Both the position numbers and the translations under genes were made by a program. From positions 186,001-250,000 of the forward strand of contig NZ_JONU01000007.1 in the NCBI RefSeq assembly GCF_000711985.1: DNA of 64,000 nucleotides. The letters run 5' to 3'. Shown one piece after another: positions 1 through 64,000 of the stretch; within the stretch, counting starts at the first letter, position 1, and each line of letters starts with the position of its first letter. Below the pieces are notes generated by a model. It worked only from the letters and a program-made list of their open reading frames with translations, had not been told where the DNA came from and did not search any database. The DNA comes from Rheinheimera texasensis DSM 17496 (GTDB taxonomy: Bacteria; Pseudomonadota; Gammaproteobacteria; Enterobacterales; Alteromonadaceae).

Positions 1-1908
1 AAGTGTTGACGGTAATTGCTGCATGCAGTTTCGTCCTAACTCTAATACAAAGCTTCGGTCTTGTGTTTTATCCGCAAACTCGAACGTAGTTTCATCATGG
101 TTTGCGGTACCGATGAACCATACGTTATCTGCCACGGGTATCTTGCGCCCCTCTCTTAAATACCGAGGTGTTTTTGCCGGCGAATCCTCCATCAAAACAA
201 CCTGTCTATCCTCACCAGACAATTCCATCGCCGAAAGAAACTCAGCAAAATATTGTTCTGGCCGTGAGAGGTTCATTTCGTCAAGGAGAATAATATTTAA
301 ACGGTCTTGATATGTTGGCGTTTGGGCACGATAGAGAGCCTGTAAACACTCTTTTTCGTAATATCGCTTTTCAAAGGCATTGTAGTGCCCGACAAGGTCA
401 TCTCGATCTCGCCACCCAGCCTGGACTGGAACCACTGTGCAATGTCCACCAACCGCACTCGCGAACGCTTTAGCTAAAGTCGTTTTTCCTGTACCGGAGA
501 TCCCTTGAAAGATATGTAGCTGGCTCATCGCCAAGCCACCCAAAAATAACTGTAGCGTTTCTTTGTCAAAGTACAGAGGGTTATTGCGGTCGCTTCGGAA
601 AATTCTTAACTGAAGTTCGTCGACAAATTCAGTAAGTGAGCCTACAGGTTGTGTTGAAGGGCTTTCGTTATATATCGTGTCCATCCGAGTTAACGCGGGG
701 AAGACAGCCTGCCCTTGTTGTCGATCTTTTAACTCATCAATTTCTTGCTTTAATTGCGCGGTCGCAATTGAAATTGCATCGTTATGCTGCTGGAGGACGC
801 GATTTTTCATCATCAAATTTTCGCGTTCCATAATGCCAATGGCTCTTTTATGACGCTCTGCATTTGCCTCATTTAGCTCTTGCTTTGCGTCTCGAAGTTG
901 CTCTTCGAATGAACGATTTAAATCTCTTAGATGTTCGACTTCATCCTCTAAATCTTCAACAGGACGTCCAGAAAGTTTTTGCCGGTACTCTCTCATTGCT
1001 GATTCAATTTTTTCTACATGAAGTAAAAGCTCCTCAGCTGACTCCATACCTTTTTGCTTGAGTGCTCTTTCCAACTCAGAGAAATCCATTAGTCGCGTCT
1101 TCAAATCGAGCACATTAACTTCGTCACGTTTTCGGTAACTTTTTAATCGACCAATTTCAGATTCTAATTCTGCGATCTGCTGACTAAATTGCTGCTCAAG
1201 CTGAGCTTTCCTTGTTTGAACTGTTGTTTCAAGAAGCGACTCTTTCGCCGATAGTTCTGCTTCGTGCGATATCAGCTCTGCTTTGGCTTTCTCTAGTTCA
1301 AATTTGGTCTGTTGAATTGTCTGGGATGCTGCCAAAAAATCCGCAGACAGAGATCTGAGTTGCTCTTCTTCCATATTTGCGGCTTGCAAAAACTCGCTCT
1401 GACTTTTTGCCAACGACTGCATGTGATCTGCACGAACTTTTGACAATTCTGCTGTCAAGATTGCAAGGGATTGACTATGTTGAGTAATAAAACCAGCTTC
1501 GGCTTCAGCTTCTCGGGCTAAAAGTTCTTCCGCTTTTCTAAGAAGATCTTTTTCCTTTTTCAACAAAGCTGCCCGAATCTCTTGGGTCTCTTTACTACTT
1601 TGATTGTGTTCAGAAATTAAAGCCTCTAATTTTAATTTTTCAGCATCGAGCGAAGCTTTTAAGATATCAGCCTGAGCTCGGGCTTCAGTAATCGCTTGAA
1701 GTTCGGCTTCATAATGTTTTTTAGATTCGGTGAGTTGATCGACTAGTTGATGCAAATTTTCAGTTTGGTCTTTTTCTAACGCACTCAAAACAGAATTGTC
1801 CGGCTTAATTCCGGTCACGGCTTCAATCTTTTCGCCCATAGCAGTTTTTGATGACTTCGGTGTCATGTATGGTGCCGGAATACCAGCTTGTTTGTGTCGT
1901 TTAACCAC
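1..1908 (-). CDS. Coiled-coil AAA+ ATPase, McrB/AAA_5-like (3' end beyond window)
   Basis: Partial gene: the reading frame stays open to the left edge. Roughly residues 20-420 are a long charged, Glu/Lys/Gln-rich coiled coil. An AAA+ module follows, with Walker A GISGTGKT near residue 464, Walker B LLDEMN near 540 and a sensor-like WFIGTANHD near 600, the pattern of AAA_5/McrB-type NTPases. The GTG at 1906-1908 is chosen as start because AAGGA lies 7 nt upstream; it overlaps the preceding gene by 8 bp, as is common in coupled operons. An in-frame ATG at 1864-1866 is the alternative. It is the last visible gene of the vWA/PP2C/kinase/helicase operon. Inference: a ring-forming motor whose coiled coil mediates assembly or target binding. 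Partners encoded to the left of the window, such as a nuclease, cannot be seen. Confidence 0.8.
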   Translation of the reverse strand, partial: MVKRHKQAGIPAPYMTPKSSKTAMGEKIEAVTGIKPDNSVLSALEKDQTENLHQLVDQLTESKKHYEAELQAITEARAQADILKASLDAEKLKLEALISEHNQSSKETQEIRAALLKKEKDLLRKAEELLAREAEAEAGFITQHSQSLAILTAELSKVRADHMQSLAKSQSEFLQAANMEEEQLRSLSADFLAASQTIQQTKFELEKAKAELISHEAELSAKESLLETTVQTRKAQLEQQFSQQIAELESEIGRLKSYRKRDEVNVLDLKTRLMDFSELERALKQKGMESAEELLLHVEKIESAMREYRQKLSGRPVEDLEDEVEHLRDLNRSFEEQLRDAKQELNEANAERHKRAIGIMERENLMMKNRVLQQHNDAISIATAQLKQEIDELKDRQQGQAVFPALTRMDTIYNESPSTQPVGSLTEFVDELQLRIFRSDRNNPLYFDKETLQLFLGGLAMSQLHIFQGISGTGKTTLAKAFASAVGGHCTVVPVQAGWRDRDDLVGHYNAFEKRYYEKECLQALYRAQTPTYQDRLNIILLDEMNLSRPEQYFAEFLSAMELSGEDRQVVLMEDSPAKTPRYLREGRKIPVADNVWFIGTANHDETTFEFADKTQDRSFVLELGRNCMQQLPSTL

Positions 1909-3409
1909 GGTCCAATCCTTCGAAAAATGTATTTAAAAAATAAGTAGTTATCGTTGCAGCCTGTAATGCTGTATTTTTGGAATTATCAGCTCGGCTATCT
2001 GCGTGGGCTGCACTGTCGCGCCAATGTGATAGCAGGTAGGCAGCAAGAAAATTTGATTCGTTGGTAACGAATTGTCTAAGCGGATGATTAGGATAATCTG
2101 GCATAGACATTAAACATACCGCCATACATAAACGGAATGAACCTTGTTTATTGCGTGCGGTACTGAAAAGGCCTGTCGGTTTGACTTGAATGACCTCATG
2201 CACCTGTGTTTTTGTCAAAAATGGCGAGGTTGCCCGCAAGATTTTTTCAATATCTGATTTTTCGATCGTTCTTGGAAAGATATGAATGTTTTTTAGTGGG
2301 AATTTTTGCAAACAATAACGAAGACAGTGCTCGATAACTCCTGAACTTTGAGTAATCAAATCACGATAGTCGTGGTATCTGTTTTCGGACTCTGAAGTTT
2401 CAACATCTAGTTTTCGGCTTGTCCAACCGTTGAGTAAACCAACTAAACCATCAACTAAATCTGCTTTATTAAACTCAGCTAATACCTCTAATTTGACCTG
2501 TTCCTCACGAGCGGCAACGGCATCCTCTAACGAAGTAAACTCTCCTTCAGTTTTACCACCAATCAGACTCGCGACTTCCTTAGATAGTTTTGGCACAGAT
2601 GAACATAGATCACGGATCTTTTCCCGCATCCATACCACATCATGGTGAAGACCAAATGGATCCGATGCTCCCCATAGCTCTTCCAATCCGACATCGGAAT
2701 ACACCCACGCCCATAACAATGCTGGGAATGGTTCTTTATCTGACAGCCTCAAAACATCCATCTGAGAGATTGAATCAAAGTTTTCTTTTGAACCCATTGA
2801 ACGCGCATTACGCTGCGCAGCATGGGTGGAGGACATGATATTTTTAAGCGTTTCATGATTTGGTTCAAATGGCCTGACACGATCTGGCAGAATCATCGGC
2901 TGCCATAATCTAGTTGAAGATTTAGACATAGAAAACTCAGGCTGAGTATTTGACTCTGAAACAGGCTCAATCATATCAAGCGAATTACTGTACCTTGGTA
3001 AAAAGTCTCCTTTAATAGCATCCTGAAAAACGTAACCTGTTCTTAAACTGCTAGCTCCGGAAACATCATTGTTAAGCATATCAATGCCGTCTTTAGTGAG
3101 AGTCCCCGTCTTTCGATCAATCCAGCCTTTGGGTATCAACTGTTGATTAATGATAAAACTGACAAGCTCAGGCTCTAAACCGTGCCACTTTGCAAGTTCC
3201 TCGACCCGCTGGGAATCAATGCCCTTTCCTCTATTCATAGATAGTTGTGAAAGCAAAGCTCTCTCAAAAACATTAGCTCGCTTTACTTTTAAATCTGGCC
3301 CATAGACCTGCCACACATAAATGGGTAAAAGTACTGCCCTAACTGCCCGCAGCTCATTAACAGGCGCTTGTTTAACAAAGCAGATAACATCATCAGAAAA
3401 CTTTGCCAT
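1901..3409 (-). CDS. Uncharacterised protein of the TerY-P helicase operon
   Basis: About 502 residues, no family recognised. The N-terminal third looks helical and could hold a winged-helix segment (around VEELAKWHGLEPELVSFI). No catalytic motif, signal peptide or membrane span is evident, so it is probably a soluble partner of the neighbouring helicase and AAA+ protein. The start at 3409 is preferred over upstream in-frame methionines because GAGGG stands 5 nt before this ATG. It overlaps the end of the helicase gene by 17 bp and the start of the AAA+ gene by 8 bp, so the three are probably translationally coupled. Real gene with high confidence, function unknown. Confidence 0.75.
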   Translation of the reverse strand: MAKFSDDVICFVKQAPVNELRAVRAVLLPIYVWQVYGPDLKVKRANVFERALLSQLSMNRGKGIDSQRVEELAKWHGLEPELVSFIINQQLIPKGWIDRKTGTLTKDGIDMLNNDVSGASSLRTGYVFQDAIKGDFLPRYSNSLDMIEPVSESNTQPEFSMSKSSTRLWQPMILPDRVRPFEPNHETLKNIMSSTHAAQRNARSMGSKENFDSISQMDVLRLSDKEPFPALLWAWVYSDVGLEELWGASDPFGLHHDVVWMREKIRDLCSSVPKLSKEVASLIGGKTEGEFTSLEDAVAAREEQVKLEVLAEFNKADLVDGLVGLLNGWTSRKLDVETSESENRYHDYRDLITQSSGVIEHCLRYCLQKFPLKNIHIFPRTIEKSDIEKILRATSPFLTKTQVHEVIQVKPTGLFSTARNKQGSFRLCMAVCLMSMPDYPNHPLRQFVTNESNFLAAYLLSHWRDSAAHADSRADNSKNTALQAATITTYFLNTFFEGLDRG

Positions 3410-6400
3410 GTGGTCCCTCACAGAGTTTGTAAAATGCAGGAAACCCTGGAAGTAAAGGCATACCATCCTCAAAATTCCCGATGTTTATGTTACCCAGCTC
3501 TTTGTCCCCCACCACAATAAGCAATCTTTTTTGGCGGCTCATTGCAACGTTGATCCTGTTTGCAAGCCTTAAAAAACCAAGTTTCTTATTTACCATTTCT
3601 TCGGTCATTTCAATCTCAGAATCCCAGGTTCTTACGACGGAAAGAATGACAACGTCAAACTCCTTGCCTTGAAAAGCATCGACAGAACCAACTCGAAGAC
3701 GTTCTTCCCCGGTTTTTGTTAAACGGAAATTCTCAGCTATTTGCCAGCTATCGTCTGAGTGTATTGCACAACCTAAGGTCTCTAGTTCCTGATAAATTGC
3801 ATCGCGTTGGGCGCTATAAAATGTGATTACACCCACACTCAAATCAGCCTGATCATGAAGGATTTTAAAAGCTTCCAATGCACACCGTTTCGCTTCTGCT
3901 AAGCGCACTCGACTGCCATTACTTTTTTTCTCAATCCCTTGCTCTTTTGAGATATCAATCCAAGCTGAGTGACATCCTTTATAGCCATCTATCTGGTGCA
4001 CGAAATCATCCGCCTCTAACCCTGCGTTGATTGGTTCGAAGCCTTGCCGCTCATAAAACTCTCGACTGACAAAGCTACCAAGCTCTGGATGCATCCGAAA
4101 TTGAGTGTCGAGCATCACCACACGCTCAGGTCCACCTTTTTCATGCATCTTCTTAAATTGTCGATGCAGATACTCGAACAAACTGATACGTAACAGCTCG
4201 CTCCGAACTAAATCAAGTTCTTGCTGTTCTTGAAGTTCTTTTTCCACTCGAGGTTCGAGCATGTGAGGAAGCTGGAGATGATCACCGACCAAAACAATAC
4301 GAGTCTTTGCCATAGACATTGGGATCATTAAATCGAGTGGCGCGGCTCTAGCGGCCTCATCGACAATCACCGTATTAAATGAAATACCAAGGCGCTCGGA
4401 GTTTTCCTTGATGTTTGCCATTTGATCACTATCAGACTGCTGGCATGTAGCGCCAATTACCGTTACGTAATCTTTAATACTATCTTCAACATCCAAAGCT
4501 CTCTCCTCCAACGCTTTAACATAATCATGCCGAGCGAGCAGTGGCCCTAGTGTTCGCGAGTTTGCAATTGATTCGTATAACTCTCGCTCCAGTATGTCTA
4601 ATGTGTTGCAATCGGCTTCTGATATGTAGGAACGGAGTAAGAATGGTCTATAGTCAGGGCGCACCAAATCTATCATTTGGTGTTTTAGCTCGCCTAGTTT
4701 CTGAAGCTGACTTTCTGATGGCCCTTTTAGATCATTCAATGCAATAAACAGTTGCTTGAATTGACTGACTAAAGGATCCGCGTTCAAGTCAGCTACATTT
4801 TCGCAAAAGCTTAAAAAATCTTTAAGTCGTTCAAAGCCGTCGTCATTAAAAGCCACTTGCTCAGAACGAATTCCACGAACTTTTTGAAGCAATTGTCGGC
4901 GAATACTATTTGATAAATTGAACGACGCATTTTTATTCAGATTGTCATATGTGCTCAGCCAAGCGTCGTTCAACTCGTGAGACAGAGGCATACCATGTAA
5001 CTGAGAAAACTCGTTCAGCTGTTCTTGTATTTCATTTGAAATCACTTTTCTTGCACTTGGTTCCCTTGCAATTCTTAACTGCAGCATCGCTTTTTTGATT
5101 TTTTCAAACAGGACAAACACTGGCCAGGTGCGCATTTCCAATTCAAGTGCTGGCTTTAACTCAAGTAATTTATTCAAGCGCCACTTTGTCACCATTAATT
5201 CAGAACTATCATTACCAAACCGTCTACTGCCAACCTTAATCGCAGGCAGCCCAAATACCCCAGAACGTTCAATAACATTATCAACGGCATCATGCTGAAA
5301 ACTTGTCAGTAGGACTTGATGACTTAATGATTCGCCGGCAGAAAACTCTTCAGCGATACGTTGTTGTAAGGCCGCAATCACTTGCGTTTTACCGGTACCA
5401 GGTGGACCAATAATCAAAGCAACATCTGGCGTGTTGAGCGCAATCTCCAATGCCTTTTTCTGACGAATCGTCGGTTCACCTTTAAAGCGCTGCTTAGCTT
5501 TTGGCGAAATTGCTCTTAATTTTGATTTTCGTTCAACAGGCGGCTCTAAGCCCTCGAAAATCATCCGTAGTTGCGGCATTGGATTGTGATGCGTCTTTAT
5601 CGCCGTATAAGCTCGTTCCCGACGATCGTTTGCTGTTTTATCCCCTTGAATGGAAAGAAACATAACGCCTTTACGCGGTGGAACATGCTGACTTAAATCA
5701 ACGTCAACATAGGTCGGAAAAAACTTAAGATTTCTTGCTAACAGTGGCCGACGCCCATCTGGTACTTTTTTAAATGAGCCTGATATATCTGAGAGCCACT
5801 CAGGAACTTCCTCAGAAATTTCAAAGGTCAGATCTTGAATACTGAGATCATCGTTCTTTTGCAGATTATTTATTCTTTCTGCAAAAGCATCTGATTGGCC
5901 ATGACTCAAGTGCAACCTAAACCGAGGCGTTTCACCACCAGTATGCTTAGGTTCGGAGTAACTAACATATCCCAATGCTTTGGCAGTTCTAGTCGCTTGC
6001 TGCCACTGAAGCTGGCTGTATGACTCCCAAAGACTTAGGTAGCTACCCGTATCGTTAATATGCTGTTCTAATAAGTCTATTGCACTCGCTTTTAATAATG
6101 CAGCCGAGGAACCATCAACAAAATCGACGTTGCCGACGATTGCTATAAAATCATCAGTTTCTCGACGTAATTTAGTCAGCCTCTTCGCTTTCCAAACACC
6201 CTGTTCATTTACCACAGACAACGCATGATCTTTACCAATGACTTTAAAGTCTAATTGAGATTGTTGCCTATAATATTGAGCGATTAACAATGGCTCTTCC
6301 AGTTCAAGAACAAATGCTTGCTTCAACCAGGCAGCAGCCTGAGTGATGCTATTACTGGCTATTAATTGGTCCTGATAGAGTTGCGTCGCTATATATGAAT

Positions 6401-6704
6401 CCACAGCAATTTTTAGATCTAGCGGCAGTTTGGTCGTAAAGCCAACATATTCAAGATGCAGATGATCAGCGCCTTTTTGCGCCAGACGCCACAACCCAGG
6501 TTGAGCAGAAGCCAAATCTGCAGTTTTCAAATCTTTTGGATTTACCAGAGCAATCTGACCACGCTGAGCAACAACTAAGTTTCCACTCTCGCTTACAACT
6601 TGAATTGCATGCCCGACTTCCCACTTTAACGCTGCAGAATTAGCATCAATGAAGTTGACGCAATGCAGTTCTTTGTCGAAATAACGAAAATCCTTTAACT
6701 TCAT
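3393..6704 (-). CDS. Superfamily 1 helicase, Upf1-like (AAA_11/AAA_12)
   Basis: About 1,103 residues. An N-terminal region of some 400 residues without a recognised fold precedes a two-part SF1B helicase core. Walker A GPPGTGKTQ lies near residue 433. Walker B is VIVDEAARA near 783, followed by VGDHLQLPHM (motif III type). DTQFRMHPELG (motif IV), VDAFQGKEFDVVILS (motif V) and NVAMSRQKRLLIVVGD (motif VI) all follow. The 350-residue gap between Walker A and B holds the helical insertion usual in Upf1-like enzymes. Expected activity is ATP-dependent 5'-3' translocation on DNA or RNA. AAGGGA precedes the ATG at 6704, and the kinase gene ends 9 bp upstream. Inference: the effector motor controlled by the kinase/phosphatase/vWA genes. 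Confidence 0.9.
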   Translation of the reverse strand: MKLKDFRYFDKELHCVNFIDANSAALKWEVGHAIQVVSESGNLVVAQRGQIALVNPKDLKTADLASAQPGLWRLAQKGADHLHLEYVGFTTKLPLDLKIAVDSYIATQLYQDQLIASNSITQAAAWLKQAFVLELEEPLLIAQYYRQQSQLDFKVIGKDHALSVVNEQGVWKAKRLTKLRRETDDFIAIVGNVDFVDGSSAALLKASAIDLLEQHINDTGSYLSLWESYSQLQWQQATRTAKALGYVSYSEPKHTGGETPRFRLHLSHGQSDAFAERINNLQKNDDLSIQDLTFEISEEVPEWLSDISGSFKKVPDGRRPLLARNLKFFPTYVDVDLSQHVPPRKGVMFLSIQGDKTANDRRERAYTAIKTHHNPMPQLRMIFEGLEPPVERKSKLRAISPKAKQRFKGEPTIRQKKALEIALNTPDVALIIGPPGTGKTQVIAALQQRIAEEFSAGESLSHQVLLTSFQHDAVDNVIERSGVFGLPAIKVGSRRFGNDSSELMVTKWRLNKLLELKPALELEMRTWPVFVLFEKIKKAMLQLRIAREPSARKVISNEIQEQLNEFSQLHGMPLSHELNDAWLSTYDNLNKNASFNLSNSIRRQLLQKVRGIRSEQVAFNDDGFERLKDFLSFCENVADLNADPLVSQFKQLFIALNDLKGPSESQLQKLGELKHQMIDLVRPDYRPFLLRSYISEADCNTLDILERELYESIANSRTLGPLLARHDYVKALEERALDVEDSIKDYVTVIGATCQQSDSDQMANIKENSERLGISFNTVIVDEAARAAPLDLMIPMSMAKTRIVLVGDHLQLPHMLEPRVEKELQEQQELDLVRSELLRISLFEYLHRQFKKMHEKGGPERVVMLDTQFRMHPELGSFVSREFYERQGFEPINAGLEADDFVHQIDGYKGCHSAWIDISKEQGIEKKSNGSRVRLAEAKRCALEAFKILHDQADLSVGVITFYSAQRDAIYQELETLGCAIHSDDSWQIAENFRLTKTGEERLRVGSVDAFQGKEFDVVILSVVRTWDSEIEMTEEMVNKKLGFLRLANRINVAMSRQKRLLIVVGDKELGNINIGNFEDGMPLLPGFPAFYKLCEGPHGKVF

Positions 6705-6713
6705 ATCATTCCC

Positions 6714-8129
6714 TTACCAACGAAAAGCCCAAACCGGGTGAGTCGTCACATCATCTGAAGGGATGGGGGGTGTCAAATGTACAAAGTAGGTTTTTCCTCG
6801 TTTGATGTCAGGGCTCAGTAATACTCCCCTCGTAATTTCTTGTTCTTTACCATCAGTGAGCAAGATTATTTTGTGACCCGGAATAACTTTTAAGGCAAAA
6901 CCATTTTCGTCAAAACGGATTTGTCCCACCTCGCTCGATTCTCGGTAGAGTTGTGTACCTGCGGGTACTCGCTTAAGAGGCATTACCTCATTTAAATTAA
7001 CTACTTGACCAAAACCAGTCTTCAGATATTTTTTTTCAATATTCGGATCTGTAGTGTATACAAGTGCGGTTAACAACACTGAATCTTGCGGATTCGCTTC
7101 GGTTTTACAAAATGGACAAGCACTATTTCGATTAAACGTACTGCGACATTTGGGATTATGGCAATCTAATAACTGCGATATGGTTTCATCAACAGTGCTG
7201 CGCCATTCGGTTATAGTTGGTCGTTCCCATGAACAGTTTTTACCTTGCTCGAAACATCGTTGGAATAACGACTGTAATTTTTTCGATGCAACCATCTCTA
7301 ACGGGATCCCGCCGGTGGCCACATTACAATCATCAGAACTATCACCAACCCACGGCAATTCACCACGATAAGCTTGTTCCTGTAACTCTGGCTCTCCATC
7401 CTCTACCAACATCCCTATCAACGGATGTTGCATAGTCAGCAATTGATATGCAATCACTGCAAAGGACCAAGCATCAGTAAGACTATTGACACCTGATTCG
7501 CCCCGAACGACCTCTGGCGCGCCAAAACCTGGTGAGTAGAGATGCATAGAACTTGTACGTTCACTGATACAAATATTGTCGCAATCAATAAGCCATACCC
7601 GCGCATCATTGACGTTTTCAGAGACGAAGATGTTACTCGGGGATAGATCACCATACGCCATTCCCCGCGCATGAAGTTGAGAGAGAGTATCAGCAAGTTG
7701 AGCCAACATTTGTAAACGTCTTTTTAATCCACCGGTTTGTAAGAATCCTTGGAGACCTTTACCTTCAACTAAGGCAACAAAACTTCGCTCCATTTCACTA
7801 GTTAATGAATGGAGTCCGTCCATTAACTCCATCACATAACCTGGCACAGGTTTATTAATTAATGCCTTGGGCGCCGCAATTGCCAGACCATCCAGATCCT
7901 GACGTAGAACCCACTGAATATGGTTAAACCATTGTTCTTGCTTATTTATATCTTTCTTATAAAAGGTTTTAACTAAAGTGTTTTTATGGTTAGTCTTCCA
8001 AACCTTTCCCTGCCCACCTTCCCCCAATAGTTCTAAACAATCGTACTCAGCACCATATTGGTCCTGAACAATTCGCTTCTTTGGTAAGGCTTTTGGTTTA
8101 TTCTTTGTGGATACGGATTGTTCACTCAT
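6714..8129 (-). CDS. Ser/Thr protein kinase with zinc ribbon (TerY-P triad kinase)
   Basis: About 471 residues. A eukaryotic-type kinase fold occupies residues 20-300. It has the glycine loop GEGGQGKVWK, a candidate ATP-binding Lys in LVKTFYKK, the catalytic loop YGDLSPSNIFV, LIDCDNI in place of DFG (the metal-binding Asp is kept), and GAPEV in place of APE. The catalytic Asp, Asn and metal Asp are present, so activity is expected. A compact zinc ribbon follows (CHNPKC then CPFCK, about residues 330-350), then a beta-rich tail of about 115 residues of unknown role. The start codon has AAGGA upstream. It overlaps the PP2C gene by 8 bp. vWA, PP2C and kinase with zinc ribbon, in this order, match the TerY-P triad described for Ter-linked systems. 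Confidence 0.9.
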   Translation of the reverse strand: MSEQSVSTKNKPKALPKKRIVQDQYGAEYDCLELLGEGGQGKVWKTNHKNTLVKTFYKKDINKQEQWFNHIQWVLRQDLDGLAIAAPKALINKPVPGYVMELMDGLHSLTSEMERSFVALVEGKGLQGFLQTGGLKRRLQMLAQLADTLSQLHARGMAYGDLSPSNIFVSENVNDARVWLIDCDNICISERTSSMHLYSPGFGAPEVVRGESGVNSLTDAWSFAVIAYQLLTMQHPLIGMLVEDGEPELQEQAYRGELPWVGDSSDDCNVATGGIPLEMVASKKLQSLFQRCFEQGKNCSWERPTITEWRSTVDETISQLLDCHNPKCRSTFNRNSACPFCKTEANPQDSVLLTALVYTTDPNIEKKYLKTGFGQVVNLNEVMPLKRVPAGTQLYRESSEVGQIRFDENGFALKVIPGHKIILLTDGKEQEITRGVLLSPDIKRGKTYFVHLTPPIPSDDVTTHPVWAFRW

Positions 8130-8829
8130 TGATAAATCCTTGCGGTAAACATACCGCTATCAGTGTTTTGTCATCACTATGTCCGGGTGTCGGCCAGTTA
8201 TTGAGTTGACGTTTTAGCCAACACTTACCTTGCCGCCGACTTTTTTTAAGTAATACATCCGTCACATACTGACTAAAGGCGGTGGGATCCAACAAATCTT
8301 CACTGATGCCATCAGTCATTAATAACAAACGATTTCCATGATCTTGAATGTATCCAGACCCCAAACGCCAATCAGATAAATGGCGAGACAGACCTAATCC
8401 TGTCGTTTCATTACTAAAACCTGTTGTGTTGGCATTTGAGAGTAACGATTTGGGTGAAGCAATCATGCCATCACCTAAATGGGCATAACGAAAGCGTCCG
8501 TCAGCAGTTCCCCAAACTAAGATACAAGTTGTAACTGCGTCTTTAGGTTCAACGTTTAACGTTTTTAACCGTGCTAGCCAATTCAAATAAAGCGCCTGGA
8601 CTATGGTTTTATCATCAGAATTAAAATCGTTATTTTGGACGCTATATATCGCAGCTTTCGCAGCTTCTCGCGACCCAATATCTGAATGTGAACGAGAGCC
8701 CATGCCATCACAAACAACAGCAACCCATCGCCGCTCCCAACACTTGGCCAACAAGTAATCTTGGTTTGGTAAGAGGTCACGAATGTGGGCTGGCCCAATA
8801 ACGGAACACTGATAGAAACGCGGCTTCAC
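8122..8829 (-). CDS. PP2C-family protein phosphatase (TerY-P triad)
   Basis: About 235 residues, the size of a single minimal PP2C domain. Metal-binding and core motifs are visible: VCDGMGSRSHSD near residue 40, AHLGDGMI near 120, MTDGISEDL near 177 and HSDDKTLIAV near 220. These supply the acidic residues that coordinate the two Mn/Mg ions. Expected to remove phosphate from Ser/Thr, opposing the adjacent kinase. It has a GTG start at 8827-8829 only 3 bp after the vWA stop, and no strong ribosome site of its own, which fits translational coupling. Confidence 0.9.
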   Translation of the reverse strand: MKPRFYQCSVIGPAHIRDLLPNQDYLLAKCWERRWVAVVCDGMGSRSHSDIGSREAAKAAIYSVQNNDFNSDDKTIVQALYLNWLARLKTLNVEPKDAVTTCILVWGTADGRFRYAHLGDGMIASPKSLLSNANTTGFSNETTGLGLSRHLSDWRLGSGYIQDHGNRLLLMTDGISEDLLDPTAFSQYVTDVLLKKSRRQGKCWLKRQLNNWPTPGHSDDKTLIAVCLPQGFINE

Positions 8830-8832
8830 ACT

Positions 8833-9507
8833 CTAGAAACCTAGTTCAAGCAGATCGTCATCGTCCTCAGGTAAATACTCAATTTTTACCGATTCATTAG
8901 GCTTGGCACTTCGGGAACGCGCGCTAACACTCATGGTCACTGCACGGAAGAAATTACGAATGTCACGCGCATCGTTTGCTTGAAACAATGGTGCTTCTGG
9001 GTCGTTACTAAATGTTTTTAGGTAACTAAGATCAGCATCTGAACCGATGGCTAATGCCAATCGTGTTGCTTTTTGGGAACGTTCGCCAGATCTAAGCCGT
9101 GAAAGCGGCTGTGTAATATCGTCAGTCGGAAGACCGTCGGAAACTATAATCACAACAGGACGATAAGCACGTGATGGGATCAGCTCTTTGTCTTCAAGCA
9201 GCTGACTAACCATATCAAAAGCTGCGCCCATTGGGGTAGGACCGGATGCATTAAGACGGCTAAATGCCTTAATTTGATGAGCAGGCGATAAAGGCAAGTG
9301 CTGAGTAACCCTATCACCGAAGGTTATCAAACCAAGGTGAATTTCCGCATTCATACGGCCTTCTTGCGCAAAGCTCTCAATCATATCTTTTAGAGCTTGA
9401 TTTAGCGCCTCGATTTTACCATCTACACCCATGCTGCCACTGACATCTGCCAGAATGATAACCGGTAAAGGCCGAGCGGCTTTGGCGACGAAATCATTAA
9501 TACTCAT
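8833..9507 (-). CDS. vWA-domain protein, TerY-like
   Basis: About 224 residues, almost entirely one von Willebrand A domain. The MIDAS motif DVSGSMG is near residue 20, the Thr of GPTPMG near 92 and the acidic VSDGLPTDD near 122, so metal-dependent protein binding is expected. The ATG at 9505-9507 (MSINDF) is chosen because AAGGA is about 10 nt upstream. It is the first gene of the operon and follows a 240-bp intergenic space with a 15-nt element shared with the MBL operon and an AT-rich inverted repeat. In TerY-P triads the vWA protein is thought to scaffold the kinase and phosphatase (family knowledge); the target here is unknown. Confidence 0.9.
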   Translation of the reverse strand: MSINDFVAKAARPLPVIILADVSGSMGVDGKIEALNQALKDMIESFAQEGRMNAEIHLGLITFGDRVTQHLPLSPAHQIKAFSRLNASGPTPMGAAFDMVSQLLEDKELIPSRAYRPVVIIVSDGLPTDDITQPLSRLRSGERSQKATRLALAIGSDADLSYLKTFSNDPEAPLFQANDARDIRNFFRAVTMSVSARSRSAKPNESVKIEYLPEDDDDLLELGF

Positions 9508-9546
9508 ACAACTAATTTCCTTATTTAAAAACATCCAGATGACATA

Positions 9547-9561
9547 TCAAGAGTTATGCCA
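9547..9561 (-). promoter_or_regulatory. Shared promoter-like element upstream of the vWA operon
   Basis: On the minus strand this reads TGGCATAACTCTTGA, ending 40 nt before the vWA start codon. The same word with one change (TGGCATAACTCGTGA) lies 39 nt before the MBL gene. The spacing GG-N10-GA resembles a sigma-54 -24/-12 promoter, but the usually invariant final C of the -12 GC is A. Predicted transcription start would fall near 9536. Confidence 0.5.
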
Positions 9562-9611
9562 TAAAGTAATACCTATTAATATCATGCAATTAGAGACTGT
9601 ACCAGCAAAAG

Positions 9612-9645
9612 GAACTATAAATAATGGTAATTTTATTTATAGTTC
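9612..9645. repeat. Perfect 13-bp AT-rich inverted repeat
   Basis: Arms GAACTATAAATAA (9612-9624) and TTATTTATAGTTC (9633-9645) with an 8-nt spacer, about 105 bp upstream of the vWA start. It could be a DNA operator for the vWA operon. It could also be a weak terminator for the HelD-like gene ending at 9748, since on the minus strand it is followed by CTTTTG. The perfect symmetry and long AT arms favour a protein-binding site. Confidence 0.5.
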
Positions 9646-9747
9646 AGTAATTATCTTTATATATAGATGAGCATACACTGGATCCTCAAACTTTCTCAAA
9701 AAGCATGTTTACTAGCGCTTATAGAAAGCTATTAACATTTTTGGAAG

Positions 9748-12639
9748 CTAATTAAACACTATCTGATTTTCAGTATGCCCACATCCAAGGACTTCCTTGC
9801 GATAATTACGGCAGCCCCAGAATGGACCAAAACGACCATCACGCAACACCATTTCCGCACCACATTTCGGGCAAGTCGGTGTCCAACGTTCACAGGCTGG
9901 GTTTATACAAATTTTGAACCGGCCCTCGCGCTTCATTGGCGATCCGCATCCTTGGCAACCACGTTCTTTATGATTGCAAAGCGGAAATTTAGAACAGCCA
10001 TAAAATGCGCCATGCGCGCTATTTCGGCCAATTAAAGTGCCGGTTTTACATTTGCTGCAGTGAATAAGCTGAAACAACTGCTGGGATAACGAAGTCGGAA
10101 ACTCATTCAATTCAACAGGATACTGTTGGTCGATCAGTTCAATCACGAACTCAGATGCGACAGCCATATCGGCTATCAGGTATACGCGATGACGCGCGCG
10201 AGTAATTGCAACGTAAAGTAAGCGACGTTCTTCGGCATACGGATGTGCCTCAGCCGCCGGCAATAATGCATCTAACAGTGGATGCATCTGTTTTTCTGAA
10301 GGAAAGCCATGTTTTCCTTTTTCCAAACCGAGGAGCACTACATAGTCTGCTTCTTTACCTTTTGAAGCATGAATGGTGAGAGCATCGATCTGGATGGTTG
10401 GAAAACACAGATTTAGTCGCTTTAACTCGCTCTTATCTGGCAAAACAAAACCATAGCGAGCCAGCAAATATACGCTGCTTCCTGAGGCTGCAAGCCCTGC
10501 AATCTTCACAAGCACTTGTTCGAGACGACTTGCTTCCTTAGTCGTTTGGCAATTCGGTTTATCTTGCCTGTTATCAGCACGCAACAATGAAATTTCAGGC
10601 TTTATCGCCTGGCGCAAGGTGTTGAGTTGTTTGGTTACTTGTTGAGGATTTTGCAATACAAAGCGTGAAGCTACTTCGCTGATGCTGCTGTTAAAACGAA
10701 AGGTTAAATCAAGTGCCGTCGTTTGTGTCGCACCAAAATGATCACGAAATGCCGTGGTAAAACTTAAGTCGCTACCGGTAAACCGATAAATTGCCTGCCA
10801 ATCATCACCAACGCAGAACAAAGATGCACCTTGCACACTATCGCGAAGTGCTTTGATCAAACGTGCACGGGCATCTGAAATATCCTGAAACTCATCGACC
10901 AAGATAAAACACCATTGGCTTTTGAACTGTTTTGTTTGAACGTAATGGATAGCCTTGCCAATCATATCGTCAAAGTCGATATGCTGATGCTTGTTTAAAT
11001 GGGCCACATAATCATCAACCACTGGCAGCAGTAATGTCATGGCAGCCCGTAATTGAGCTTCGTTTTCGCGCCCCGTTATTGCATGATCCAACTGTCCCGG
11101 GGCATAGCAATTCGCCCGATATCGCTGCAACAATTCACTAAGTAGCGCCGCAAACGCACTGATAGCACCAAATTCGCGTAAACTTTCGAGCAAAGCTTCT
11201 GCGGGTAGCGGCTCGGCAGCAATACCAAATTTTTTTAGTTGCTGTTCAATCTTTTGGTATAAACGACCTTCAGTTTGGTCATAGTGAAACAGCTCAATCA
11301 ACCTTGTACCATTGGTTTTATGCAACTGCCGCTTCCACGCCATCCCTTCTTGATACTTCTGTGCGTCTATATAGGGTGCCGTATTGCCAAGCCGATCCGT
11401 GCCAAAGTATTCGATATACACGCCATGTTCCGGCAGATAAAAATCGGGTCGATATTGCCGGTGAAACACAGTTGCAGTAGGTAGTTCGTAATCAGCTTCG
11501 TAAATATACTCAATGCCCAATCTGAACAGATGATTGGCAACGAGACATTCACCGTAACTTTTTACCAATTCACCTTTTAAAGTGCGGATGTCATTGGCTG
11601 TTAAAAAGTCAAAATAGGCGCCTTCACTGTTAAATTCGAACGGGTTGGCGACCGGGTATAAATAGTCTCGAAAATATTGCAACACCAATTGCTGATAAAC
11701 GGGTGTTGTCAGATGCGCTTCAAACCACCGATTGACCTGAGCCGCCAGCCCCTTTTGATCTTCAACGAGTGGCGAAAGTGATGGCTGCTTTCCCTCCACT
11801 GCCACAATAATGTCTTTGCCTACTTTGTGAAAAGTACTGGCGGTAATGCCACAATCACCCAGCCGTTTTTCGATACGCTCCTGCATCTCCGCGGCGGCTT
11901 TATTGGCAAAAGCCAGCATCAGAATTTGGTCAGGCCGTGCCTGGCTGCTTTGTAGCAAAAAGCCGGCACGCCCCACCATAGTGCTGGTTTTACCTGTCCC
12001 TGCTCCTGCCAATACTAAGTTGTTATCCTCATCAATAACACAAGCTTCCCGCTGCTTTGATGTCAGTGGCTTGCTTTCGACCTGATCAAAATAACTCTGA
12101 AAACGCCCAAGCTGGTAACTAACATACTTTTTCCGTAGTAACTGATAATCAGCTTCAGACCAGGCCGCAACTTGGCTTATCAGCTCGAAATTTTTCACAT
12201 CAATATTTGAGCACAGCTCTGGCAACGGGACTTTACCAAAGCGCTGCTGTTGCACACGTGCGAGCTTTTGCACCAGCATCAACTTAGATTGACGCGGATA
12301 GCCTGTCTTCATCTGCTGATCGATGGTGGCTATTGCTTTAAGCACATCAGGTTCTAACTGTTTCAACCAGCATGTTTTTAACAGCAGAAACTGTGGCCAG
12401 CATTTTTTCACAGTTAACCAAGCCAACTTAAAATCGCCTCGATCTGTTTTAAAACGTAGGCTGGCAAAAAAGTGACCTTGCTGAAAAGCGGCATCATCCG
12501 ACAGCGTGTCAGGCAACAACTGCCAGCTCTCGCCAACACTATCTTTTAGCACCAGGCCACTTGCAGTTTGTTCGATAAAGACCGGTTTAACGCCGAACAA
12601 ACGGAGTAACCAATAAGGGGAAATAGTTAGCTTTAACAA
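9748..12639 (-). CDS. HelD-like UvrD/Rep-family helicase with nuclease-like insert and C-terminal zinc ribbons
   Basis: About 963 residues, against about 680 for E. coli helicase IV, to which the N-terminal 200 residues and motor are clearly related. Walker A AGAGTGKTS is at 211. LVDEFQDIS, VGDDWQAIYRFTGSD, TIHASKGKEADYVVL and LLYVAITRARHRVYL follow. Two additions stand out. An insertion around residues 380-450 carries YRPDFYLPEHGVYIEYFG, which looks like a PD-(D/E)XK or Vsr-like core. The last 90 residues contain three topoisomerase-type zinc ribbons. The frame opens with TTG at 12639 and has no strong ribosome site, so the start is uncertain. Likely role: 3'-5' DNA unwinding in repair. It may be a resident gene rather than part of a defence system. 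Confidence 0.85.
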   Translation of the reverse strand: MLKLTISPYWLLRLFGVKPVFIEQTASGLVLKDSVGESWQLLPDTLSDDAAFQQGHFFASLRFKTDRGDFKLAWLTVKKCWPQFLLLKTCWLKQLEPDVLKAIATIDQQMKTGYPRQSKLMLVQKLARVQQQRFGKVPLPELCSNIDVKNFELISQVAAWSEADYQLLRKKYVSYQLGRFQSYFDQVESKPLTSKQREACVIDEDNNLVLAGAGTGKTSTMVGRAGFLLQSSQARPDQILMLAFANKAAAEMQERIEKRLGDCGITASTFHKVGKDIIVAVEGKQPSLSPLVEDQKGLAAQVNRWFEAHLTTPVYQQLVLQYFRDYLYPVANPFEFNSEGAYFDFLTANDIRTLKGELVKSYGECLVANHLFRLGIEYIYEADYELPTATVFHRQYRPDFYLPEHGVYIEYFGTDRLGNTAPYIDAQKYQEGMAWKRQLHKTNGTRLIELFHYDQTEGRLYQKIEQQLKKFGIAAEPLPAEALLESLREFGAISAFAALLSELLQRYRANCYAPGQLDHAITGRENEAQLRAAMTLLLPVVDDYVAHLNKHQHIDFDDMIGKAIHYVQTKQFKSQWCFILVDEFQDISDARARLIKALRDSVQGASLFCVGDDWQAIYRFTGSDLSFTTAFRDHFGATQTTALDLTFRFNSSISEVASRFVLQNPQQVTKQLNTLRQAIKPEISLLRADNRQDKPNCQTTKEASRLEQVLVKIAGLAASGSSVYLLARYGFVLPDKSELKRLNLCFPTIQIDALTIHASKGKEADYVVLLGLEKGKHGFPSEKQMHPLLDALLPAAEAHPYAEERRLLYVAITRARHRVYLIADMAVASEFVIELIDQQYPVELNEFPTSLSQQLFQLIHCSKCKTGTLIGRNSAHGAFYGCSKFPLCNHKERGCQGCGSPMKREGRFKICINPACERWTPTCPKCGAEMVLRDGRFGPFWGCRNYRKEVLGCGHTENQIVFN

Positions 12640-12904
12640 TGAACGACTACTTTTGAATTGTGATGAAAGAAAAGCGCGGCACCGAAACTTCTATTCAACA
12701 GAATATCGCTGGTTTCGATTGAGTACTTTAAAAGCATTCAATGTAAACTCTACACGAGTGGAGCTAGATGCTGCATATTTTCGAGGATTGTAATCAGATT
12801 TTCTGTTGCCTGACACAACGGTTGATGCCTAATGACAAATCTTATCTGCTTTTAACTGGCTAAACGCCCAATGGTTTAATTCATACCAGCAGAAACGAAT
12901 CGTA

Positions 12905-13180
12905 TTATGCACTTACCTTCAAAAGCAATCTCTTAACTGTAAAAGCCTCGCGCCTTACACTCGAGTTGCAATTACTACCACTTTTTCCGCCGCGAATAAT
13001 TTGCCGCCATTTTTTGCGGCATGAGCTAGAGCAGCGCTGATTTACGCCACGACGCTTAATACACTTTTTCAAAATGGCTTTGTCTTTGCTTTCCTCGGCC
13101 ACCATACCAGCGTACAGAAACATCTGAATAAACTGCTCTTTATGCGGCGTTTCATGGTGCATCGCGATTATTGCGGACAA
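12905..13180 (-). CDS. Doubtful small ORF or gene remnant after the 4-TM protein
   Basis: 91 codons from a TTG that overlaps the end of the membrane-protein gene by 13 bp; an ATG lies at 13162. The first half (around HKEQFIQMFLYAGMVAEES) looks protein-like and helical. The second half is Ser/Arg/Cys-rich and does not, which suggests a frameshifted remnant or chance frame. No family recognised. Between here and the helicase start at 12639 I see only AT-rich intergenic sequence and nothing interpretable. Confidence 0.25.
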   Translation of the reverse strand: MSAIIAMHHETPHKEQFIQMFLYAGMVAEESKDKAILKKCIKRRGVNQRCSSSCRKKWRQIIRGGKSGSNCNSSVRREAFTVKRLLLKVSA

Positions 13181-13815
13181 ACCCCTGGTTTAAGAAGCCA
13201 CATGACGACAGCATTGGTAACCATCCTTTTGCCGTTATGGTAGGCAGCGCAACCCGTTGCCAATACAAAGAACACCGAAACTAAAAACGACATCTGACTG
13301 AAGACTTCTGCTACAGCCGGCACGGTATTCACGCCAACCGCCAACAACAACCCAGTAAATAGCGATACCACCACACTGTCGCGCCATAGTAAAAACGCTT
13401 TATGCGCGTCCTTTACCAAAGGAGCATTTTGATAAGGGTGGTAGATATGTTGGTACCACACTCGGTTTTGCTGCTCTTCAGTCACATTTAGCTGCATCAG
13501 CGGCATTACTTTTTGCTTCAATCTGAGCAAATCAATGCGCTGGTCGTGTTCAGCAAGTTGCAAAAATCGGTGCCCAGGCAATGCGTTTTTTAGTCGCAAA
13601 TAAACCAGTTGATGCTTTACCGACGCAGGCAACAGGCTACTGAACAATGCAGCTGCCAACATGATCAAGGTCACGACCACAGTATCCGGTGAAAAAACTT
13701 CAACTGAGGACCAGTTAAATTCAGGGTTCGACAACGCGTATGCAACCGATACCTGGGCAATAATGACCAATGCTAATGCTGGCAAATTCTGTGTTTTTAG
13801 TGATATCCAAGCCAT
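13168..13815 (-). CDS. Four-helix membrane protein coupled to the MBL gene
   Basis: About 215 residues. Two hydrophobic helices lie near the N-terminus (about 10-30 and 45-65) and two near the C-terminus (about 148-165 and 173-195). Between them is a charged, Leu/Arg/Gln-rich region of some 80 residues that probably faces the cytoplasm. The architecture recalls small pore-forming effectors such as S-4TM or SLATT proteins, but no diagnostic motif lets me assign a family. The start ATG has a very strong AGGAGG, located inside the end of the MBL gene 2 bp upstream, so the two proteins are made together. Inference: the membrane partner or effector of the MBL protein. Confidence 0.75.
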   Translation of the reverse strand: MAWISLKTQNLPALALVIIAQVSVAYALSNPEFNWSSVEVFSPDTVVVTLIMLAAALFSSLLPASVKHQLVYLRLKNALPGHRFLQLAEHDQRIDLLRLKQKVMPLMQLNVTEEQQNRVWYQHIYHPYQNAPLVKDAHKAFLLWRDSVVVSLFTGLLLAVGVNTVPAVAEVFSQMSFLVSVFFVLATGCAAYHNGKRMVTNAVVMWLLKPGVCPQ

Positions 13816-13817
13816 GG

Positions 13818-14909
13818 TTATACCTCCTCTTCATAAGAGAAGTGGTATGGCTCAGGGTCTAATGACGACCAACCTGCCCGCCCCGGTGAATTGTGGCGAT
13901 GAAGAATGCAGCCGCCGCGTGTTACTAAAACTCTGGCTCCGCGATGATTAAAAGCATTCAACACCGCCTTTCTTGGATGCTTTGGTTCGCCAGCTTTCGC
14001 AGTAGACGCTACAGCTGTGACGCCACGTTGAACACCGTGCTCAACAGGGGGGCCAATCAAACGATTTAGGACAGTTGGCCCAATATTACGCTTGCTACCA
14101 TGATGTGGAATTTGAATGAGCTTCAACTCTGCACCTGAGTTACACCCATCGATTTGGTCAGCGGCTTGCTCTAAAGCCTGAATACCAGCATCAGCAGTAA
14201 ATACCAGTCGACGACCATCGACGATCAGCTGGGTAATCACACTCGAATTATTTTTTGCAGAAGTTTGGCCATCATCTGAAATATGGTCTTCGCCCCAGTT
14301 TGCAAAAAATTCCGTGACTTGTCGTAAAGCTGATGTCAGCCAACTTTCATTGGAAACTGAACCCTTGTCTGCTCGAGCAGGCATACCATCAAAATCTGGG
14401 ATCAAGGACTCGTAATAAGACTGGCTAGGGCCTAAAACCTTGACTGAACCTGATTTATCAATCAGCCCGGCAAATGGCTCTTTCAGCACAATCCCTTTGC
14501 GGTTCGCGAGTTTGGAAAGCGACCATGCCCGCCATAAGTTTTGCTTTAGGCGCTCGCCCAGGCTTGAATCGGTTAAGCGACCATCAGCAAATTCATCGGC
14601 TAAGTTCTGGTTGTGCAGCCATGGCTGATGCAACCAAAGCTCTTTTACATCAAGCTCGTTGAGGAGCACTTCCAAGCCATTAATGTGGTCCTGATCCGGA
14701 TGGGAACTAATAACCAAATCAACGGTATCAGTACCATAGTGTGTGCGGATATGCTCCACCAATTCGGTGCCGGTATCGCTAAAACCGCCATCAATCACCA
14801 CGACTGTTTGTTCGTCACGGCGGCCATGCAAATTGCCAAACCGAATGGCAATAGCATCACCACTTTTCGACTCGCGGCCTACACCTAAAAAATCTACTTC
14901 GTAACCCAT
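13818..14909 (-). CDS. Metallo-beta-lactamase-fold hydrolase, ComEC C-terminal-like
   Basis: About 363 residues, soluble. The metal-binding motif SHPDQDH is at 69-75 and IPHHGSKR near 270, the pair typical of the ComEC-type MBL subgroup acting on nucleic acids or nucleotides (family knowledge). The remaining strands DLVISSH and VVVIDGG fit the fold. The start ATG has AGGAGATA upstream, but this ribosome site is one arm of a perfect 11-bp inverted repeat (14914-14945). A 15-nt element shared with the vWA operon lies just beyond. It forms a two-gene unit with the 4-TM gene downstream. Confidence 0.85.
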   Translation of the reverse strand: MGYEVDFLGVGRESKSGDAIAIRFGNLHGRRDEQTVVVIDGGFSDTGTELVEHIRTHYGTDTVDLVISSHPDQDHINGLEVLLNELDVKELWLHQPWLHNQNLADEFADGRLTDSSLGERLKQNLWRAWSLSKLANRKGIVLKEPFAGLIDKSGSVKVLGPSQSYYESLIPDFDGMPARADKGSVSNESWLTSALRQVTEFFANWGEDHISDDGQTSAKNNSSVITQLIVDGRRLVFTADAGIQALEQAADQIDGCNSGAELKLIQIPHHGSKRNIGPTVLNRLIGPPVEHGVQRGVTAVASTAKAGEPKHPRKAVLNAFNHRGARVLVTRGGCILHRHNSPGRAGWSSLDPEPYHFSYEEEV

Positions 14910-14913
14910 TTTG

Positions 14914-14945
14914 TATCTCCTGTGGTAAGTTGGTCACAGGAGATA
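14914..14945 (-). promoter_or_regulatory. Perfect 11-bp inverted repeat enclosing the MBL ribosome-binding site
   Basis: Arms TATCTCCTGTG (14914-14924) and CACAGGAGATA (14935-14945) with a 10-nt spacer. On the minus-strand transcript the start-proximal arm contains the AGGAG that serves the ATG at 14909. If both arms are transcribed, the hairpin would hide the ribosome site. If transcription starts near 14937, as the shared promoter-like element predicts, the upstream arm is mostly not transcribed and the repeat would act as a DNA operator. Confidence 0.6.
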
Positions 14946-14947
14946 AT

Positions 14948-14962
14948 TCACGAGTTATGCCA
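14948..14962 (-). promoter_or_regulatory. Shared promoter-like element upstream of the MBL operon
   Basis: Minus-strand TGGCATAACTCGTGA, 39 nt before the MBL start codon, matching 14 of 15 positions of the element before the vWA operon at nearly the same distance. GG-N10-GA spacing resembles sigma-54 -24/-12 boxes with a non-consensus -12. Confidence 0.5.
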
Positions 14963-15091
14963 GCATGCATAATCCTTATAAATCAATAATATACGAAGCC
15001 ACACTAAACTCCACACAACCAATAAAGTAAAAATAATTACCAATATATAATTATTAGTACAACGAAGTGCTTTGAATCAAACAGCTTTCAG

Positions 15092-15754
15092 CTATGACCC
15101 AGGTTTTGGTGCGAGCAATATTTCACAAGCGGCATAACGCTGCTTCAGTGGGATATTCCGGTAATAGTCGCTTTCAACGTCCGCAGTCAGAATGTGTTTT
15201 TTGTGGCCAGTGTTGGGGTCTTCTACATATGTTTTTATATATTTGGGGCTCTGCTTATTTTCATACCATGAAATGTTAAAAGCACATAAGTTGGGGAAGA
15301 AGCGTAAACTGCTATAGCCCGGAATGTGAGCATGTATCCACCAGGCTAATGATGTCCAATCACCGGTTTTTTCGAAGTAATCCAGATAGGCAGGAACAAC
15401 AATACAAGCCGTTGCGCCCATCAAACCATGCTCGTCTCGTCGGTCCCAAATATGGCTGGCGTAGCTATGCTCATTAGTTGCGCAATTTGCACCTAACTCA
15501 TTACCAAGCTGGTTCACCTCGCAACTACGTAAAGCAGAACGAATATGAATACGTCCCCAAGCCTCCTGAATTGGTTCAAGCACCTGCTTACAGAGTTGAC
15601 GGCCTGCGTCTACAGCTAACTCCAAATCATCAGGAATATTGTTGATACCATGCAAAGCAGCGGTTTCGGAATACAAAAAATCGCGTAAGAAAAAATGCTT
15701 GGATAAACGAATTCGCGCCAGGTTATCCAACTGAGTGATTTTTGATTTCGACAT
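15092..15754 (-). CDS. Peptidase M15-like protein with altered metal site
   Basis: About 220 residues, no signal peptide. The N-terminal half (LSKHFFLRDFLYSETA, then HGINNIPDD, VLEPIQEAWG, IHIRSALRSCEVN) follows the pattern of M15_3/VanY-like D,D-carboxypeptidase domains, including the Arg-Ser before Asn. The metal region reads SYASHIWDRR followed by GATACIVV. The first His is kept, but the Asp expected in the G-x-A-D position appears as Cys. A WWIHAHIPGYSS segment could supply the last His. It may therefore be a non-canonical or inactive member, possibly acting in the cytoplasm. Start ATG at 15754, 35 bp after the ankyrin gene. The family call is an inference from pattern only. Confidence 0.5.
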   Translation of the reverse strand: MSKSKITQLDNLARIRLSKHFFLRDFLYSETAALHGINNIPDDLELAVDAGRQLCKQVLEPIQEAWGRIHIRSALRSCEVNQLGNELGANCATNEHSYASHIWDRRDEHGLMGATACIVVPAYLDYFEKTGDWTSLAWWIHAHIPGYSSLRFFPNLCAFNISWYENKQSPKYIKTYVEDPNTGHKKHILTADVESDYYRNIPLKQRYAACEILLAPKPGS

Positions 15755-15789
15755 ACTAACTTCCGAGTTATTACGTTTGGTTTTCCAAT

Positions 15790-17499
15790 TCAGCTAAAGA
15801 TCGCTCTGCGGCTACTGTTGGCGGTCAGAGATAGCCGATCAAACATTGGCCTCAAATTTTCAAACACTTTGCTTTCAGCATCCTTCACGGATTTAATCTC
15901 AAAATCGGCAAAATAATGCTGAGCCCTAAACGCAGTCCAAACCTTTTCGCGACATAGGTCTTCAACAACTTTGGCAAGTTTAGAATTACCGGTAATGATG
16001 TCTACTTCAGTCGCCAGAGTATTCAGGTATTTGTAGAGCACCTCCCACTCATTACGGTCTAAACCATTGATATCACCTGTGCCTACGCGTTCTAAAAATG
16101 ACTCAGCAAAGACTTCAGTTACCAGATAATTACCATCAATAGACTTAAAGGGGTAACCCCCCTGCAGTTCAGCCAAAAGACTCAATTTAAACCAAAACCT
16201 ATCTGGCAGACTTAAGAAATACACCATCAACTGGAACTTTGAATAGGTTAACAGTTCCTGAGCACTCACCAGCTCTTCGATGTGTTGCTCATCAGGGTTT
16301 TGCACTTCCAGATAAATAAGATCGGAGTCATACGACAAACCAAAAGCAATGACGGTATGATGTATTTCGACGAAGATGTCTTCGAGCAGCTCGCTTACTT
16401 CTACACGATGAACCCGTTTTAATTCTTCCAGCAACGAAACTCTCAGCACCTCCTCGCGGTTGTTGGCCTGGTGTTGATTAGTTGCTCGAGCCAACGCAGC
16501 AATTTTTTGCTTTTCATCGCTAAATTCAGCCTTCAATTCGTCATACTTCAGGGTGAGTGCATCTAACTCCTCTTCCATTTCCTGTTTGAATTCGGCAACC
16601 GGCTCTAAATCAAACCAATCAATAAGCTCTGGCGCATCTGACTCGGCGCTTTCAATTAAATCCTGCACCAAACTGGAGCTCAACTCAGATCGAGCGTTCA
16701 ACAACTTCGCAAAGCGCGAGAACCACTTCAGCAATTGCTTATGGCGCTCATCCTTGTAGGTAAGATAATCGTATAAAGCGAGGTTAATGAGATTGGGGCC
16801 ACCTCCGTAATAATCATCTAAGTACGGATTGATGTCAGCGCCGCAAAAAACTAACCAATTCATTAACCTAATGTTGTTATTTCGGTATGCATGAACCATT
16901 AATGGAAGCTTCTGAGGCCCATAACGCTTTTCAGTGTCAATATTTAATGATGTAAGGATTGGCGCATAGGCAGCGCTCAGCAGAGTCTCAACCGGCCGGT
17001 AGTAATCATATTGTTCTCCCATACCCAAAAACTGAGAAATATCATCAAACTCCCCTTCTACTTCAGCCTCAACGTTCACGTCGATATTTGGAACCAGCAG
17101 TAGCAGGTTGAAAATATCAACGTTATTTAAAATCATTGCTTCGGTAAGCGGGAAACTTGTTTCACCCCATACTCTTTGTTCAACCTTATTTCCCAGTGCC
17201 AGGCATGCCATCACAAGGTTTACGTCATCAAACTGAATGGCCGATATCAACGGCGTTCTTTCGCCTTCGGAGCCAATTTGCAAACAAATTGCCGCTTCGA
17301 GATAACATTGTCTCTCAACCAATTCATTAACTTTCTTCGCAGCTATAGGGGAAGTAAATCGATTCATCTCTTTATAAGAAACGATGTCAAACTGAGCAGC
17401 TTCTGCCTGCCATCTGGCTAACTCCTGAGCATACCAATTCATCTGGATCAGGTTACTTAGATTATGTGTTTTTAATTGTGCTACATCGAGGGACAGCAA
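15790..17499 (-). CDS. Ankyrin-repeat protein
   Basis: About 569 residues. Repeats with ankyrin spacing occur at about 78-260 (GERTPLISAIQFDDVNLVMA, TEAMILNNVDIFNLLL, PLMVHAYRNNNIRLMNWLV, FCGADINPYLDD), followed by a coiled-coil stretch at 310-345. The C-terminal half is unrecognised. The start is TTG at 17497-17499 with GGAG 7 nt upstream; the in-frame ATG of MNWYAQ (residue 20) is an alternative. Probably a cytoplasmic protein-binding scaffold. It lies 96 bp after the tail-anchored gene and 35 bp before the M15-like gene, so it may belong to the same transcript. Confidence 0.7.
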   Translation of the reverse strand: MLSLDVAQLKTHNLSNLIQMNWYAQELARWQAEAAQFDIVSYKEMNRFTSPIAAKKVNELVERQCYLEAAICLQIGSEGERTPLISAIQFDDVNLVMACLALGNKVEQRVWGETSFPLTEAMILNNVDIFNLLLLVPNIDVNVEAEVEGEFDDISQFLGMGEQYDYYRPVETLLSAAYAPILTSLNIDTEKRYGPQKLPLMVHAYRNNNIRLMNWLVFCGADINPYLDDYYGGGPNLINLALYDYLTYKDERHKQLLKWFSRFAKLLNARSELSSSLVQDLIESAESDAPELIDWFDLEPVAEFKQEMEEELDALTLKYDELKAEFSDEKQKIAALARATNQHQANNREEVLRVSLLEELKRVHRVEVSELLEDIFVEIHHTVIAFGLSYDSDLIYLEVQNPDEQHIEELVSAQELLTYSKFQLMVYFLSLPDRFWFKLSLLAELQGGYPFKSIDGNYLVTEVFAESFLERVGTGDINGLDRNEWEVLYKYLNTLATEVDIITGNSKLAKVVEDLCREKVWTAFRAQHYFADFEIKSVKDAESKVFENLRPMFDRLSLTANSSRRAIFS

Positions 17500-17595
17500 T
17501 CCTTTACTCCTTTAAGATACCCAATAAAAATTTGATCTCAAATGGCAAACTCTGCGCATATTGAACTAACTCAGAAAACAAATGTTAAGGTCGAC

Positions 17596-17916
17596 TTAAC
17601 CACCGAACCCATTTCTCAAAAGAAAAAATAGCCAAATAAGTGCTGCGCCAGATGCAGTAAACCCAAGCATTAAAATAAGCGCAATTTTGGTCACGTCAGC
17701 AACCAGCTTTTCGCGTTGTAATTCAATTTCTTTCACCATTTCTTTGGCTAGATTATCCGCCTGAAATGCTGACTTTCGCATTAATTCGTCGGCATGCTTG
17801 TTGAGTAAGCCAATTTTCTTGTCAATCATCGGCGACACATCATCATCGATAATCTTTTTTGCCACCGCGTGAACTTGATCAAGTTCTTTCGTCCAGTCTG
17901 TTTCAAATAAAGCCAT
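17596..17916 (-). CDS. Small tail-anchored membrane protein
   Basis: About 106 residues. A charged helical region (1-75), probably coiled coil, is followed by one hydrophobic helix (about 78-100) ending in a short LRNGFGG tail, so it is a C-terminally anchored inner-membrane protein with its bulk in the cytoplasm. ATG at 17916 is preferred over the adjacent GTG because GGAT lies upstream. It follows the zinc-ribbon gene by 16 bp. Function unknown. Together with the N-terminally anchored helicase it suggests a membrane-associated complex. Confidence 0.7.
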   Translation of the reverse strand: MALFETDWTKELDQVHAVAKKIIDDDVSPMIDKKIGLLNKHADELMRKSAFQADNLAKEMVKEIELQREKLVADVTKIALILMLGFTASGAALIWLFFLLRNGFGG

Positions 17917-17932
17917 CACTACATCCAGATAA

Positions 17933-18127
17933 TCAGCGTTTCTTGAGAACGTTCGCGATCATTTTCTCAGCGAAATTAGGTTGAACTTGTTTTAAATTTT
18001 CGCTGCCACAAGTCGGGCAATGTTGTGGCACCTGACAGGGAAAACGGACATCTCCCATCGGTGGGAAAAGCTTTGTCCAACCACAAGACCGGCAAATAAG
18101 CTTAAAAGCAGGTGATTGAATTGGCAT
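17933..18127 (-). CDS. Small zinc-ribbon protein
   Basis: 64 residues. CRSCGW at about 12-17 and CPTCGSEN at about 37-44 form a CxxC-x21-CxxC zinc ribbon. A strong AAAGGA precedes the ATG. It is placed 35 bp after the SF1 helicase gene and 16 bp before the tail-anchored gene. Probably a DNA/RNA- or protein-binding adaptor for the helicase; no catalytic role is evident. Confidence 0.75.
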   Translation of the reverse strand: MPIQSPAFKLICRSCGWTKLFPPMGDVRFPCQVPQHCPTCGSENLKQVQPNFAEKMIANVLKKR

Positions 18128-18162
18128 ATATGTCCTTTATCTTCGAGTCACTATAGGAATGT

Positions 18163-21100
18163 TTAATTATTTGATTCTGTAACAGTTTTAATCAACTTAG
18201 AATCTATCCAAGCATACTGCTCAGCAGAACTGATAATATCGGGATATAGGTTTTTCCCACCTAATTTCTGACTCTGAAGATGTTTTTTGTGTCCAAAAAA
18301 GATAAGATTCTCCTTGGATCTTGAACAAGCAACATTGAGTCTCTTCTTATCAAGAATAAACTGTAGTGAACCATGGGTTCTTACTGTGGAGTAACAGACT
18401 AGTTCTGCTTCACTTCCCTGAAAACTATCAACCGTGTCAATTTTTATAGAAAGCGAGCCCACCTTAATGATTTGCTCTGTGCCGTAAGGTTGTAAAAGCT
18501 TACGAATTAATTTCTTTTGAGCACCGTAAGGTGTTATGACCGCAACATCTATTTCTCGATAGAATCGATTTGACAAATCAATCAAGTATCTTTGTATGGC
18601 ATTTGCTTCATCCTCATTCTCGAAGCTAGTCGTGCCATTGGGTTTTCTTTGTCTGCCCAATACATCAACCCAAATTAAACAGTCATTTTCTGCATAACGA
18701 CTGGTATTCAAAGGCTCTTTTGACCCATTTGCTAATTGTCTTTCCCCATCTTTGGAGTAAAACAATTTCGCTACTAAATCGCCTATTGGTGCTGCCATTC
18801 GAAACTGTTCCGTTAACATTGCTGTACAAGTTCTTGGTAACTGTTCAAATAACATTTCAAAAAAGCTGTGCTCCAAAAAAGTTTCTTCAAGAAATGACAT
18901 TTGTTCCTTTGCAGTATCCTCGCGCAGGACGGGCGCAATACTTGGAGGAAGTTGGTGATGATCTCCTATCAATATTGCTTTTTTCGAACGTAGCAAAGGG
19001 ATCAGAAGTTCAGGTACTGTAGCTCGACCAGCCTCATCAACGATAGCAACGTCAAAGCTCAAATGATCAATCCCTGCCTTTCTGGCAGCCAGACCTACAC
19101 AAGTAGCACCTATAATATTTTTGTCCATCAGCATCGTAGTGAAGAACTCATCCGAAACCTTATGCTCTGTTGACTTTTTAATCTGAGTTAATAAAGCGCG
19201 CCATTCATACAACGCCTCTAATTTCTCAGCTTCAATCGAATTAGCTTTATTTAAAGAGCTAGTTAAACAGCCCTCTATGAACTGTTCAAATATAGTGTCA
19301 AAGTGGTCTTCGACCATCCCATCAGCAATTTTATCTAAATTACCTACCCTTAGGATTTTTACGCCTTTAGATACTAATTGCGGGTACTTTTCTTTAAATT
19401 TTTCTATCGCATTATCCACAGCAGTGTTTTGTTGAGAAACCACTAATACCTTTTGTTTAGGGTTATCATTTAAAATTTGATAGAGCATCTCAACAATAAC
19501 CGTCGTTTTACCAGTACCAGGCGGCCCTTGTATCATAGCGATATGGTTGGCAGATAAAGCTGTTTCAACAGCATCTTTTTGGCTATCTGTTAACTGGCCA
19601 CTCCAATTGATATTACTTTTTTGCCACTTGAAACTTTTATCTGTTATGTATGAACTAGGAGCTAAAAATATGTCTTTTAGTCTTGGTTCAATTAATCGGT
19701 CTTCAAAAAATGCGTCCAATCCCTGCTGTTGTCTTTGTAATGCAGCGTTTGGCTTTGTAACGGTTAATCGAAATTTGTTTGCTTTTGTAAAATCAAATTT
19801 TTGATAACTGTACAGTGGCGCTTCGATAGAAATATTACCGTTATCAAGTAAAAAGCTAACTCTATTAAATTTTTTTCGCTCTACTGCTGGGATGTATTTT
19901 GCGTGAAACTCGTCCCAAACAAGCAAACGACAACAATGAACAAATTGCAAACTATCAGACTTCTCAATTTCTTTCATAAAGGAATATACTGAGTCTACGT
20001 TGACTTTTGCTGCCTGTATTAGATCCCTCTCAATTTGCAGTTGATAAGAGTTGCTTCTATCCTGATTTATTAATGGAGTAAATTCGAAATCAACACTTCG
20101 CTCACCCTCTTGCCGACGTTGGTAATCAACAACATGTTGCCAGCGTTTAAAAAATTCTATCTGTTTTGCCCGCTCTAATGCTGAGGTTGAATTAATTGCC
20201 AACTGGCTTACAAAATTAAGTAATTGTTCAATGCCATATTTCCAACCGAATAAATCACTACCATTGAGTTCAGACGTAATTAAGATAAAATCGAAAGGCA
20301 AGTCTGTGCCTACTTGCGGTTGTTCATGAATAAAAATATCTCTAACTCTTAAACCATCAAAATCTTCAGTAATTTCACATTGCAGTTCTACCTGCCCTTT
20401 CGCAAGACAAATGCTGTTATCATTTAATTCAAAAGACAAGAACGACCAATATGTATAATTGTTAAAAAAAGTAGACTCTGTAGGAATTAGCAGCAATTTA
20501 TCATCATCTATCTCGATATATAACTCTAGTTCGTCATATCCTATAAATGATGCTGCTTTTTCAGTGAGCGTTGGAGATGGAAGTTTCTTGTTATCAATTT
20601 TCTTTCCAAAAGGGTCATGCTGCAAAGTTGCGTCATAACTTTCAAAATACACAGCCAACTGTTGCCCAGGGATGCAACGTAAACTGGTATGAATCAAATT
20701 CTGGGTAGGAAGATTTGCATAGCCGAGGCCGTCGAAATAACTGCATATGTACTGATTTTTAGCACTGATATAGCGCTCAACAACAATATCTAGAGGACGG
20801 TTTAATCGAATGTAGTCATGGAAAGCAATACCTCTAGCAACACAACCAAAAAAGCGTTTCCCCTGGCCTTTCACTACTAAAATTGGGAACTCATTGCCGT
20901 AGCTCAAAGCTAACGCATTTTGTTTTTCTGCCTCACCGTTGAAACCTGCGAAGCTAAGAATATGCCGACTTCCTTCCAAAGGTTTATCAATATCTGAAAA
21001 ATCAGCTACCAGTAATTTACCCAAATACAGCCATTCTAATGGTAAAAGCGCATCAGGTACTTTTCGCTCCATAAGCCAGTCATAATGCTCTTTCGCCCAA

Positions 21101-21534
21101 AGCTCGTTTATTTTACTACGCTCATGATTAAGGTATTTATCGTATTCCATGATACGTAATTTAGCGTCTTCTAATTTTGAATATTCTTTTCTTAATGCAG
21201 ATTTTCGATATGGGCTGGTGCTATCAGCATTAATTTCGGAATTTATAACTTCAAATAATTCATTGTAGGCGCTGACTATAGGTTTAACTTTCTGTGAAAG
21301 AATATCAATTTCCTTCAATAGCAAGTTTTTATAAGACAAAGCTTGTTCTCTACGCTGTGCGATAAAGTTTTCGCTAGCTTGGTCCGAAGCATTTTTATAT
21401 TTACTCCGGATATCATCACGGTCTCGGAACGCTTGTCTTTGGCGTGTTTCTTCATCATCAGTCTTTTGATTGTAGTACCAGGAAACGGCTGCAGCCGCTA
21501 AAATAATGCCACCGCCAATCACTAAGTGAAACAT
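18163..21534 (-). CDS. Membrane-anchored superfamily 1 helicase, Upf1-like
   Basis: About 1,123 residues. An N-terminal transmembrane helix (about 4-20) with a charged coiled-coil neck (25-130) is unusual for this family. Some 500 residues of unknown fold follow, then an SF1B core. Walker A GPPGTGKTTV is near 668 and Walker B VAIVDEAGRATVPE near 833. IGDHHQLPPS, LTEQFRMAAPIGD, VDSFQGSEAELVCYS and NVACSRSKENLIFFGH follow. The start ATG overlaps the stop of the preceding gene by one base (TAATG), indicating coupling. Expected to translocate on nucleic acid at the inner membrane. It is a different gene from the Upf1-like helicase at 3393-6704: the two share the motor type but not the N-terminal region. 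Confidence 0.9.
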   Translation of the reverse strand: MFHLVIGGGIILAAAAVSWYYNQKTDDEETRQRQAFRDRDDIRSKYKNASDQASENFIAQRREQALSYKNLLLKEIDILSQKVKPIVSAYNELFEVINSEINADSTSPYRKSALRKEYSKLEDAKLRIMEYDKYLNHERSKINELWAKEHYDWLMERKVPDALLPLEWLYLGKLLVADFSDIDKPLEGSRHILSFAGFNGEAEKQNALALSYGNEFPILVVKGQGKRFFGCVARGIAFHDYIRLNRPLDIVVERYISAKNQYICSYFDGLGYANLPTQNLIHTSLRCIPGQQLAVYFESYDATLQHDPFGKKIDNKKLPSPTLTEKAASFIGYDELELYIEIDDDKLLLIPTESTFFNNYTYWSFLSFELNDNSICLAKGQVELQCEITEDFDGLRVRDIFIHEQPQVGTDLPFDFILITSELNGSDLFGWKYGIEQLLNFVSQLAINSTSALERAKQIEFFKRWQHVVDYQRRQEGERSVDFEFTPLINQDRSNSYQLQIERDLIQAAKVNVDSVYSFMKEIEKSDSLQFVHCCRLLVWDEFHAKYIPAVERKKFNRVSFLLDNGNISIEAPLYSYQKFDFTKANKFRLTVTKPNAALQRQQQGLDAFFEDRLIEPRLKDIFLAPSSYITDKSFKWQKSNINWSGQLTDSQKDAVETALSANHIAMIQGPPGTGKTTVIVEMLYQILNDNPKQKVLVVSQQNTAVDNAIEKFKEKYPQLVSKGVKILRVGNLDKIADGMVEDHFDTIFEQFIEGCLTSSLNKANSIEAEKLEALYEWRALLTQIKKSTEHKVSDEFFTTMLMDKNIIGATCVGLAARKAGIDHLSFDVAIVDEAGRATVPELLIPLLRSKKAILIGDHHQLPPSIAPVLREDTAKEQMSFLEETFLEHSFFEMLFEQLPRTCTAMLTEQFRMAAPIGDLVAKLFYSKDGERQLANGSKEPLNTSRYAENDCLIWVDVLGRQRKPNGTTSFENEDEANAIQRYLIDLSNRFYREIDVAVITPYGAQKKLIRKLLQPYGTEQIIKVGSLSIKIDTVDSFQGSEAELVCYSTVRTHGSLQFILDKKRLNVACSRSKENLIFFGHKKHLQSQKLGGKNLYPDIISSAEQYAWIDSKLIKTVTESNN

Positions 21535-22013
21535 TAAGCCCCCTTAGTTTTAACTAGATGTATAAGACTAATTAGCTGCTCAGCAGATATTACACCACAT
21601 TGTACTTGTCTCAGAATCTCCATCACCTGGATATGCGAGTTAGTCTCTGACACCATATTTTGTTGGTGTATATTTTGGTTATTGTTAACGTTAGCTTCTA
21701 TCTCTTTCCGCTTCGTTTTTTCTTCTTCTCTAGTTCGAGCAACTTCGCTTTCATATTTTTTAATTTCGGCTTCAGTTTGCGCAAGTACCCTTTTTGTGTT
21801 TTCTCGCTCTTTGCCATAACTAAGAACATTAGCACCCAGATCCGTCAAACCACTCACCAAAGAAGTAATTTGATCTGCATTTAGTTTTCCAAGCATGCCA
21901 TTTATTGTAGATATAGAGTCAGTATTGGGCTGCGGATCAAAAGGTTTTTTTGTTGTTTCTGTTGTTTTGTTTCGAGGAATATACTCACCTTGTATTGACT
22001 GTGGTTTCTTCAT
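21534..22013 (-). CDS. Coiled-coil protein of the membrane-helicase operon
   Basis: About 159 residues. It has a disordered Thr/Pro-rich N-terminus, then a long Glu/Lys/Arg coiled coil (about 65-110), then a short helical end. No membrane helix or enzyme motif. AGGAG precedes the ATG. Its stop overlaps the helicase start. Probably a structural adaptor that pairs with the coiled coil of the helicase neck or of the neighbouring 176-residue protein. Confidence 0.7.
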   Translation of the reverse strand: MKKPQSIQGEYIPRNKTTETTKKPFDPQPNTDSISTINGMLGKLNADQITSLVSGLTDLGANVLSYGKERENTKRVLAQTEAEIKKYESEVARTREEEKTKRKEIEANVNNNQNIHQQNMVSETNSHIQVMEILRQVQCGVISAEQLISLIHLVKTKGA

Positions 22014-22025
22014 GCTAGCTCTCCT

Positions 22026-22556
22026 TTACTCAACATTTTCCATTAATATCACTAAACAAGAACGTAAATAATGATCTAAATTACGCTGTAAATCTTGAAG
22101 CTGCTTGAAGTTACAGCCACTTTCACGCTCCTGCCGAATAGATGTCTGAATAGCTTTAGCTATGATTATTTGCTTTCCTATTTGCTCAACAAAATTTTTC
22201 ATCTGCAGCTCTGATAATTTAACTTTGTCAGAAAGTTCCTTAATTCTTTCATCCCCTTGAGCCAATGCTGTCTCAAACTTAATTTGCATTATTTCTAATT
22301 GAGATCTGAGCTCCGCTTCAATTTGTTTATTTTGCGCTAGTAACTGATTTGTTACCTCTCGAGCGCGGGCATAATCAAAGTAGGCATTAAAGGCAGTAAT
22401 CACTGATAATGCTGCATCGACATAGATCGCAACAGGGTTTACTCTTTTGGCTGCGCCTTTAAAACCATACTTTACCAGCATCATTCCATGTTTTCTTACA
22501 TGTTTGTCTTCAAACAAATGCTCGGCAAACGACTGATATTTATTTACTGTCTTCAT
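22026..22556 (-). CDS. Coiled-coil protein with hydrophobic segment
   Basis: About 176 residues. A moderately hydrophobic segment (about 36-60, VAIYVDAALSVITAF) is followed by a long amphipathic coiled coil (70-140). Family not recognised. It starts 2 bp after the winged-helix gene and ends 12 bp before the next coiled-coil gene, clearly in one operon. It could insert into or lie on the membrane, helping to place the helicase there; this is inference. Confidence 0.65.
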   Translation of the reverse strand: MKTVNKYQSFAEHLFEDKHVRKHGMMLVKYGFKGAAKRVNPVAIYVDAALSVITAFNAYFDYARAREVTNQLLAQNKQIEAELRSQLEIMQIKFETALAQGDERIKELSDKVKLSELQMKNFVEQIGKQIIIAKAIQTSIRQERESGCNFKQLQDLQRNLDHYLRSCLVILMENVE

Positions 22557-22558
22557 GA

Positions 22559-23593
22559 CTAATCAACCCTAAATAGATTTGAAATATCTATATTTTCGAT
22601 TACTTCAGAGTAGCTAAATTCATGCAGTTGCCAAGCCTGTGAAAAATGGTGCTCTACCGAAAGTAAAGGGCTGATCATTTCGCTTTCATTCGCATGGAGC
22701 AGTAATGTATTAGCCTTGTCATCACAAGTTGAAATATCTATTAACGTATCATCTACCAATTCTTTACCGTCAGTACAGTCATAAAATATAGGAATATCGT
22801 TATACACTTGGTCGTCGTGTTCCGAATACATATTAACCAGAGGAGCAAAGCTTTGTTTATTCTTCCAATCGAAACCACTTGGCTGTTTACAAATAGTCGT
22901 TAAAACTAAAAGTCTGGTATATAAACGGAGCGAATTCTTAAGGCTGTCAGAAGGTTTTACTTCATTATTATGTCGCTTTAGCGGCACTGCTATGCGAATA
23001 CCGTGCTGGAAATTTTCCTCGACATTATGTAACGTAATATCCCACTCCATCCCCCATTTGGCATTTTTTAAATCTGCAAAATGCTGAAACTCGGAAAGAA
23101 GCAATGGCAAAATCTCAGGAATACTTTTCTTAAATCTCTGGGTTTGTTGGAAGCAATCTTCAGTGTAGTTAGATTTTTTCTTACCAGGGGTGGCTACTTG
23201 AATAGCGGAAGATGGAAGTGATTTTATAGCGTCACTGTCACTCAACGCTATAAACCACGAACTGGAGTAATCCACATAATTCTGATCCATATAAACTTCT
23301 ATCGCTTTACCATGTAAATGATTAAGCGAATAAGCAGCAATTTGGCCGGATTCTGTGAGCTGGAAATCTTCGTTCATAAAATTCAAACCCTGCAATCTTT
23401 CAATCACAGGTTTAAGCTGATGCTCATCTAGACCGGTAATATCATAAATCGCTTGTAAGGATAAGTCATATTTATGAAGTATATTCAGAATGAAATGAGA
23501 GATCTCGCCGAGCTCAGCCAAAATTCGATGCTTGATTATCAAACGATAACGTTTGACCGATAGCCATACTTCGACAACGCTGGATACAGACAC
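22559..23593 (-). CDS. Winged-helix protein heading the membrane-helicase operon
   Basis: About 344 residues. Residues 20-90 look like a winged helix (ILNILHKYDLSLQAIYDITG, then PVIERLQGLNFMNEDFQLTE). The rest is unrecognised. The GTG at 23591-23593 is preferred because AAGGA lies at proper spacing; a GTG two codons earlier abuts the ribosome site. First gene of a tight operon (gaps of 2, 12 and -1 bp to the next three genes), 90 bp after hsdS. It may be a DNA-recognition subunit or an autoregulator. Confidence 0.65.
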   Translation of the reverse strand: MSVSSVVEVWLSVKRYRLIIKHRILAELGEISHFILNILHKYDLSLQAIYDITGLDEHQLKPVIERLQGLNFMNEDFQLTESGQIAAYSLNHLHGKAIEVYMDQNYVDYSSSWFIALSDSDAIKSLPSSAIQVATPGKKKSNYTEDCFQQTQRFKKSIPEILPLLLSEFQHFADLKNAKWGMEWDITLHNVEENFQHGIRIAVPLKRHNNEVKPSDSLKNSLRLYTRLLVLTTICKQPSGFDWKNKQSFAPLVNMYSEHDDQVYNDIPIFYDCTDGKELVDDTLIDISTCDDKANTLLLHANESEMISPLLSVEHHFSQAWQLHEFSYSEVIENIDISNLFRVD

Positions 23594-23683
23594 CTTCACT
23601 CCTTGTTACGTTAAAATCTATTACCTTTAATTCAGTAATTGATATTTGTACTTTAAGTATCATTTACTTCCTTGTCGCCTGCG

Positions 23684-24784
23684 TTATAGCTGCCCGGAAA
23701 ATGCTTTTTGGCTTAATGACGAAAACAAATCAACTTCCAAGTTACCAGCATGTTTCTCTTTCATTGAATCAGTTTTATCTATTATCTGGTCAAGGATGCG
23801 TTGGGTCGCAATTGGTGGTAAAGGTATTTCAATCTGAAGTAAATCAGCTTTTGTTAGACTCGGAATTGTTACAGCTTTGTTTAAACGTTCAAAGTCGAAA
23901 AACTCGCAAAAAAAGAACAAATAGTTATGGCTCAGCATGTTTCTGTTCGGGACCAAACCAAACGCTGTGTCTACATTCCAAAATCGCTCTTTCATAAGAA
24001 TTGGGCTATTGATATTGCCTTTTCTACCAATAATCACTGAGTTTGCTTCAGTCAACCAGTCATTGGCTTTGGCCATATATCCTCCACTACCGCATATAGG
24101 GTACTGACCGATAGGATCTTCAACAGCTTTTTGATTTCTTCCGTTCACAATAGTTAGTGCTTCATTCCACTTTTTAACTTCCCAGCCTTTTGGGTTGGTG
24201 ACTGGGTCGCCGAACATTTCTAGGAAGACGGCGCGGAGGAAGTCGTCGGCGAGTTGGATGGCTTGTTGGCGTTTGCGGCGGATGGCGTCGGCTTTGTCTA
24301 ATATCGCAGCAATCCGTTTTTGCTCGGCTAGTGGTGGTAGTGGGATTTCAAAGTTCTTTAAGAAATCAGATCCAACTCGCTTTTGCCCTGCTGCGCCAAA
24401 CATGCTAGCAGCGCCTAAAGTTCTGAATTGGTTACTCCAAATCATGTAAAAAAGATAAGTCGCATCTAATTTAGATTGGTCAGGTCGAAGTACATGGAAT
24501 TCAGTCGAGCCAAACCCAACCGGATTGGAGATCTGGTTTGCTCTAAGACATTTACCATTTTCGAAACATGGAGTTATCTTGGCAAGCAACACATCCGACT
24601 TAGCAAAGTAAGTAAATCCTTTTTTTGTTTCCTCCAGCACTCTCGGCTCTTCGGATAGCAGTTGGCCATCTTCTGAAACTGATGCCATCCCTACAAAAGA
24701 GACTATTTGAGCGGAGTCTAGTTCTTTTGGTGCTCGCGGATTTAGAGTAACTACATCAACCAACTTCACCATCGGCCAGCTCAC
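23684..24784 (-). CDS. hsdS: Type I restriction-modification specificity subunit HsdS
   Basis: About 366 residues. Two target-recognition domains (about 1-145 and 195-325) are each followed by a conserved helical spacer. The central one reads PLPPLAEQKRIAAILDKADA and the C-terminal one PLPPIATQRILDQIIDK. The two TRDs read the two halves of a bipartite DNA site. GTG start overlapping the hsdM stop by 4 bp. The central spacer region is visibly richer in G+C than either TRD, as expected when TRDs are exchanged between alleles. The C-terminal spacer is shorter than average but looks intact. Confidence 0.95.
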   Translation of the reverse strand: MSWPMVKLVDVVTLNPRAPKELDSAQIVSFVGMASVSEDGQLLSEEPRVLEETKKGFTYFAKSDVLLAKITPCFENGKCLRANQISNPVGFGSTEFHVLRPDQSKLDATYLFYMIWSNQFRTLGAASMFGAAGQKRVGSDFLKNFEIPLPPLAEQKRIAAILDKADAIRRKRQQAIQLADDFLRAVFLEMFGDPVTNPKGWEVKKWNEALTIVNGRNQKAVEDPIGQYPICGSGGYMAKANDWLTEANSVIIGRKGNINSPILMKERFWNVDTAFGLVPNRNMLSHNYLFFFCEFFDFERLNKAVTIPSLTKADLLQIEIPLPPIATQRILDQIIDKTDSMKEKHAGNLEVDLFSSLSQKAFSGQL

Positions 24785-26370
24785 AGCATCCCCTCCAGTG
24801 CTTTTAAATCCGCCAGAATGTCGTTTTCCAGAGCGACTAATTTACTGAGGATCACTTTCGGGTCGTCGTATTGCTGTTCGGCGTAAACCACTTGTTTATA
24901 GCGGTTAATCGACAAATCGTATTTATTACCTGCGATTTCCTCTTTACTGACCCAAAAAGCTTTTTGGCTGCGATCGTTAGCATCGGTACTGGCGATGGTT
25001 TTATTGCGTTGATGGTAGCTTTTAACCAAGTTAGGCAAGTCGTTGTCTTTAATCGGGCTGCGTTTATCGTCCAGGCTAAAACCGTCAGCTTGCACGTCGT
25101 AGAACCAGACGTGGTCGGTGCTACCGCCTTTGGTGAAAATTAAAATCGCGGTCGATACACCGGCATAAGGTTTAAATACACCGCTGGGTAGCGAAACCAC
25201 TGCTTCTAACTGGTTTTTCTCGACCAGTAATTGGCGTAATTGTTGGTGGGCGTTGGATGAGCCAAATAACACACCGTCGGGCACAATAGTCGCGCTTTGG
25301 CCGCCAATTTTCAGCATGTTTTCAATCAGGCCGACAAACAGCAGTTCGGTTTTTTTGGTTTTTACTTTACGTAAAATTTCCGGGCAGACGTCTTCTTCAT
25401 CCAGGCTGCCTTTAAATGGCGGGTTGGCGAGGATAATGTCAAAACCGTTTTTAGCAGCTTTGGGAAAACGCTCTTTAAAGTTTTGGCTTAAGGTGTCCTG
25501 ATAATGGATATCCGGCTGTTTAATGCCGTGCATCACCAGGTTCATCGCGGCAACACGCAGCATGGTGGCGTCAAAGTCAAAACCGTGGAACATATCGGTG
25601 TCGATATGTTTGCGCTGTTCTGGGCTAATTAAATCGCCGGAATACAATACGTTTTCCAGTTGTTTGCCATTGGCGTCGAGTAGTGGTTTACCTTGCTCGT
25701 CAAATAAGGCTTCGCGCTCAACCCCATGAATGGACGTGTACTTTTCCATTAAGTACTCGTAGCTATTGACCAAAAAGCCGCCGGTGCCAGTCGATGGATC
25801 GCAAATTCGGCTATCAATGGCCGGGTCGAGAATTTCGACCATAGCGCGAATAATATGGCGCGGGGTGCGGAACTGGCCGTTAATGCCGGCAGTGGTGAGT
25901 TTACTTAACAGGTATTCGTAGAGGTCGCCTTTGGTGTCGCTGTTTTCCAGTGGCAGGTCGTTAACCATTTCCACCGCTTTGACCAGCAGTGTTTGCTTTT
26001 GGATCATCAGCTGGGCGTCTTTCATAAACTCAGCAAAGACTGAACCTTCGTTGCCCTCTTTTACGGTATTGGCTGAGCTTAATGAGAAAAATGGAAACAG
26101 CTCATCTTTGACCAATTTGTAGAGCTTATCGGCTCCTAAATGACGGAAATTCTGCCAGCGCAAGTGTTGCTGCTCATCGCTAAAGCGGCGGCTAAAGGCT
26201 TTGCCGGTGCGGGAAGATAGCTTTTCATCTTTCTGCTCGTTCATATCGAGCAGGCGGGCATACATTAAAAAGGTGATCTGCTCGACCACGGTTAACGGGT
26301 TGGTGATGCCACCGGTCCAGAATTCTTCCCAGAGTTTGTCGATTTTGCTTTTGAGCTGGCCTGTGATCAT
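24781..26370 (-). CDS. hsdM: Type I DNA adenine methyltransferase HsdM
   Basis: About 529 residues. An N-terminal helical HsdM domain is followed by the N6-adenine methylase domain. Motif I DPSTGTGGFL (AdoMet binding) is at 191-200 and the catalytic motif IV NPPF at 316-319. Transfers methyl from AdoMet to adenine in the site chosen by HsdS, protecting host DNA. ATG start with AGGA upstream. It follows hsdR by 133 bp, in which a GC-rich hairpin lies. Confidence 0.96.
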   Translation of the reverse strand: MITGQLKSKIDKLWEEFWTGGITNPLTVVEQITFLMYARLLDMNEQKDEKLSSRTGKAFSRRFSDEQQHLRWQNFRHLGADKLYKLVKDELFPFFSLSSANTVKEGNEGSVFAEFMKDAQLMIQKQTLLVKAVEMVNDLPLENSDTKGDLYEYLLSKLTTAGINGQFRTPRHIIRAMVEILDPAIDSRICDPSTGTGGFLVNSYEYLMEKYTSIHGVEREALFDEQGKPLLDANGKQLENVLYSGDLISPEQRKHIDTDMFHGFDFDATMLRVAAMNLVMHGIKQPDIHYQDTLSQNFKERFPKAAKNGFDIILANPPFKGSLDEEDVCPEILRKVKTKKTELLFVGLIENMLKIGGQSATIVPDGVLFGSSNAHQQLRQLLVEKNQLEAVVSLPSGVFKPYAGVSTAILIFTKGGSTDHVWFYDVQADGFSLDDKRSPIKDNDLPNLVKSYHQRNKTIASTDANDRSQKAFWVSKEEIAGNKYDLSINRYKQVVYAEQQYDDPKVILSKLVALENDILADLKALEGML

Positions 26371-26421
26371 GGTATTTCCTAAAAGAGAACTTATAGCGCC
26401 TTAGCGCAATTCATTTGAGTC

Positions 26422-26441
26422 GGCGGGCGCTTCGCGCCGCC
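26422..26441. repeat. GC-rich hairpin between hsdR and hsdM
   Basis: GGCGGGCGC, TTC, GCGCCGCC: an 8-bp stem with one bulged G. No T-tract follows on the minus strand, so it is probably not a strong terminator. It may stabilise the mRNA 3' end or tune hsdR:hsdM expression. Confidence 0.4.
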
Positions 26442-26503
26442 TTTCATTCATACTGAGTGTTAATGCTGAGTGTTTAATCTATTTGTCTGGTTGGCTCACG
26501 CGG

Positions 26504-29500
26504 TTAAGGCTTTAATTGTTCAACACGAGCTGCTTGATCAATTCGGGATAGTTTGGCCCCCAGCTTGACATCAAACTGGCGGATAAACCGTTGGATCACA
26601 TCGGCTTGTGCCTGACTAAACACACCATCCAACCCCATATCATGCACCGTGGTAAAAGGCGCATCGTACAACTGTTCAATGCTAATGGCACCGTAGCGCA
26701 CCACATGATTTTTTAAGAGGCCAATAAAGCGCTGTTGTTTGGCGTTCATGTGGGTATGGGTTTGCTGCACAAAGTCGGTAAAGGTTTGTTCGATGGCATC
26801 TTTGTCCATGCCGACAATAGTGCGCAAAATTTTGTCGAGCGTCGCCGAGGACTCCGGGAAAAACTCTTTGAGCGTGTTTAAATCGACATTCGGGTTTTGG
26901 GTGTGCACCAAGGAATTAAGTCTGGCTAAATCGTCTTCCGTGACACTTTCACCGGCGCGAATTTTTTTCAATACTCCATCGGTTTCAAACAGCGGCGCCA
27001 AAGTTTTTTCCACTTCCTGACGGAAAATTTGGTAGTCAATGGAGGCGATTTTGGCGGCACGTTCGGTCACTTGGTAGTCAGCAGTCTCTTCTTTGATATC
27101 TAACACCAAATCAGCGGTCGGCGTCACCATGGGCTTGTCACGCAGATGAATAATACTACGCAGCGCTTTGCGACTCTGTTCTAAGGCGTCAAAACTTAGC
27201 TGTTGCCAGTATTGGTCCTTTTGAATGTCGGCAATAAAGCTAGCCTTGGCACGTACTTCATTCAGGTGCATTTGCAGAGCTTCAATTTTACTGATGACTG
27301 TTTGACGGGCTGCGTCGATTTGGCTTGGATCGGTAAGCAGTAAGGTTTGCAACACCGCCATTTCGGTATCGAACTTAAAGGCTTCGCCTTGCCCCATAAT
27401 ATTGCGCCACTGCATCAACGGCGCGATGCTGTCCCACAACAATTTTTTTGTGTCTGGTGCAAATTGGTTTAACCGTTTGTGATCTTTGGCATTTTCAACG
27501 GCCTGCCAGTTATCACGCACCGCAATGGTATTCATATCTAGTGTGCAAATATCGGCATGCAGCAGGTTTATCACCTCGTTGAAGGTGTCTAAGTCGGCTT
27601 TTTTAAGCGCAATTTCCGCCAGTTGTAAGCGCGTTTCAAACAGTTTTTGGGTGAGTGATTTGCTTTGCTTCACGTCTTCCGGCTCTGGATCTAAGTCGAA
27701 ATATTCGAAGTTTTCCCAGTGATCGAAAATCAAGAAATGGGTTTTGTCTTTGCCTGGTCCGTACAGGTTTTTGCATAATCGGGTACCACGGCCAATCATT
27801 TGCCAGAACTTCACTTTGGATTTAATTGGCTTGGCGAACACTAAGTTGACCACTTCAGGCACATCAATGCCGGTGTCCAGCATATCCACTGAGATTGCGA
27901 TGCGAGCGCTGTTTTCGTCGTTGGCTTTAAAGTCATCAATCAACTCTTCAGCCCGCTCATATTTGGAGTGGATGACGCGACAGAAGTTAGCGCCTAGCTG
28001 CGGGTACATTTCGCCAAACAGTGTAGCTAATAGTTCAGCGTGTTTAATATTGCGGGCAAACACAATGGATTTACCCGGTAGCTGACCGTCGGCATCACGC
28101 AGGCCTTTTTCCATTAAATTGCGCAGTATTACCCGGTTTGTATCTTTATTTTTCACCGCTTCGTCAATTTGCGACGCGTCAAAATCCAGTGAGTTTGGAT
28201 CAATGCCCTGCTCTTCTAATTGGGCAATTTGTTCATCAGTAAAATTGTCTTTTCGAATGCCATCACGCAGGAATTTGGTGGTGAAGCTGACAATTTTATA
28301 GGGAACCAGGTTGCGCTCTTCGATGGCCTGCTCAAGCGGGTAATTGGCGGTTGGCAACTTATAATCACACCCAAAAAGTTCACAGGTTGAGCGCGACACC
28401 ATTTCCACCGGTGTGGCCGTTAAGCCTACTTCTAAGGCATCAAAATACTTAAAGATATCGCCATAGATGTTGTAAATAGAACGGTGGGATTCGTCAGCAA
28501 CAATCAGGTCAAAATAACCAACATCGTACTTTTGGAAAATGCTCATCATGCCTGGGTAGGTGGCAATAAACACCCGCGCGCTATCGGCGGTGTCTTTTTT
28601 ACTTTTACCAACAATATACAGTGGCTCTTTGGTATGTTCGTTAAAGGCATTGCCAGCTTGCTTGCGAAGCTCTTTGCGATCACATAAAAACAACACCCGC
28701 TTCGCCCAACCGGCATCTAATAGTCGTTTGGCAAGAGCGATAGACACGCGGGTTTTACCGGTACCGGTGGCTTGTACCACTAACGACTTGCGATGTTTAT
28801 CGGCAAAGCGCTCGCATACCCTGGTGATACTTTCAATTTGGTAAATACGGCCCGCGACCTTGGTATCGATTGGAGTTTTATTTAAATCTTGTTTCAGACT
28901 GCGTTGTTTTACCAGATATTGCAGACTGTCTTTGCTGTAATAACCGTACACCTTACGACTGTTGTAGCCCTGCGCGTCATCCAGCAGGCGAATGTCGTAA
29001 CCATTGGTGTAGAAAATGACGGGGCGGCGACCGTAGCGTTTTTCCAGTGCATCCGCATACAGGATGGCTTGTTGACGGCCTTTTTCCACCGATTCACGGG
29101 TACGTTTGGCTTCAATGACCGCCAGCGGAGTTTCGTCATCATCAAAAAGTACATAATCGACGCGGCCTTTGCCGGTTGCTGTTGGTTGGCCATCGACTTC
29201 AAATTCTTTACGTACTTGGTCGGTGGAACTTTCATCAAGCGATACATCCCAACCCGCCGCGCGTAAATCCATATCAATAATACGGGCACGGGTTTGCGCT
29301 TCGTTGAAGTTAAAGCCAGACATGGTGGTGAAATTTACTTTGGCTTGTTGTACGGCGCCGGTGTCGATGGCTTTTTGTAATTTTGCGGCGACTTGCTGGG
29401 CTTTTAACTGCGCAGCTTCGGCAGCTTTAAGCTCTTCCAAGGCTTGTTTTAAGCGAGCTTCATGCTCGGCTAGTTTTTCTTGCAACTGCTTATTTTGACG

Positions 29501-29953
29501 GGCAAACGCTACATCTGTTTGGTCTGCTTGTTTAGAACAATCGGGCGCCACAAACTGAGGTAAGTTATTGGCGTTGCCACCACAAAAGGCGACATAAAAA
29601 TAACCACTGACAAAATAAGATTCCTGCAGGATCCAAACAGCTTCCTGTTGATTCACTTTGCCTTCGTGAGCAGCACGATTGCCACTTTTACGGATAGCAT
29701 GCAGTTTTTCGATAATGGTATTGGGGACGGCAGATTTGAAATCTTCAGCGTTAATTTTGTCGATAATGTTGGAGTTCGCATAAACAGGCAGCTGCAATTT
29801 GGCGTAAATCACCCCAACGATTTTTTCCATCAGGCAGCGCATTTTTACCAGCGCACTTTGCGGATCGGTGCAGGCATAATCATGCGCAAAAGCGGCTAAT
29901 TGATAAAGCTCTGGTAAGGCTTCAAGATGTCTAAAACTCATTGCGTGCTTCAT
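26504..29953 (-). CDS. hsdR: Type I restriction endonuclease subunit HsdR (EcoEI type)
   Basis: About 1,149 residues. An N-terminal DUF4145-like helical domain and coiled coil (to about 200) come first. The HSDR_N nuclease is next, with VDYVLFDDDETPLAVIEAKR giving the D...E-x-K core. The SF2 motor has Walker A ATGTGKTRVS, DESH in VADESHRSIYN, and the SVDMLDTGIDVPEV and MIGRGTRL motifs. The EcoEI-type C-terminus binds HsdM/S. Two start ATGs are possible: 29953, with AAGGGA about 10 nt upstream, and 29941. A near-consensus sigma-54 promoter lies at 29983-29998; its expected transcription start (about 29971) leaves a very short leader, which would suit 29941. The gene starts 60 bp after the CARF/sigma-54 activator. 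Confidence 0.95.
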   Translation of the reverse strand: MKHAMSFRHLEALPELYQLAAFAHDYACTDPQSALVKMRCLMEKIVGVIYAKLQLPVYANSNIIDKINAEDFKSAVPNTIIEKLHAIRKSGNRAAHEGKVNQQEAVWILQESYFVSGYFYVAFCGGNANNLPQFVAPDCSKQADQTDVAFARQNKQLQEKLAEHEARLKQALEELKAAEAAQLKAQQVAAKLQKAIDTGAVQQAKVNFTTMSGFNFNEAQTRARIIDMDLRAAGWDVSLDESSTDQVRKEFEVDGQPTATGKGRVDYVLFDDDETPLAVIEAKRTRESVEKGRQQAILYADALEKRYGRRPVIFYTNGYDIRLLDDAQGYNSRKVYGYYSKDSLQYLVKQRSLKQDLNKTPIDTKVAGRIYQIESITRVCERFADKHRKSLVVQATGTGKTRVSIALAKRLLDAGWAKRVLFLCDRKELRKQAGNAFNEHTKEPLYIVGKSKKDTADSARVFIATYPGMMSIFQKYDVGYFDLIVADESHRSIYNIYGDIFKYFDALEVGLTATPVEMVSRSTCELFGCDYKLPTANYPLEQAIEERNLVPYKIVSFTTKFLRDGIRKDNFTDEQIAQLEEQGIDPNSLDFDASQIDEAVKNKDTNRVILRNLMEKGLRDADGQLPGKSIVFARNIKHAELLATLFGEMYPQLGANFCRVIHSKYERAEELIDDFKANDENSARIAISVDMLDTGIDVPEVVNLVFAKPIKSKVKFWQMIGRGTRLCKNLYGPGKDKTHFLIFDHWENFEYFDLDPEPEDVKQSKSLTQKLFETRLQLAEIALKKADLDTFNEVINLLHADICTLDMNTIAVRDNWQAVENAKDHKRLNQFAPDTKKLLWDSIAPLMQWRNIMGQGEAFKFDTEMAVLQTLLLTDPSQIDAARQTVISKIEALQMHLNEVRAKASFIADIQKDQYWQQLSFDALEQSRKALRSIIHLRDKPMVTPTADLVLDIKEETADYQVTERAAKIASIDYQIFRQEVEKTLAPLFETDGVLKKIRAGESVTEDDLARLNSLVHTQNPNVDLNTLKEFFPESSATLDKILRTIVGMDKDAIEQTFTDFVQQTHTHMNAKQQRFIGLLKNHVVRYGAISIEQLYDAPFTTVHDMGLDGVFSQAQADVIQRFIRQFDVKLGAKLSRIDQAARVEQLKP

Positions 29954-29982
29954 TCCGTAAGTGTCCCTTATATCCCTGTACC

Positions 29983-29998
29983 GCAACTATGGTGCCAA
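29983..29998 (-). promoter_or_regulatory. Near-consensus sigma-54 (-24/-12) promoter for hsdRMS
   Basis: Minus-strand TTGGCACCATAGTTGC: TGGCAC, then TTGC, with exactly 10 nt between the GG and GC doublets, as in the sigma-54 consensus TGGCACG-N4-TTGC. Immediately downstream is hsdR, and immediately upstream ends a sigma-54 activator gene. Expected transcription start about 29971. Confidence 0.7.
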
Positions 29999-30013
29999 GC
30001 TTTTTAACTCTGA

Positions 30014-31513
30014 CTAACTATCAGGTTTGATCTTAAGCTTTTCCATCCAATTACTGAGCGTCTGATGATTGGCCAACCCGAGCATTTTCGCTGCTTTTGA
30101 CAAGTTGCCATTTGCCTTTTCTAACGCTGCATAAACCAACTTTTCTTTAATACCATCAATATATTGATGCACATCGAAGCCTGCAACTAAATCAGGTACT
30201 TTGGACTCCGGACTGGTTGAAAATGCAACGGGCAAGCACGCTTGTTGTAGCTGTTCAGCTGTAATTTCTTGGTTTTCGGCCCAGAGTACCGACCGATTCA
30301 GCGTGTTCCACAGTGCGCGGATATTACCTGCCCAGTCGTAGCTTTCTGCAAACTTTATTGCATGAGTGGAAATAGTTTTACCTTCAAATCCAGGTTGACG
30401 AGCAAAGGTGGTATTTATTTCCGCAAGAATTTGCTGAACTAACTCTGGAATGTCTGCTCGGCGTTCACGAAGCGCCGGTAGTTCAATTACACCGACCGCC
30501 AAACGAAAATATAAGTCTTCACGGAAAGAACCATCGGCGACCATTTGCGTGATTGGCCGATGCGTGGCAGCTAAAATCCTCACATCAACAGTGCGAGTTT
30601 TGCTGTCGCCGACGCGCGTGATTTCGCCGTGTTGTAAGGCTCGAAGTAGCTTTACTTGTACTGAGGGAGGCAATTCCCCGACTTCATCTAAAAACAAGGT
30701 GCCGCCATCGGCTTGTTCGAATAAACCAGCGTACTGTCTATCCGCTCCGGTGAACGCCCCTTTGACATGACCAAATAAAATGGAATCCACTAAGTTCTCT
30801 GGAATAGCACCACAGTTAACAACCTTCATTGGCTTGTCACTACGTGCACTCGCTGCATGAATGGCATTTGCGAGCACTTCTTTACCGGTGCCGGTTTCAC
30901 CAAGCAATAATGCGGGGAGATCGGTGGCAGCTAATTTTTGCGCTTTGAAGATAACCTGCTGCATTGGTGCTGAGTTCGCGACCAAATCTTTAAAAGCACC
31001 ACCAAAACTTGGCCCTGCAACGACTTTGGCTTTGATGTTCGTCCGCGCCACTTTGGCGTAAGTGGCATCAAAATCAAATGGGATCCGCACCTCTTCAATC
31101 GTGTTATCCGGCCCTGTTTGTAATAATTGGCATTGGTAAATGCCTTTGCCAAGCAATACTGATACCGCAGCCATGGTCGGCGTGCCGGAAGTAAGATTGA
31201 TATAAAGCTGCGATTGGCTTTGCGATAAAGTCGACAAATTGCGCTGCATGATCGCTGCGACCGCTGAGTAATCAGTTGGTGAAATGAGAGATTGGCGAAC
31301 AATTTCAGCCCTTGCCGGACGCCCTAATATCGCTAGTCGCTTATTCAACCACTCTTCATAACGCAGCCAATGCTCATCCCAAGTATTTGCGAGAATAATG
31401 ATCTGATCGAATACGACAGTATGCTTGGTCGCCAACGTAGCAATGGAAGCCAGTTTGTCTGCCTGCATGTTATCGATGTCGGTCTTACCTAACCATGAGA
31501 TGAGTACTTTCAT
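30014..31513 (-). CDS. CARF-domain sigma-54-dependent transcriptional activator, RtcR-like
   Basis: About 499 residues from the ATG at 31513 (MKVLISWLG); longer in-frame starts add residues unlike the family. Residues 1-150 form a Rossmann-like CARF domain: strands VLISWL, IIILAN and YINLTSGTPTM (about 104-115), the last being the ligand-loop pattern of CARF/RtcR proteins. The sigma-54 AAA+ domain has Walker A GETGTGKE (205-212), GAFTGA (253-258), which contacts sigma-54, and TLFLDEVGE Walker B. A Fis-type HTH (about 463-490) binds DNA. RtcR of E. coli has the same architecture and senses RNA-repair signals; the ligand here is unknown. The gene sits between hsdRMS and divergent druHE, both with sigma-54-like promoters. 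Confidence 0.9.
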   Translation of the reverse strand: MKVLISWLGKTDIDNMQADKLASIATLATKHTVVFDQIIILANTWDEHWLRYEEWLNKRLAILGRPARAEIVRQSLISPTDYSAVAAIMQRNLSTLSQSQSQLYINLTSGTPTMAAVSVLLGKGIYQCQLLQTGPDNTIEEVRIPFDFDATYAKVARTNIKAKVVAGPSFGGAFKDLVANSAPMQQVIFKAQKLAATDLPALLLGETGTGKEVLANAIHAASARSDKPMKVVNCGAIPENLVDSILFGHVKGAFTGADRQYAGLFEQADGGTLFLDEVGELPPSVQVKLLRALQHGEITRVGDSKTRTVDVRILAATHRPITQMVADGSFREDLYFRLAVGVIELPALRERRADIPELVQQILAEINTTFARQPGFEGKTISTHAIKFAESYDWAGNIRALWNTLNRSVLWAENQEITAEQLQQACLPVAFSTSPESKVPDLVAGFDVHQYIDGIKEKLVYAALEKANGNLSKAAKMLGLANHQTLSNWMEKLKIKPDS

Positions 31514-31645
31514 ATAGTGAATTCGTTTTAGTGATTGCCACGAACAGGCGATCAGAGTAAACCTCCAAACCGACTCCAACCAAATATTTTTTACATTAAT
31601 TGCAAAATATCTTACCTCCTGACTACACCACATATTCGAACCAGG

Positions 31646-31672
31646 AATTCAATTCGTTTATCTAATTGAATT
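31646..31672. promoter_or_regulatory. 9-bp inverted repeat, candidate activator binding site
   Basis: AATTCAATT (31646-31654) and AATTGAATT (31664-31672), perfect arms with a 9-nt spacer, in the divergent region between the CARF activator and druH. It lies about 30 bp upstream of the druH sigma-54-like element, nearer than most upstream activator sites, and about 130 bp upstream of the activator start codon. It could therefore serve activation, autoregulation, or both. The rest of the 325-bp intergenic region shows no further structure. Confidence 0.45.
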
Positions 31673-31698
31673 TAAACAATTATATTACGGCCACTTCA

Positions 31699-31716
31699 CC
31701 GGCTCACATTATGCTT
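31699..31716 (+). promoter_or_regulatory. Candidate sigma-54 promoter for druHE
   Basis: CCGGCTCACATTATGCTT: GG and GC are separated by exactly 10 nt. The -12 side (ATGCT) is good; the -24 side (CGGCTC) is weaker than TGGCAC. Predicted start near 31726 gives a leader of about 110 nt to the TTG at 31839. Confidence 0.45.
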
Positions 31717-31838
31717 TGATTAGCTCGGCATTCGAAAGCGTTTCATTTCGGCTACCGACACCATCAGCTTAAACGGTCCCACTAAAGAGTTGATTTGTTT
31801 CCACAAAAAAGATATACGTACCTGAAAAGGAGATAAAT

Positions 31839-33380
31839 TTGAATACTCAACAATGGATTACTGAGTTCCTGTTTACGCGCGCTTTGTTTAAAGGCCCAGT
31901 AAGTAAACCACTTTATGCGTATCAGGTGACTGAAGAAGAATATTCACAGCTGATATCTCTGCTTCAAGATGCCTGTTTTGATACGCATCCTGCCTTTACA
32001 AAACCTCATCCGACAGCGGCATGCTTCTGCTTATTTGTTGCTGAGTACTATCGGCGATACTACAACGGCAACTGGGACTGGCGTGGGGCTGAGGATATCT
32101 TAGGAGTTCAGCTGTCACAGACCGACAGGTCTATTTTGGTCAAACGCGGCTTGGAATATTGGCAGCGTGAAGTTAAAACCAACAACAATGGATACAACTA
32201 TCTCGGCAGTCTTTTTGCTGAAGGCGGATTGCCATGGCCGTTAGTCAGCGGAGAGCAACACGGATTCGGCAGAGCCATCAAACGAGGTATCAAAAATTTC
32301 TATCGTTCGGATGACTTAAAACGCAGTCTGACCGATTTGATGCAGGATTATCAAAAAGAGTTACCGCAAAGTTTTCAAAACTTTGAGACCATTCAGTTAC
32401 TCGCGGCAATTGTTCACCAATTGATGAGCTACGCACAGAAAATCCCGCAGGAGTACAAACGTGAGCCTGCGCGTTATCTTGACCAAACAGTTCCTGATTG
32501 GAACAACGCGTTTCCTATCCCATTGGATATCGGTAACGGCAGGCAGCTGGTCAACGAATGGTTAGCGGATGCGGTTTTCATAGAAGGCGAACAGAAGCTG
32601 ACAAAGGAAAAGTTAAAGGCTTTTTCTGCACAACATTATGTTACTTGTTTCTCCCCTGAGACTTTCTTTGAAAGCGAAGTATTTTTGCCACGAAACATAA
32701 CTTTGGATATCGACCATACAGTGGTCAGTACCATGCGTTTTGAAACTGCACTTTACGAAGGTCAACGATTAGCGCAAAAATCGATCGCCGTGTATGGTCA
32801 AATTCAAGACAACAAACTTAGTGTCAGACTTTCCGTCACACAGCTGAGATTGTTAAGAGACAAGACCGACGTACCGCTATTTTTTAAATTATTAGAGAAT
32901 GGCCGCGCCATTTTTACGGCCGAAATCGACAATTCCACGATTGACACAGTGAACGCGCCGATCGTCGCGGTTGAGGAAGACGATCGTTGGGTCATTGCTG
33001 CGACAGCCAGTTGCTCGCTTAAAGCAACCAACGTCAGAACTTTTGTTCCTGCGACAGCTAAGCTTGTCATTGATGAGCTGCAATTGCTGCCAGAACCACT
33101 TGTCGTGTTGCCGATGGGAAGCTGGTTCCCGTTATCGGTCAATCACAGCGTGGTTACGCCACAAGACAAATTTTTGGTTTCCCTGAATTGTGCAGCGCTG
33201 CAAATAAGCCCGTTCAAACTCTCTGGCCGCCAGTTTTATGGTGAAACCTCGCCACAAACCGTTTATCTGGGTTTCCCTAGGTTAAGCGTCAATCAGGCTG
33301 ACGAGACGGTTTTGCCTCAATACTTCGAATTTTTTAACGGGATCCCCGCCAAAAATGTTCCATTAATGCTGGGGCCGTGA
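31839..33380 (+). CDS. druH: DruH-like (STY4851/YjiT family), N-terminal portion
   Basis: About 513 residues from a TTG start with AGGAG 6 nt upstream. It resembles the STY4851/ECs_5259 (YjiT) family, the DruH component of Druantia type III, by its helical N-terminal half (EYYRRYYNGNWDWRG, QREVKTNNNGYNYLGSLFAE) and its partner, a giant DUF1998 helicase. DruH is normally one protein of about 1,100 residues. Here the frame stops at 33378-33380 and the next frame begins at 33377; together they make about 1,098 residues. Function in anti-phage defence is known only genetically. Confidence 0.7.
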   Translation: MNTQQWITEFLFTRALFKGPVSKPLYAYQVTEEEYSQLISLLQDACFDTHPAFTKPHPTAACFCLFVAEYYRRYYNGNWDWRGAEDILGVQLSQTDRSILVKRGLEYWQREVKTNNNGYNYLGSLFAEGGLPWPLVSGEQHGFGRAIKRGIKNFYRSDDLKRSLTDLMQDYQKELPQSFQNFETIQLLAAIVHQLMSYAQKIPQEYKREPARYLDQTVPDWNNAFPIPLDIGNGRQLVNEWLADAVFIEGEQKLTKEKLKAFSAQHYVTCFSPETFFESEVFLPRNITLDIDHTVVSTMRFETALYEGQRLAQKSIAVYGQIQDNKLSVRLSVTQLRLLRDKTDVPLFFKLLENGRAIFTAEIDNSTIDTVNAPIVAVEEDDRWVIAATASCSLKATNVRTFVPATAKLVIDELQLLPEPLVVLPMGSWFPLSVNHSVVTPQDKFLVSLNCAALQISPFKLSGRQFYGETSPQTVYLGFPRLSVNQADETVLPQYFEFFNGIPAKNVPLMLGP

Positions 33381-35134
33381 GCTATCAGGTGAAAGATGCC
33401 GCCGGTCATACGCTCTATCGCCGGCACTTCGGGTTATTACCAGCAGACTTTGAGCTCAATACCCGCGCAGCGCCTATCGGTGAGACTGCGCTGATGACAC
33501 TAGCATCAAATGCCCCCATAGACATTGTGACTGAAGCGTCAGATGTGTATGAGGCGACGCTAGTCCCTGGCAAGCGCAACTCATTCGCGGTGACAGCTAG
33601 GTCGGCCAATGTGATACCAAACCCACTATTTAAGATAGCTAGCCCTAGCAATGATAAGTACCTGTTGCTTCGTCAAAGGTACCCAGTGTCCGGTGCGAGA
33701 TTGTTAACTCCGGATGAAAGTCTTTGTGCAACAAACGAGCTCTTGCTCAATCAATTAGCCGGTTACAGACTTTTACTGTGTGCTCCTAACTCTGTCGCAG
33801 AAAGCTTTACGCTAGTTTTTGCGGTACATAGCCGGAACGGCGTGCTGGTGAGTACGTCGAAAAAAGTCAAAATCTTAGGCAGTACCGAAACTTTGAGTTT
33901 GTATGGCTTCTATCAGGATTTTGTTCAATTGCTTTCGGTCACCGACGACCAAGATGCTTTCATCAATATTGAAGTTAAAACAAACAGAACATGGCTGACG
34001 TTTTCGATCAGGCGCTATAACGCCCGCTTAGTCCGCGAGGGTGATAGCTATTTGACGGTCGTTCACAATAGACAACTGGCAAAAAGCAGTGAGAAACCAC
34101 AAGATCTTTTTGCCATGAGTTTGACAGACCCATTACAAACTCCGGTTGCATTGGAGAAGCACTGCACTGAAGGTGTTGCTACTGGGTTGTATCACACTGA
34201 CATATTGAGAAGACAGCCTGATCTTTGGTTAGTTTACGCGCCTGCAGAGAGCGAATTTAGTTTCAGGCCTTGCTTATATGTGACTCAAGAACAATCCGCT
34301 ATTGAAGTTGACCGAGAAATTAAGACTCTGCACAGCGCTGCGAAGGCCTACCATCCCGTTGCCAATCCGGATGTGATTCAGCATGTTATTACGCAAATGG
34401 CGGAGGATTATCATCACACTGGCTGGCAGTATTTAGCAGCGCTTAAGCAAAACTATAGTCATCTGCCCCTCTCAACATTTGAAACCTGGAAAGCGCTGGC
34501 ACAAAGCCCTGCTGCATTAGCGCTGGCTATTTTCCGACTTGAATTGGACGAAAGCTTTTGCTTAAGACTTCGCGATGAATTGGCTGTGATCTTTGAAACT
34601 ATCCCGCTTTTGGTGTGGATTAAGACGCGCCAAATCTTTAAATCGGTGCTGAGCGCTGCTGGTTTGCCAGAAATTTTTGTCGAGAGCACCATTAAAAACC
34701 GTGACGGTGTTATGCGTCTGGTAGTTTCCGGTTTTGATCACATGACAGATTATCTGGATACCGGCGATGTCAATGTTCTCATACTACCGCCATTAGACGC
34801 TGTTTTGAGAATTTGGTATCAAGGATTAAGGCAAGATCATGTTGATGATCAATGGCCGGAGACTTTGAAACAACCGTTACGTTCCTGGCTTGCTGAAGCT
34901 GACCTTCCGCAATGCGTGAAGCAACTCACTGGCCGTAATTACACCGACTCGGTGACCTTCTTACCCATTTTTATGGCGTATGTTTCAGTTGGAAAAGCAT
35001 CCATTGCTCAGCTTGGCGATAATCACACGCTCATCAAATTCTTTATTAAACAGCATGCTGACTTTGATCGGCGCTGGTTTTTAGATTTACACGCGCTCAT
35101 GGTTGCTCATTTAGAAAAATACAAAAGGAATTAA
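33377..35134 (+). CDS. druH: DruH-like protein, C-terminal portion (possible frameshift partner)
   Basis: About 585 residues. The GTG start overlaps the stop of the preceding frame (GTGA). The sequence continues as if without a break: LMLG from the first frame and VSYQVKDAAGHTLYRRHFG from the second. A one-base deletion (or -1 slip) at the GGGGCC run, 33371-33376, would explain the split. Alternatively the family has naturally divided into two coupled subunits. Beta-rich first half, helical second half, no catalytic motif seen. It is followed directly by the helicase gene. Confidence 0.7.
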   Translation: MSYQVKDAAGHTLYRRHFGLLPADFELNTRAAPIGETALMTLASNAPIDIVTEASDVYEATLVPGKRNSFAVTARSANVIPNPLFKIASPSNDKYLLLRQRYPVSGARLLTPDESLCATNELLLNQLAGYRLLLCAPNSVAESFTLVFAVHSRNGVLVSTSKKVKILGSTETLSLYGFYQDFVQLLSVTDDQDAFINIEVKTNRTWLTFSIRRYNARLVREGDSYLTVVHNRQLAKSSEKPQDLFAMSLTDPLQTPVALEKHCTEGVATGLYHTDILRRQPDLWLVYAPAESEFSFRPCLYVTQEQSAIEVDREIKTLHSAAKAYHPVANPDVIQHVITQMAEDYHHTGWQYLAALKQNYSHLPLSTFETWKALAQSPAALALAIFRLELDESFCLRLRDELAVIFETIPLLVWIKTRQIFKSVLSAAGLPEIFVESTIKNRDGVMRLVVSGFDHMTDYLDTGDVNVLILPPLDAVLRIWYQGLRQDHVDDQWPETLKQPLRSWLAEADLPQCVKQLTGRNYTDSVTFLPIFMAYVSVGKASIAQLGDNHTLIKFFIKQHADFDRRWFLDLHALMVAHLEKYKRN

Positions 35135-38100
35135 TTGGTTATGCGTTATTTCAGCGAGTTAGTAAAGCAGTCACTGAATAGAACCCGTGAAGCCACATTG
35201 AGTATGATTGGCGTCAATAACCAAGGGCTACGTGAGCATTTAAGCCAACAAATGAGTGATGAACTGGGGGCCGATGGCTGTTTTCTAGCGCCGCCGATGT
35301 TCGAGCATACTTTTGGTTGGCAAGAGAGTGATACGACCTTTGCAGAGTTAGCCGGGAACTTATTGTCTGAAACGTTGGTTGATACATTAGCCAGCGCGCA
35401 AAACTACAATTTCCCGAAAACAGCCGTACCATATAAACACCAGATCACGGCGTGGCAGCATCTGCTCTCGGAAGAGCCGAAATCTGCCATCGTGACCACA
35501 GGTACCGGCTCTGGTAAAACTGAGTGTTTTATGGTCCCCATCCTTGATGATTTGATTCGGTTATCGAAACAACAAAATGGTGCTTTAGTTGGTGTATCTG
35601 CACTATTTCTTTATCCATTGAATGCACTGATTAACTCGCAACAAGAACGACTTGATGCATGGACAAAGCAGTTCGATGGCAAGCTTCGATTCTGTTTATA
35701 CAATGGAAACACCGAGGAATCTGAATCTACGGTTCGTAAAGAACAAAAATTAAAGCCTAATCAAATTCTCTCGCGTCAACTCCTAAGAAAAGAACCTGCA
35801 CCAATCCTGATGACCAATGCCACCATGCTTGAATACATGCTGGTGCGGCAAATTGACGACCCGATTATTCAGATTTCAAAAGCAAAACAATCGTTACGTT
35901 GGATAGTGCTTGATGAGGCCCACACCTATGTGGGATCGCAGGCTGCTGAACTATCATTATTGTTACGACGTGTCGTACAAGCGTTTGGTAAACAGGCGAG
36001 TGAAATCCGTTTTGTCGCAACATCGGCCACCATTGCTGATAATGACGCAAAATCAAAGCTTGAGCGTTACCTCGCAGATTTAGCCGGAGTACCTGTTTCT
36101 CAGATTTTGGTCATCACCGGCGAACGGATCCGCCCACAAATCGATACGAGTCGGGCAATTCGCAATCTATCGCTTGCAGACATCATGGCAATTGACGCGA
36201 CCGCTGAAGTATCCGCGAACCGCTATGCAGCGCTTGAAGATCACCACTTATGTAGACGCATCAGACACGCAGTTCTTGAGTCATTAAAACCGCTCGATTT
36301 AAAGGACTTGTATGAAAAAGTAGCAGACCTGCTGGATGGTGCTGATAAAACTGGCAAGCTGCAAAACTTGCTAGCTTGGCTTGATGTGATGACCGGGACT
36401 TTTGCGCACAAAGATGGACATCCATTTTTAAAGTTAAGAGCTCACCTTTTCCAACGGATGCTCCATGGTCTGTGGGCTTGTGTTGACCCCAATTGCTCAG
36501 TAAAAGGCGAAAGCCTGAAAAACTTCCCTTTTGGCAAAGTCTTTGTGTCACAACGTTCAACCTGTGAATGCTGTGCGCCTGTCTACGAACTAGCATTCTG
36601 TAATGACTGTCGAGAGCCGCATCTAGTGGCTCAGGAGGACAGTCAGGGCATATTGCAACAACCATCTTCTTATAGTGGTGATGAGTTTGCTTTACATGGA
36701 GAGCCAGAGAATGAGGAAGACTTGTCTTTAGACGACACAAACCGGAAAGAAGTAAAAAGTCCGAGTTCTAACAAGATAATCGCGGTTAAAGCAAGCGATG
36801 AAAAATATCAAAAACATACGATCAATAGATCAACTCGTACAATAGACAATTTACCAACCTCAGATTCTATAAGTGTTTGGTTAGCTGATACGAATGATGC
36901 TGCTTGCACAGGGTGTGGTCTTGAAAGCAAAAACTCTGTCGATTTTTTACGTAAAGCTTACTTAGGTGCGCCGTTTTATGTCGCTAACGCAGTGCCAACT
37001 GTGCTGGAGTTTTGTCCTGATCCCAGTAAAAAAGACTCGGCTGGTCGCTCGCCGGAAGAGTTGCCAGGCCGGGGCAGAAAACTAATCACCTTTACCGATA
37101 GTCGCCAAGGTACAGCACGAATGGCTGTTCGGATGCAGCAGGAAGCAGAGCGCTCTAAATTGCGGGGATTGGTTTTAAGCGTATTGCGTAATAAGCAGGC
37201 TAAAGCAAATTTTGATGCAAAAACTTCATCATCAAACGTTGATTACCAAGTACAGTTAAAACTTGCCGAACAGCTAGAGTCGTTGAAACTTTACGACCAA
37301 GCAAAAAAAATACGTTTAGATGCAGAACAGCTGCTGTCAGCGCCCCCTGCAATTTCCATAGGTTTTAACGCATTGACCGAGGAACTTGCAGCAAGTAAAG
37401 ATATTTCTCAAGCCATACTGAGATACAACCGTTATACCAACCCTGCACTATTTGACGATACCATCGGCCCCAAAGTCATGTCTCGCTTGTTATTAGCGAG
37501 AGAGTTCAGCCGTAGACCAAAAAACCAGAATAGTGCCGAAACGCTTGGCCTTGTCCGGATCGGTTATCAAGATTTAGATAGGGTGACGGTAACTCCCGAC
37601 CGCTGGGCAACCACAACCGCAATAGACCCGACTGGCGAACAACATGCTCAGAAAACTGCTTTAACACTGAATGACTGGAAAGACTTTCTGAAAGTCGCAT
37701 TGGATTTTTATGTCCGTGAAAATACCTTCGTAACCATGACCAGAGATCTGCAGCTATGGATGGGCAGTAAATTCACGCCAAAAAGTCTGTACACTCCGAC
37801 CACTGATATTCAGGAAAGTAGTGTCATCAAAAAGTGGCCGCAAATTAAGCAAGGCAATCCATCAAGATTAATAAAAATCCTCGAACTCGCGACAGGCTTG
37901 TCAAGAACTGAAGCTGTCGGTAAAGACCTGATGAACAATTGGCTTATCGCGGCGTGGAAACAACTTACCGATCTAAAGGTCCTAGAAAATTTGGACGGCG
38001 GTTTTCAATTAAAATTGGAGACCCTGACTTTTTCGTTGCCACAAACAGCCTGGGTTTGCCCATTTACCCGACGCCTGATTGATACCACTTTTAGGGGGTT

Positions 38101-41100
38101 AACCCCTTACCTGCCAAGAAAGCTCGATGGCAGAGACTATCGTTGCAGAAAAGTCGATTTACCTGACTTTACCAGCTTCATTCAGTGCTCAGGCCCGTCT
38201 GATTTACCCGAGCTACGTGCGCAACTCAACAATAACCAAATCGTTCAGTCACTCCGAACGGAAAACTTATGGACGGATTTAAGTGACCGAGCATTAGAGG
38301 GCGGTTTTTATTACCGCACAGCAGAACACTCAGCTCAACAATCGGCGAACACTCTTGGTTTGTATGAAGAACTGTTTAAAAAGGGCGATATTAACGTCCT
38401 CAATTGTTCTACAACAATGGAAATGGGTGTTGATATCGGCGGTATTTCGGCGGTCGTGATGAACAATGTACCGCCACACCCTGCTAACTATTTACAACGC
38501 GCCGGGCGTGCAGGACGTCGTAGTGAAGCTCGAGCAATTGCCTACACATTATGCAAAGCCGATCCGCATAACCAACGCGCTTTTTTAAATCCCAAATGGC
38601 CTTTTGTCACAGCAATTGCCGCCCCCAAGGTTACTTTAACATCAGCCAGAATTGTTCAGCGTCATGTCAATTCGGCCTTGCTTTCACTATTCTTGAAAAC
38701 GTGCGTACCTGTACAGGAAACCGATCGTACTAGGCTGACTGTTGTTTGGTTTTACGCAGGTGAAAGTCAACCTTGTATCAATTTCTGTAGTTGGCTGCAA
38801 AGCGAACAGCAGCATTTTATAAATATGGTGATGGTGCTTGTCTCTGGAACCGCCCTTTCAGGTCGCTCTGTCAATGCGATTGTTGCAGACACCGTGAGCG
38901 CAATTACTGCGCTTCGCGAGTACTGGAGTAAACAACGCTTACAAATTGTCAGTTTTGTCGAAAAAGCGGCTGATCCTGCCTATAAAATGGCTCTGGAACT
39001 GGAGCTAAAGCGGCATGACCAAGATTATCTGTTAAGAGATCTGGCTAGCCGTGCATTCTTACCTGGTTATGGTTTTCCAACCGATGTTGTTAACTTAAAT
39101 AACTACAATGTTGAGGACTGGTCAGAAACATCTAAACACAAGAAAGATAAAGACCGGGAAGACAATATTTTCACGTTAAAAGAAAAACCGAGTCGAAGCC
39201 TTGATGTTGCACTACGGGAATACGCGCCTGGCGCAAGCTTAGTTATCGACGGTCGCGTTTACCGCTCTGCCGGCGTCATGCTGCAAAACTATGAATCAGG
39301 TTCGGGCTCTCCATTAAAGTTTGATTTGGCTTGGCGCTGTCATAACTGTGGAGCGACAGGCGTGAAAGAGAACGCATATAGTCAGCACAACAATCTGCGA
39401 TGTACGCATTGTCAGGCTGTAGTTACAGAAATCAAAACAACCCTCAGGCCTGTCGGATTTACCACCGATTTCTATGAACCGACATCAAATGATATTACCA
39501 GCCAAAAATTCATAAAAATGGCCTTACCGCGCGTGCAGGTTCACGGGGAAGTTTTGCCATTGCCGGATCCGCGCTGTGGTTTTGTGCGTTTTGGTCATGG
39601 TGGCACGGTTTTTCATCATACATCGGGAGAAAACGACGCTGGCTTTGCGGTATGTCTGGCGTGCGGCAAAGCGGAATCAATGCTTGATGATAAAACACCA
39701 CCCAAAACATTAGCGCATGACAAGGAACACCGGCCGATAGGCGGTGCAACAGGAACCAATAAGCTGGCGAATTGTTCTGGCAAAAACGTCAAGACCAATT
39801 TATATCTGGGTTTTCATACTCATACGGACGTGCTCGAACTAGCTTTAAAAAATCCGGTATCGGGCGAATGGTTAACTGATAAACCAGATCATCAAATCGT
39901 TGCCAGAACGCTTGCTGTGGCGCTGAGAGATACTATTGCTGAGCATATCGGTATTGCCAGCTCTGAGATGGGATTCGCTATTCGCCTAGACAAAGACTTA
40001 GTCACTAAAAGCAATCGCTCAATCATTCAGGTATTCGATAACGTCAGCGGTGGTGCGGGTTTTGTACTCAGTGGTTTGAATAACATTCAGCAACTGATGC
40101 TCAAATCCTTTCAATTACTGCAGTGTCCGGCAAATTGTGCGAATGTCTGCTCAAAATGTCTGGCGAGCTCTGACAGTCGGGTCGAACTGCAACAACTCGA
40201 CCGCAAGCTTGCCCTCTCCTGGTTGGAGAAAAATAAAATTGAAGAGTATTTGCATCTGCCTGAGCAGTTCCAAAGCATCTCGGGTGCTGAGTTATGCGCT
40301 GTTGGGCCAGCTCGGTTTATCCAAGCATGCCAGAACATGCGTTCTTCACATCAAGAGCCGTTTACTTTACGTTGTTTTTTACACGGTACGCCTGAACAAT
40401 GGGACCTTGGCCTCCCCTCATTTAAAGACAAGCTGCTAACCTGGAAACTGATTGATAAGTTAAACGTAGAGCTCGTATTCCCGCAGAAGACAATTCCTGA
40501 TGCAGAGATGATTCGACAATTGGGAGCTTTCGAAAGTTTGGGCATTTCTGCGTTTACAATCAGTGACGCGAGCGTTTCTAAAGCCGACCACACATACATC
40601 GGGGTTCAAGCACTGTTTAACGAACAATGTGTGACTTTGATAACAAACTCGATGAATAGCGCTACACCCGGAGAAAGCTGGCTCACAACAAGCGAAGATA
40701 CAATTTGGGTTTCGACTAAATCAACAGCGCCGCTTGAATTATCGCCGCTACAGCTCGATAAGTCTCAGGTTGAAAAGGATAACATCGCGATTATTGAGAT
40801 AACCGATCATCTAAACGGAAAAGTTGAGCGTTTCGGTAGTCTGTTAGGCGACTTACTGAAAACCAAAGTCCCGGAATTGACGAACAAATTGGAAAAGTCA
40901 GTCATTAAGCGGCTGACTTACACAGACAGGTATTTAAAATCTCCCTGGGCGGCGCTGCTTTGCAGTCAATTGTTAAGTACGTTTGCCGGAAAGCACACCA
41001 TCCCGGTCATCATCAATACAGTCGCGAGCAATAGTAATCAGCAAGGACGACTGATATCTCACGACTGGCAGTTTGAATCTGAACAACAGTATGTTCTGAC

Positions 41101-41401
41101 CAAATTAATGGAAATCGCGGCGACTAACGCCAAAGTGCTGGTCAATACGGTGTCGTCGGTTTGGGAGATACCGCACTCTCGAGTTCTAACGATTGAATGG
41201 GAAGATAACTCCCAAACCCAACTGCTCCTCGATCAAGGTGTCGGATACTGGAAAGCCAATACCTATTCCAGTGTTCAAAAAGAGCATGATTTCTATTTGG
41301 ATGCAGAAGGTCAGTTATCGGACTTGCTGGGTAAAACCAGCGATATGAAAGTCGTTAACAGCGCAAGCTGGCCGACGTTTGTTGTGGTGAAGACGATTTA
41401 G
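35135..41401 (+). CDS. druE: DruE-like giant DEAD/DEAH helicase with DUF1998
   Basis: About 2,088 residues. An SF2 helicase comes first: Walker A TTGTGSGKTE near 128, VLDEAH near 262, SATIAD near 290, and, after a long cysteine-containing insertion, NCSTTMEMGVDIG and YLQRAGRAGRR near 1120. The DUF1998 region holds SGGAGFVLSG and the metal cysteines CPANCANVCSKCL near 1635-1675. The last 300 residues include YTDRYLKSPWAA and IPHSRVLTIEW, possibly a PLD/MIT_C-like domain (inference). TTG at 35135 directly follows the DruH stop with AGGA at good spacing; ATG at 35141 is an alternative. DruE is the signature gene of Druantia; with DruH it defines type III. Confidence 0.9.
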   Translation: MVMRYFSELVKQSLNRTREATLSMIGVNNQGLREHLSQQMSDELGADGCFLAPPMFEHTFGWQESDTTFAELAGNLLSETLVDTLASAQNYNFPKTAVPYKHQITAWQHLLSEEPKSAIVTTGTGSGKTECFMVPILDDLIRLSKQQNGALVGVSALFLYPLNALINSQQERLDAWTKQFDGKLRFCLYNGNTEESESTVRKEQKLKPNQILSRQLLRKEPAPILMTNATMLEYMLVRQIDDPIIQISKAKQSLRWIVLDEAHTYVGSQAAELSLLLRRVVQAFGKQASEIRFVATSATIADNDAKSKLERYLADLAGVPVSQILVITGERIRPQIDTSRAIRNLSLADIMAIDATAEVSANRYAALEDHHLCRRIRHAVLESLKPLDLKDLYEKVADLLDGADKTGKLQNLLAWLDVMTGTFAHKDGHPFLKLRAHLFQRMLHGLWACVDPNCSVKGESLKNFPFGKVFVSQRSTCECCAPVYELAFCNDCREPHLVAQEDSQGILQQPSSYSGDEFALHGEPENEEDLSLDDTNRKEVKSPSSNKIIAVKASDEKYQKHTINRSTRTIDNLPTSDSISVWLADTNDAACTGCGLESKNSVDFLRKAYLGAPFYVANAVPTVLEFCPDPSKKDSAGRSPEELPGRGRKLITFTDSRQGTARMAVRMQQEAERSKLRGLVLSVLRNKQAKANFDAKTSSSNVDYQVQLKLAEQLESLKLYDQAKKIRLDAEQLLSAPPAISIGFNALTEELAASKDISQAILRYNRYTNPALFDDTIGPKVMSRLLLAREFSRRPKNQNSAETLGLVRIGYQDLDRVTVTPDRWATTTAIDPTGEQHAQKTALTLNDWKDFLKVALDFYVRENTFVTMTRDLQLWMGSKFTPKSLYTPTTDIQESSVIKKWPQIKQGNPSRLIKILELATGLSRTEAVGKDLMNNWLIAAWKQLTDLKVLENLDGGFQLKLETLTFSLPQTAWVCPFTRRLIDTTFRGLTPYLPRKLDGRDYRCRKVDLPDFTSFIQCSGPSDLPELRAQLNNNQIVQSLRTENLWTDLSDRALEGGFYYRTAEHSAQQSANTLGLYEELFKKGDINVLNCSTTMEMGVDIGGISAVVMNNVPPHPANYLQRAGRAGRRSEARAIAYTLCKADPHNQRAFLNPKWPFVTAIAAPKVTLTSARIVQRHVNSALLSLFLKTCVPVQETDRTRLTVVWFYAGESQPCINFCSWLQSEQQHFINMVMVLVSGTALSGRSVNAIVADTVSAITALREYWSKQRLQIVSFVEKAADPAYKMALELELKRHDQDYLLRDLASRAFLPGYGFPTDVVNLNNYNVEDWSETSKHKKDKDREDNIFTLKEKPSRSLDVALREYAPGASLVIDGRVYRSAGVMLQNYESGSGSPLKFDLAWRCHNCGATGVKENAYSQHNNLRCTHCQAVVTEIKTTLRPVGFTTDFYEPTSNDITSQKFIKMALPRVQVHGEVLPLPDPRCGFVRFGHGGTVFHHTSGENDAGFAVCLACGKAESMLDDKTPPKTLAHDKEHRPIGGATGTNKLANCSGKNVKTNLYLGFHTHTDVLELALKNPVSGEWLTDKPDHQIVARTLAVALRDTIAEHIGIASSEMGFAIRLDKDLVTKSNRSIIQVFDNVSGGAGFVLSGLNNIQQLMLKSFQLLQCPANCANVCSKCLASSDSRVELQQLDRKLALSWLEKNKIEEYLHLPEQFQSISGAELCAVGPARFIQACQNMRSSHQEPFTLRCFLHGTPEQWDLGLPSFKDKLLTWKLIDKLNVELVFPQKTIPDAEMIRQLGAFESLGISAFTISDASVSKADHTYIGVQALFNEQCVTLITNSMNSATPGESWLTTSEDTIWVSTKSTAPLELSPLQLDKSQVEKDNIAIIEITDHLNGKVERFGSLLGDLLKTKVPELTNKLEKSVIKRLTYTDRYLKSPWAALLCSQLLSTFAGKHTIPVIINTVASNSNQQGRLISHDWQFESEQQYVLTKLMEIAATNAKVLVNTVSSVWEIPHSRVLTIEWEDNSQTQLLLDQGVGYWKANTYSSVQKEHDFYLDAEGQLSDLLGKTSDMKVVNSASWPTFVVVKTI

Positions 41402-41414
41402 ATATTGATGGCTA

Positions 41415-41443
41415 AATACCCTCATGATTTTTTTAGGGGTATT
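41415..41443 (+). terminator. Weak terminator-like hairpin after druE
   Basis: AATACCC (41415-41421) pairs with GGGTATT (41437-41443) around a T-rich loop, 14 bp after the druE stop. The downstream T-tract is poor, so this is a modest candidate. The rest of 41444-41660 holds no supported gene. Confidence 0.35.
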
Positions 41444-41660
41444 AGTCTTTGATATTTAACAAGCGATAAAGGTTAAGTCTGGAGGAAAGGTCAATGCAAG
41501 GCGTCTTATCTGAATAGACAATATTACATGGATTAAAGCTAGTGGAACTTAGTTATGATTGGGCTAGCGGGAAGGTTGTGGAAACTGCTGGTCGGATTGC
41601 CAACACCAAGAGCAGTTCGCGAAAAAATCAAATCCATATCACAAATATAACTTTTAAAAT

Positions 41661-41691
41661 TGCGAACCGCAGAGAATATCTGCGGTTCGCA
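41661..41691 (-). terminator. Rho-independent terminator for the AddA/AddB-like operon
   Basis: Perfect 13-bp stem TGCGAACCGCAGA / TCTGCGGTTCGCA with a 5-nt loop. On the minus strand it is followed by ATTTTAAAAG, so it serves the gene ending at 41832. It also overlaps an 86-codon plus-strand frame at 41542-41802, which I therefore regard as non-coding. Confidence 0.75.
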
Positions 41692-41831
41692 TCTGTGTAC
41701 TGGCACCTTGCGCTTCGAATAGAAAACAAGATACCAAGTTTAACAACCAACTGTTCACGAGTATTATCGTTAGTCGGTCATCTTAATTGTCGCCCAATGT
41801 AATCGTTAAATTTCAGTGCTTTCAACTCGTT

Positions 41832-44800
41832 TTAGATTAGTCCCACACGCAGTGCTACCCCTGTCATCGGCAACATTAACCAGCTTTCAATCACCGGCTT
41901 ACCGGTCACTTTACTGAGAATGTTGGCGTAGGTGGCTAACTGCCCGCCATGCTCTTGCGCCAACTTTGCGTGCTGCATAGCGGCGACCGAGGTCGATTTA
42001 TAATCAATTAGGATGAAGCCTGCTGTCGTTTCAATTACCAAATCAGCACGTCCAGCGACCATCGTGCCATTTTCCGCTGCATGCGCCATCGGTAGTTCAA
42101 TACGCGCTTGCCCATCAGGCCAGCGACGCAGTATCCATTGACGCGCTGATTCCATTTGCGGATATAAATCTTGTGCAGAGATCATGTGTGATTGATGGGT
42201 GCGCATTAAAATTGCTGCTAGTTCATCAAGACAAAGTGGCTTGGCACGGTCAGCCAAATGTGCAGCAAAACATGCGTGAATAACATCGCCAAATCGGCCG
42301 CGCTCTGCATCATTTCCTGTTGCTAGCCGAACACCAAATTGTTCACTTTCTAAAACCACGGCATTTGTCGCTGAACTGGTAGATGGCGATTGACTCATGC
42401 GCTGGCGTTCTGTTTGTGTTTGAACAGGCGCAAACCAATACAATTTCTCGGTTATGTTTGGTAGCAACACAGGAGCACTGCTGGTAATCACCGCGCGCTC
42501 AAACGGCACGATGTGCTGGTTTTTTAGCACGATGTCTTTCGCTTTGTCGTCGGCTGGAAGAATATCGGCCAGCGCGATGGTTTGCATCCATTCTCCATCC
42601 AGCGCTTTATAAGCACGTGCCAGAATCAGTACGTCTCGTGCACGGGTCATACTTACATACAATAATCGCTGTTCTTCATTAAGCGCCATTTGGCGGCAAG
42701 CCTTGCCTAGTGGCGTTTGTGCTATTTCATCAGCCAAAGTGACTTTTTTCTGCGCCCCAAACGGCCATGGCCAATAACGTATTTTCCTTGAGGTCAAGGG
42801 GCTTGTGGCGTCAAATTGGGCAGCTGATTCGGTTTGTACGCCCCACAATCGATCACGAACATCACTCGCCAAATCCATTAAAATCACCACAGGCCATTCC
42901 AATCCTTTGGCACGATGGTGAGTAAGCACATTGACCGCATTCAGCGCGGTTTGCGCTTGAAGATCGATTTTTTCATCTGCTGCAGCATGCAACGCCATCA
43001 ACAAACCAGTCAGCGTGGCGGCCTGATTAGCGGACAGGCAATCGTCTTCATATTTCGTAGCCATTACTAATAGTTGATTCAAATTGGCTAATCGTTGCTG
43101 CGCCTTTTCGACGTCTTGCTGCCATTGCAAAACGGCCTGGCTGAGCTGACAGCGCAAGATGATGTTTTGTAATGCTTCGCGCGGAGATAGAAGTAAGGTT
43201 TCACTTCGGATCGTTTTTAACACATTAAAAATTGGCAAGTCGGCGGCCGCATCGACTGAATTTTCGATCCACTGGCTAGGCGAATTACCTTCTTGTGCCA
43301 GCCAGTTCAAACGATTGCTCAGCCATTGCTCTGGCTCTTGGCAGTACGCTAACGAAACAATTTCTGCGGTGGCAATGGTATCAGCAGGATCTAGCACGCG
43401 ACGCAAGCAAGCGGTTGCTAATACGCACTCGGGCTGCAGCAATAACTCCGATTGCTCGGTTGCACTTCGAATACCTTTTACAGACAGTGCCGCTGCAACA
43501 GCTGGAACCGATGCGTTTGAGCGTGTCAAAATGGCAATATCTGAGTAACGAACAGGCCGTAATGTGTTTGTTTCCCGATCCACAATATTGCGCCCTTCCG
43601 CAATAAACTTTGAGACGGCCGTTGCGAGCGCACTTTGTATCGTTTCTTTATTTGACCCTTCCAGCACCCAATCAATCAGCGCAGGTCCTTCCGACTCAGC
43701 ACGCGTTGGTACTAATTCCACATCCGCCGTGCTTAGCCCTAAGCCACTAAATGCATTCCCAAATAAATCATTAACGCAATGCACCAAGGCTGGACGTGAC
43801 CGATAAGAATTTGGCAGGATAGACTTCGAGCCGCCCAAGGCTGGCAAGGCGTCAATGACGGCCATCATGAGCGTTGGATCACTGCCACGAAAGCCATAAA
43901 TGGCTTGTTTAATATCACCTACCCAAATAACCTTTTTAGCGTAACTAGCTAGTTTTAAAAACAAGGCCAACTGAATCGGACTAGTATCCTGAAACTCATC
44001 CACCATCAATAGAGCCAATTCATCACGTAAGGCGTCGGCAACGACTGGATGATCAAGAATTTCAAGGAGACGGCACTCCTGATCGGTAAAGTCCACCCCG
44101 CCCATTTCTTCTTTTAATTGCCGATAAACATCCATCGCATCGGCAGCCATGTTAAAAATGCGCGTTAAATACTGTTCAATATCTTGATGGAGTTGCGCAT
44201 GCTTCATAAAGCGACCAGCAACATCGGCTACATCTTGAATACAGTCTTTAAGCGAAGCCTCTGGCGCTGCCATTGCAAGTTTGGGCCATGCGCTCCAGCT
44301 GAGTTGCCCCATTTTTATACCACTAAGCACCGTCTCGAGTTGCTGAAGATAGCTTACTGTTAATTTAATCGGCTTAACTTGCGCCACAGCAGTACGTATG
44401 TTCGGCAAGACTTTTTCAATGCAGCACTGCAGCTGCGCACTGAGATCAGATATGGTGACGCTTGGAAAATACCTTAGCAAATCGAGGGCATTGCGTGCCC
44501 CATCTTGCCGCAAAGTGGCAGCGTCAATGGAATTAGATCGCGCTTGATTTATTAGGTTTTTCAGTGCATCTCGCCAAGGGATGTTATCGCTACCAAACGG
44601 AGCATCAGCCAAGCCCAATCGACCTGCAATTTGCAAAAAATCTGCCATATCGCCGCTTTCATTAACGGCGTCAATCGCTTCTCGCATCAATTGATCGGCT
44701 ACTTTTTCATCGAGCACTTTTTGTTCGATTGGCATCCCTGCTTCAAAAGCAAAACGCTTTAACAACTGGCCACATACGCTATTGACTGTACCAATTTGTG

Positions 44801-45011
44801 CTAGAGACATTTGGTTCGCTAATGCGTGATTTTGCTTTTTAATCAAATGTTGACGCACTCGTTCGCGCAATTCAGCGGCAGCTTTATTGGTAAATGTCGT
44901 AGCCAGAATGCCACTAGGCGCTGTACCAGCCATCAGCTCTTGGTACAGTTTGTCCATCAATGTGTAGGTTTTCCCGCTACCAGCGCCTGCGCTAATAAAT
45001 TCGATGTTCAT
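41832..45011 (-). CDS. AddA/RecB-like UvrD helicase-nuclease
   Basis: About 1,059 residues. A UvrD-type motor has Walker A AGAGSGKTY at 8-16, VDEFQDTSP near 320, VGDIKQAIYGFRGSD, THHRAKGLEWPVVI and LLYVSMTRARDVLIL. A C-terminal PD-(D/E)XK nuclease follows, with AGRADLVIETTAGF and ILIDYKST supplying Asp, Asp and Lys. Expected activity: processive dsDNA unwinding and degradation from ends, with the AddB-like partner whose gene ends 3 bp upstream. Sequence and context differ from a housekeeping recBCD locus; the position beside Druantia suggests a defence or repair role. A strong terminator lies downstream. Confidence 0.9.
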   Translation of the reverse strand: MNIEFISAGAGSGKTYTLMDKLYQELMAGTAPSGILATTFTNKAAAELRERVRQHLIKKQNHALANQMSLAQIGTVNSVCGQLLKRFAFEAGMPIEQKVLDEKVADQLMREAIDAVNESGDMADFLQIAGRLGLADAPFGSDNIPWRDALKNLINQARSNSIDAATLRQDGARNALDLLRYFPSVTISDLSAQLQCCIEKVLPNIRTAVAQVKPIKLTVSYLQQLETVLSGIKMGQLSWSAWPKLAMAAPEASLKDCIQDVADVAGRFMKHAQLHQDIEQYLTRIFNMAADAMDVYRQLKEEMGGVDFTDQECRLLEILDHPVVADALRDELALLMVDEFQDTSPIQLALFLKLASYAKKVIWVGDIKQAIYGFRGSDPTLMMAVIDALPALGGSKSILPNSYRSRPALVHCVNDLFGNAFSGLGLSTADVELVPTRAESEGPALIDWVLEGSNKETIQSALATAVSKFIAEGRNIVDRETNTLRPVRYSDIAILTRSNASVPAVAAALSVKGIRSATEQSELLLQPECVLATACLRRVLDPADTIATAEIVSLAYCQEPEQWLSNRLNWLAQEGNSPSQWIENSVDAAADLPIFNVLKTIRSETLLLSPREALQNIILRCQLSQAVLQWQQDVEKAQQRLANLNQLLVMATKYEDDCLSANQAATLTGLLMALHAAADEKIDLQAQTALNAVNVLTHHRAKGLEWPVVILMDLASDVRDRLWGVQTESAAQFDATSPLTSRKIRYWPWPFGAQKKVTLADEIAQTPLGKACRQMALNEEQRLLYVSMTRARDVLILARAYKALDGEWMQTIALADILPADDKAKDIVLKNQHIVPFERAVITSSAPVLLPNITEKLYWFAPVQTQTERQRMSQSPSTSSATNAVVLESEQFGVRLATGNDAERGRFGDVIHACFAAHLADRAKPLCLDELAAILMRTHQSHMISAQDLYPQMESARQWILRRWPDGQARIELPMAHAAENGTMVAGRADLVIETTAGFILIDYKSTSVAAMQHAKLAQEHGGQLATYANILSKVTGKPVIESWLMLPMTGVALRVGLI

Positions 45012-45014
45012 ATT

Positions 45015-47663
45015 TTATTGCTCCCAACCAGCTAGGTGAAGATAGGCGTTGTATCGTGGATCCATTTCTTGCGGCGCAACGCCGTCTTCTGGGGGCGTAG
45101 AGAGCTCGTTGGGTTCAGTACCTTCGACAATGACTTCAATCATACCTGCTTTAAATTGCGCTTTGCGCCAAGCCCATGTTTTAAGCACTTGTTGCCAAAC
45201 CGCTGGTTTTGTTATCTCAGATTTTGATGTAACCGCCGTCACGCCCTTAAATTGATATGGCGCAGTGGTGAGTAATTTCGCATCGTGCAGGATGAAATAT
45301 GCAACTTCAGGCCAGCTGCCCGTCGCGTCTTGTACCAGCTTGGCATAAAGGATCAATTGTAAATGGGTGTCATTTTGGAGCTTTTCTCGGTATTTTTTTT
45401 GCCCAGCCCATTTCATATCAACAATCAAGGTCGAGCCATCTGATAGCGTCAGTAGTAAATCGGCAAAACCTTTTAAATCCCCTTGATTAGATGTCCCTTC
45501 CAGCAGCTGTTCCGGTTTTACTGACGTAATTCCTGCGGTTTGCAGTAATTGATGCAAACTGATTACCGACTGGCGAAGGCGTGCTTTAAAGGATAAACAT
45601 TCAACCTGCTTCCCAGCCATTAATAGCACTGCACCTTCTTCATCGATTAATGTATCAATTTGCGAATCAAACCAGTTTTCTAACTGTGCTAGCGTCCAAA
45701 CTAAGCTGTCCGCAGTACAATAGAGTTTTTCAACCATGCGGTGCGCCAAGGTACCCATCAAAGTAAAGTCGGCCGGAATGCTGAGTACGGATGCTTTGCG
45801 TAAATTGGCAGGGTAATTGAGTGCCCACTGATAAGGATTAAACAGCAAAGGCTCCAAACTACTGAATGAATAAGGCTTATCCCAGTCAAATTGATTTTCA
45901 GCTTTAAATGACCACCAACGACGTTTGGCAGGTAAAGCCCTATAAGTAATTGCTTTCGTAGTCGTCGTTTTTGCCATGGTTTGAGGGCCGTTAAGGCAAT
46001 CCTCAATTTTAGTTATTTTGATCGAGCCCAGGCTTGCGTTGAGCAACCACCAAAATGGATGCAGTTCATCGCCCTCTGGCGGCAAAACTAACACCAGTTT
46101 CCTCTGCGCTAGCAGCACTGGGCGCAACCAACTCAGCGCCTGCTGCTCTGCCTGCGATTTCAAATCTGGCAAACTTACTCCTGCATCGCGCAAACTTTTT
46201 TGCTCGGCACTAGACCATGGATGAGATTGAACCTGTGCCGGCGAACTCATTGCCCACCAGACAATGTTGTCAAATGAATCGATCAATGCTGCTGGATTAT
46301 TGATCGCAGCGGCAGCGCCCACTTCTGCATTTTGCAAAGGATTGCCTACTCCACTACCCATCGATTGCGCGAGCAATTTATCTAATATTGCAAATGAAAT
46401 GTGTGTCGTTCCTTGCATAGACAAGGCTAACAAAGCGTCTGAAAAAGCTTTTGCTTGGTCATGCGCTGCAAGAAAAGCTAATTTATTAGCCACACTGTCC
46501 GTGACCAAACGTGTTTGGAAGAACTTTGTGATTTTTTGTGTGCGCTCAATCAAAATCTCAAGCGGTAATCCTAATTTTTTGCTGTAACGAGTCGACTCGG
46601 TCCAGTATTGCAAATTGGCTAACGTCTCTGTGCTTGGGTTTTCATCTTTATCTTCATCAACTAACTTTTGCAATAAAGCATGCCATTTCGCGCCACCGAT
46701 CCCAGGGCAATTGGATAAATATTCCGCCATTCTACGGCGATGGCGACTGCGGAGAGGATTGACCGGATGAGCCAAAAACTGCATCAAAATCGCCAAATCA
46801 ATCGGTGCTTGAAGCAGCTTTAAAGCCAATGGAAGAAGTTGCAATGCAGGGCGAAAAACACTTGATTCGGACTGACCTAGACAAGCATGATCATTTGCAT
46901 GTAACGCGGCATCTAATAAGGTGCCTTGTTGCGGAATGAGTACCGCAGTATCTTCGTTCGCTTGCTTCAAAAATTCAGCCAGCCATTGAGATGATGTCAA
47001 TGCAGATTCTGCACGCACTACTTGTACACTACCATCACCCTTAAATTTTTCGATTGTCGAACTTGCGACTAATTGATCAGCGAGCAACGTTGTTTGCAGT
47101 GCAAATAAATCAGTCCCCACAGATGCCAATACAGGCAATGGTTTGGGCTCAACTATAGGAAGTTGCTTCAAAACTTGTTGCCAGCACGAAGGGAGCGTTT
47201 CCATTGCTTCGGTCAATTCAATAGAATCAATTTGTGGCCGCCGATAAGCCAATTGTTGAGACACTGCCTGCAAACGTTGGCCAATTCCCGCTGCAACTCG
47301 ATGCTTTGCCACTTTTTCAAGTGCGACCATATCTTGTAATCGAGGTAACGTTGTTCCGGCAAAATCGCCATTCCAACCAGCTTCGTACCATTGGTCACGC
47401 CAATTCAATAATTGTTCTGCCACACCCAACTCATCGACTTTGAAACTCGCTTCATAAAAGCGCTCTCCTGTGCTGCATTCGACCAGACATTGGCGCATGT
47501 CGACGACGCGTTTCGCATGCGATATAGGGGCACGCACTAAGCCCAAATGGACTTCAAGTACATTTAATAGACCTTGCTGACCCAGAGTAGCCGCGCCAAC
47601 CTGATTATTGAGAATCCAGCCACGATTTCCGTCCAGATTCATTCCAAAGCGTATTAGTTGCAT
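45015..47663 (-). CDS. AddB-like PD-(D/E)XK nuclease protein
   Basis: About 882 residues from the ATG at 47661-47663, which has GAAGGA upstream; longer frames start inside intergenic sequence. The N-terminal 700 residues lack a Walker A, so the helicase-like region is degenerate, as in many AddB proteins. The C-terminal nuclease shows GTLAHRMVEKLY, GFADLLLTLSDGS and LIVDMKWAGQKKY, then HLQLILYAKL, the RecB-type core (Asp, Asp-x-Lys, Gln motif). No CxxC iron-sulphur pattern of canonical AddB was seen. Partner of the adjacent AddA-like gene. Confidence 0.8.
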   Translation of the reverse strand: MQLIRFGMNLDGNRGWILNNQVGAATLGQQGLLNVLEVHLGLVRAPISHAKRVVDMRQCLVECSTGERFYEASFKVDELGVAEQLLNWRDQWYEAGWNGDFAGTTLPRLQDMVALEKVAKHRVAAGIGQRLQAVSQQLAYRRPQIDSIELTEAMETLPSCWQQVLKQLPIVEPKPLPVLASVGTDLFALQTTLLADQLVASSTIEKFKGDGSVQVVRAESALTSSQWLAEFLKQANEDTAVLIPQQGTLLDAALHANDHACLGQSESSVFRPALQLLPLALKLLQAPIDLAILMQFLAHPVNPLRSRHRRRMAEYLSNCPGIGGAKWHALLQKLVDEDKDENPSTETLANLQYWTESTRYSKKLGLPLEILIERTQKITKFFQTRLVTDSVANKLAFLAAHDQAKAFSDALLALSMQGTTHISFAILDKLLAQSMGSGVGNPLQNAEVGAAAAINNPAALIDSFDNIVWWAMSSPAQVQSHPWSSAEQKSLRDAGVSLPDLKSQAEQQALSWLRPVLLAQRKLVLVLPPEGDELHPFWWLLNASLGSIKITKIEDCLNGPQTMAKTTTTKAITYRALPAKRRWWSFKAENQFDWDKPYSFSSLEPLLFNPYQWALNYPANLRKASVLSIPADFTLMGTLAHRMVEKLYCTADSLVWTLAQLENWFDSQIDTLIDEEGAVLLMAGKQVECLSFKARLRQSVISLHQLLQTAGITSVKPEQLLEGTSNQGDLKGFADLLLTLSDGSTLIVDMKWAGQKKYREKLQNDTHLQLILYAKLVQDATGSWPEVAYFILHDAKLLTTAPYQFKGVTAVTSKSEITKPAVWQQVLKTWAWRKAQFKAGMIEVIVEGTEPNELSTPPEDGVAPQEMDPRYNAYLHLAGWEQ

Positions 47664-47858
47664 GTCGTTCCTTCTATTGCTCGGGCCTAATGGCTGTGCC
47701 TTTTTAAACTGCCAACTACGTGCAACCACTTTGGCGTATTTAGCGCTATTGATTACTGAAATGACCGTTTCTTTGGTTCGAAATTCTATCCAAAATTAGG
47801 CTACAGAAAGTCAACTTCTACTGCCAGTGTTATTGCTATTTATGCATATAAACGTTTA

Positions 47859-48425
47859 TTATTTAATCACTTGCATCCAGTTGCTGCATGCATAGATTTT
47901 TGCCGCATACGCCTCTGTCTCCGGGCTCATCATTGCTTCACTAATGCCACGCTCGCGGCGCTTTTGTTGCCAGGCTGCCTGATATTCAAGCGACATCGGA
48001 TCTTGTCCGCGACGGCGTGTCCTTGCATCTTCGATGCTGTCGTATAGATGGTCGTAACACTCAGGGAACAGCTTGAGGTGTAGCGCGTCGATGCGCTGTT
48101 GCCGCGATGATTTTAGCTCCGTTGCAGCATCGCTTTTCAGCACAGCAAGTAGCTGGTGCCCTTTTGCACTGGCCACTTCCTCATCAAATAAATCCGCCAA
48201 ATTTTTCATTACCGCGTTTTGCAGCGACTCACCGGCAACCAGATCTTCATAAATCCACTGCGCCAACTGGTGATATTCGTTTTCCATTCCATCATTTTGC
48301 TGGCAACCGGTATTCAGTACATCAGCCTGATACAGGAGGTAACTGATTTCACAGGGAACCAGAACACTGTCACGGGCAGCCTGCTCTGCTTTTGCTTCAA
48401 ACGCTTTTAACTTCTTGTTCGACAT
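47859..48425 (-). CDS. Uncharacterised 188-residue protein
   Basis: Helical, charged, soluble; no family recognised. The RTRRRGQDPMSLEYQAAWQQ segment near 138-157 is strongly basic then aromatic and could bind nucleic acid (inference). AAGGA precedes the ATG at 48425. It follows the Sel1-like gene by 30 bp, so the two form an operon; the AddB-like gene begins 195 bp further downstream. Confidence 0.65.
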   Translation of the reverse strand: MSNKKLKAFEAKAEQAARDSVLVPCEISYLLYQADVLNTGCQQNDGMENEYHQLAQWIYEDLVAGESLQNAVMKNLADLFDEEVASAKGHQLLAVLKSDAATELKSSRQQRIDALHLKLFPECYDHLYDSIEDARTRRRGQDPMSLEYQAAWQQKRRERGISEAMMSPETEAYAAKIYACSNWMQVIK

Positions 48426-48455
48426 CTACTTTCCTTCACTTTAGTTCTTAACCTA

Positions 48456-50060
48456 TCAGTTTCTGGCCGTATTCACCTGAGCTCCCCGTTTGGCCAGTTG
48501 AGTAGCCCAGACTGGCATGCCGATACTTTGCCCGTGGCCTGAATGGCTGCGCTGGCCAGCGCGATGGCCGTTCAAAAAGCTTTGCTGCGCGCTACTGTTG
48601 ATAAAGAGATTAGCTTTTGCATAACCGCGTTTTGCCGCGCTATGTAGTAACTCCCGTGGCGTTTTAAAAAACTCAGCCGGTGTTTTTTGCTCATGCAGCT
48701 TCAGCAAACTCAGCGCGATATCAAATTCCAGTTCAGCCAGCGTGTCGCGCTGCGTCGTTTCATCAAGTTGTGCCAGTGCTTTGGGCGCGACTTGGAGCGC
48801 ACTTTTAAACTGCTCGGCCCCAAACAGTACGTAAAAGGTATTTATTGCTGCTTTGCAGTAAGCTGGGACCTTATGGAAATTCTCCAGCAGCAGCTTACCG
48901 GCAAGGACGTCGTCCTGCGGATAATCCAACACGCCTAAGTGATGGCACATGCCGTCGATGTAACCTAATCCCATCAGCCCCATGCCCCGAGCCTTCACCA
49001 ACTGACCTTTGAGGTTTTTCAGCCAGGCTTGTGAGTGCGGCTCTGTTGCCTTACTGGCATCCACCAGCATCAACGCCATGCTGATGAGTAGCGCGGTCGG
49101 CTCGTTCAACCGCAGCCCCAACTGCAGGTAGTGCTGCAGCTGCTGTGGGTCGCGGTTGCCCCAGTATTCCAATAACCGCTTGATGGCCAGCAGATGCCCG
49201 GCTTTTGCGGCTTTATCGTAGCTTTTCAGCGCTTTTCCTAGCTGATTTTGCCGCTCCAGCACTTGCGCACAAAGGTGATCAAGCGCAGCACAAGACTGGC
49301 TGCGTTGGTACTGTTTCAGCCAGCTTGCTAGTAATGCCAGGTCAAATTCAGCATGCGTTTTTGCAAAGGCTAGCTCGGCTAAAAAATGGATGGTCTCAAG
49401 ATTGACTTGCTGCAGCCCCAGCTGTAGACCGCGGTTCAGCCAGTACTGAACATCGGCCATCAACAGAGCTGGCTGGCCGGCCAGATTTTTTGCTTTTTTT
49501 GCAGTATCAAATTGTTGCAGCAACAGCCGGCTCATTTGTACACAAGCGGTGACGCTACCATCACCTGCTTGGACCGAAAAACCGAGCGCAGTTTCCAACA
49601 ATAACCGCAAATTCTGCCTGGAATAGGGCTGCCATAGCGGTAATTCAAATTCCGGTTGCTGATAACGTTTGGTGTAGCACACCAGTTCGAACAAGCATTG
49701 TAAAACAGCCACTTGCTGTACCCGTTCGAGCGGCTGCATCGTGATATGACGGCCACGTACATCCTGCTGAATATGCACCGCTTGATTAGCGTGCTGGCGA
49801 AGCTGCATTAGCTGTTCCAGTAAATCTTGCGGAAACACTTTTTGGCTACTCAGCAGCTCCAACTTTTCAGCCAATTTAGTTTCCAGTGACAGTTGAATGC
49901 CGTGTAAGTCAGCAAAGTCGTGACACCAGAGCTCTAATGCCAGGCGCACCTTTAATAAAAAGCAGCAACTGTCGTCGCCCAAAAAACGCTCAGCGTCGAA
50001 CAACAGCTGCGCCAACGCAGGGTGTTGCGAACGGACAAATTCGAAATTATGCACTGACAT
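48456..50060 (-). CDS. DUF4145-like/Sel1-like repeat protein
   Basis: About 534 residues from ATG 50060 (MSVHNFEF); a longer frame to 50189 adds an Arg/Ser/Gly-rich stretch unlike a protein start. Residues 5-105 resemble the DUF4145 helical domain found at the N-terminus of HsdR proteins (LLKVRLALELWCHDFADLHG, LRQHANQAVHIQ). The middle and C-terminal parts contain Sel1/TPR-type repeats (ALKSYDKAAKAGHLLAIKRL, SAAKRGYAKANLFI). Likely a protein-interaction scaffold in the cytoplasm. Function unknown. Confidence 0.65.
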   Translation of the reverse strand: MSVHNFEFVRSQHPALAQLLFDAERFLGDDSCCFLLKVRLALELWCHDFADLHGIQLSLETKLAEKLELLSSQKVFPQDLLEQLMQLRQHANQAVHIQQDVRGRHITMQPLERVQQVAVLQCLFELVCYTKRYQQPEFELPLWQPYSRQNLRLLLETALGFSVQAGDGSVTACVQMSRLLLQQFDTAKKAKNLAGQPALLMADVQYWLNRGLQLGLQQVNLETIHFLAELAFAKTHAEFDLALLASWLKQYQRSQSCAALDHLCAQVLERQNQLGKALKSYDKAAKAGHLLAIKRLLEYWGNRDPQQLQHYLQLGLRLNEPTALLISMALMLVDASKATEPHSQAWLKNLKGQLVKARGMGLMGLGYIDGMCHHLGVLDYPQDDVLAGKLLLENFHKVPAYCKAAINTFYVLFGAEQFKSALQVAPKALAQLDETTQRDTLAELEFDIALSLLKLHEQKTPAEFFKTPRELLHSAAKRGYAKANLFINSSAQQSFLNGHRAGQRSHSGHGQSIGMPVWATQLAKRGAQVNTARN

Positions 50061-50184
50061 CTGGCACCCCGGCTGCATGATAAAGTTGGAATAAAAAGTG
50101 AGAGTTGGGCATCCTTGCCCGGTATCCGTCCTGCAACGTCCTGTTGAACCAACATCGGCAGTTTTCCTGCTGCCGGACCTTACT

Positions 50185-50218
50185 GACACATCCTCGTTCC
50201 CTGTGCCGGCAATGTGTC
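50185..50218. promoter_or_regulatory. Candidate operator between the Sel1-like and WYL genes
   Basis: GACACAT (50185-50191) and ATGTGTC (50212-50218) form a 7-bp inverted repeat with centres about 27 bp apart, in the 379-bp divergent intergenic region. WYL regulators bind such dyads as dimers (family knowledge). The arms are short, so chance is possible. No other structure was seen in 50061-50439. Confidence 0.3.
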
Positions 50219-50439
50219 CTTCACTGCCTGTTGTCGCTCAAGTCCCTCAGAGCATTTCCCTCGACAATCATGCTAACAGCGTAAATTTTCGCCGCCAGAG
50301 CTGTGTTTTTAGTCATGTATTGTTTAGCTACAGCACTTGCCGGGGATGACAAATCTACATCGGCGATTTTCATTGACCGTAAAGCGGGAACAGCTTAAAT
50401 TCGACTGGACTATCAATGTATTACAGAAGGAACTGTGAG

Positions 50440-51312
50440 ATGTCTGAGCCTGTGGCGGGCACGTTGCCCTATAGCTTTGAAGTACTGATGCGCTACCGCC
50501 TGATTGAAATCATCGCGTTATGGGAAGGCCGACTGACGACAAACCACCTGTGCCAAAGCTTTCAAATCAAACGCCAACAAGCCTCTAAAGATATCAATAA
50601 ATACAACAAGGACATCGCACCCGGCAATCTAGTGCATGACCCTAAACTGAAAGGCTATCGTCCTTCAGAAACGTTTAAACCTGTCTTCACGCGCGGTATC
50701 GCCGAAGAGTATCTGCTGGCACTGGCCAGCAATCGAGACATCTCACACAACTTCAGTACGCTCGATCTAGGCTTTCATCAGACCGAAATGCTGCACTCGC
50801 CGATGCGCCATGTCGACCCACAAATATTGCGGGCCCTGGTACAAGCTGCGCGGGATGGTGAAAAAATCGATATGGGCTATGTGTCGATGACATCGCCCAA
50901 TGAAGAGAGCCGCATCATCACGCCGCATACGCTGGTGTGCACCCCGCTGCGCTGGCACGTGCGCGCCTACTGCGAGAAAAACCGCGCGTACCGCGATTTT
51001 GTATTAAGCCGCTTTCGCTCCATCAATGGCACAGAAGGCCAAAGCACTAACCTCAAAGACCAGGATAGCCGCTGGAATACCGAAGTCAGCATTGTATTGA
51101 AGCCTGACCATCGTCTGACCGACTACCAACGCGCCATCGTCGAACACGACTACGGCATGGTCGACGGTGCGCATACCGTGCGCACCCGCTCAGCCTTAGT
51201 GCCTTATGTGATCCAGCAATTAAACCTCGACCTCAGCAAATTGGAAATCAAACCCGAGGCGCAGCAAATCGTGGTGGATAACTTAGAAGAAGTAAAGAAG
51301 CACGCATTTTAG
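50440..51312 (+). CDS. WYL-domain transcriptional regulator (BrxR/CapW-like)
   Basis: About 290 residues from the ATG at 50440, which has GAAGGA 8 nt upstream; an in-frame ATG at 50416 lacks one. An N-terminal winged helix (IIALWEGRLTTNHLCQSFQI, RQQASKDINKY) is followed by a WYL domain with TPHTLVCTPLRWHVRAYCEK and YRDFVLSRFRS, and a C-terminal extension. The architecture matches the BrxR/CapW group that represses defence operons and senses an unknown, possibly nucleic-acid, ligand. It precedes the phosphatase and McrBC genes on the same strand. Confidence 0.85.
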   Translation: MSEPVAGTLPYSFEVLMRYRLIEIIALWEGRLTTNHLCQSFQIKRQQASKDINKYNKDIAPGNLVHDPKLKGYRPSETFKPVFTRGIAEEYLLALASNRDISHNFSTLDLGFHQTEMLHSPMRHVDPQILRALVQAARDGEKIDMGYVSMTSPNEESRIITPHTLVCTPLRWHVRAYCEKNRAYRDFVLSRFRSINGTEGQSTNLKDQDSRWNTEVSIVLKPDHRLTDYQRAIVEHDYGMVDGAHTVRTRSALVPYVIQQLNLDLSKLEIKPEAQQIVVDNLEEVKKHAF

Positions 51313-51341
51313 GCCATGTACTTTAAATAAAGAGAAGCAGT

Positions 51342-52265
51342 ATGAATTACGACTTGATTGGAGATATTCACGGCCACGCCGAGCCACTTTTGATGCTGTT
51401 GCAACGTCTAGGCTACGAGCACGATGGCAACAGCTTCTACCATCCAAACCGTAAGGTTATCTTCCTCGGAGATTTTATTGACGGCGGCCCGGCACAACTC
51501 GAAGTGTTATCAACCGCAAGAGCAATGGTCGAACACGACCGAGCATTGGCTATTATGGGGAATCATGAGTTTAATGCGATTGGATGGGCACTCAAGGATC
51601 AGCAAGGTGAATTTTTGCGCCCACACACAGTAAAAAATCAGGGGCAGCATCAAGCATTTTTAGACGCGGTTGGAGACGGCAGTGCCGCACACCACGACTG
51701 GGTCCAATGGTTTCTAACTCTGCCGGTTTGGTTGGACTTGCCAGAGCTTCAAGTTGTACACGCCTGTTGGGATATCAAAGCACAGCATCAACTACGCCCC
51801 TACCTAACTGCGAACAATCGCTTGAACCCCGACCAGCTTACCGCCTGTTTTTCAAAAGAAACAACCGCATTTTCGGCGATAGAACAGTTGATGAAAGGTC
51901 CGGAAGTTGAGCTGCCAGCTGGCGTCAGCTTTACCGACAAATATCAGACAGTTCGGACTGAAGCGCGCTTGAAGTGGTGGTCGGCTAGTCGCAACTATGC
52001 AGAGTTACTTGCAGTACCACCGAGTGTGATTGAACACATCAACAAACTTGACCTCACAATTGATACTCACACCTTAATGGAAGGCTTTAGCAGCACTGAA
52101 AAACCAACTTTTGTTGGCCATTACTGGTTAACCGGAGAACCAGAACCTCTCAGCACCACTGTCGCATGTCTGGATTACAGCGTGGCCAGAAACGGCACCT
52201 TAGTCGCTTATCGCTTCAGTGGCGAATCCACTTTGTGCACCAGCAAATTCATCAAGCACCAGTAA
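51342..52265 (+). CDS. Calcineurin-like metallophosphatase
   Basis: About 307 residues. The metallophosphoesterase signature is complete at the N-terminus: DLIGDIHGHAEPL (4-16), VIFLGDFIDGGP (about 40-51) and AIMGNHEFNAIG (about 70-81), with a later VGHYWLTGE. These residues bind two metal ions. Substrate may be phosphoprotein or a nucleotide (ApaH/PrpE-like size). It starts 30 bp after the WYL gene and 236 bp before mcrB. Similar enzymes are often housekeeping, so membership of the defence module is unproven. Confidence 0.85.
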   Translation: MNYDLIGDIHGHAEPLLMLLQRLGYEHDGNSFYHPNRKVIFLGDFIDGGPAQLEVLSTARAMVEHDRALAIMGNHEFNAIGWALKDQQGEFLRPHTVKNQGQHQAFLDAVGDGSAAHHDWVQWFLTLPVWLDLPELQVVHACWDIKAQHQLRPYLTANNRLNPDQLTACFSKETTAFSAIEQLMKGPEVELPAGVSFTDKYQTVRTEARLKWWSASRNYAELLAVPPSVIEHINKLDLTIDTHTLMEGFSSTEKPTFVGHYWLTGEPEPLSTTVACLDYSVARNGTLVAYRFSGESTLCTSKFIKHQ

Positions 52266-52501
52266 TACTATCTGTATGGTGCTGCGACATGGTTAAAAAC
52301 ACAGCTCTAGTCACTGCAAAGAGAACTCTTAAACTAGACCAGATTTCAAGATAACAGACGAGTCGCAATCACTTGTCGCATAACAAGAACAACAGCCGTA
52401 CCTAAGCCAAAAAGAGCTGGGTCTCCAAGGGCTATGCAAACATCAATTGCCCCAAGCGTGCGGGCAGCATACGTTGCAAATCAACATAAGGATGATTTTG
52501 A

Positions 52502-54463
52502 TTGACCACTTTAACTTTACAACAGCAATTCCGCCTGTTTTTGCGCAATCTGGGTTATGCCGAGAACACCATTGCTGGCTACGTGTCCGGATTAAATATT
52601 GTCTCCAAACACTATGGCAAAGACATCTATCAAATTGATGATCTGAAAGAAATTGAACAGATCCATCGCGACTACGCGTCCAGAGACGGAGAGTTGAAAA
52701 ACATCGGCGGCTCGAATACTACCAATCTTCGCGGTGGCATCACTCAATGGCTGCGATTCCGGACACAGCCGCAACAAACTCCGACACCGCATATGTCTAA
52801 AGAGACTACAGAGTACGCCATGAGCAAATTACCACTCAATCAAATCCTGTTTGGCCCGCCAGGCACCGGTAAAACCTATGAAACTATTCGCGCGGCGCTC
52901 GAAATATTAGTGCCGGAAGCCGTTATCGAATATGACCGGGTACTCGGGGAGAGCAAGTCATTACAGCAGCGCAACGACGCTCGGGAAAACTTAAAAACGC
53001 GGTTTGATGAAGAATGCAATAACCACCGCATTAAGTTCGTCACTTTCCATCAAAGCTTTAGTTATGAAGATTTTGTCGAAGGTTTACGGGCGAAAACAGA
53101 CAACGCTTCAGGTCAGATCCGCTATGAAGTCGTAGACGGTGTCTTCAAGCAATTGTGTGACCTCGCGAGTGTCCAGGTCACGGCGATAAACGAAGCGCCT
53201 GTCAGTCTGGCAGGTAGAACTGTCTGGAAAATGTCATTGGGCAGCCCAGCGCGTTCGGATGCCGGCATTTATGACGAATGCATTGAGCAGAATTGTATCC
53301 GGCTTGGTTATGGTGACGTCATCGATTTTACCGGCTGCAAGACCAGAGCCGATATTCAAAATCGCTTTGAAGCTGCAAGTTTCGTTTTAAGTAGCACAAG
53401 AGACTATAGCCTGACGAGTGTGACCGCTTTTGTCACCAAGATGAAACCAGGTGATATTGTTGTTGTATCGGAGGGAAATAGTAAATTCCGGGCCATCGGT
53501 GAAATCACCGGCGATTATTTCTTTAGCCCGCATCCAAGTAATGATGATGGTTATGCACAGACAAGACCGGTCAAGTGGTTACGACTGTATGCCCCGTCGT
53601 TGCCAAGTAACGAACTCTTAGAGGGCGATTTCACTCAACAAACGCTGTATGAACTGAGCCCGCCGAAACTAGACAAAGATAAACTCACCGCGCTGCTGCG
53701 CCCGGCAGACGCCGAGCAGCAGGCCGGAATTAGCAACGGGGCCCGTGTGCTGATTATCGATGAAATCAACCGGGGCAATATCTCGCGCATTTTTGGTGAG
53801 TTAATTACGTTGATTGAGCCCTCCAAGCGCGGCGGTGCTTCGGAACAACTGGCAGTGACCCTGCCATATTCCAAAACATCATTTAAAGTCCCGGATAATG
53901 TGTATCTGATAGGCACTATGAATACTGCAGATCGTTCTTTAGCTGGACTAGACCTGGCGCTACGCCGGCGCTTCAGCTTTAAAGAGATGCCGCCTAAACC
54001 GGAATTATTGGATAAAGTCTCGGTTGGTGACGTGAATATTGGCAGCTTACTACGGATCATCAATCAACGAATTACTGTGCTGTTGGATCGGGACCATTGC
54101 ATCGGTCACGCTTATTTTATGCCGCTCGAACAGACACCTGAACTGGCACTGTTAAGCGAAATTTTCCAACAAAAAATCATCCCATTGCTGCAGGAGTACT
54201 TTTTTGAAGATTGGGAGCGGATCCGTTGGGTGCTGAACGACCAGAATAAATCGAACACAACCTATCAGTTCATCGTGCGTGACGAATCACTCAATTTAGG
54301 CAAACTGTTCGGTCAGGATATCAAAGTGGCGGATCGCCCTGTCTGGCGACTCAATGAGTTTGCATTCGGTAAGCTCGAGGCGTATCAGTCGGTCATCAAG
54401 GGTGCTGTTACCAATATCCAGCCGCCGATCGAAGCTGCTGAATCAACCGGTACCACTGAATGA
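52502..54463 (+). CDS. mcrB: McrB-like GTPase with SAM-like N-terminus and EVE/PUA-like insert
   Basis: About 653 residues from a TTG start with AAGGA 9 nt upstream. Residues 5-90 resemble the core-binding SAM-like domain of tyrosine recombinases (LRNLGYAENTIAGYVSGLNI). Walker A GPPGTGKTY is at 118-126, LIIDEINRGN at 417-426, and the McrB signature MNTADRSLAGLDLALRRR at 474-491. Between Walker A and B (about 235-395) sits an insertion with GDIVVVSEGNSKFRAIGEI, the hallmark of EVE/PUA-type modified-base readers. McrB forms GTP-driven hexamers that activate McrC. Overlaps mcrC by 4 bp. Confidence 0.9.
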   Translation: MTTLTLQQQFRLFLRNLGYAENTIAGYVSGLNIVSKHYGKDIYQIDDLKEIEQIHRDYASRDGELKNIGGSNTTNLRGGITQWLRFRTQPQQTPTPHMSKETTEYAMSKLPLNQILFGPPGTGKTYETIRAALEILVPEAVIEYDRVLGESKSLQQRNDARENLKTRFDEECNNHRIKFVTFHQSFSYEDFVEGLRAKTDNASGQIRYEVVDGVFKQLCDLASVQVTAINEAPVSLAGRTVWKMSLGSPARSDAGIYDECIEQNCIRLGYGDVIDFTGCKTRADIQNRFEAASFVLSSTRDYSLTSVTAFVTKMKPGDIVVVSEGNSKFRAIGEITGDYFFSPHPSNDDGYAQTRPVKWLRLYAPSLPSNELLEGDFTQQTLYELSPPKLDKDKLTALLRPADAEQQAGISNGARVLIIDEINRGNISRIFGELITLIEPSKRGGASEQLAVTLPYSKTSFKVPDNVYLIGTMNTADRSLAGLDLALRRRFSFKEMPPKPELLDKVSVGDVNIGSLLRIINQRITVLLDRDHCIGHAYFMPLEQTPELALLSEIFQQKIIPLLQEYFFEDWERIRWVLNDQNKSNTTYQFIVRDESLNLGKLFGQDIKVADRPVWRLNEFAFGKLEAYQSVIKGAVTNIQPPIEAAESTGTTE

Positions 54464-55794
54464 CTAACATGATCGTCGTTCGTGAGTATGCGCGGCTTAC
54501 CACCGCGCCGCTCACCGCAGCTGAAATATCGATAGATCAGGCGCAAATCAGCGCTACCGCTTTTGATTGGTTGTGTGACCTCGCCGCAAACTTTCGTAGC
54601 AACGGCGCGCAATTGCTGCAGGTCGACAACCGACGTTGGTTAAAGCTGGACAATTATGTCGGCGTCCTTGAAAGCCCATGTGGCCAGGTTATCGAAGTAC
54701 TTCCGAAACTATTTACAGCGGATGATTGCGTCGACACGTCTAGGCAACTGTTAGTGAAGTTGATCAGTAATGCGTTGCAACTAACGCCACGACAAGCCGG
54801 CGAAGCGAGTCTGTCACTTTATCAATGGACTTTGACTGAATGGGTAATGCAGCAATTCCTGCTGGCGTTAGAGCATCTGTTAAAACGCGGCATGCGCTTT
54901 GAGTACCAGCGCGTAGAGGAAGAACAACGCTATTTAAGAGGTCAATTGAATGTGGTTGCCCAAATGCGTCAACCACCCGGACGGCAACATCATTTTCAAA
55001 TTCGACACGACGTATTTGTGCCGGACCGACCGGAAAACCGCCTGCTGAAGTCTGCACTGAAAGTCGTCTGTAAAGCGGTTAAACATCCAGACAATTGGCG
55101 TCTCGCCCATGAATTGATGAATATGCTGCACGAAGTGCCGGAAAGTGCAGATATTAAAGCGGACTTTAACCGCTGGCGAAATGACCGACTACTTGCACAT
55201 TATCAGCCTGCGCGGCCTTGGTGTGAGTTGGTGTTGTACCAGCATATGCCCTTATCTATTACCGGCGGATATCGTGGGATCAGTATGTTATTCCCGATGG
55301 AAAAGCTGTTTGAAAGTTATGTTGCCGTGGAGCTTAGAAAAGCAGCGTATGCGTTCGGCGACAAAAGCGCCCTCAATACACAGCTGCGCCAACAGTCTTT
55401 ATGTAGCTTTGGTGGACAGCCCGTATTTTTACTCAAACCTGATTTGGAACTTTGCATCGACGATAAACGCTGGATCATGGATACCAAATGGAAACTTTTG
55501 GACATGCAGGCACGGGACAACAAGTTCCAGCTCAGTCAGGCCGATTTTTATCAGATGTTCGCGTACGGACACAAATATCAGCACGGGCGCGGCACATTAG
55601 TTTTGATATATCCGGCATGGCAGAAGTATCCGGCAACGACCGCACCGCTCTATTTTAAGTACAGTGATACGCTGAACTTAATGGTACTGCCATTTGATTT
55701 AACCAATAAAAACAGCGCGTTGGAATTTATAGACCTACTTTGCCGCGAGGATGAAATGGCGCTTCAGCAGTTAGAACAAGCAGCAGCATTCTAA
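54460..55794 (+). CDS. mcrC: McrC-like endonuclease subunit
   Basis: About 444 residues. The N-terminal region contacts McrB, and the motif DVFVPDRPENRLLKSAL is typical of McrC. The PD-(D/E)XK nuclease near 320-345 reads LLKPDLELCIDDKRW then MDTKWK, giving Asp, Asp and Lys. YQMFAYGHKY follows. Cleaves DNA carrying modified cytosines when driven by McrB GTP hydrolysis (family knowledge). The ATG overlaps the mcrB stop (ATGA). Confidence 0.9.
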   Translation: MTNMIVVREYARLTTAPLTAAEISIDQAQISATAFDWLCDLAANFRSNGAQLLQVDNRRWLKLDNYVGVLESPCGQVIEVLPKLFTADDCVDTSRQLLVKLISNALQLTPRQAGEASLSLYQWTLTEWVMQQFLLALEHLLKRGMRFEYQRVEEEQRYLRGQLNVVAQMRQPPGRQHHFQIRHDVFVPDRPENRLLKSALKVVCKAVKHPDNWRLAHELMNMLHEVPESADIKADFNRWRNDRLLAHYQPARPWCELVLYQHMPLSITGGYRGISMLFPMEKLFESYVAVELRKAAYAFGDKSALNTQLRQQSLCSFGGQPVFLLKPDLELCIDDKRWIMDTKWKLLDMQARDNKFQLSQADFYQMFAYGHKYQHGRGTLVLIYPAWQKYPATTAPLYFKYSDTLNLMVLPFDLTNKNSALEFIDLLCREDEMALQQLEQAAAF

Positions 55795-55832
55795 AATCCA
55801 CACAATATGAAACAGCCGCCCCGGGAGTTGCA

Positions 55833-55910
55833 ATGAAACCTTTGCTGTTAAAAAAACTACTGGCGCTCAGCCTGCAGCGGGTAGTGAGCCCGCTGCCAGT
55901 AGCAGGCTGA
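55833..55910 (+). CDS. Possible 25-residue peptide after mcrC
   Basis: ATG with GGGAG 7 nt upstream; the peptide MKPLLLKKLLALSLQRVV is basic and hydrophobic and ends in SPLPVAG. Its 3' half coincides with the folded region 55857-55909. It could be a leader peptide coupled to that structure, or chance. Codon evidence is too short to decide. Confidence 0.25.
   Translation: MKPLLLKKLLALSLQRVVSPLPVAG
55857..55909 (+). promoter_or_regulatory. Region with two mutually exclusive hairpins
   Basis: A core stem AGCGGG (55876-55881) / CCCGCT (55889-55894) can be extended two ways. One uses CTACTGGC (55857-55864) with GCCAGTAG (55895-55902); the other uses CAGCCTGC (55868-55875) with GCAGGCTG (55902-55909). 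They exclude each other through the shared G and topology. No T-tract follows, so it is not a simple terminator. It lies between mcrC and the second WYL gene. Confidence 0.5.
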
Positions 55911-55976
55911 CAATAGCGTTAGTTACTACTTAATAATGATAATAGATATAAGCCCCCTGTACTGACGAGAAATACA

Positions 55977-57014
55977 ATGACAGATCCTTTTAATTTTAGC
56001 GATGAAGAACTATTTGATGCGCTTCCGAGCAACATGAATACAACGGCAACTTTGACTGAGATTTGCCGCAAACTATGTATTCATAAAATGCGCGATTTCG
56101 CAGCAGAGCAGCAAGGGCGGAAATTAGAACAAAAGGTGCGGCGCCATCTGCATACGCTCGCGATCAAATACCCCAAATTTATCGAAATCGATGTTGAAGC
56201 TAAACCTCAACTTTACCGCAAGAAAGCGGATATCAATGCCAGCAATAAGCAAACCATCCGGCAACTGAGTGTGCTTCAGGATCTGATTGGTCAGTATTTA
56301 CCTGTTGAGCAGCAGCGAGCTTTGGAACATCAGGCTACAGAAACAACCAACTCTAACTGGAAACAATTCATCTATGTTGCGCCCGCAAGTATATGCACCG
56401 CGCCCAAATGCTCAATCGAGGTCAAAACAACGATTTACACAGCTATAGAACAACAACAAGCATTGGTATTTACCTATCTCAATCACGAGAGGAAAATTAG
56501 GCAGAAAAAATTGATGCCGTGGGGACTGATGTTTAAAGGCGAAAAAACTTATGTGATAGGAGTAGAAACTCATTCCAATGAACCTACCCCATTTGTATAT
56601 GCGATGCACCGAATGAGCCATGTCAGTATATTAGACGCTGAGCCCCATTTTTATGCAAAACCAACTAATATGCTGCTCTCTGAAATCTGCCGCTCGAAAG
56701 GGCTAGATCGATTTAAAAGACCAGAAGATAAATTTATCCAGTTAACACTCTGGCTTTTCGGCTCCGCCGCTAACAATATTGATGGTACGCCAATCAGTGA
56801 CGACCAGGTCGTAGTAGAGATTGCAGAAGGGGTCCGTGAACTACGAGCTACTGTATTGTGGGGAGATGAGTTAGAAAAATTTATTCGGGGTTTAGGACCA
56901 AATGCAGAAGTCATTGAACCTTTGGACTTGCGCCAAAAACTGGCTAAAGAATACGAAGAACTAGCGCTCAGATATGCAAACAATCAACAGAGAGTAATAC
57001 ACACTACCGCTTAA
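55977..57014 (+). CDS. WYL-domain protein downstream of mcrBC
   Basis: About 345 residues. The N-terminal half is helical with a possible winged helix (LTEICRKLCIHKMRDFAAE). The WYL domain lies in the second half (about 140-240: KKLMPWGLMFKGEKTYVIG, YAMHRMSHVSIL), and a WCX-like C-terminal domain follows. Differs clearly from the WYL protein at 50440-51312. It probably regulates the McrBC locus or binds a signal ligand. Weak ribosome site (GAG, 9 nt). No terminator found in the 100 bp before the converging HDAC gene. Confidence 0.8.
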   Translation: MTDPFNFSDEELFDALPSNMNTTATLTEICRKLCIHKMRDFAAEQQGRKLEQKVRRHLHTLAIKYPKFIEIDVEAKPQLYRKKADINASNKQTIRQLSVLQDLIGQYLPVEQQRALEHQATETTNSNWKQFIYVAPASICTAPKCSIEVKTTIYTAIEQQQALVFTYLNHERKIRQKKLMPWGLMFKGEKTYVIGVETHSNEPTPFVYAMHRMSHVSILDAEPHFYAKPTNMLLSEICRSKGLDRFKRPEDKFIQLTLWLFGSAANNIDGTPISDDQVVVEIAEGVRELRATVLWGDELEKFIRGLGPNAEVIEPLDLRQKLAKEYEELALRYANNQQRVIHTTA

Positions 57015-57115
57015 AAAGGCTACTACTGGTTAATGGGAGTTTGAAACAAGTGACGCCCCAAATCAGCAACGTCACATGGTTACATCGATAGATCTTAGCG
57101 AATACTTGGTCGAAT

Positions 57116-57976
57116 TTAACTACGGAGATAAATCTCTGCACATTCCACCAGGGTGTTATCATGAAGAGCTAAGATAGGCGCAATTCCGTTGTTTTCATCT
57201 CGCTGATATCCCCCTGCTAGATCCCAAACCACCGGAATATTCCACTTCGCACATTCACGAAACACGATGTGGTCTCGCAACCGGAGTTGCTCAGTAGTTA
57301 AAAACCCGCCTAATGGATCGTCAATATGTGGATCCGCACCGGCCTGAAATAGTATGACATCACAGTTTTTCATACTTGCGATAACGTCAGGCAATTTTGC
57401 CAGATAAGCGTCGGCGTACTCAGGCTCAGTTTTGGTTTCATACCCCATAGAATGATGGACAATGCTTTCGCGATACCATGCCTGACTTAAAATAGATGCG
57501 GTCCCATCTCCAGGATGTACATCCAAATCCAAGATGCCAATCCGTTGAGCAAGTTTATGCATTAGCAATAACAACGAGGTGACAAGTAGGCCATTGAAGG
57601 TACAGTAACCGTAACCATCTCCATAGCCAGCGTGATGAAAACCAGATACCGGGGCAACAGCTACTTTTTTGTTGAGCATGGCGGCTTTTGCACCAGCAAA
57701 CAAAGCACCAATGGTATAGAGGGAACTTTCAGCAATCGCAACATTTTTGTTACCAAATCCGTTTCTGGTAGTTCCTGCAAACACTCCATCCACATAGTCG
57801 TAGGCATGAACTAACTTCAGATGTTCGACAATTATTGGCTCAAATTTTTGAATACTTAAAGGGATGTTAAGCTTTTGCCAACTTGCGACTACATCTCGTG
57901 GTTTGCTCGTACTCGGCGAAAAACCATCCATCTCAACAATTATTTCATCTCGATAAAATACTGGGATCTCGTTCAT
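57116..57976 (-). CDS. Histone-deacetylase-family (HDAC) amidohydrolase
   Basis: About 286 residues, shorter than typical HDACs (about 340-370) but with a complete active site. GFHHAGYGDGYGYCTFNGL supplies the tandem His. LDLDVHPGDGT gives two zinc ligands, and FQAGADPHIDDPLGG the third. DLAGGYQRD contains the catalytic Tyr. Bacterial relatives deacetylate acetylpolyamines, small amides or proteins; the substrate here is unknown. AAGGT precedes the ATG. It follows a 69-residue gene by 9 bp, so the two are co-transcribed. Confidence 0.9.
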   Translation of the reverse strand: MNEIPVFYRDEIIVEMDGFSPSTSKPRDVVASWQKLNIPLSIQKFEPIIVEHLKLVHAYDYVDGVFAGTTRNGFGNKNVAIAESSLYTIGALFAGAKAAMLNKKVAVAPVSGFHHAGYGDGYGYCTFNGLLVTSLLLLMHKLAQRIGILDLDVHPGDGTASILSQAWYRESIVHHSMGYETKTEPEYADAYLAKLPDVIASMKNCDVILFQAGADPHIDDPLGGFLTTEQLRLRDHIVFRECAKWNIPVVWDLAGGYQRDENNGIAPILALHDNTLVECAEIYLRS

Positions 57977-57985
57977 AAAAACACC

Positions 57986-58195
57986 TTAATAACGCGGAGG
58001 CGGCACAAGACTGGTCAATGCGTTGCAACCAGCAACAATTTGACCGGTACGTAGGTCTATTGTGAAGTTGCCAGCGGCGTAATATCGCCCAACCCATCCA
58101 TGTTCAAAGGTTCGAATTGACTGATTTCCTGAAAGCTCTTGATCTATGATTGCGTATACAGCTCCGGCTGCGTCCCGCAGATATTGACTCTCCAT
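57986..58195 (-). CDS. Small protein co-transcribed with the HDAC gene
   Basis: 69 residues from the ATG at 58193-58195, with GAGGT 7 nt upstream (a GTG three codons earlier lacks a proper site). Soluble and aromatic in the middle (EHGWVGRYYAAGNFTID). No family recognised. Ends 9 bp before the HDAC start. Confidence 0.55.
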   Translation of the reverse strand: MESQYLRDAAGAVYAIIDQELSGNQSIRTFEHGWVGRYYAAGNFTIDLRTGQIVAGCNALTSLVPPPRY

Positions 58196-58229
58196 ACTAT
58201 GCACCTCGTATATTGATATTTAAACAAAA

Positions 58230-58252
58230 CGATGTCGTTTGGGTCGACATCG
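58230..58252 (-). terminator. Rho-independent terminator after the 394-residue gene
   Basis: Stem CGATGTCG / CGACATCG (8 bp, 7-nt loop), followed on the minus strand by TTTTGTTTAAAT. It separates the gene ending at 58295 from the small-protein/HDAC pair, and could also act as an attenuator for that pair. Confidence 0.75.
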
Positions 58253-58294
58253 CTAGTTTACCGAGGGGATGTATTAATAACTGATACGTATCTA

Positions 58295-59479
58295 CTATAC
58301 GACATCTTCTAACGTTGACTTTTGATATTCTTTCCGCAAAGAATACCAAATAGTATTTGTCGCATGAGATGTAAGATTTAAGGTTTCAATAATCAACGGA
58401 TTCCGAGATTCTCTAGGGAAAGCAGCTAATTTAAAATAAAAAACCCTGAGAACTGCGGTCCCTGAGAATTTAGGGTTTAATTGTTTAAAAACCTGTATTT
58501 CATTACGTAATAAATCAAGTTTATTTCCATCGAACTCACTTAGAAGTCGTGGTCTGCCCACTTCTTTTTTTACTCTGGTACTACTTTTTCTTGTATTAGA
58601 AGTACCATAACCAATCATAAAAAGGGATGTTTCTAATGCTCTGACAAGCTTGGTTGAAGTCATATCTTTTACCATACCTGACTTGAGTAACCTTTCACCC
58701 AATTCCTGTAAAAGCCAGCTAATTTGAATGTTCTGGTCAAATCGAATCTGGTTGCTGACGGCACGAAATGCCGGAAATATCCGCTGACCTGCAACATTGG
58801 GGTTACGGCTTTCTATGTTACCTCCCCAAAGGAAGCGAAGTTCCATAGGCAAATCTTCCAAGGTTACGTGATTTTTCAGCCAAAATTCTCGTACCAAAAG
58901 CCCTAGCGCACATCCAACTCTTGAATCAAAAATGGCAAAACCAGGGGCAATTAATGCATAGACCTTGGTCACTCCTGAATCCATTCTTTGAAAAGTTGGC
59001 AGCTCATGAGCTTCGAGGTCGCCTCCGCTCATGATATGACCAAGAAAACTCTTCATTTTGCTTAAGTGCGATACAATATCAAACTCGGGATCTTTAAACT
59101 TAGCAGCGACGTGAGGTTTACTTTCTACAGCCCCCCACCGCAGGATCAAGCGACAAATGTGTTGAGCCGCTAGCTTATCACCTAAACTGATCGCATCTAG
59201 CAGACGCTTGCTAAGTTCATCAAGAACCGCACTGGTTTCGTCAAAAGACGAAATTTTACTATTCGATATAGGATCTTCTGCCGGCCAATAATATTTCTCA
59301 AAAGCGTCAATCAAACTATTACAGGTCCACGACGTCCCTTTAGCGATCCCGGTATACCTTCTGCTGTAGGATAGCCATTGATGATTGAAACCATCGGGTT
59401 TACAGCAATTTACTAAAAAGTCTAAAAATGCCGCTATATTGTGGCTTCGAATATATTCCTGTTTATTTCTGAAATCCAA
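58295..59479 (-). CDS. Uncharacterised protein, possibly OGG-like DNA glycosylase fold
   Basis: About 394 residues from a TTG with GAGGGA upstream (6 nt). The middle contains KVYALIAPGFAIFDSRVGCA (about 166-185). Its pattern of hydrophobics then D-S-R-V-x-x-AL recalls proteins with the 8-oxoguanine glycosylase (OGG) fold found in defence islands; this is a low-confidence inference. The C-terminal part is basic, with KKEVGRPRLL, and may bind DNA. No signal peptide or membrane helix. Own terminator downstream, so it is probably a single-gene unit. Confidence 0.6.
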   Translation of the reverse strand: MDFRNKQEYIRSHNIAAFLDFLVNCCKPDGFNHQWLSYSRRYTGIAKGTSWTCNSLIDAFEKYYWPAEDPISNSKISSFDETSAVLDELSKRLLDAISLGDKLAAQHICRLILRWGAVESKPHVAAKFKDPEFDIVSHLSKMKSFLGHIMSGGDLEAHELPTFQRMDSGVTKVYALIAPGFAIFDSRVGCALGLLVREFWLKNHVTLEDLPMELRFLWGGNIESRNPNVAGQRIFPAFRAVSNQIRFDQNIQISWLLQELGERLLKSGMVKDMTSTKLVRALETSLFMIGYGTSNTRKSSTRVKKEVGRPRLLSEFDGNKLDLLRNEIQVFKQLNPKFSGTAVLRVFYFKLAAFPRESRNPLIIETLNLTSHATNTIWYSLRKEYQKSTLEDVV

Positions 59480-59676
59480 AACACATCCCTCTTATTTGCA
59501 TGATAGCCATTTAATTTATGATTCAACGCTGCAGATTCATAAAAGTTAACAATATTTAGCCAGTACTAACACCGGTTTTTATAAAGTTTACCGTGGTCAT
59601 ATGTTAAAAGTGGCTTGTATCAAAATGTGACACATGAGAAAACCTATAACGACACCCACTAACAGAACAAATAAAG

Positions 59677-59695
59677 CCCTCTTTAGCAAAGAGGG
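59677..59695 (-). terminator. Rho-independent terminator of the rmuC gene
   Basis: CCCTCTTT / AAAGAGGG with a 3-nt loop, followed on the minus strand by CTTTATTTG. It lies 112 bp downstream of the rmuC stop. The rest of the 327-bp gap 59480-59806 shows no gene. Confidence 0.7.
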
Positions 59696-59806
59696 AGAAG
59701 ACGCAAAATGACTATATTTATTAGGCACTTAGTGGTATTGCAACCTAATTTATCAACCAAGCATCAAGATGTTAACCCTGGTTCAGCAGTTACAGTAGGG
59801 CGGCAA

Positions 59807-61642
59807 TTAAGCCTGCCCCATCTCTAACAACTCAGTGCCATGCTCCAGTTCCAATTTGGCGATTTTGACCAGTTCGGCCGGCAGTTCTTTGCTGACCGAA
59901 ACGCCCAATTCGCGGAACTGTGCCGCCTGAGAAATCAAATTGCCCTTGCCGGTGCAGAGTAATTTCACTGCATCGTCGTAAGTAGTGCGCGCTTTGTCCA
60001 GTTGTTTGCCAACGCCTTGCATGCTTTCGAGGAAACTGTTGAGCTTGTTGTAAAAGCGCTCTGCCCGGTTCGCCAGCTCTGCCGTGTGCTTGTTTTGCTC
60101 TTCAAAGCGCCACAGCTGGCGCACGATGTTCAGGCTGGTCAACAGCGTGGTTGGCGTCGCGACCAGGATTTTTTGCTCAATTGCGCGTTGGAAAATGGTT
60201 TCATCGGCCCGCAATGCCTCGACATAGGCTGATTCAATCGGGATAAACATCACCACCACTTCGGGCGAATTAATGCCGGGCAAACGGGCGTAGTCTTTTT
60301 GCGCCAACTCGTTGATCCGTGCTTTCACGGCCGCTGCATGTTCTTTGAGTGCCAGTTGCCGCTCCACTTCGTCTTCTGCATTCACAAAGCGGGTGTAGGC
60401 ATTTAACGACGTCTTCGCATCAATAATCAGGTGTTTTTGCTGCGGTAAATGCACGACAACATCCGGGCGATAGCGGCCCTCTTCATCGGCCAGATGCATC
60501 TCGCGCTCGTAGTCGACGCCAAGGCGTAACCCGGAGTTGTCCAACACATTCTCCAGCATCAGTTCGCCCCAGTTGCCCTGCACTTTTTTCTCGCCTTTGA
60601 GCGCTTTAGTCAGCTTGTCGGCCTGATCGGTAATTTGTTTGTTCAGCGTCTGCAGGTTCTCCAACTCCGTGCGCAGTTTGACCCGTTGCTCGGTTTCCTG
60701 TTGGTGAATGGTCTCGACCTTGTTTTTAAAGCCTTTGAGTTCTTCATGAATGGGATTGAGAATACCGGCGACACTTTCTCGGTTCAGCTCTTTAAACTGC
60801 GCACCTTTTCGCTCAAGAATTTCATTCGCCAGGGTCTCAAATTCACGTTTAAGCTCGGCTTTACTGTCTGCCAGTAATTGCAGCTGCTGCGCGAAATGCA
60901 GCTCTTTTTCAGCAAGGCGCGTGTTCAGTTCGCCATAGTTTTGTTTCACCGCATGCAGTTCTGCAGTGGCACTGTCAAGTTGCTCCACCGTTTGCTGATA
61001 GCGCTGTGATAGTTCCTGTAATGCCACGCCGTTGGCTGCTAACGACGCTTCTGCGGCGCTTAAATCCCGTTCGGACTGGCCACACCGCAGGCGCAGCGCA
61101 TGTAATTCTGTCTGCGCCTGTTGCCGCGCATTGACAACTTCTGCACGCTCGGCCTGCATCGCGTCCAGACTAGTTTTCAGCTCAGAACCCTGCACCTGCA
61201 GCGCTGCATTTTGTTGCTGCGTTTCCAGTAATGTTTGTTCGGTTTGTTGCAATTTTTGCTGGCTGTACAGCAGCTGAGGGCGGACCGCATCAAGCTCTGC
61301 CGTTAGCGCGGCCGATTGCTCGCGCAGTTTGCCGGCGTCAGCCTGCAAGGCCGTTAACTGGCTTTGCTGCTGATCTCTGGCTTGCTGTAACTGTTGTTGC
61401 TGTTGCTGCGACGCTTCGCGCTCCGCCTGAACACGACTGTGCACCACCTGCAACTGCTGCAGCTGCTGGTTCAATGCCTGCAACTCCTCGCGGTTGCGGG
61501 ACAACTTCAAATCCTTGTCCTGCCGATCCTGCACAACCAGAGCCAGCTCTGCCTGCAAGGTTGCAGCACGCCGGCCAGCCCAGAAATAAACCAAAGCGAC
61601 ACTTAGCAAAGTGACCAGCGCCGACATCATCCATATTTCCAT
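59807..61642 (-). CDS. rmuC: DNA recombination protein RmuC
   Basis: About 611 residues, longer than the E. coli protein (about 475) because the coiled coil is extended. An N-terminal membrane helix (about 5-20) precedes a very Gln/Glu/Ala-rich coiled coil (25-300). The conserved RmuC domain follows: KGEKKVQGNWGELMLENVL, YRPDVVVHLPQQKHLIIDAK (PD-(D/E)XK-like core), VVMFIPIESAYVEAL. It limits DNA inversions and rearrangements and is thought to be a nuclease. ATG 61642 is chosen because GAGGA lies 8 nt upstream and a membrane helix begins there. No strong promoter was seen in the 336-bp gap upstream (61643-61978). Confidence 0.95.
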   Translation of the reverse strand: MEIWMMSALVTLLSVALVYFWAGRRAATLQAELALVVQDRQDKDLKLSRNREELQALNQQLQQLQVVHSRVQAEREASQQQQQQLQQARDQQQSQLTALQADAGKLREQSAALTAELDAVRPQLLYSQQKLQQTEQTLLETQQQNAALQVQGSELKTSLDAMQAERAEVVNARQQAQTELHALRLRCGQSERDLSAAEASLAANGVALQELSQRYQQTVEQLDSATAELHAVKQNYGELNTRLAEKELHFAQQLQLLADSKAELKREFETLANEILERKGAQFKELNRESVAGILNPIHEELKGFKNKVETIHQQETEQRVKLRTELENLQTLNKQITDQADKLTKALKGEKKVQGNWGELMLENVLDNSGLRLGVDYEREMHLADEEGRYRPDVVVHLPQQKHLIIDAKTSLNAYTRFVNAEDEVERQLALKEHAAAVKARINELAQKDYARLPGINSPEVVVMFIPIESAYVEALRADETIFQRAIEQKILVATPTTLLTSLNIVRQLWRFEEQNKHTAELANRAERFYNKLNSFLESMQGVGKQLDKARTTYDDAVKLLCTGKGNLISQAAQFRELGVSVSKELPAELVKIAKLELEHGTELLEMGQA

Positions 61643-61935
61643 CAAAATAATCCTCAAGTAAGCCCTCGTGCACTGTATCAATTTCAGCCACAGATGAAAT
61701 GCTGTTTATATGCACATGTAGCCTGAGATTACAGATGTGGACAAATTGCATCCCAGCGAATAGCGCGACTCATAACAAACCTGTGCGCATAAATTGGAAG
61801 TGAATGCGGGATGCCTGTTGCTCTTTCAAAATTTTGTTTTGCCATAGGTAGTCAATTTGCAAGAGATTTAGAAATGTGGTGGCGGAGGTAATAGAAACTA
61901 TCTACTTAACAGATCGTTCCGCTGGAAAGGGAAAT

Positions 61936-61964
61936 GCGACCCGCAAAAACAAATAGCGGGTCGC
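61936..61964 (-). terminator. Terminator after the 194-residue gene
   Basis: GCGACCCGC / GCGGGTCGC, a perfect 9-bp stem with an 11-nt loop, 15 bp after the stop at 61979, followed on the minus strand by ATTTCCC. Stem is strong, T-tract is short. Confidence 0.55.
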
Positions 61965-61978
61965 GAAGTCGTTAAGTG

Positions 61979-62563
61979 TTACATCATTGAGGTTGAAGTG
62001 AATGAGGTAAGCTTTTCATCTAGTTCGCTCAACTGATTGACTAACCTGTATACGGTGTCGCACACGTCCTCTAAGTGCGTATCCTCGTTAAAACGAAAGG
62101 TGGTTCCGACAACTAAGCGGTCATTTGAACCTTCGGTTATCACCAACAAACCAGGGGATTCTTGCACGGCATGAGCAAGTGATTGGTGGTGACGATTGAA
62201 CATCATGGTAAATCCAAGATGCTGTGTTGGCGCTGTTGGAGCAGTCCAACACTTGGGTTTAGAGCTATACACAACCAGCGCTCCAAATGGCATCGGGACT
62301 TCCAGCATAATCCCAATGGCAGGGTTGCTGGCCACGGGACGAAAACACATGTTAAAACGAGAAAGCATCAGGAGGGTAAACACTTTTGGGCTGATGCCGA
62401 TAACGCTGTCTTCGAACGGGTCGTTGCCGTCAATGACGCCTGTATGCGCGCCTTTGAACACCAAAAAAATATGCTTGCTGAAGTTCTCCATTTCCTCGTC
62501 GTGACTAAAATAGCTCAGGTTAAACAACGACAATGTGTCGTCTTTCATCGTTGGAAAGTTCAT
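61979..62563 (-). CDS. Uncharacterised 194-residue protein
   Basis: Start ATG at 62561-62563 with AGGGGA 5-6 nt upstream; a longer frame reaches 62605 without a ribosome site. Mixed alpha/beta, soluble, no family recognised. Hydrophobic strands (HIFLVFKGAHTGVIDG, IGIMLEVPMPFGALVVYS) suggest a compact sensor-like or enzyme-like fold. The end is Thr/Ser-rich. Followed by a hairpin terminator. Confidence 0.6.
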   Translation of the reverse strand: MNFPTMKDDTLSLFNLSYFSHDEEMENFSKHIFLVFKGAHTGVIDGNDPFEDSVIGISPKVFTLLMLSRFNMCFRPVASNPAIGIMLEVPMPFGALVVYSSKPKCWTAPTAPTQHLGFTMMFNRHHQSLAHAVQESPGLLVITEGSNDRLVVGTTFRFNEDTHLEDVCDTVYRLVNQLSELDEKLTSFTSTSMM

Positions 62564-62752
62564 ATGTGTCCCCTTTTGGTTGAATGAACATACCGATGAA
62601 AACACAGAAAAAAATTGACGCTACAAAACGGAATTTGGTGTTTATCAGGAGGAAAGTCCGACTTTTTTGGTTATGGTGTTGACCTTTCCCAAAGTTTACG
62701 GCGTACAACTCATTGCATCGAAGTGCAAGAGTTGCACGCTTTAAAACGGACG

Positions 62753-63496
62753 TTATTGCTCTGACAATAGCTCTGGTTCTGTAAATTCAAACTCAATTAA
62801 TTGGTAGTTTGAGCCGATTTTTTCCAGTTTATACCGTCCATGGACACCGCGACCGTAACAGCGACCTCTAATGATCTCAAATGATGTTTCAACTGAGGCT
62901 TTGACTCGAACTTTGTCGAAATGACAATTGAAAATCGGATCGGGATTAATAATGAACGACAGATCACTGAGCTGGAACAACTCTGCAATGCCTTGACCAA
63001 CAAGCGGTGGCTCGGAGAAAAGCTGAGACCTAGCGACGATCGTGTGGTCGTAATCTGACAGTGTCACGGCATCACTCCCCAGAGGGAGACTGTATGGATT
63101 ATCCAGATTTTTAATACATGTCATCACTTGCTTAAAAGCTGGTTTGAAGATTGGTTTTTGCCCATCGTTAATTTGACGAACGTAGTTGTTATAATCGGAC
63201 TCCAATTTAAGTTGGCTTTTTTCAAGCTGCGCTTTGACGACCTCAAGTTCATCAACCTTAAAAAGAATGTCTAGCTGTGAATCCTCGGAGTAATTCGTTT
63301 GCGCACAGATTTTCAGAGTTCCATCGCCATCGCTGAAAACAAACAACTGGATGCCATTTACATTATTGTTATTTAGCAAATTCAGGTACAGATTTTCGGT
63401 CGTGATTACCTGTTCAACGAGCTTTTTAAATTCCTTCAAATTTATAACACCGGCTGTCCAAAATTGCTTTATGTCAAAACTGCAGAGCGTTTGCAT
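62753..63496 (-). CDS. Uncharacterised 247-residue protein
   Basis: ATG at 63494-63496 (MQTLCSFDIKQ) with GGAG upstream; the longer frame from 63559 has no such site. Soluble, with a central coiled coil (about 85-110, VDELEVVKAQLEKSQLKLES). No recognised motif. In the gap to the next gene is a short dyad GTGCAA-GAG-TTGCAC (62723-62737) that could be a terminator stem or an operator. Confidence 0.6.
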   Translation of the reverse strand: MQTLCSFDIKQFWTAGVINLKEFKKLVEQVITTENLYLNLLNNNNVNGIQLFVFSDGDGTLKICAQTNYSEDSQLDILFKVDELEVVKAQLEKSQLKLESDYNNYVRQINDGQKPIFKPAFKQVMTCIKNLDNPYSLPLGSDAVTLSDYDHTIVARSQLFSEPPLVGQGIAELFQLSDLSFIINPDPIFNCHFDKVRVKASVETSFEIIRGRCYGRGVHGRYKLEKIGSNYQLIEFEFTEPELLSEQ

Positions 63497-64000
63497 TTTG
63501 TCTCTCCTCAACAAAGGTGCTGGAATACTGACAAAGCATAACTGCGAAAAAGACCACAATTTTTTGGCAGCGTTATCAGTTTTGAGTGCTCTGTGTAAGT
63601 TTTTTCATTAATGGGCGATGTAATGTTGTTTAAACTGGTTATTGCAGGTGTGGATGTAAGTGTTAAATTTTTCATTTCGGCCTCTTTGTGTGACTGCTCG
63701 AAGAAAATCTTAACTGCAATAAAGAAGGTGTCTGATATTGGACGATACTTTTTCGAGGGGTCTAACTTCCAAGCTATAAAGTTTGTTCTGTAAAATTGCG
63801 GACGGTTGGATCTTCAGAGAGATATTGCTGACGATAAAATTTTCAGGATGGAATGACAATGTTCCCTCAAGCCAACGATGTGCCCAGCACTATATAAAAA
63901 TCATTTCAGTGCATAATGATGACTATTCAGTAGGAACTATCGGACAACTTAATAACCAAACTGGCGACAAAGAGCTGGTCCGACACTTGTGTGTGCTCGC
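63497..64000. other. Intergenic end of window, no supported gene
   Basis: A 60-codon plus-strand frame (63611-63793) has no convincing ribosome site and no recognisable protein. I see no RNA gene or strong repeat here. Confidence 0.5.

Follow-up and report, generated by a model that had tools for sequence, protein, structure and literature searches.

The DNA analysed here, called the window, is a stretch of 64,000 nucleotides from Rheinheimera texasensis DSM 17496. A gene for a protein with a CARF domain, a sigma54 AAA+ domain and a Fis-type HTH is encoded in it next to hsdRMS. This protein is probably a CARF-gated enhancer-binding protein of the RtcR_PspF2 family and the master activator of the defence island around it. 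The genes, the positions of promoters and dyads, their conservation and their spacing are read from the sequence (Table 1). Four tandem dyads, (GTAA-N6-TTAC)x2, each consisting of two palindromes about 20 bp apart, are seen: upstream of the activator gene in the gap to druH, within the activator coding sequence, before an MBL-UvrD module, and before a CoCoNuT. Regulators adjoining Type I R-M systems, CoCoNuTs and Druantia III have already been published; the new part is the cis-regulatory layout.

Table 1. Features of the window (positions in the window; a dot means no strand assigned)
Feature	Position	Strand	Basis
CnuB-like GTPase, N-terminal part; extends beyond the window into L021; start set by eye	1..1866	-	
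CnuE-like protein; RDSAAH near the C-terminus, consistent with RxxxxH of HEPN	1901..3472	-	
SF1 (AAA_11/AAA_12) helicase, CnuH-like	3393..6704	-	
Ser/Thr kinase	6714..8129	-	
PP2C phosphatase	8122..8829	-	
TerY-like VWA protein, listed start 9534	8833..9534	-	
Sigma54-like site ATGGCATAACTCTTGAT, 64 bp from dyad; -12 is GA, not GC	9546..9562	-	scoring
Tandem dyad before CoCoNuT module	9627..9660	-	dyad scan
UvrD-type helicase with zinc ribbon	9748..12639	-	
Metallo-beta-lactamase-fold protein, first gene behind CTGGCATAACTCGTGAA	13818..14909	-	
Sigma54-like site CTGGCATAACTCGTGAA, 63 bp from dyad; -12 is GA, not GC	14947..14963	-	scoring
Tandem dyad before MBL-UvrD module	15027..15060	-	dyad scan
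hsdS	23684..24784	-	profile matches
hsdM	24781..26370	-	profile matches
hsdR, Type I restriction subunit	26504..29953	-	profile matches
Predicted sigma54 -24/-12 promoter of hsdR, TTGGCACCATAGTTGCG, 15 bp past activator stop	29982..29998	-	score, conservation
Activator, CARF - sigma54 AAA+ (GAFTGA) - Fis-type HTH, 499 aa	30014..31513	-	PADLOC match; alignment with 10 relatives
Intragenic tandem dyad (putative enhancer), codons about 378-389 of activator gene	30348..30381	-	dyad scan, synonymous conservation
Tandem dyad upstream of activator gene (putative; autoregulation and/or druH)	31581..31615	.	dyad scan
Weak sigma54-like site before druH, CCGGCTCACATTATGCT, not above chance	31699..31715	+	shuffle test
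druH, first part, DruH3 profile 4-502	31839..33380	+	PADLOC
druH, second part, DruH3 profile 517-1094	33377..35134	+	PADLOC
druE, Druantia III helicase	35135..41401	+	PADLOC DruE3

The domains of the activator and its place between hsdRMS and divergent druHE had been proposed in the first-pass annotation, and both are confirmed, by the RtcR_PspF2 profile match and by the DruH3 and DruE3 matches of PADLOC. The match to RtcR_PspF2 (PDLC01995; E 8e-176, 583.8 bits, residues 1-496 on profile 1-481) is full length and spans CARF, AAA+ and HTH, whereas canonical RtcR scores 181.7 bits. As is characteristic of this family, an R-M system, hsdRMS, lies directly 3' of the gene. The adjoining genes are hsdR and druH, and neither of them belongs to rtcBA. 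The columns of GAFTGA are invariant in 11/11 aligned proteins, and a Walker-type GETGTGKE is found. The CARF part contains GTP-x-M, with Pro invariant in the same 11; judged by eye, this may be the position after strand 4 that is positively charged in ligand-binding CARF domains of the cOA type, and where RtcR families mostly have no such charge according to the part of PMC4012209 available. Searching PDB sequences with the CARF part yielded no credible hit. The genome contains rpoN.

Searching the genome contigs with the activator protein alone returned no relative. The same search with the alignment returned 80 loci, mostly matching the AAA+ part only: L023 is a relative, and the other 79 (L024-L102) are other sigma54 activators, used as control loci. 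Sigma54 sites were scored with our own weights (maximum 15.8) on the consensus YTGGCACGNNNNTTGCW. The dyad matrix was trained on the upstream sites of 18 loci, with the window and L128 left out. A sigma70 promoter scan found 1 site against 3.1 expected.

Conservation across loci gives good support to the first-pass prediction that a CARF-gated sigma54 activator controls hsdR. The hsdR gene starts at the ATG at 29953, 60 bp past the activator stop, and TTGGCACCATAGTTGCG before it scores 14.7, which is reached by 0/100 shuffles. The -24 GG and -12 GC with correct spacing are found at the hsdR site only. In 28/38 loci, the window included, a sigma54 site is located -1 to +28 bp from the activator stop, and these sites are matched by at most 3/100 shuffles. 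In seven of the 38 loci the stop codon has no sigma54 site near it; four of these seven have an interrupted regulator frame, so that the stretch tested is not the end of the gene. Immediately after the regulator, 26/37 other loci have an HsdR match. Three of these matches show only 25-27% identity, and that of L128 is only a 30-residue stub.

The enhancer for this promoter is probably the intragenic dyad, about 350 bp upstream of the sigma54 site; in the other units this distance is 50-64 bp. Synonymous conservation has its peak at codons around 375-392, with z 15.8 in 30 genes (34 full-length genes less those over 85% alike). With the 15 genes below 60% identity the peak is 8.5 versus 5.1 for the next one, and with the 7 genes below 50% it is lost among the others (2.8 to 3.1 versus 2.9). 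Four of these 7 divergent genes carry an intragenic dyad scoring under 15. The profile has no peak within the 3' end of the activator gene, where a dyad 50-64 bp from the hsdR promoter would lie. Among the 34 genes, an intragenic dyad of at least 11 is paired with a stop-adjacent sigma54 site of at least 13 (24/3 versus 2/5, p 0.0035, at thresholds picked by the author). L020 and L157 lack the intragenic dyad and have one at or behind the stop codon, 53-63 bp before the sigma54 site. Outside the family, in L019 and L153-L156, intragenic dyads are weak or absent.

Dyads recur before other modules. Among 27 dyads away from the regulator, 19 are followed by their best sigma54 site at a distance of 50-54 or 62-64 bp; the other 8 lack a best site at this fixed spacing. 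Of 16 dyads found after these ranges were set, 9 fit the spacing (p 2e-13 against a uniform null that takes no account of kinship). Dyad pairs of at least 15 number 58 in the 38 loci versus 0, 2, 2, 1 and 5 in five shuffles, and the 79 control loci contain only one such pair and no dyad plus sigma54 unit. In the genome of the window, four pairs of at least 10 are seen in 82 kb around the regulator, and a 412-kb sample from elsewhere contains none of at least 13.

The two targets named in the first-pass annotation stand as neighbours, but two further dyads with sigma54-like sites, before the MBL-UvrD module and the CoCoNuT, had been missed. The sigma54-like sites there score 11.6 and 11.8 of 15.8. 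The island ends in this CoCoNuT, which was overlooked at first. Of the parts expected in a Type II CoCoNuT (TerY-P triad, UPF1-like CnuH, CnuE with HEPN, CnuB, CnuC), VWA, PP2C, kinase and SF1 helicase are found; the subtype may be II or III-A. The order is that of Type II CoCoNuT superoperons: RtcR homologue first, Type I R-M next, same direction. The CnuB-like GTPase shows 48% identity to its Polaromonas counterpart and the CnuE-like protein 23%. Pfam gave no match for the CnuC candidate. By eye, the ATG at 9507, behind a ribosome-binding-like stretch, is the likelier start of the VWA gene.

Control of Druantia III by regulators of the RtcR_PspF2 type is supported in relatives. DruH occurs in 8/295 genomes of the family sample (the own genome included), and all 8 also carry the regulator. 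In L017, L132 and L134 a dyad plus sigma54 unit is seen no more than about 0.5 kb before druH, and in L140 druH directly follows the activator and its sigma54 site. In the window, DruH and DruE, the pair that defines type III, are present by profile matches, with DruH split over two overlapping ORFs. Control of this divergent druHE by the activator is possible but unproven. The first-pass reading, in which hsdRMS and druHE are switched on together from the shared dyad at 31581-31615, is doubtful in its full form. It is consistent with the co-occurrence above and with the dyad, one of the four in the window, lying 83 bp from a GG-N10-GC before druH. This spacing is 20 bp beyond the 63 bp of other units, however, and the site CCGGCTCACATTATGCT, which ranks third among the best divergent-side sites of 23 loci with an upstream dyad, scores 12.6, as reached by 4/60 shuffles. 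Thus, of the sigma54-like promoters claimed before both systems, that of hsdR holds and that of druH is not upheld. The case for druHE here is weak because the site is at chance level, the upstream dyad recurs in 22 other loci with no Druantia on that side within the DNA fetched, and the divergent layout is in 0/37 other loci (upstream reach under 5 kb in six). Conserved linkage in homologous loci was found for HsdR and not for this layout. The plasmid DruH relatives L166 and L167 have no dyad of at least 10 within 25 kb.

It is also conceivable, but unlikely, that the regulator drives only the first promoter of one superoperon from hsdR to the CoCoNuT, the internal dyads being relics of once-separate modules. 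From hsdR to CnuC, the long ORFs that do not overlap all point one way, the internal sites carry GA at -12, and PMC11090510, in the part available, proposes superoperons and expects their internal promoters to be RtcR-independent. Relics should have decayed, yet the internal dyads score 24.5 and 24.2 versus 19.3 and 18.9 for the two at the regulator, and they keep the 63-64 bp spacing; in other loci, too, a unit of this kind stands before druH or VWA. Another reading of the intragenic dyad is that of an autoregulatory roadblock or silencer rather than an hsdR enhancer: its place is within the gene, whose start has a second dyad nearby. The pairing of intragenic dyads with stop-adjacent sites and the relocated dyads of L020 and L157 make this rather improbable. 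Since the motif alone does not name its protein, another, co-inherited regulator could bind the dyads. This is very improbable, given dyads in and beside the activator gene, their pairing with sigma54 sites, and their scarcity in the control loci and the 412-kb sample.

PspF is an AAA+-HTH sigma54 activator with enhancers that also touch its own promoter; it differs from the window's activator in its targets and is not known to have a CARF sensor. WYL-domain defence-island regulators such as BrxR differ in having other sensor and DNA-binding domains and are not known to involve sigma54. They resemble RtcR_PspF2 in that one family adjoins many kinds of defence system (PMC9122601). RtcR, the sigma54-dependent regulator of rtcBA RNA repair (from the parts of PMC9650030 and PMC7790460 available), has the same CARF, sigma54 AAA+ and HTH architecture; unlike RtcR, the window's activator has restriction and defence neighbours, belongs to the separate PspF2 family and is encoded by a gene that itself contains a dyad. 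RtcR-like CARF-AAA-HTH proteins beside R-M systems, with sigma54 activation predicted in 2014 (PMC4012209), share this architecture and the R-M link; the available text names PspF but, in contrast to the layout of the window, describes neither promoters nor enhancers nor a regulon of several modules. The available part of PMC11090510 deals with RtcR-CoCoNuT superoperons that include Type I R-M and sometimes Druantia III. They share with the window the RtcR homologue first, Type I R-M directly next and CoCoNuT last; in the window, by contrast, Druantia is divergent and several activator-type promoters are proposed instead of one. RtcR is absent from the available part of the YprA helicase preprint (PMC12458937). 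Among the matches listed, no title or opening of an abstract reports enhancers or sigma54 promoters of these islands.

In the circuit favoured here, we infer that the activator binds the tandem palindromes GTAA-N6-TTAC. The intragenic pair would serve the sigma54 promoter behind the stop codon and thereby hsdRMS, and the two pairs with sigma54-like sites 63-64 bp on would serve the MBL-UvrD module and the CoCoNuT (VWA-PP2C-kinase-CnuH-CnuE-CnuB-CnuC). Transcripts from these three promoters would start near 29970, 14935 and 9534 (-). The pair upstream of the activator gene probably sets the activator's own level. Upon phage infection, an RNA-end or nucleotide ligand on CARF might release the AAA+ ATPase, and the promoters would be activated together.

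How defence islands get switched on is poorly known. If this circuit is right, one sensor runs several systems via a readable DNA code, regulons would be predictable from sequence, and each promoter would offer a separate test of the published RtcR-CoCoNuT proposal. An enhancer within the activator codons would bind regulator and target module together in horizontal transfer. It can be considered somewhat likelier than its opposite that defence islands can be single inducible regulons, with a portable enhancer-promoter cassette (a tandem dyad followed at about 53 or 63 bp by a sigma54 site) before unrelated modules. If so, the cassette has spread to Type I R-M, Druantia III, CoCoNuT and modules in BREX- and Zorya-bearing islands, and a CARF/sigma54 activator carries an enhancer in its own coding sequence. 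Any module gaining the cassette would join one ligand-gated response, in which R-M may come first and CoCoNuT last according to the strength of their promoters.

The RtcR-like CARF/sigma54 activator that the first-pass annotation placed between hsdRMS and the divergent druHE is confirmed by profile matches and gene positions. The 499-aa product is matched over its full length by the PADLOC profile RtcR_PspF2--CARF_AAA_HTH (E 8e-176, 583.8 bits), and by the canonical RtcR profile with 181.7 bits only. Pfam Sigma54_activat, its lid and the Fis-type HTH are also matched. hsdR starts 60 bp past the regulator stop codon and is followed by hsdM, hsdS, a TerY-P triad (VWA, PP2C, and kinase), an SF1 helicase and a CnuE-like protein. 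All non-overlapping long ORFs beyond hsdS run in the same direction, as far as a CnuB-like GTPase (48% to its Polaromonas counterpart) that runs off the window. An rlmL-like gene lies outside the window, beyond the CnuC candidate. On the other side, druH and druE are Druantia III according to PADLOC. Two proteins, a UvrD helicase that has a PD-(D/E)XK nuclease and another PD-(D/E)XK protein, converge on druE; we presume this pair to be AddAB-like. The N-terminus of HsdR and a second protein (table) both match DUF4145/PDC-M16A profiles, DUF4145 below the cut-off in the latter, which suggests a common N-terminal domain. The order RtcR, Type I R-M and CoCoNuT is described in PMC11090510, and the R-M link of this regulator family dates back to PMC4012209. 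The island is thus this published arrangement, and the association is not new.

Coordinates of features in the window (score: dyad matrix)
Feature	Position	Score
Dyad pair before CoCoNuT module	9627-9660	24.2
sigma54-like site of this unit	9546-9562	
Dyad pair before MBL-UvrD module	15027-15060	24.5
sigma54-like site of this unit	14947-14963	
hsdR (start ATG 29953)	26504-29953	
Regulator gene	30014-31513(-)	
Dyad pair, intragenic	30348-30381	18.9
Dyad pair, upstream of regulator	31581-31615	19.3
Inverted repeat	31646-31672	
Overlap of the two druH ORFs	33377-33380	
UvrD and PD-(D/E)XK proteins	41832-47729	
Protein sharing profiles with HsdR	48456-50189	

Searches with the CARF part hit 26 of 295 family genomes and 6 of 369 class genomes, each count including the own genome, as well as 6 plasmid records. 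With L023 from a genome-contig search, this makes a comparison set of 37 further loci, 30 of genomic and 6 of plasmid origin. An HsdR match is the first recognised gene directly downstream of the regulator in 26 of the 37. Its identity is 25–27% in L129, L134 and L148, and L128 has only a 30-residue stub. In four loci the VWA-PP2C-kinase triad comes first (L019, L020, L157, and, after ~4 kb, L153), druH in one (L140), and another gene in six (L016, L132, L135, L137, L151, and L152). Of nine proteins scanned, from three islands, L135 supplied BREX (BrxA, BrxC, and PglX), L132 Zorya (ZorA and ZorC), and L128 a DrmD-like protein and a Type III methylase; the two from L016 had no match.

The sigma54 site ahead of hsdR is near-perfect (14.7/15.8) and is matched by 0 of 100 shuffles. 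A sigma54 site lies −1 to +28 bp from the regulator stop codon in 28 of the 38 loci, window included, and no more than 3 in 100 shuffles do as well. It is seen at +82/+83 in L153 and L157 and at −20 in L019. No stop-adjacent site was found in seven of 38 (L020, L129, L132, L135, L137, L151, and L152); in four of them the regulator frame is interrupted, so the stretch scanned is not the gene end. In L128, the closest relative, the sigma54 site and ~30 hsdR codons (77%) are kept at ~+1536 to +1625 from the regulator, and its other defence genes follow the stub. This resembles an exchange of the payload that the promoter serves. In L018 (Azotobacter plasmid pAcX50d) the regulator frame is full-length and has its dyad and sigma54 site, and the hsdR and hsdM matches behind it are fragmented.

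A tandem dyad, GTAA-N6-TTAy / GTAA-N6-TTAC, ~19 bp apart, is common to most family loci in the DNA upstream of the regulator. For the 14-bp matrix, 33 upstream boxes from 18 loci served as the training set, window and L128 left out; the upstream sites of these 18 are in-sample, and intragenic, other and window sites out-of-sample. Pairs scoring at least 15 number 58 in the 38 loci (801 kb). Five dinucleotide shuffles gave 0, 2, 2, 1, and 5 such pairs, and the 79 control loci (1.33 Mb, differing in base composition) gave one. At 20 or above there are 40 in the regulator loci and none in shuffles or controls. The window plus 18 kb contains four pairs of at least 10, and a matrix scan of a further 412 kb of the genome gave none of at least 13.

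An intragenic dyad (at least 15) is present in 24 loci, at ~+1110 to +1150 of the regulator gene. Synonymous-site conservation peaks there in 30 genes (z 15.8; next separate peak 7.3) and in 15 genes below 60% identity (8.5 versus 5.1). The peak is not outstanding with seven genes below 50% identity, four of which have a dyad below 15. The intragenic dyad co-occurs with the stop-adjacent sigma54 site (24/3 versus 2/5; p 0.0035 by Fisher's test, with thresholds that we set). In L020 and L157 it is replaced by a dyad located at the stop codon or behind it.

Away from the regulator, 27 dyads occur in 1.2 Mb, and the best sigma54 site, chosen over both strands and 300 bp, lies 50–54 or 62–64 bp downstream in 19. 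These ranges were set from the first 11 dyads (10 hits); 9 of the 16 found afterwards fit (p 2e-13, uniform null, kinship ignored). The best site is not at these spacings for L128 +20613, L131 +22133, L132 +22501, L135 +20000, L138 +23815, L138 +25415, L139 +14775 (with a poorer site at 64 bp), and L152. druH has such a dyad-sigma54 unit at most ~0.8 kb ahead of it in L017, L132 and L134. The same holds for VWA in L128, L131, L140, L157 and L020, the last with a small DUF4258 gene between. The two units in the window have TGGCAT at −24 and GA, not GC, at −12. Their sites and that of L139 +14775 have a common core, GGCATAACTC-K-TGA, with GA at −12; perhaps they are weaker, or copied from one another.

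The first-pass annotation saw sigma54-like promoters before both hsdR and druH. That of hsdR stands, whereas that of druH is at chance level (4 of 60 shuffles as good); it lies 83 bp from the upstream dyad and ranks 3 of 23 by score, after L016 and L015. A conserved divergent layout was not recovered: Druantia is divergent upstream of the regulator in 0 of 37 relatives (upstream DNA below 5 kb in six). Downstream on the same strand, it is seen in 7 of 37 (downstream DNA extended for 20). DruH occurs in 8 of 295 family genomes, all among the 26 carrying the regulator (hypergeometric 1.2e-9, or 1.4e-8 minus the own genome, kinship not corrected for), on a different contig in one of the eight. 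The upstream dyad of the window is real. A dyad is also upstream of the regulator in 22 other loci with no Druantia on that side, 18 of them with 19-bp spacing and, for the most part, no good sigma54 site paired with it, a pattern that fits autoregulation. Control of druHE by the regulator in this window is conceivable and rather doubtful.

druH itself is split here into two ORFs overlapping by GTGA; it is a single frame of 1084–1171 aa in six of seven family relatives and 765 aa in the seventh. The split may be real, a frameshift or an assembly error. Between the upstream dyad and druH lies a long AT-rich inverted repeat, AATTCAATT-N9-AATTGAATT, possibly a site for another regulator.

An RNA-end signal is the ligand type proposed for RtcR. 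CARF strand 4 of the regulator, placed by eye, reads GTPxM, and its proline is invariant in 11 of 11 aligned sequences. According to PMC4012209, the positive charge found at strand 4 in other CARF domains is mostly missing from RtcR families. For this regulator, that would fit an RNA-end signal rather than cyclic oligoadenylate.
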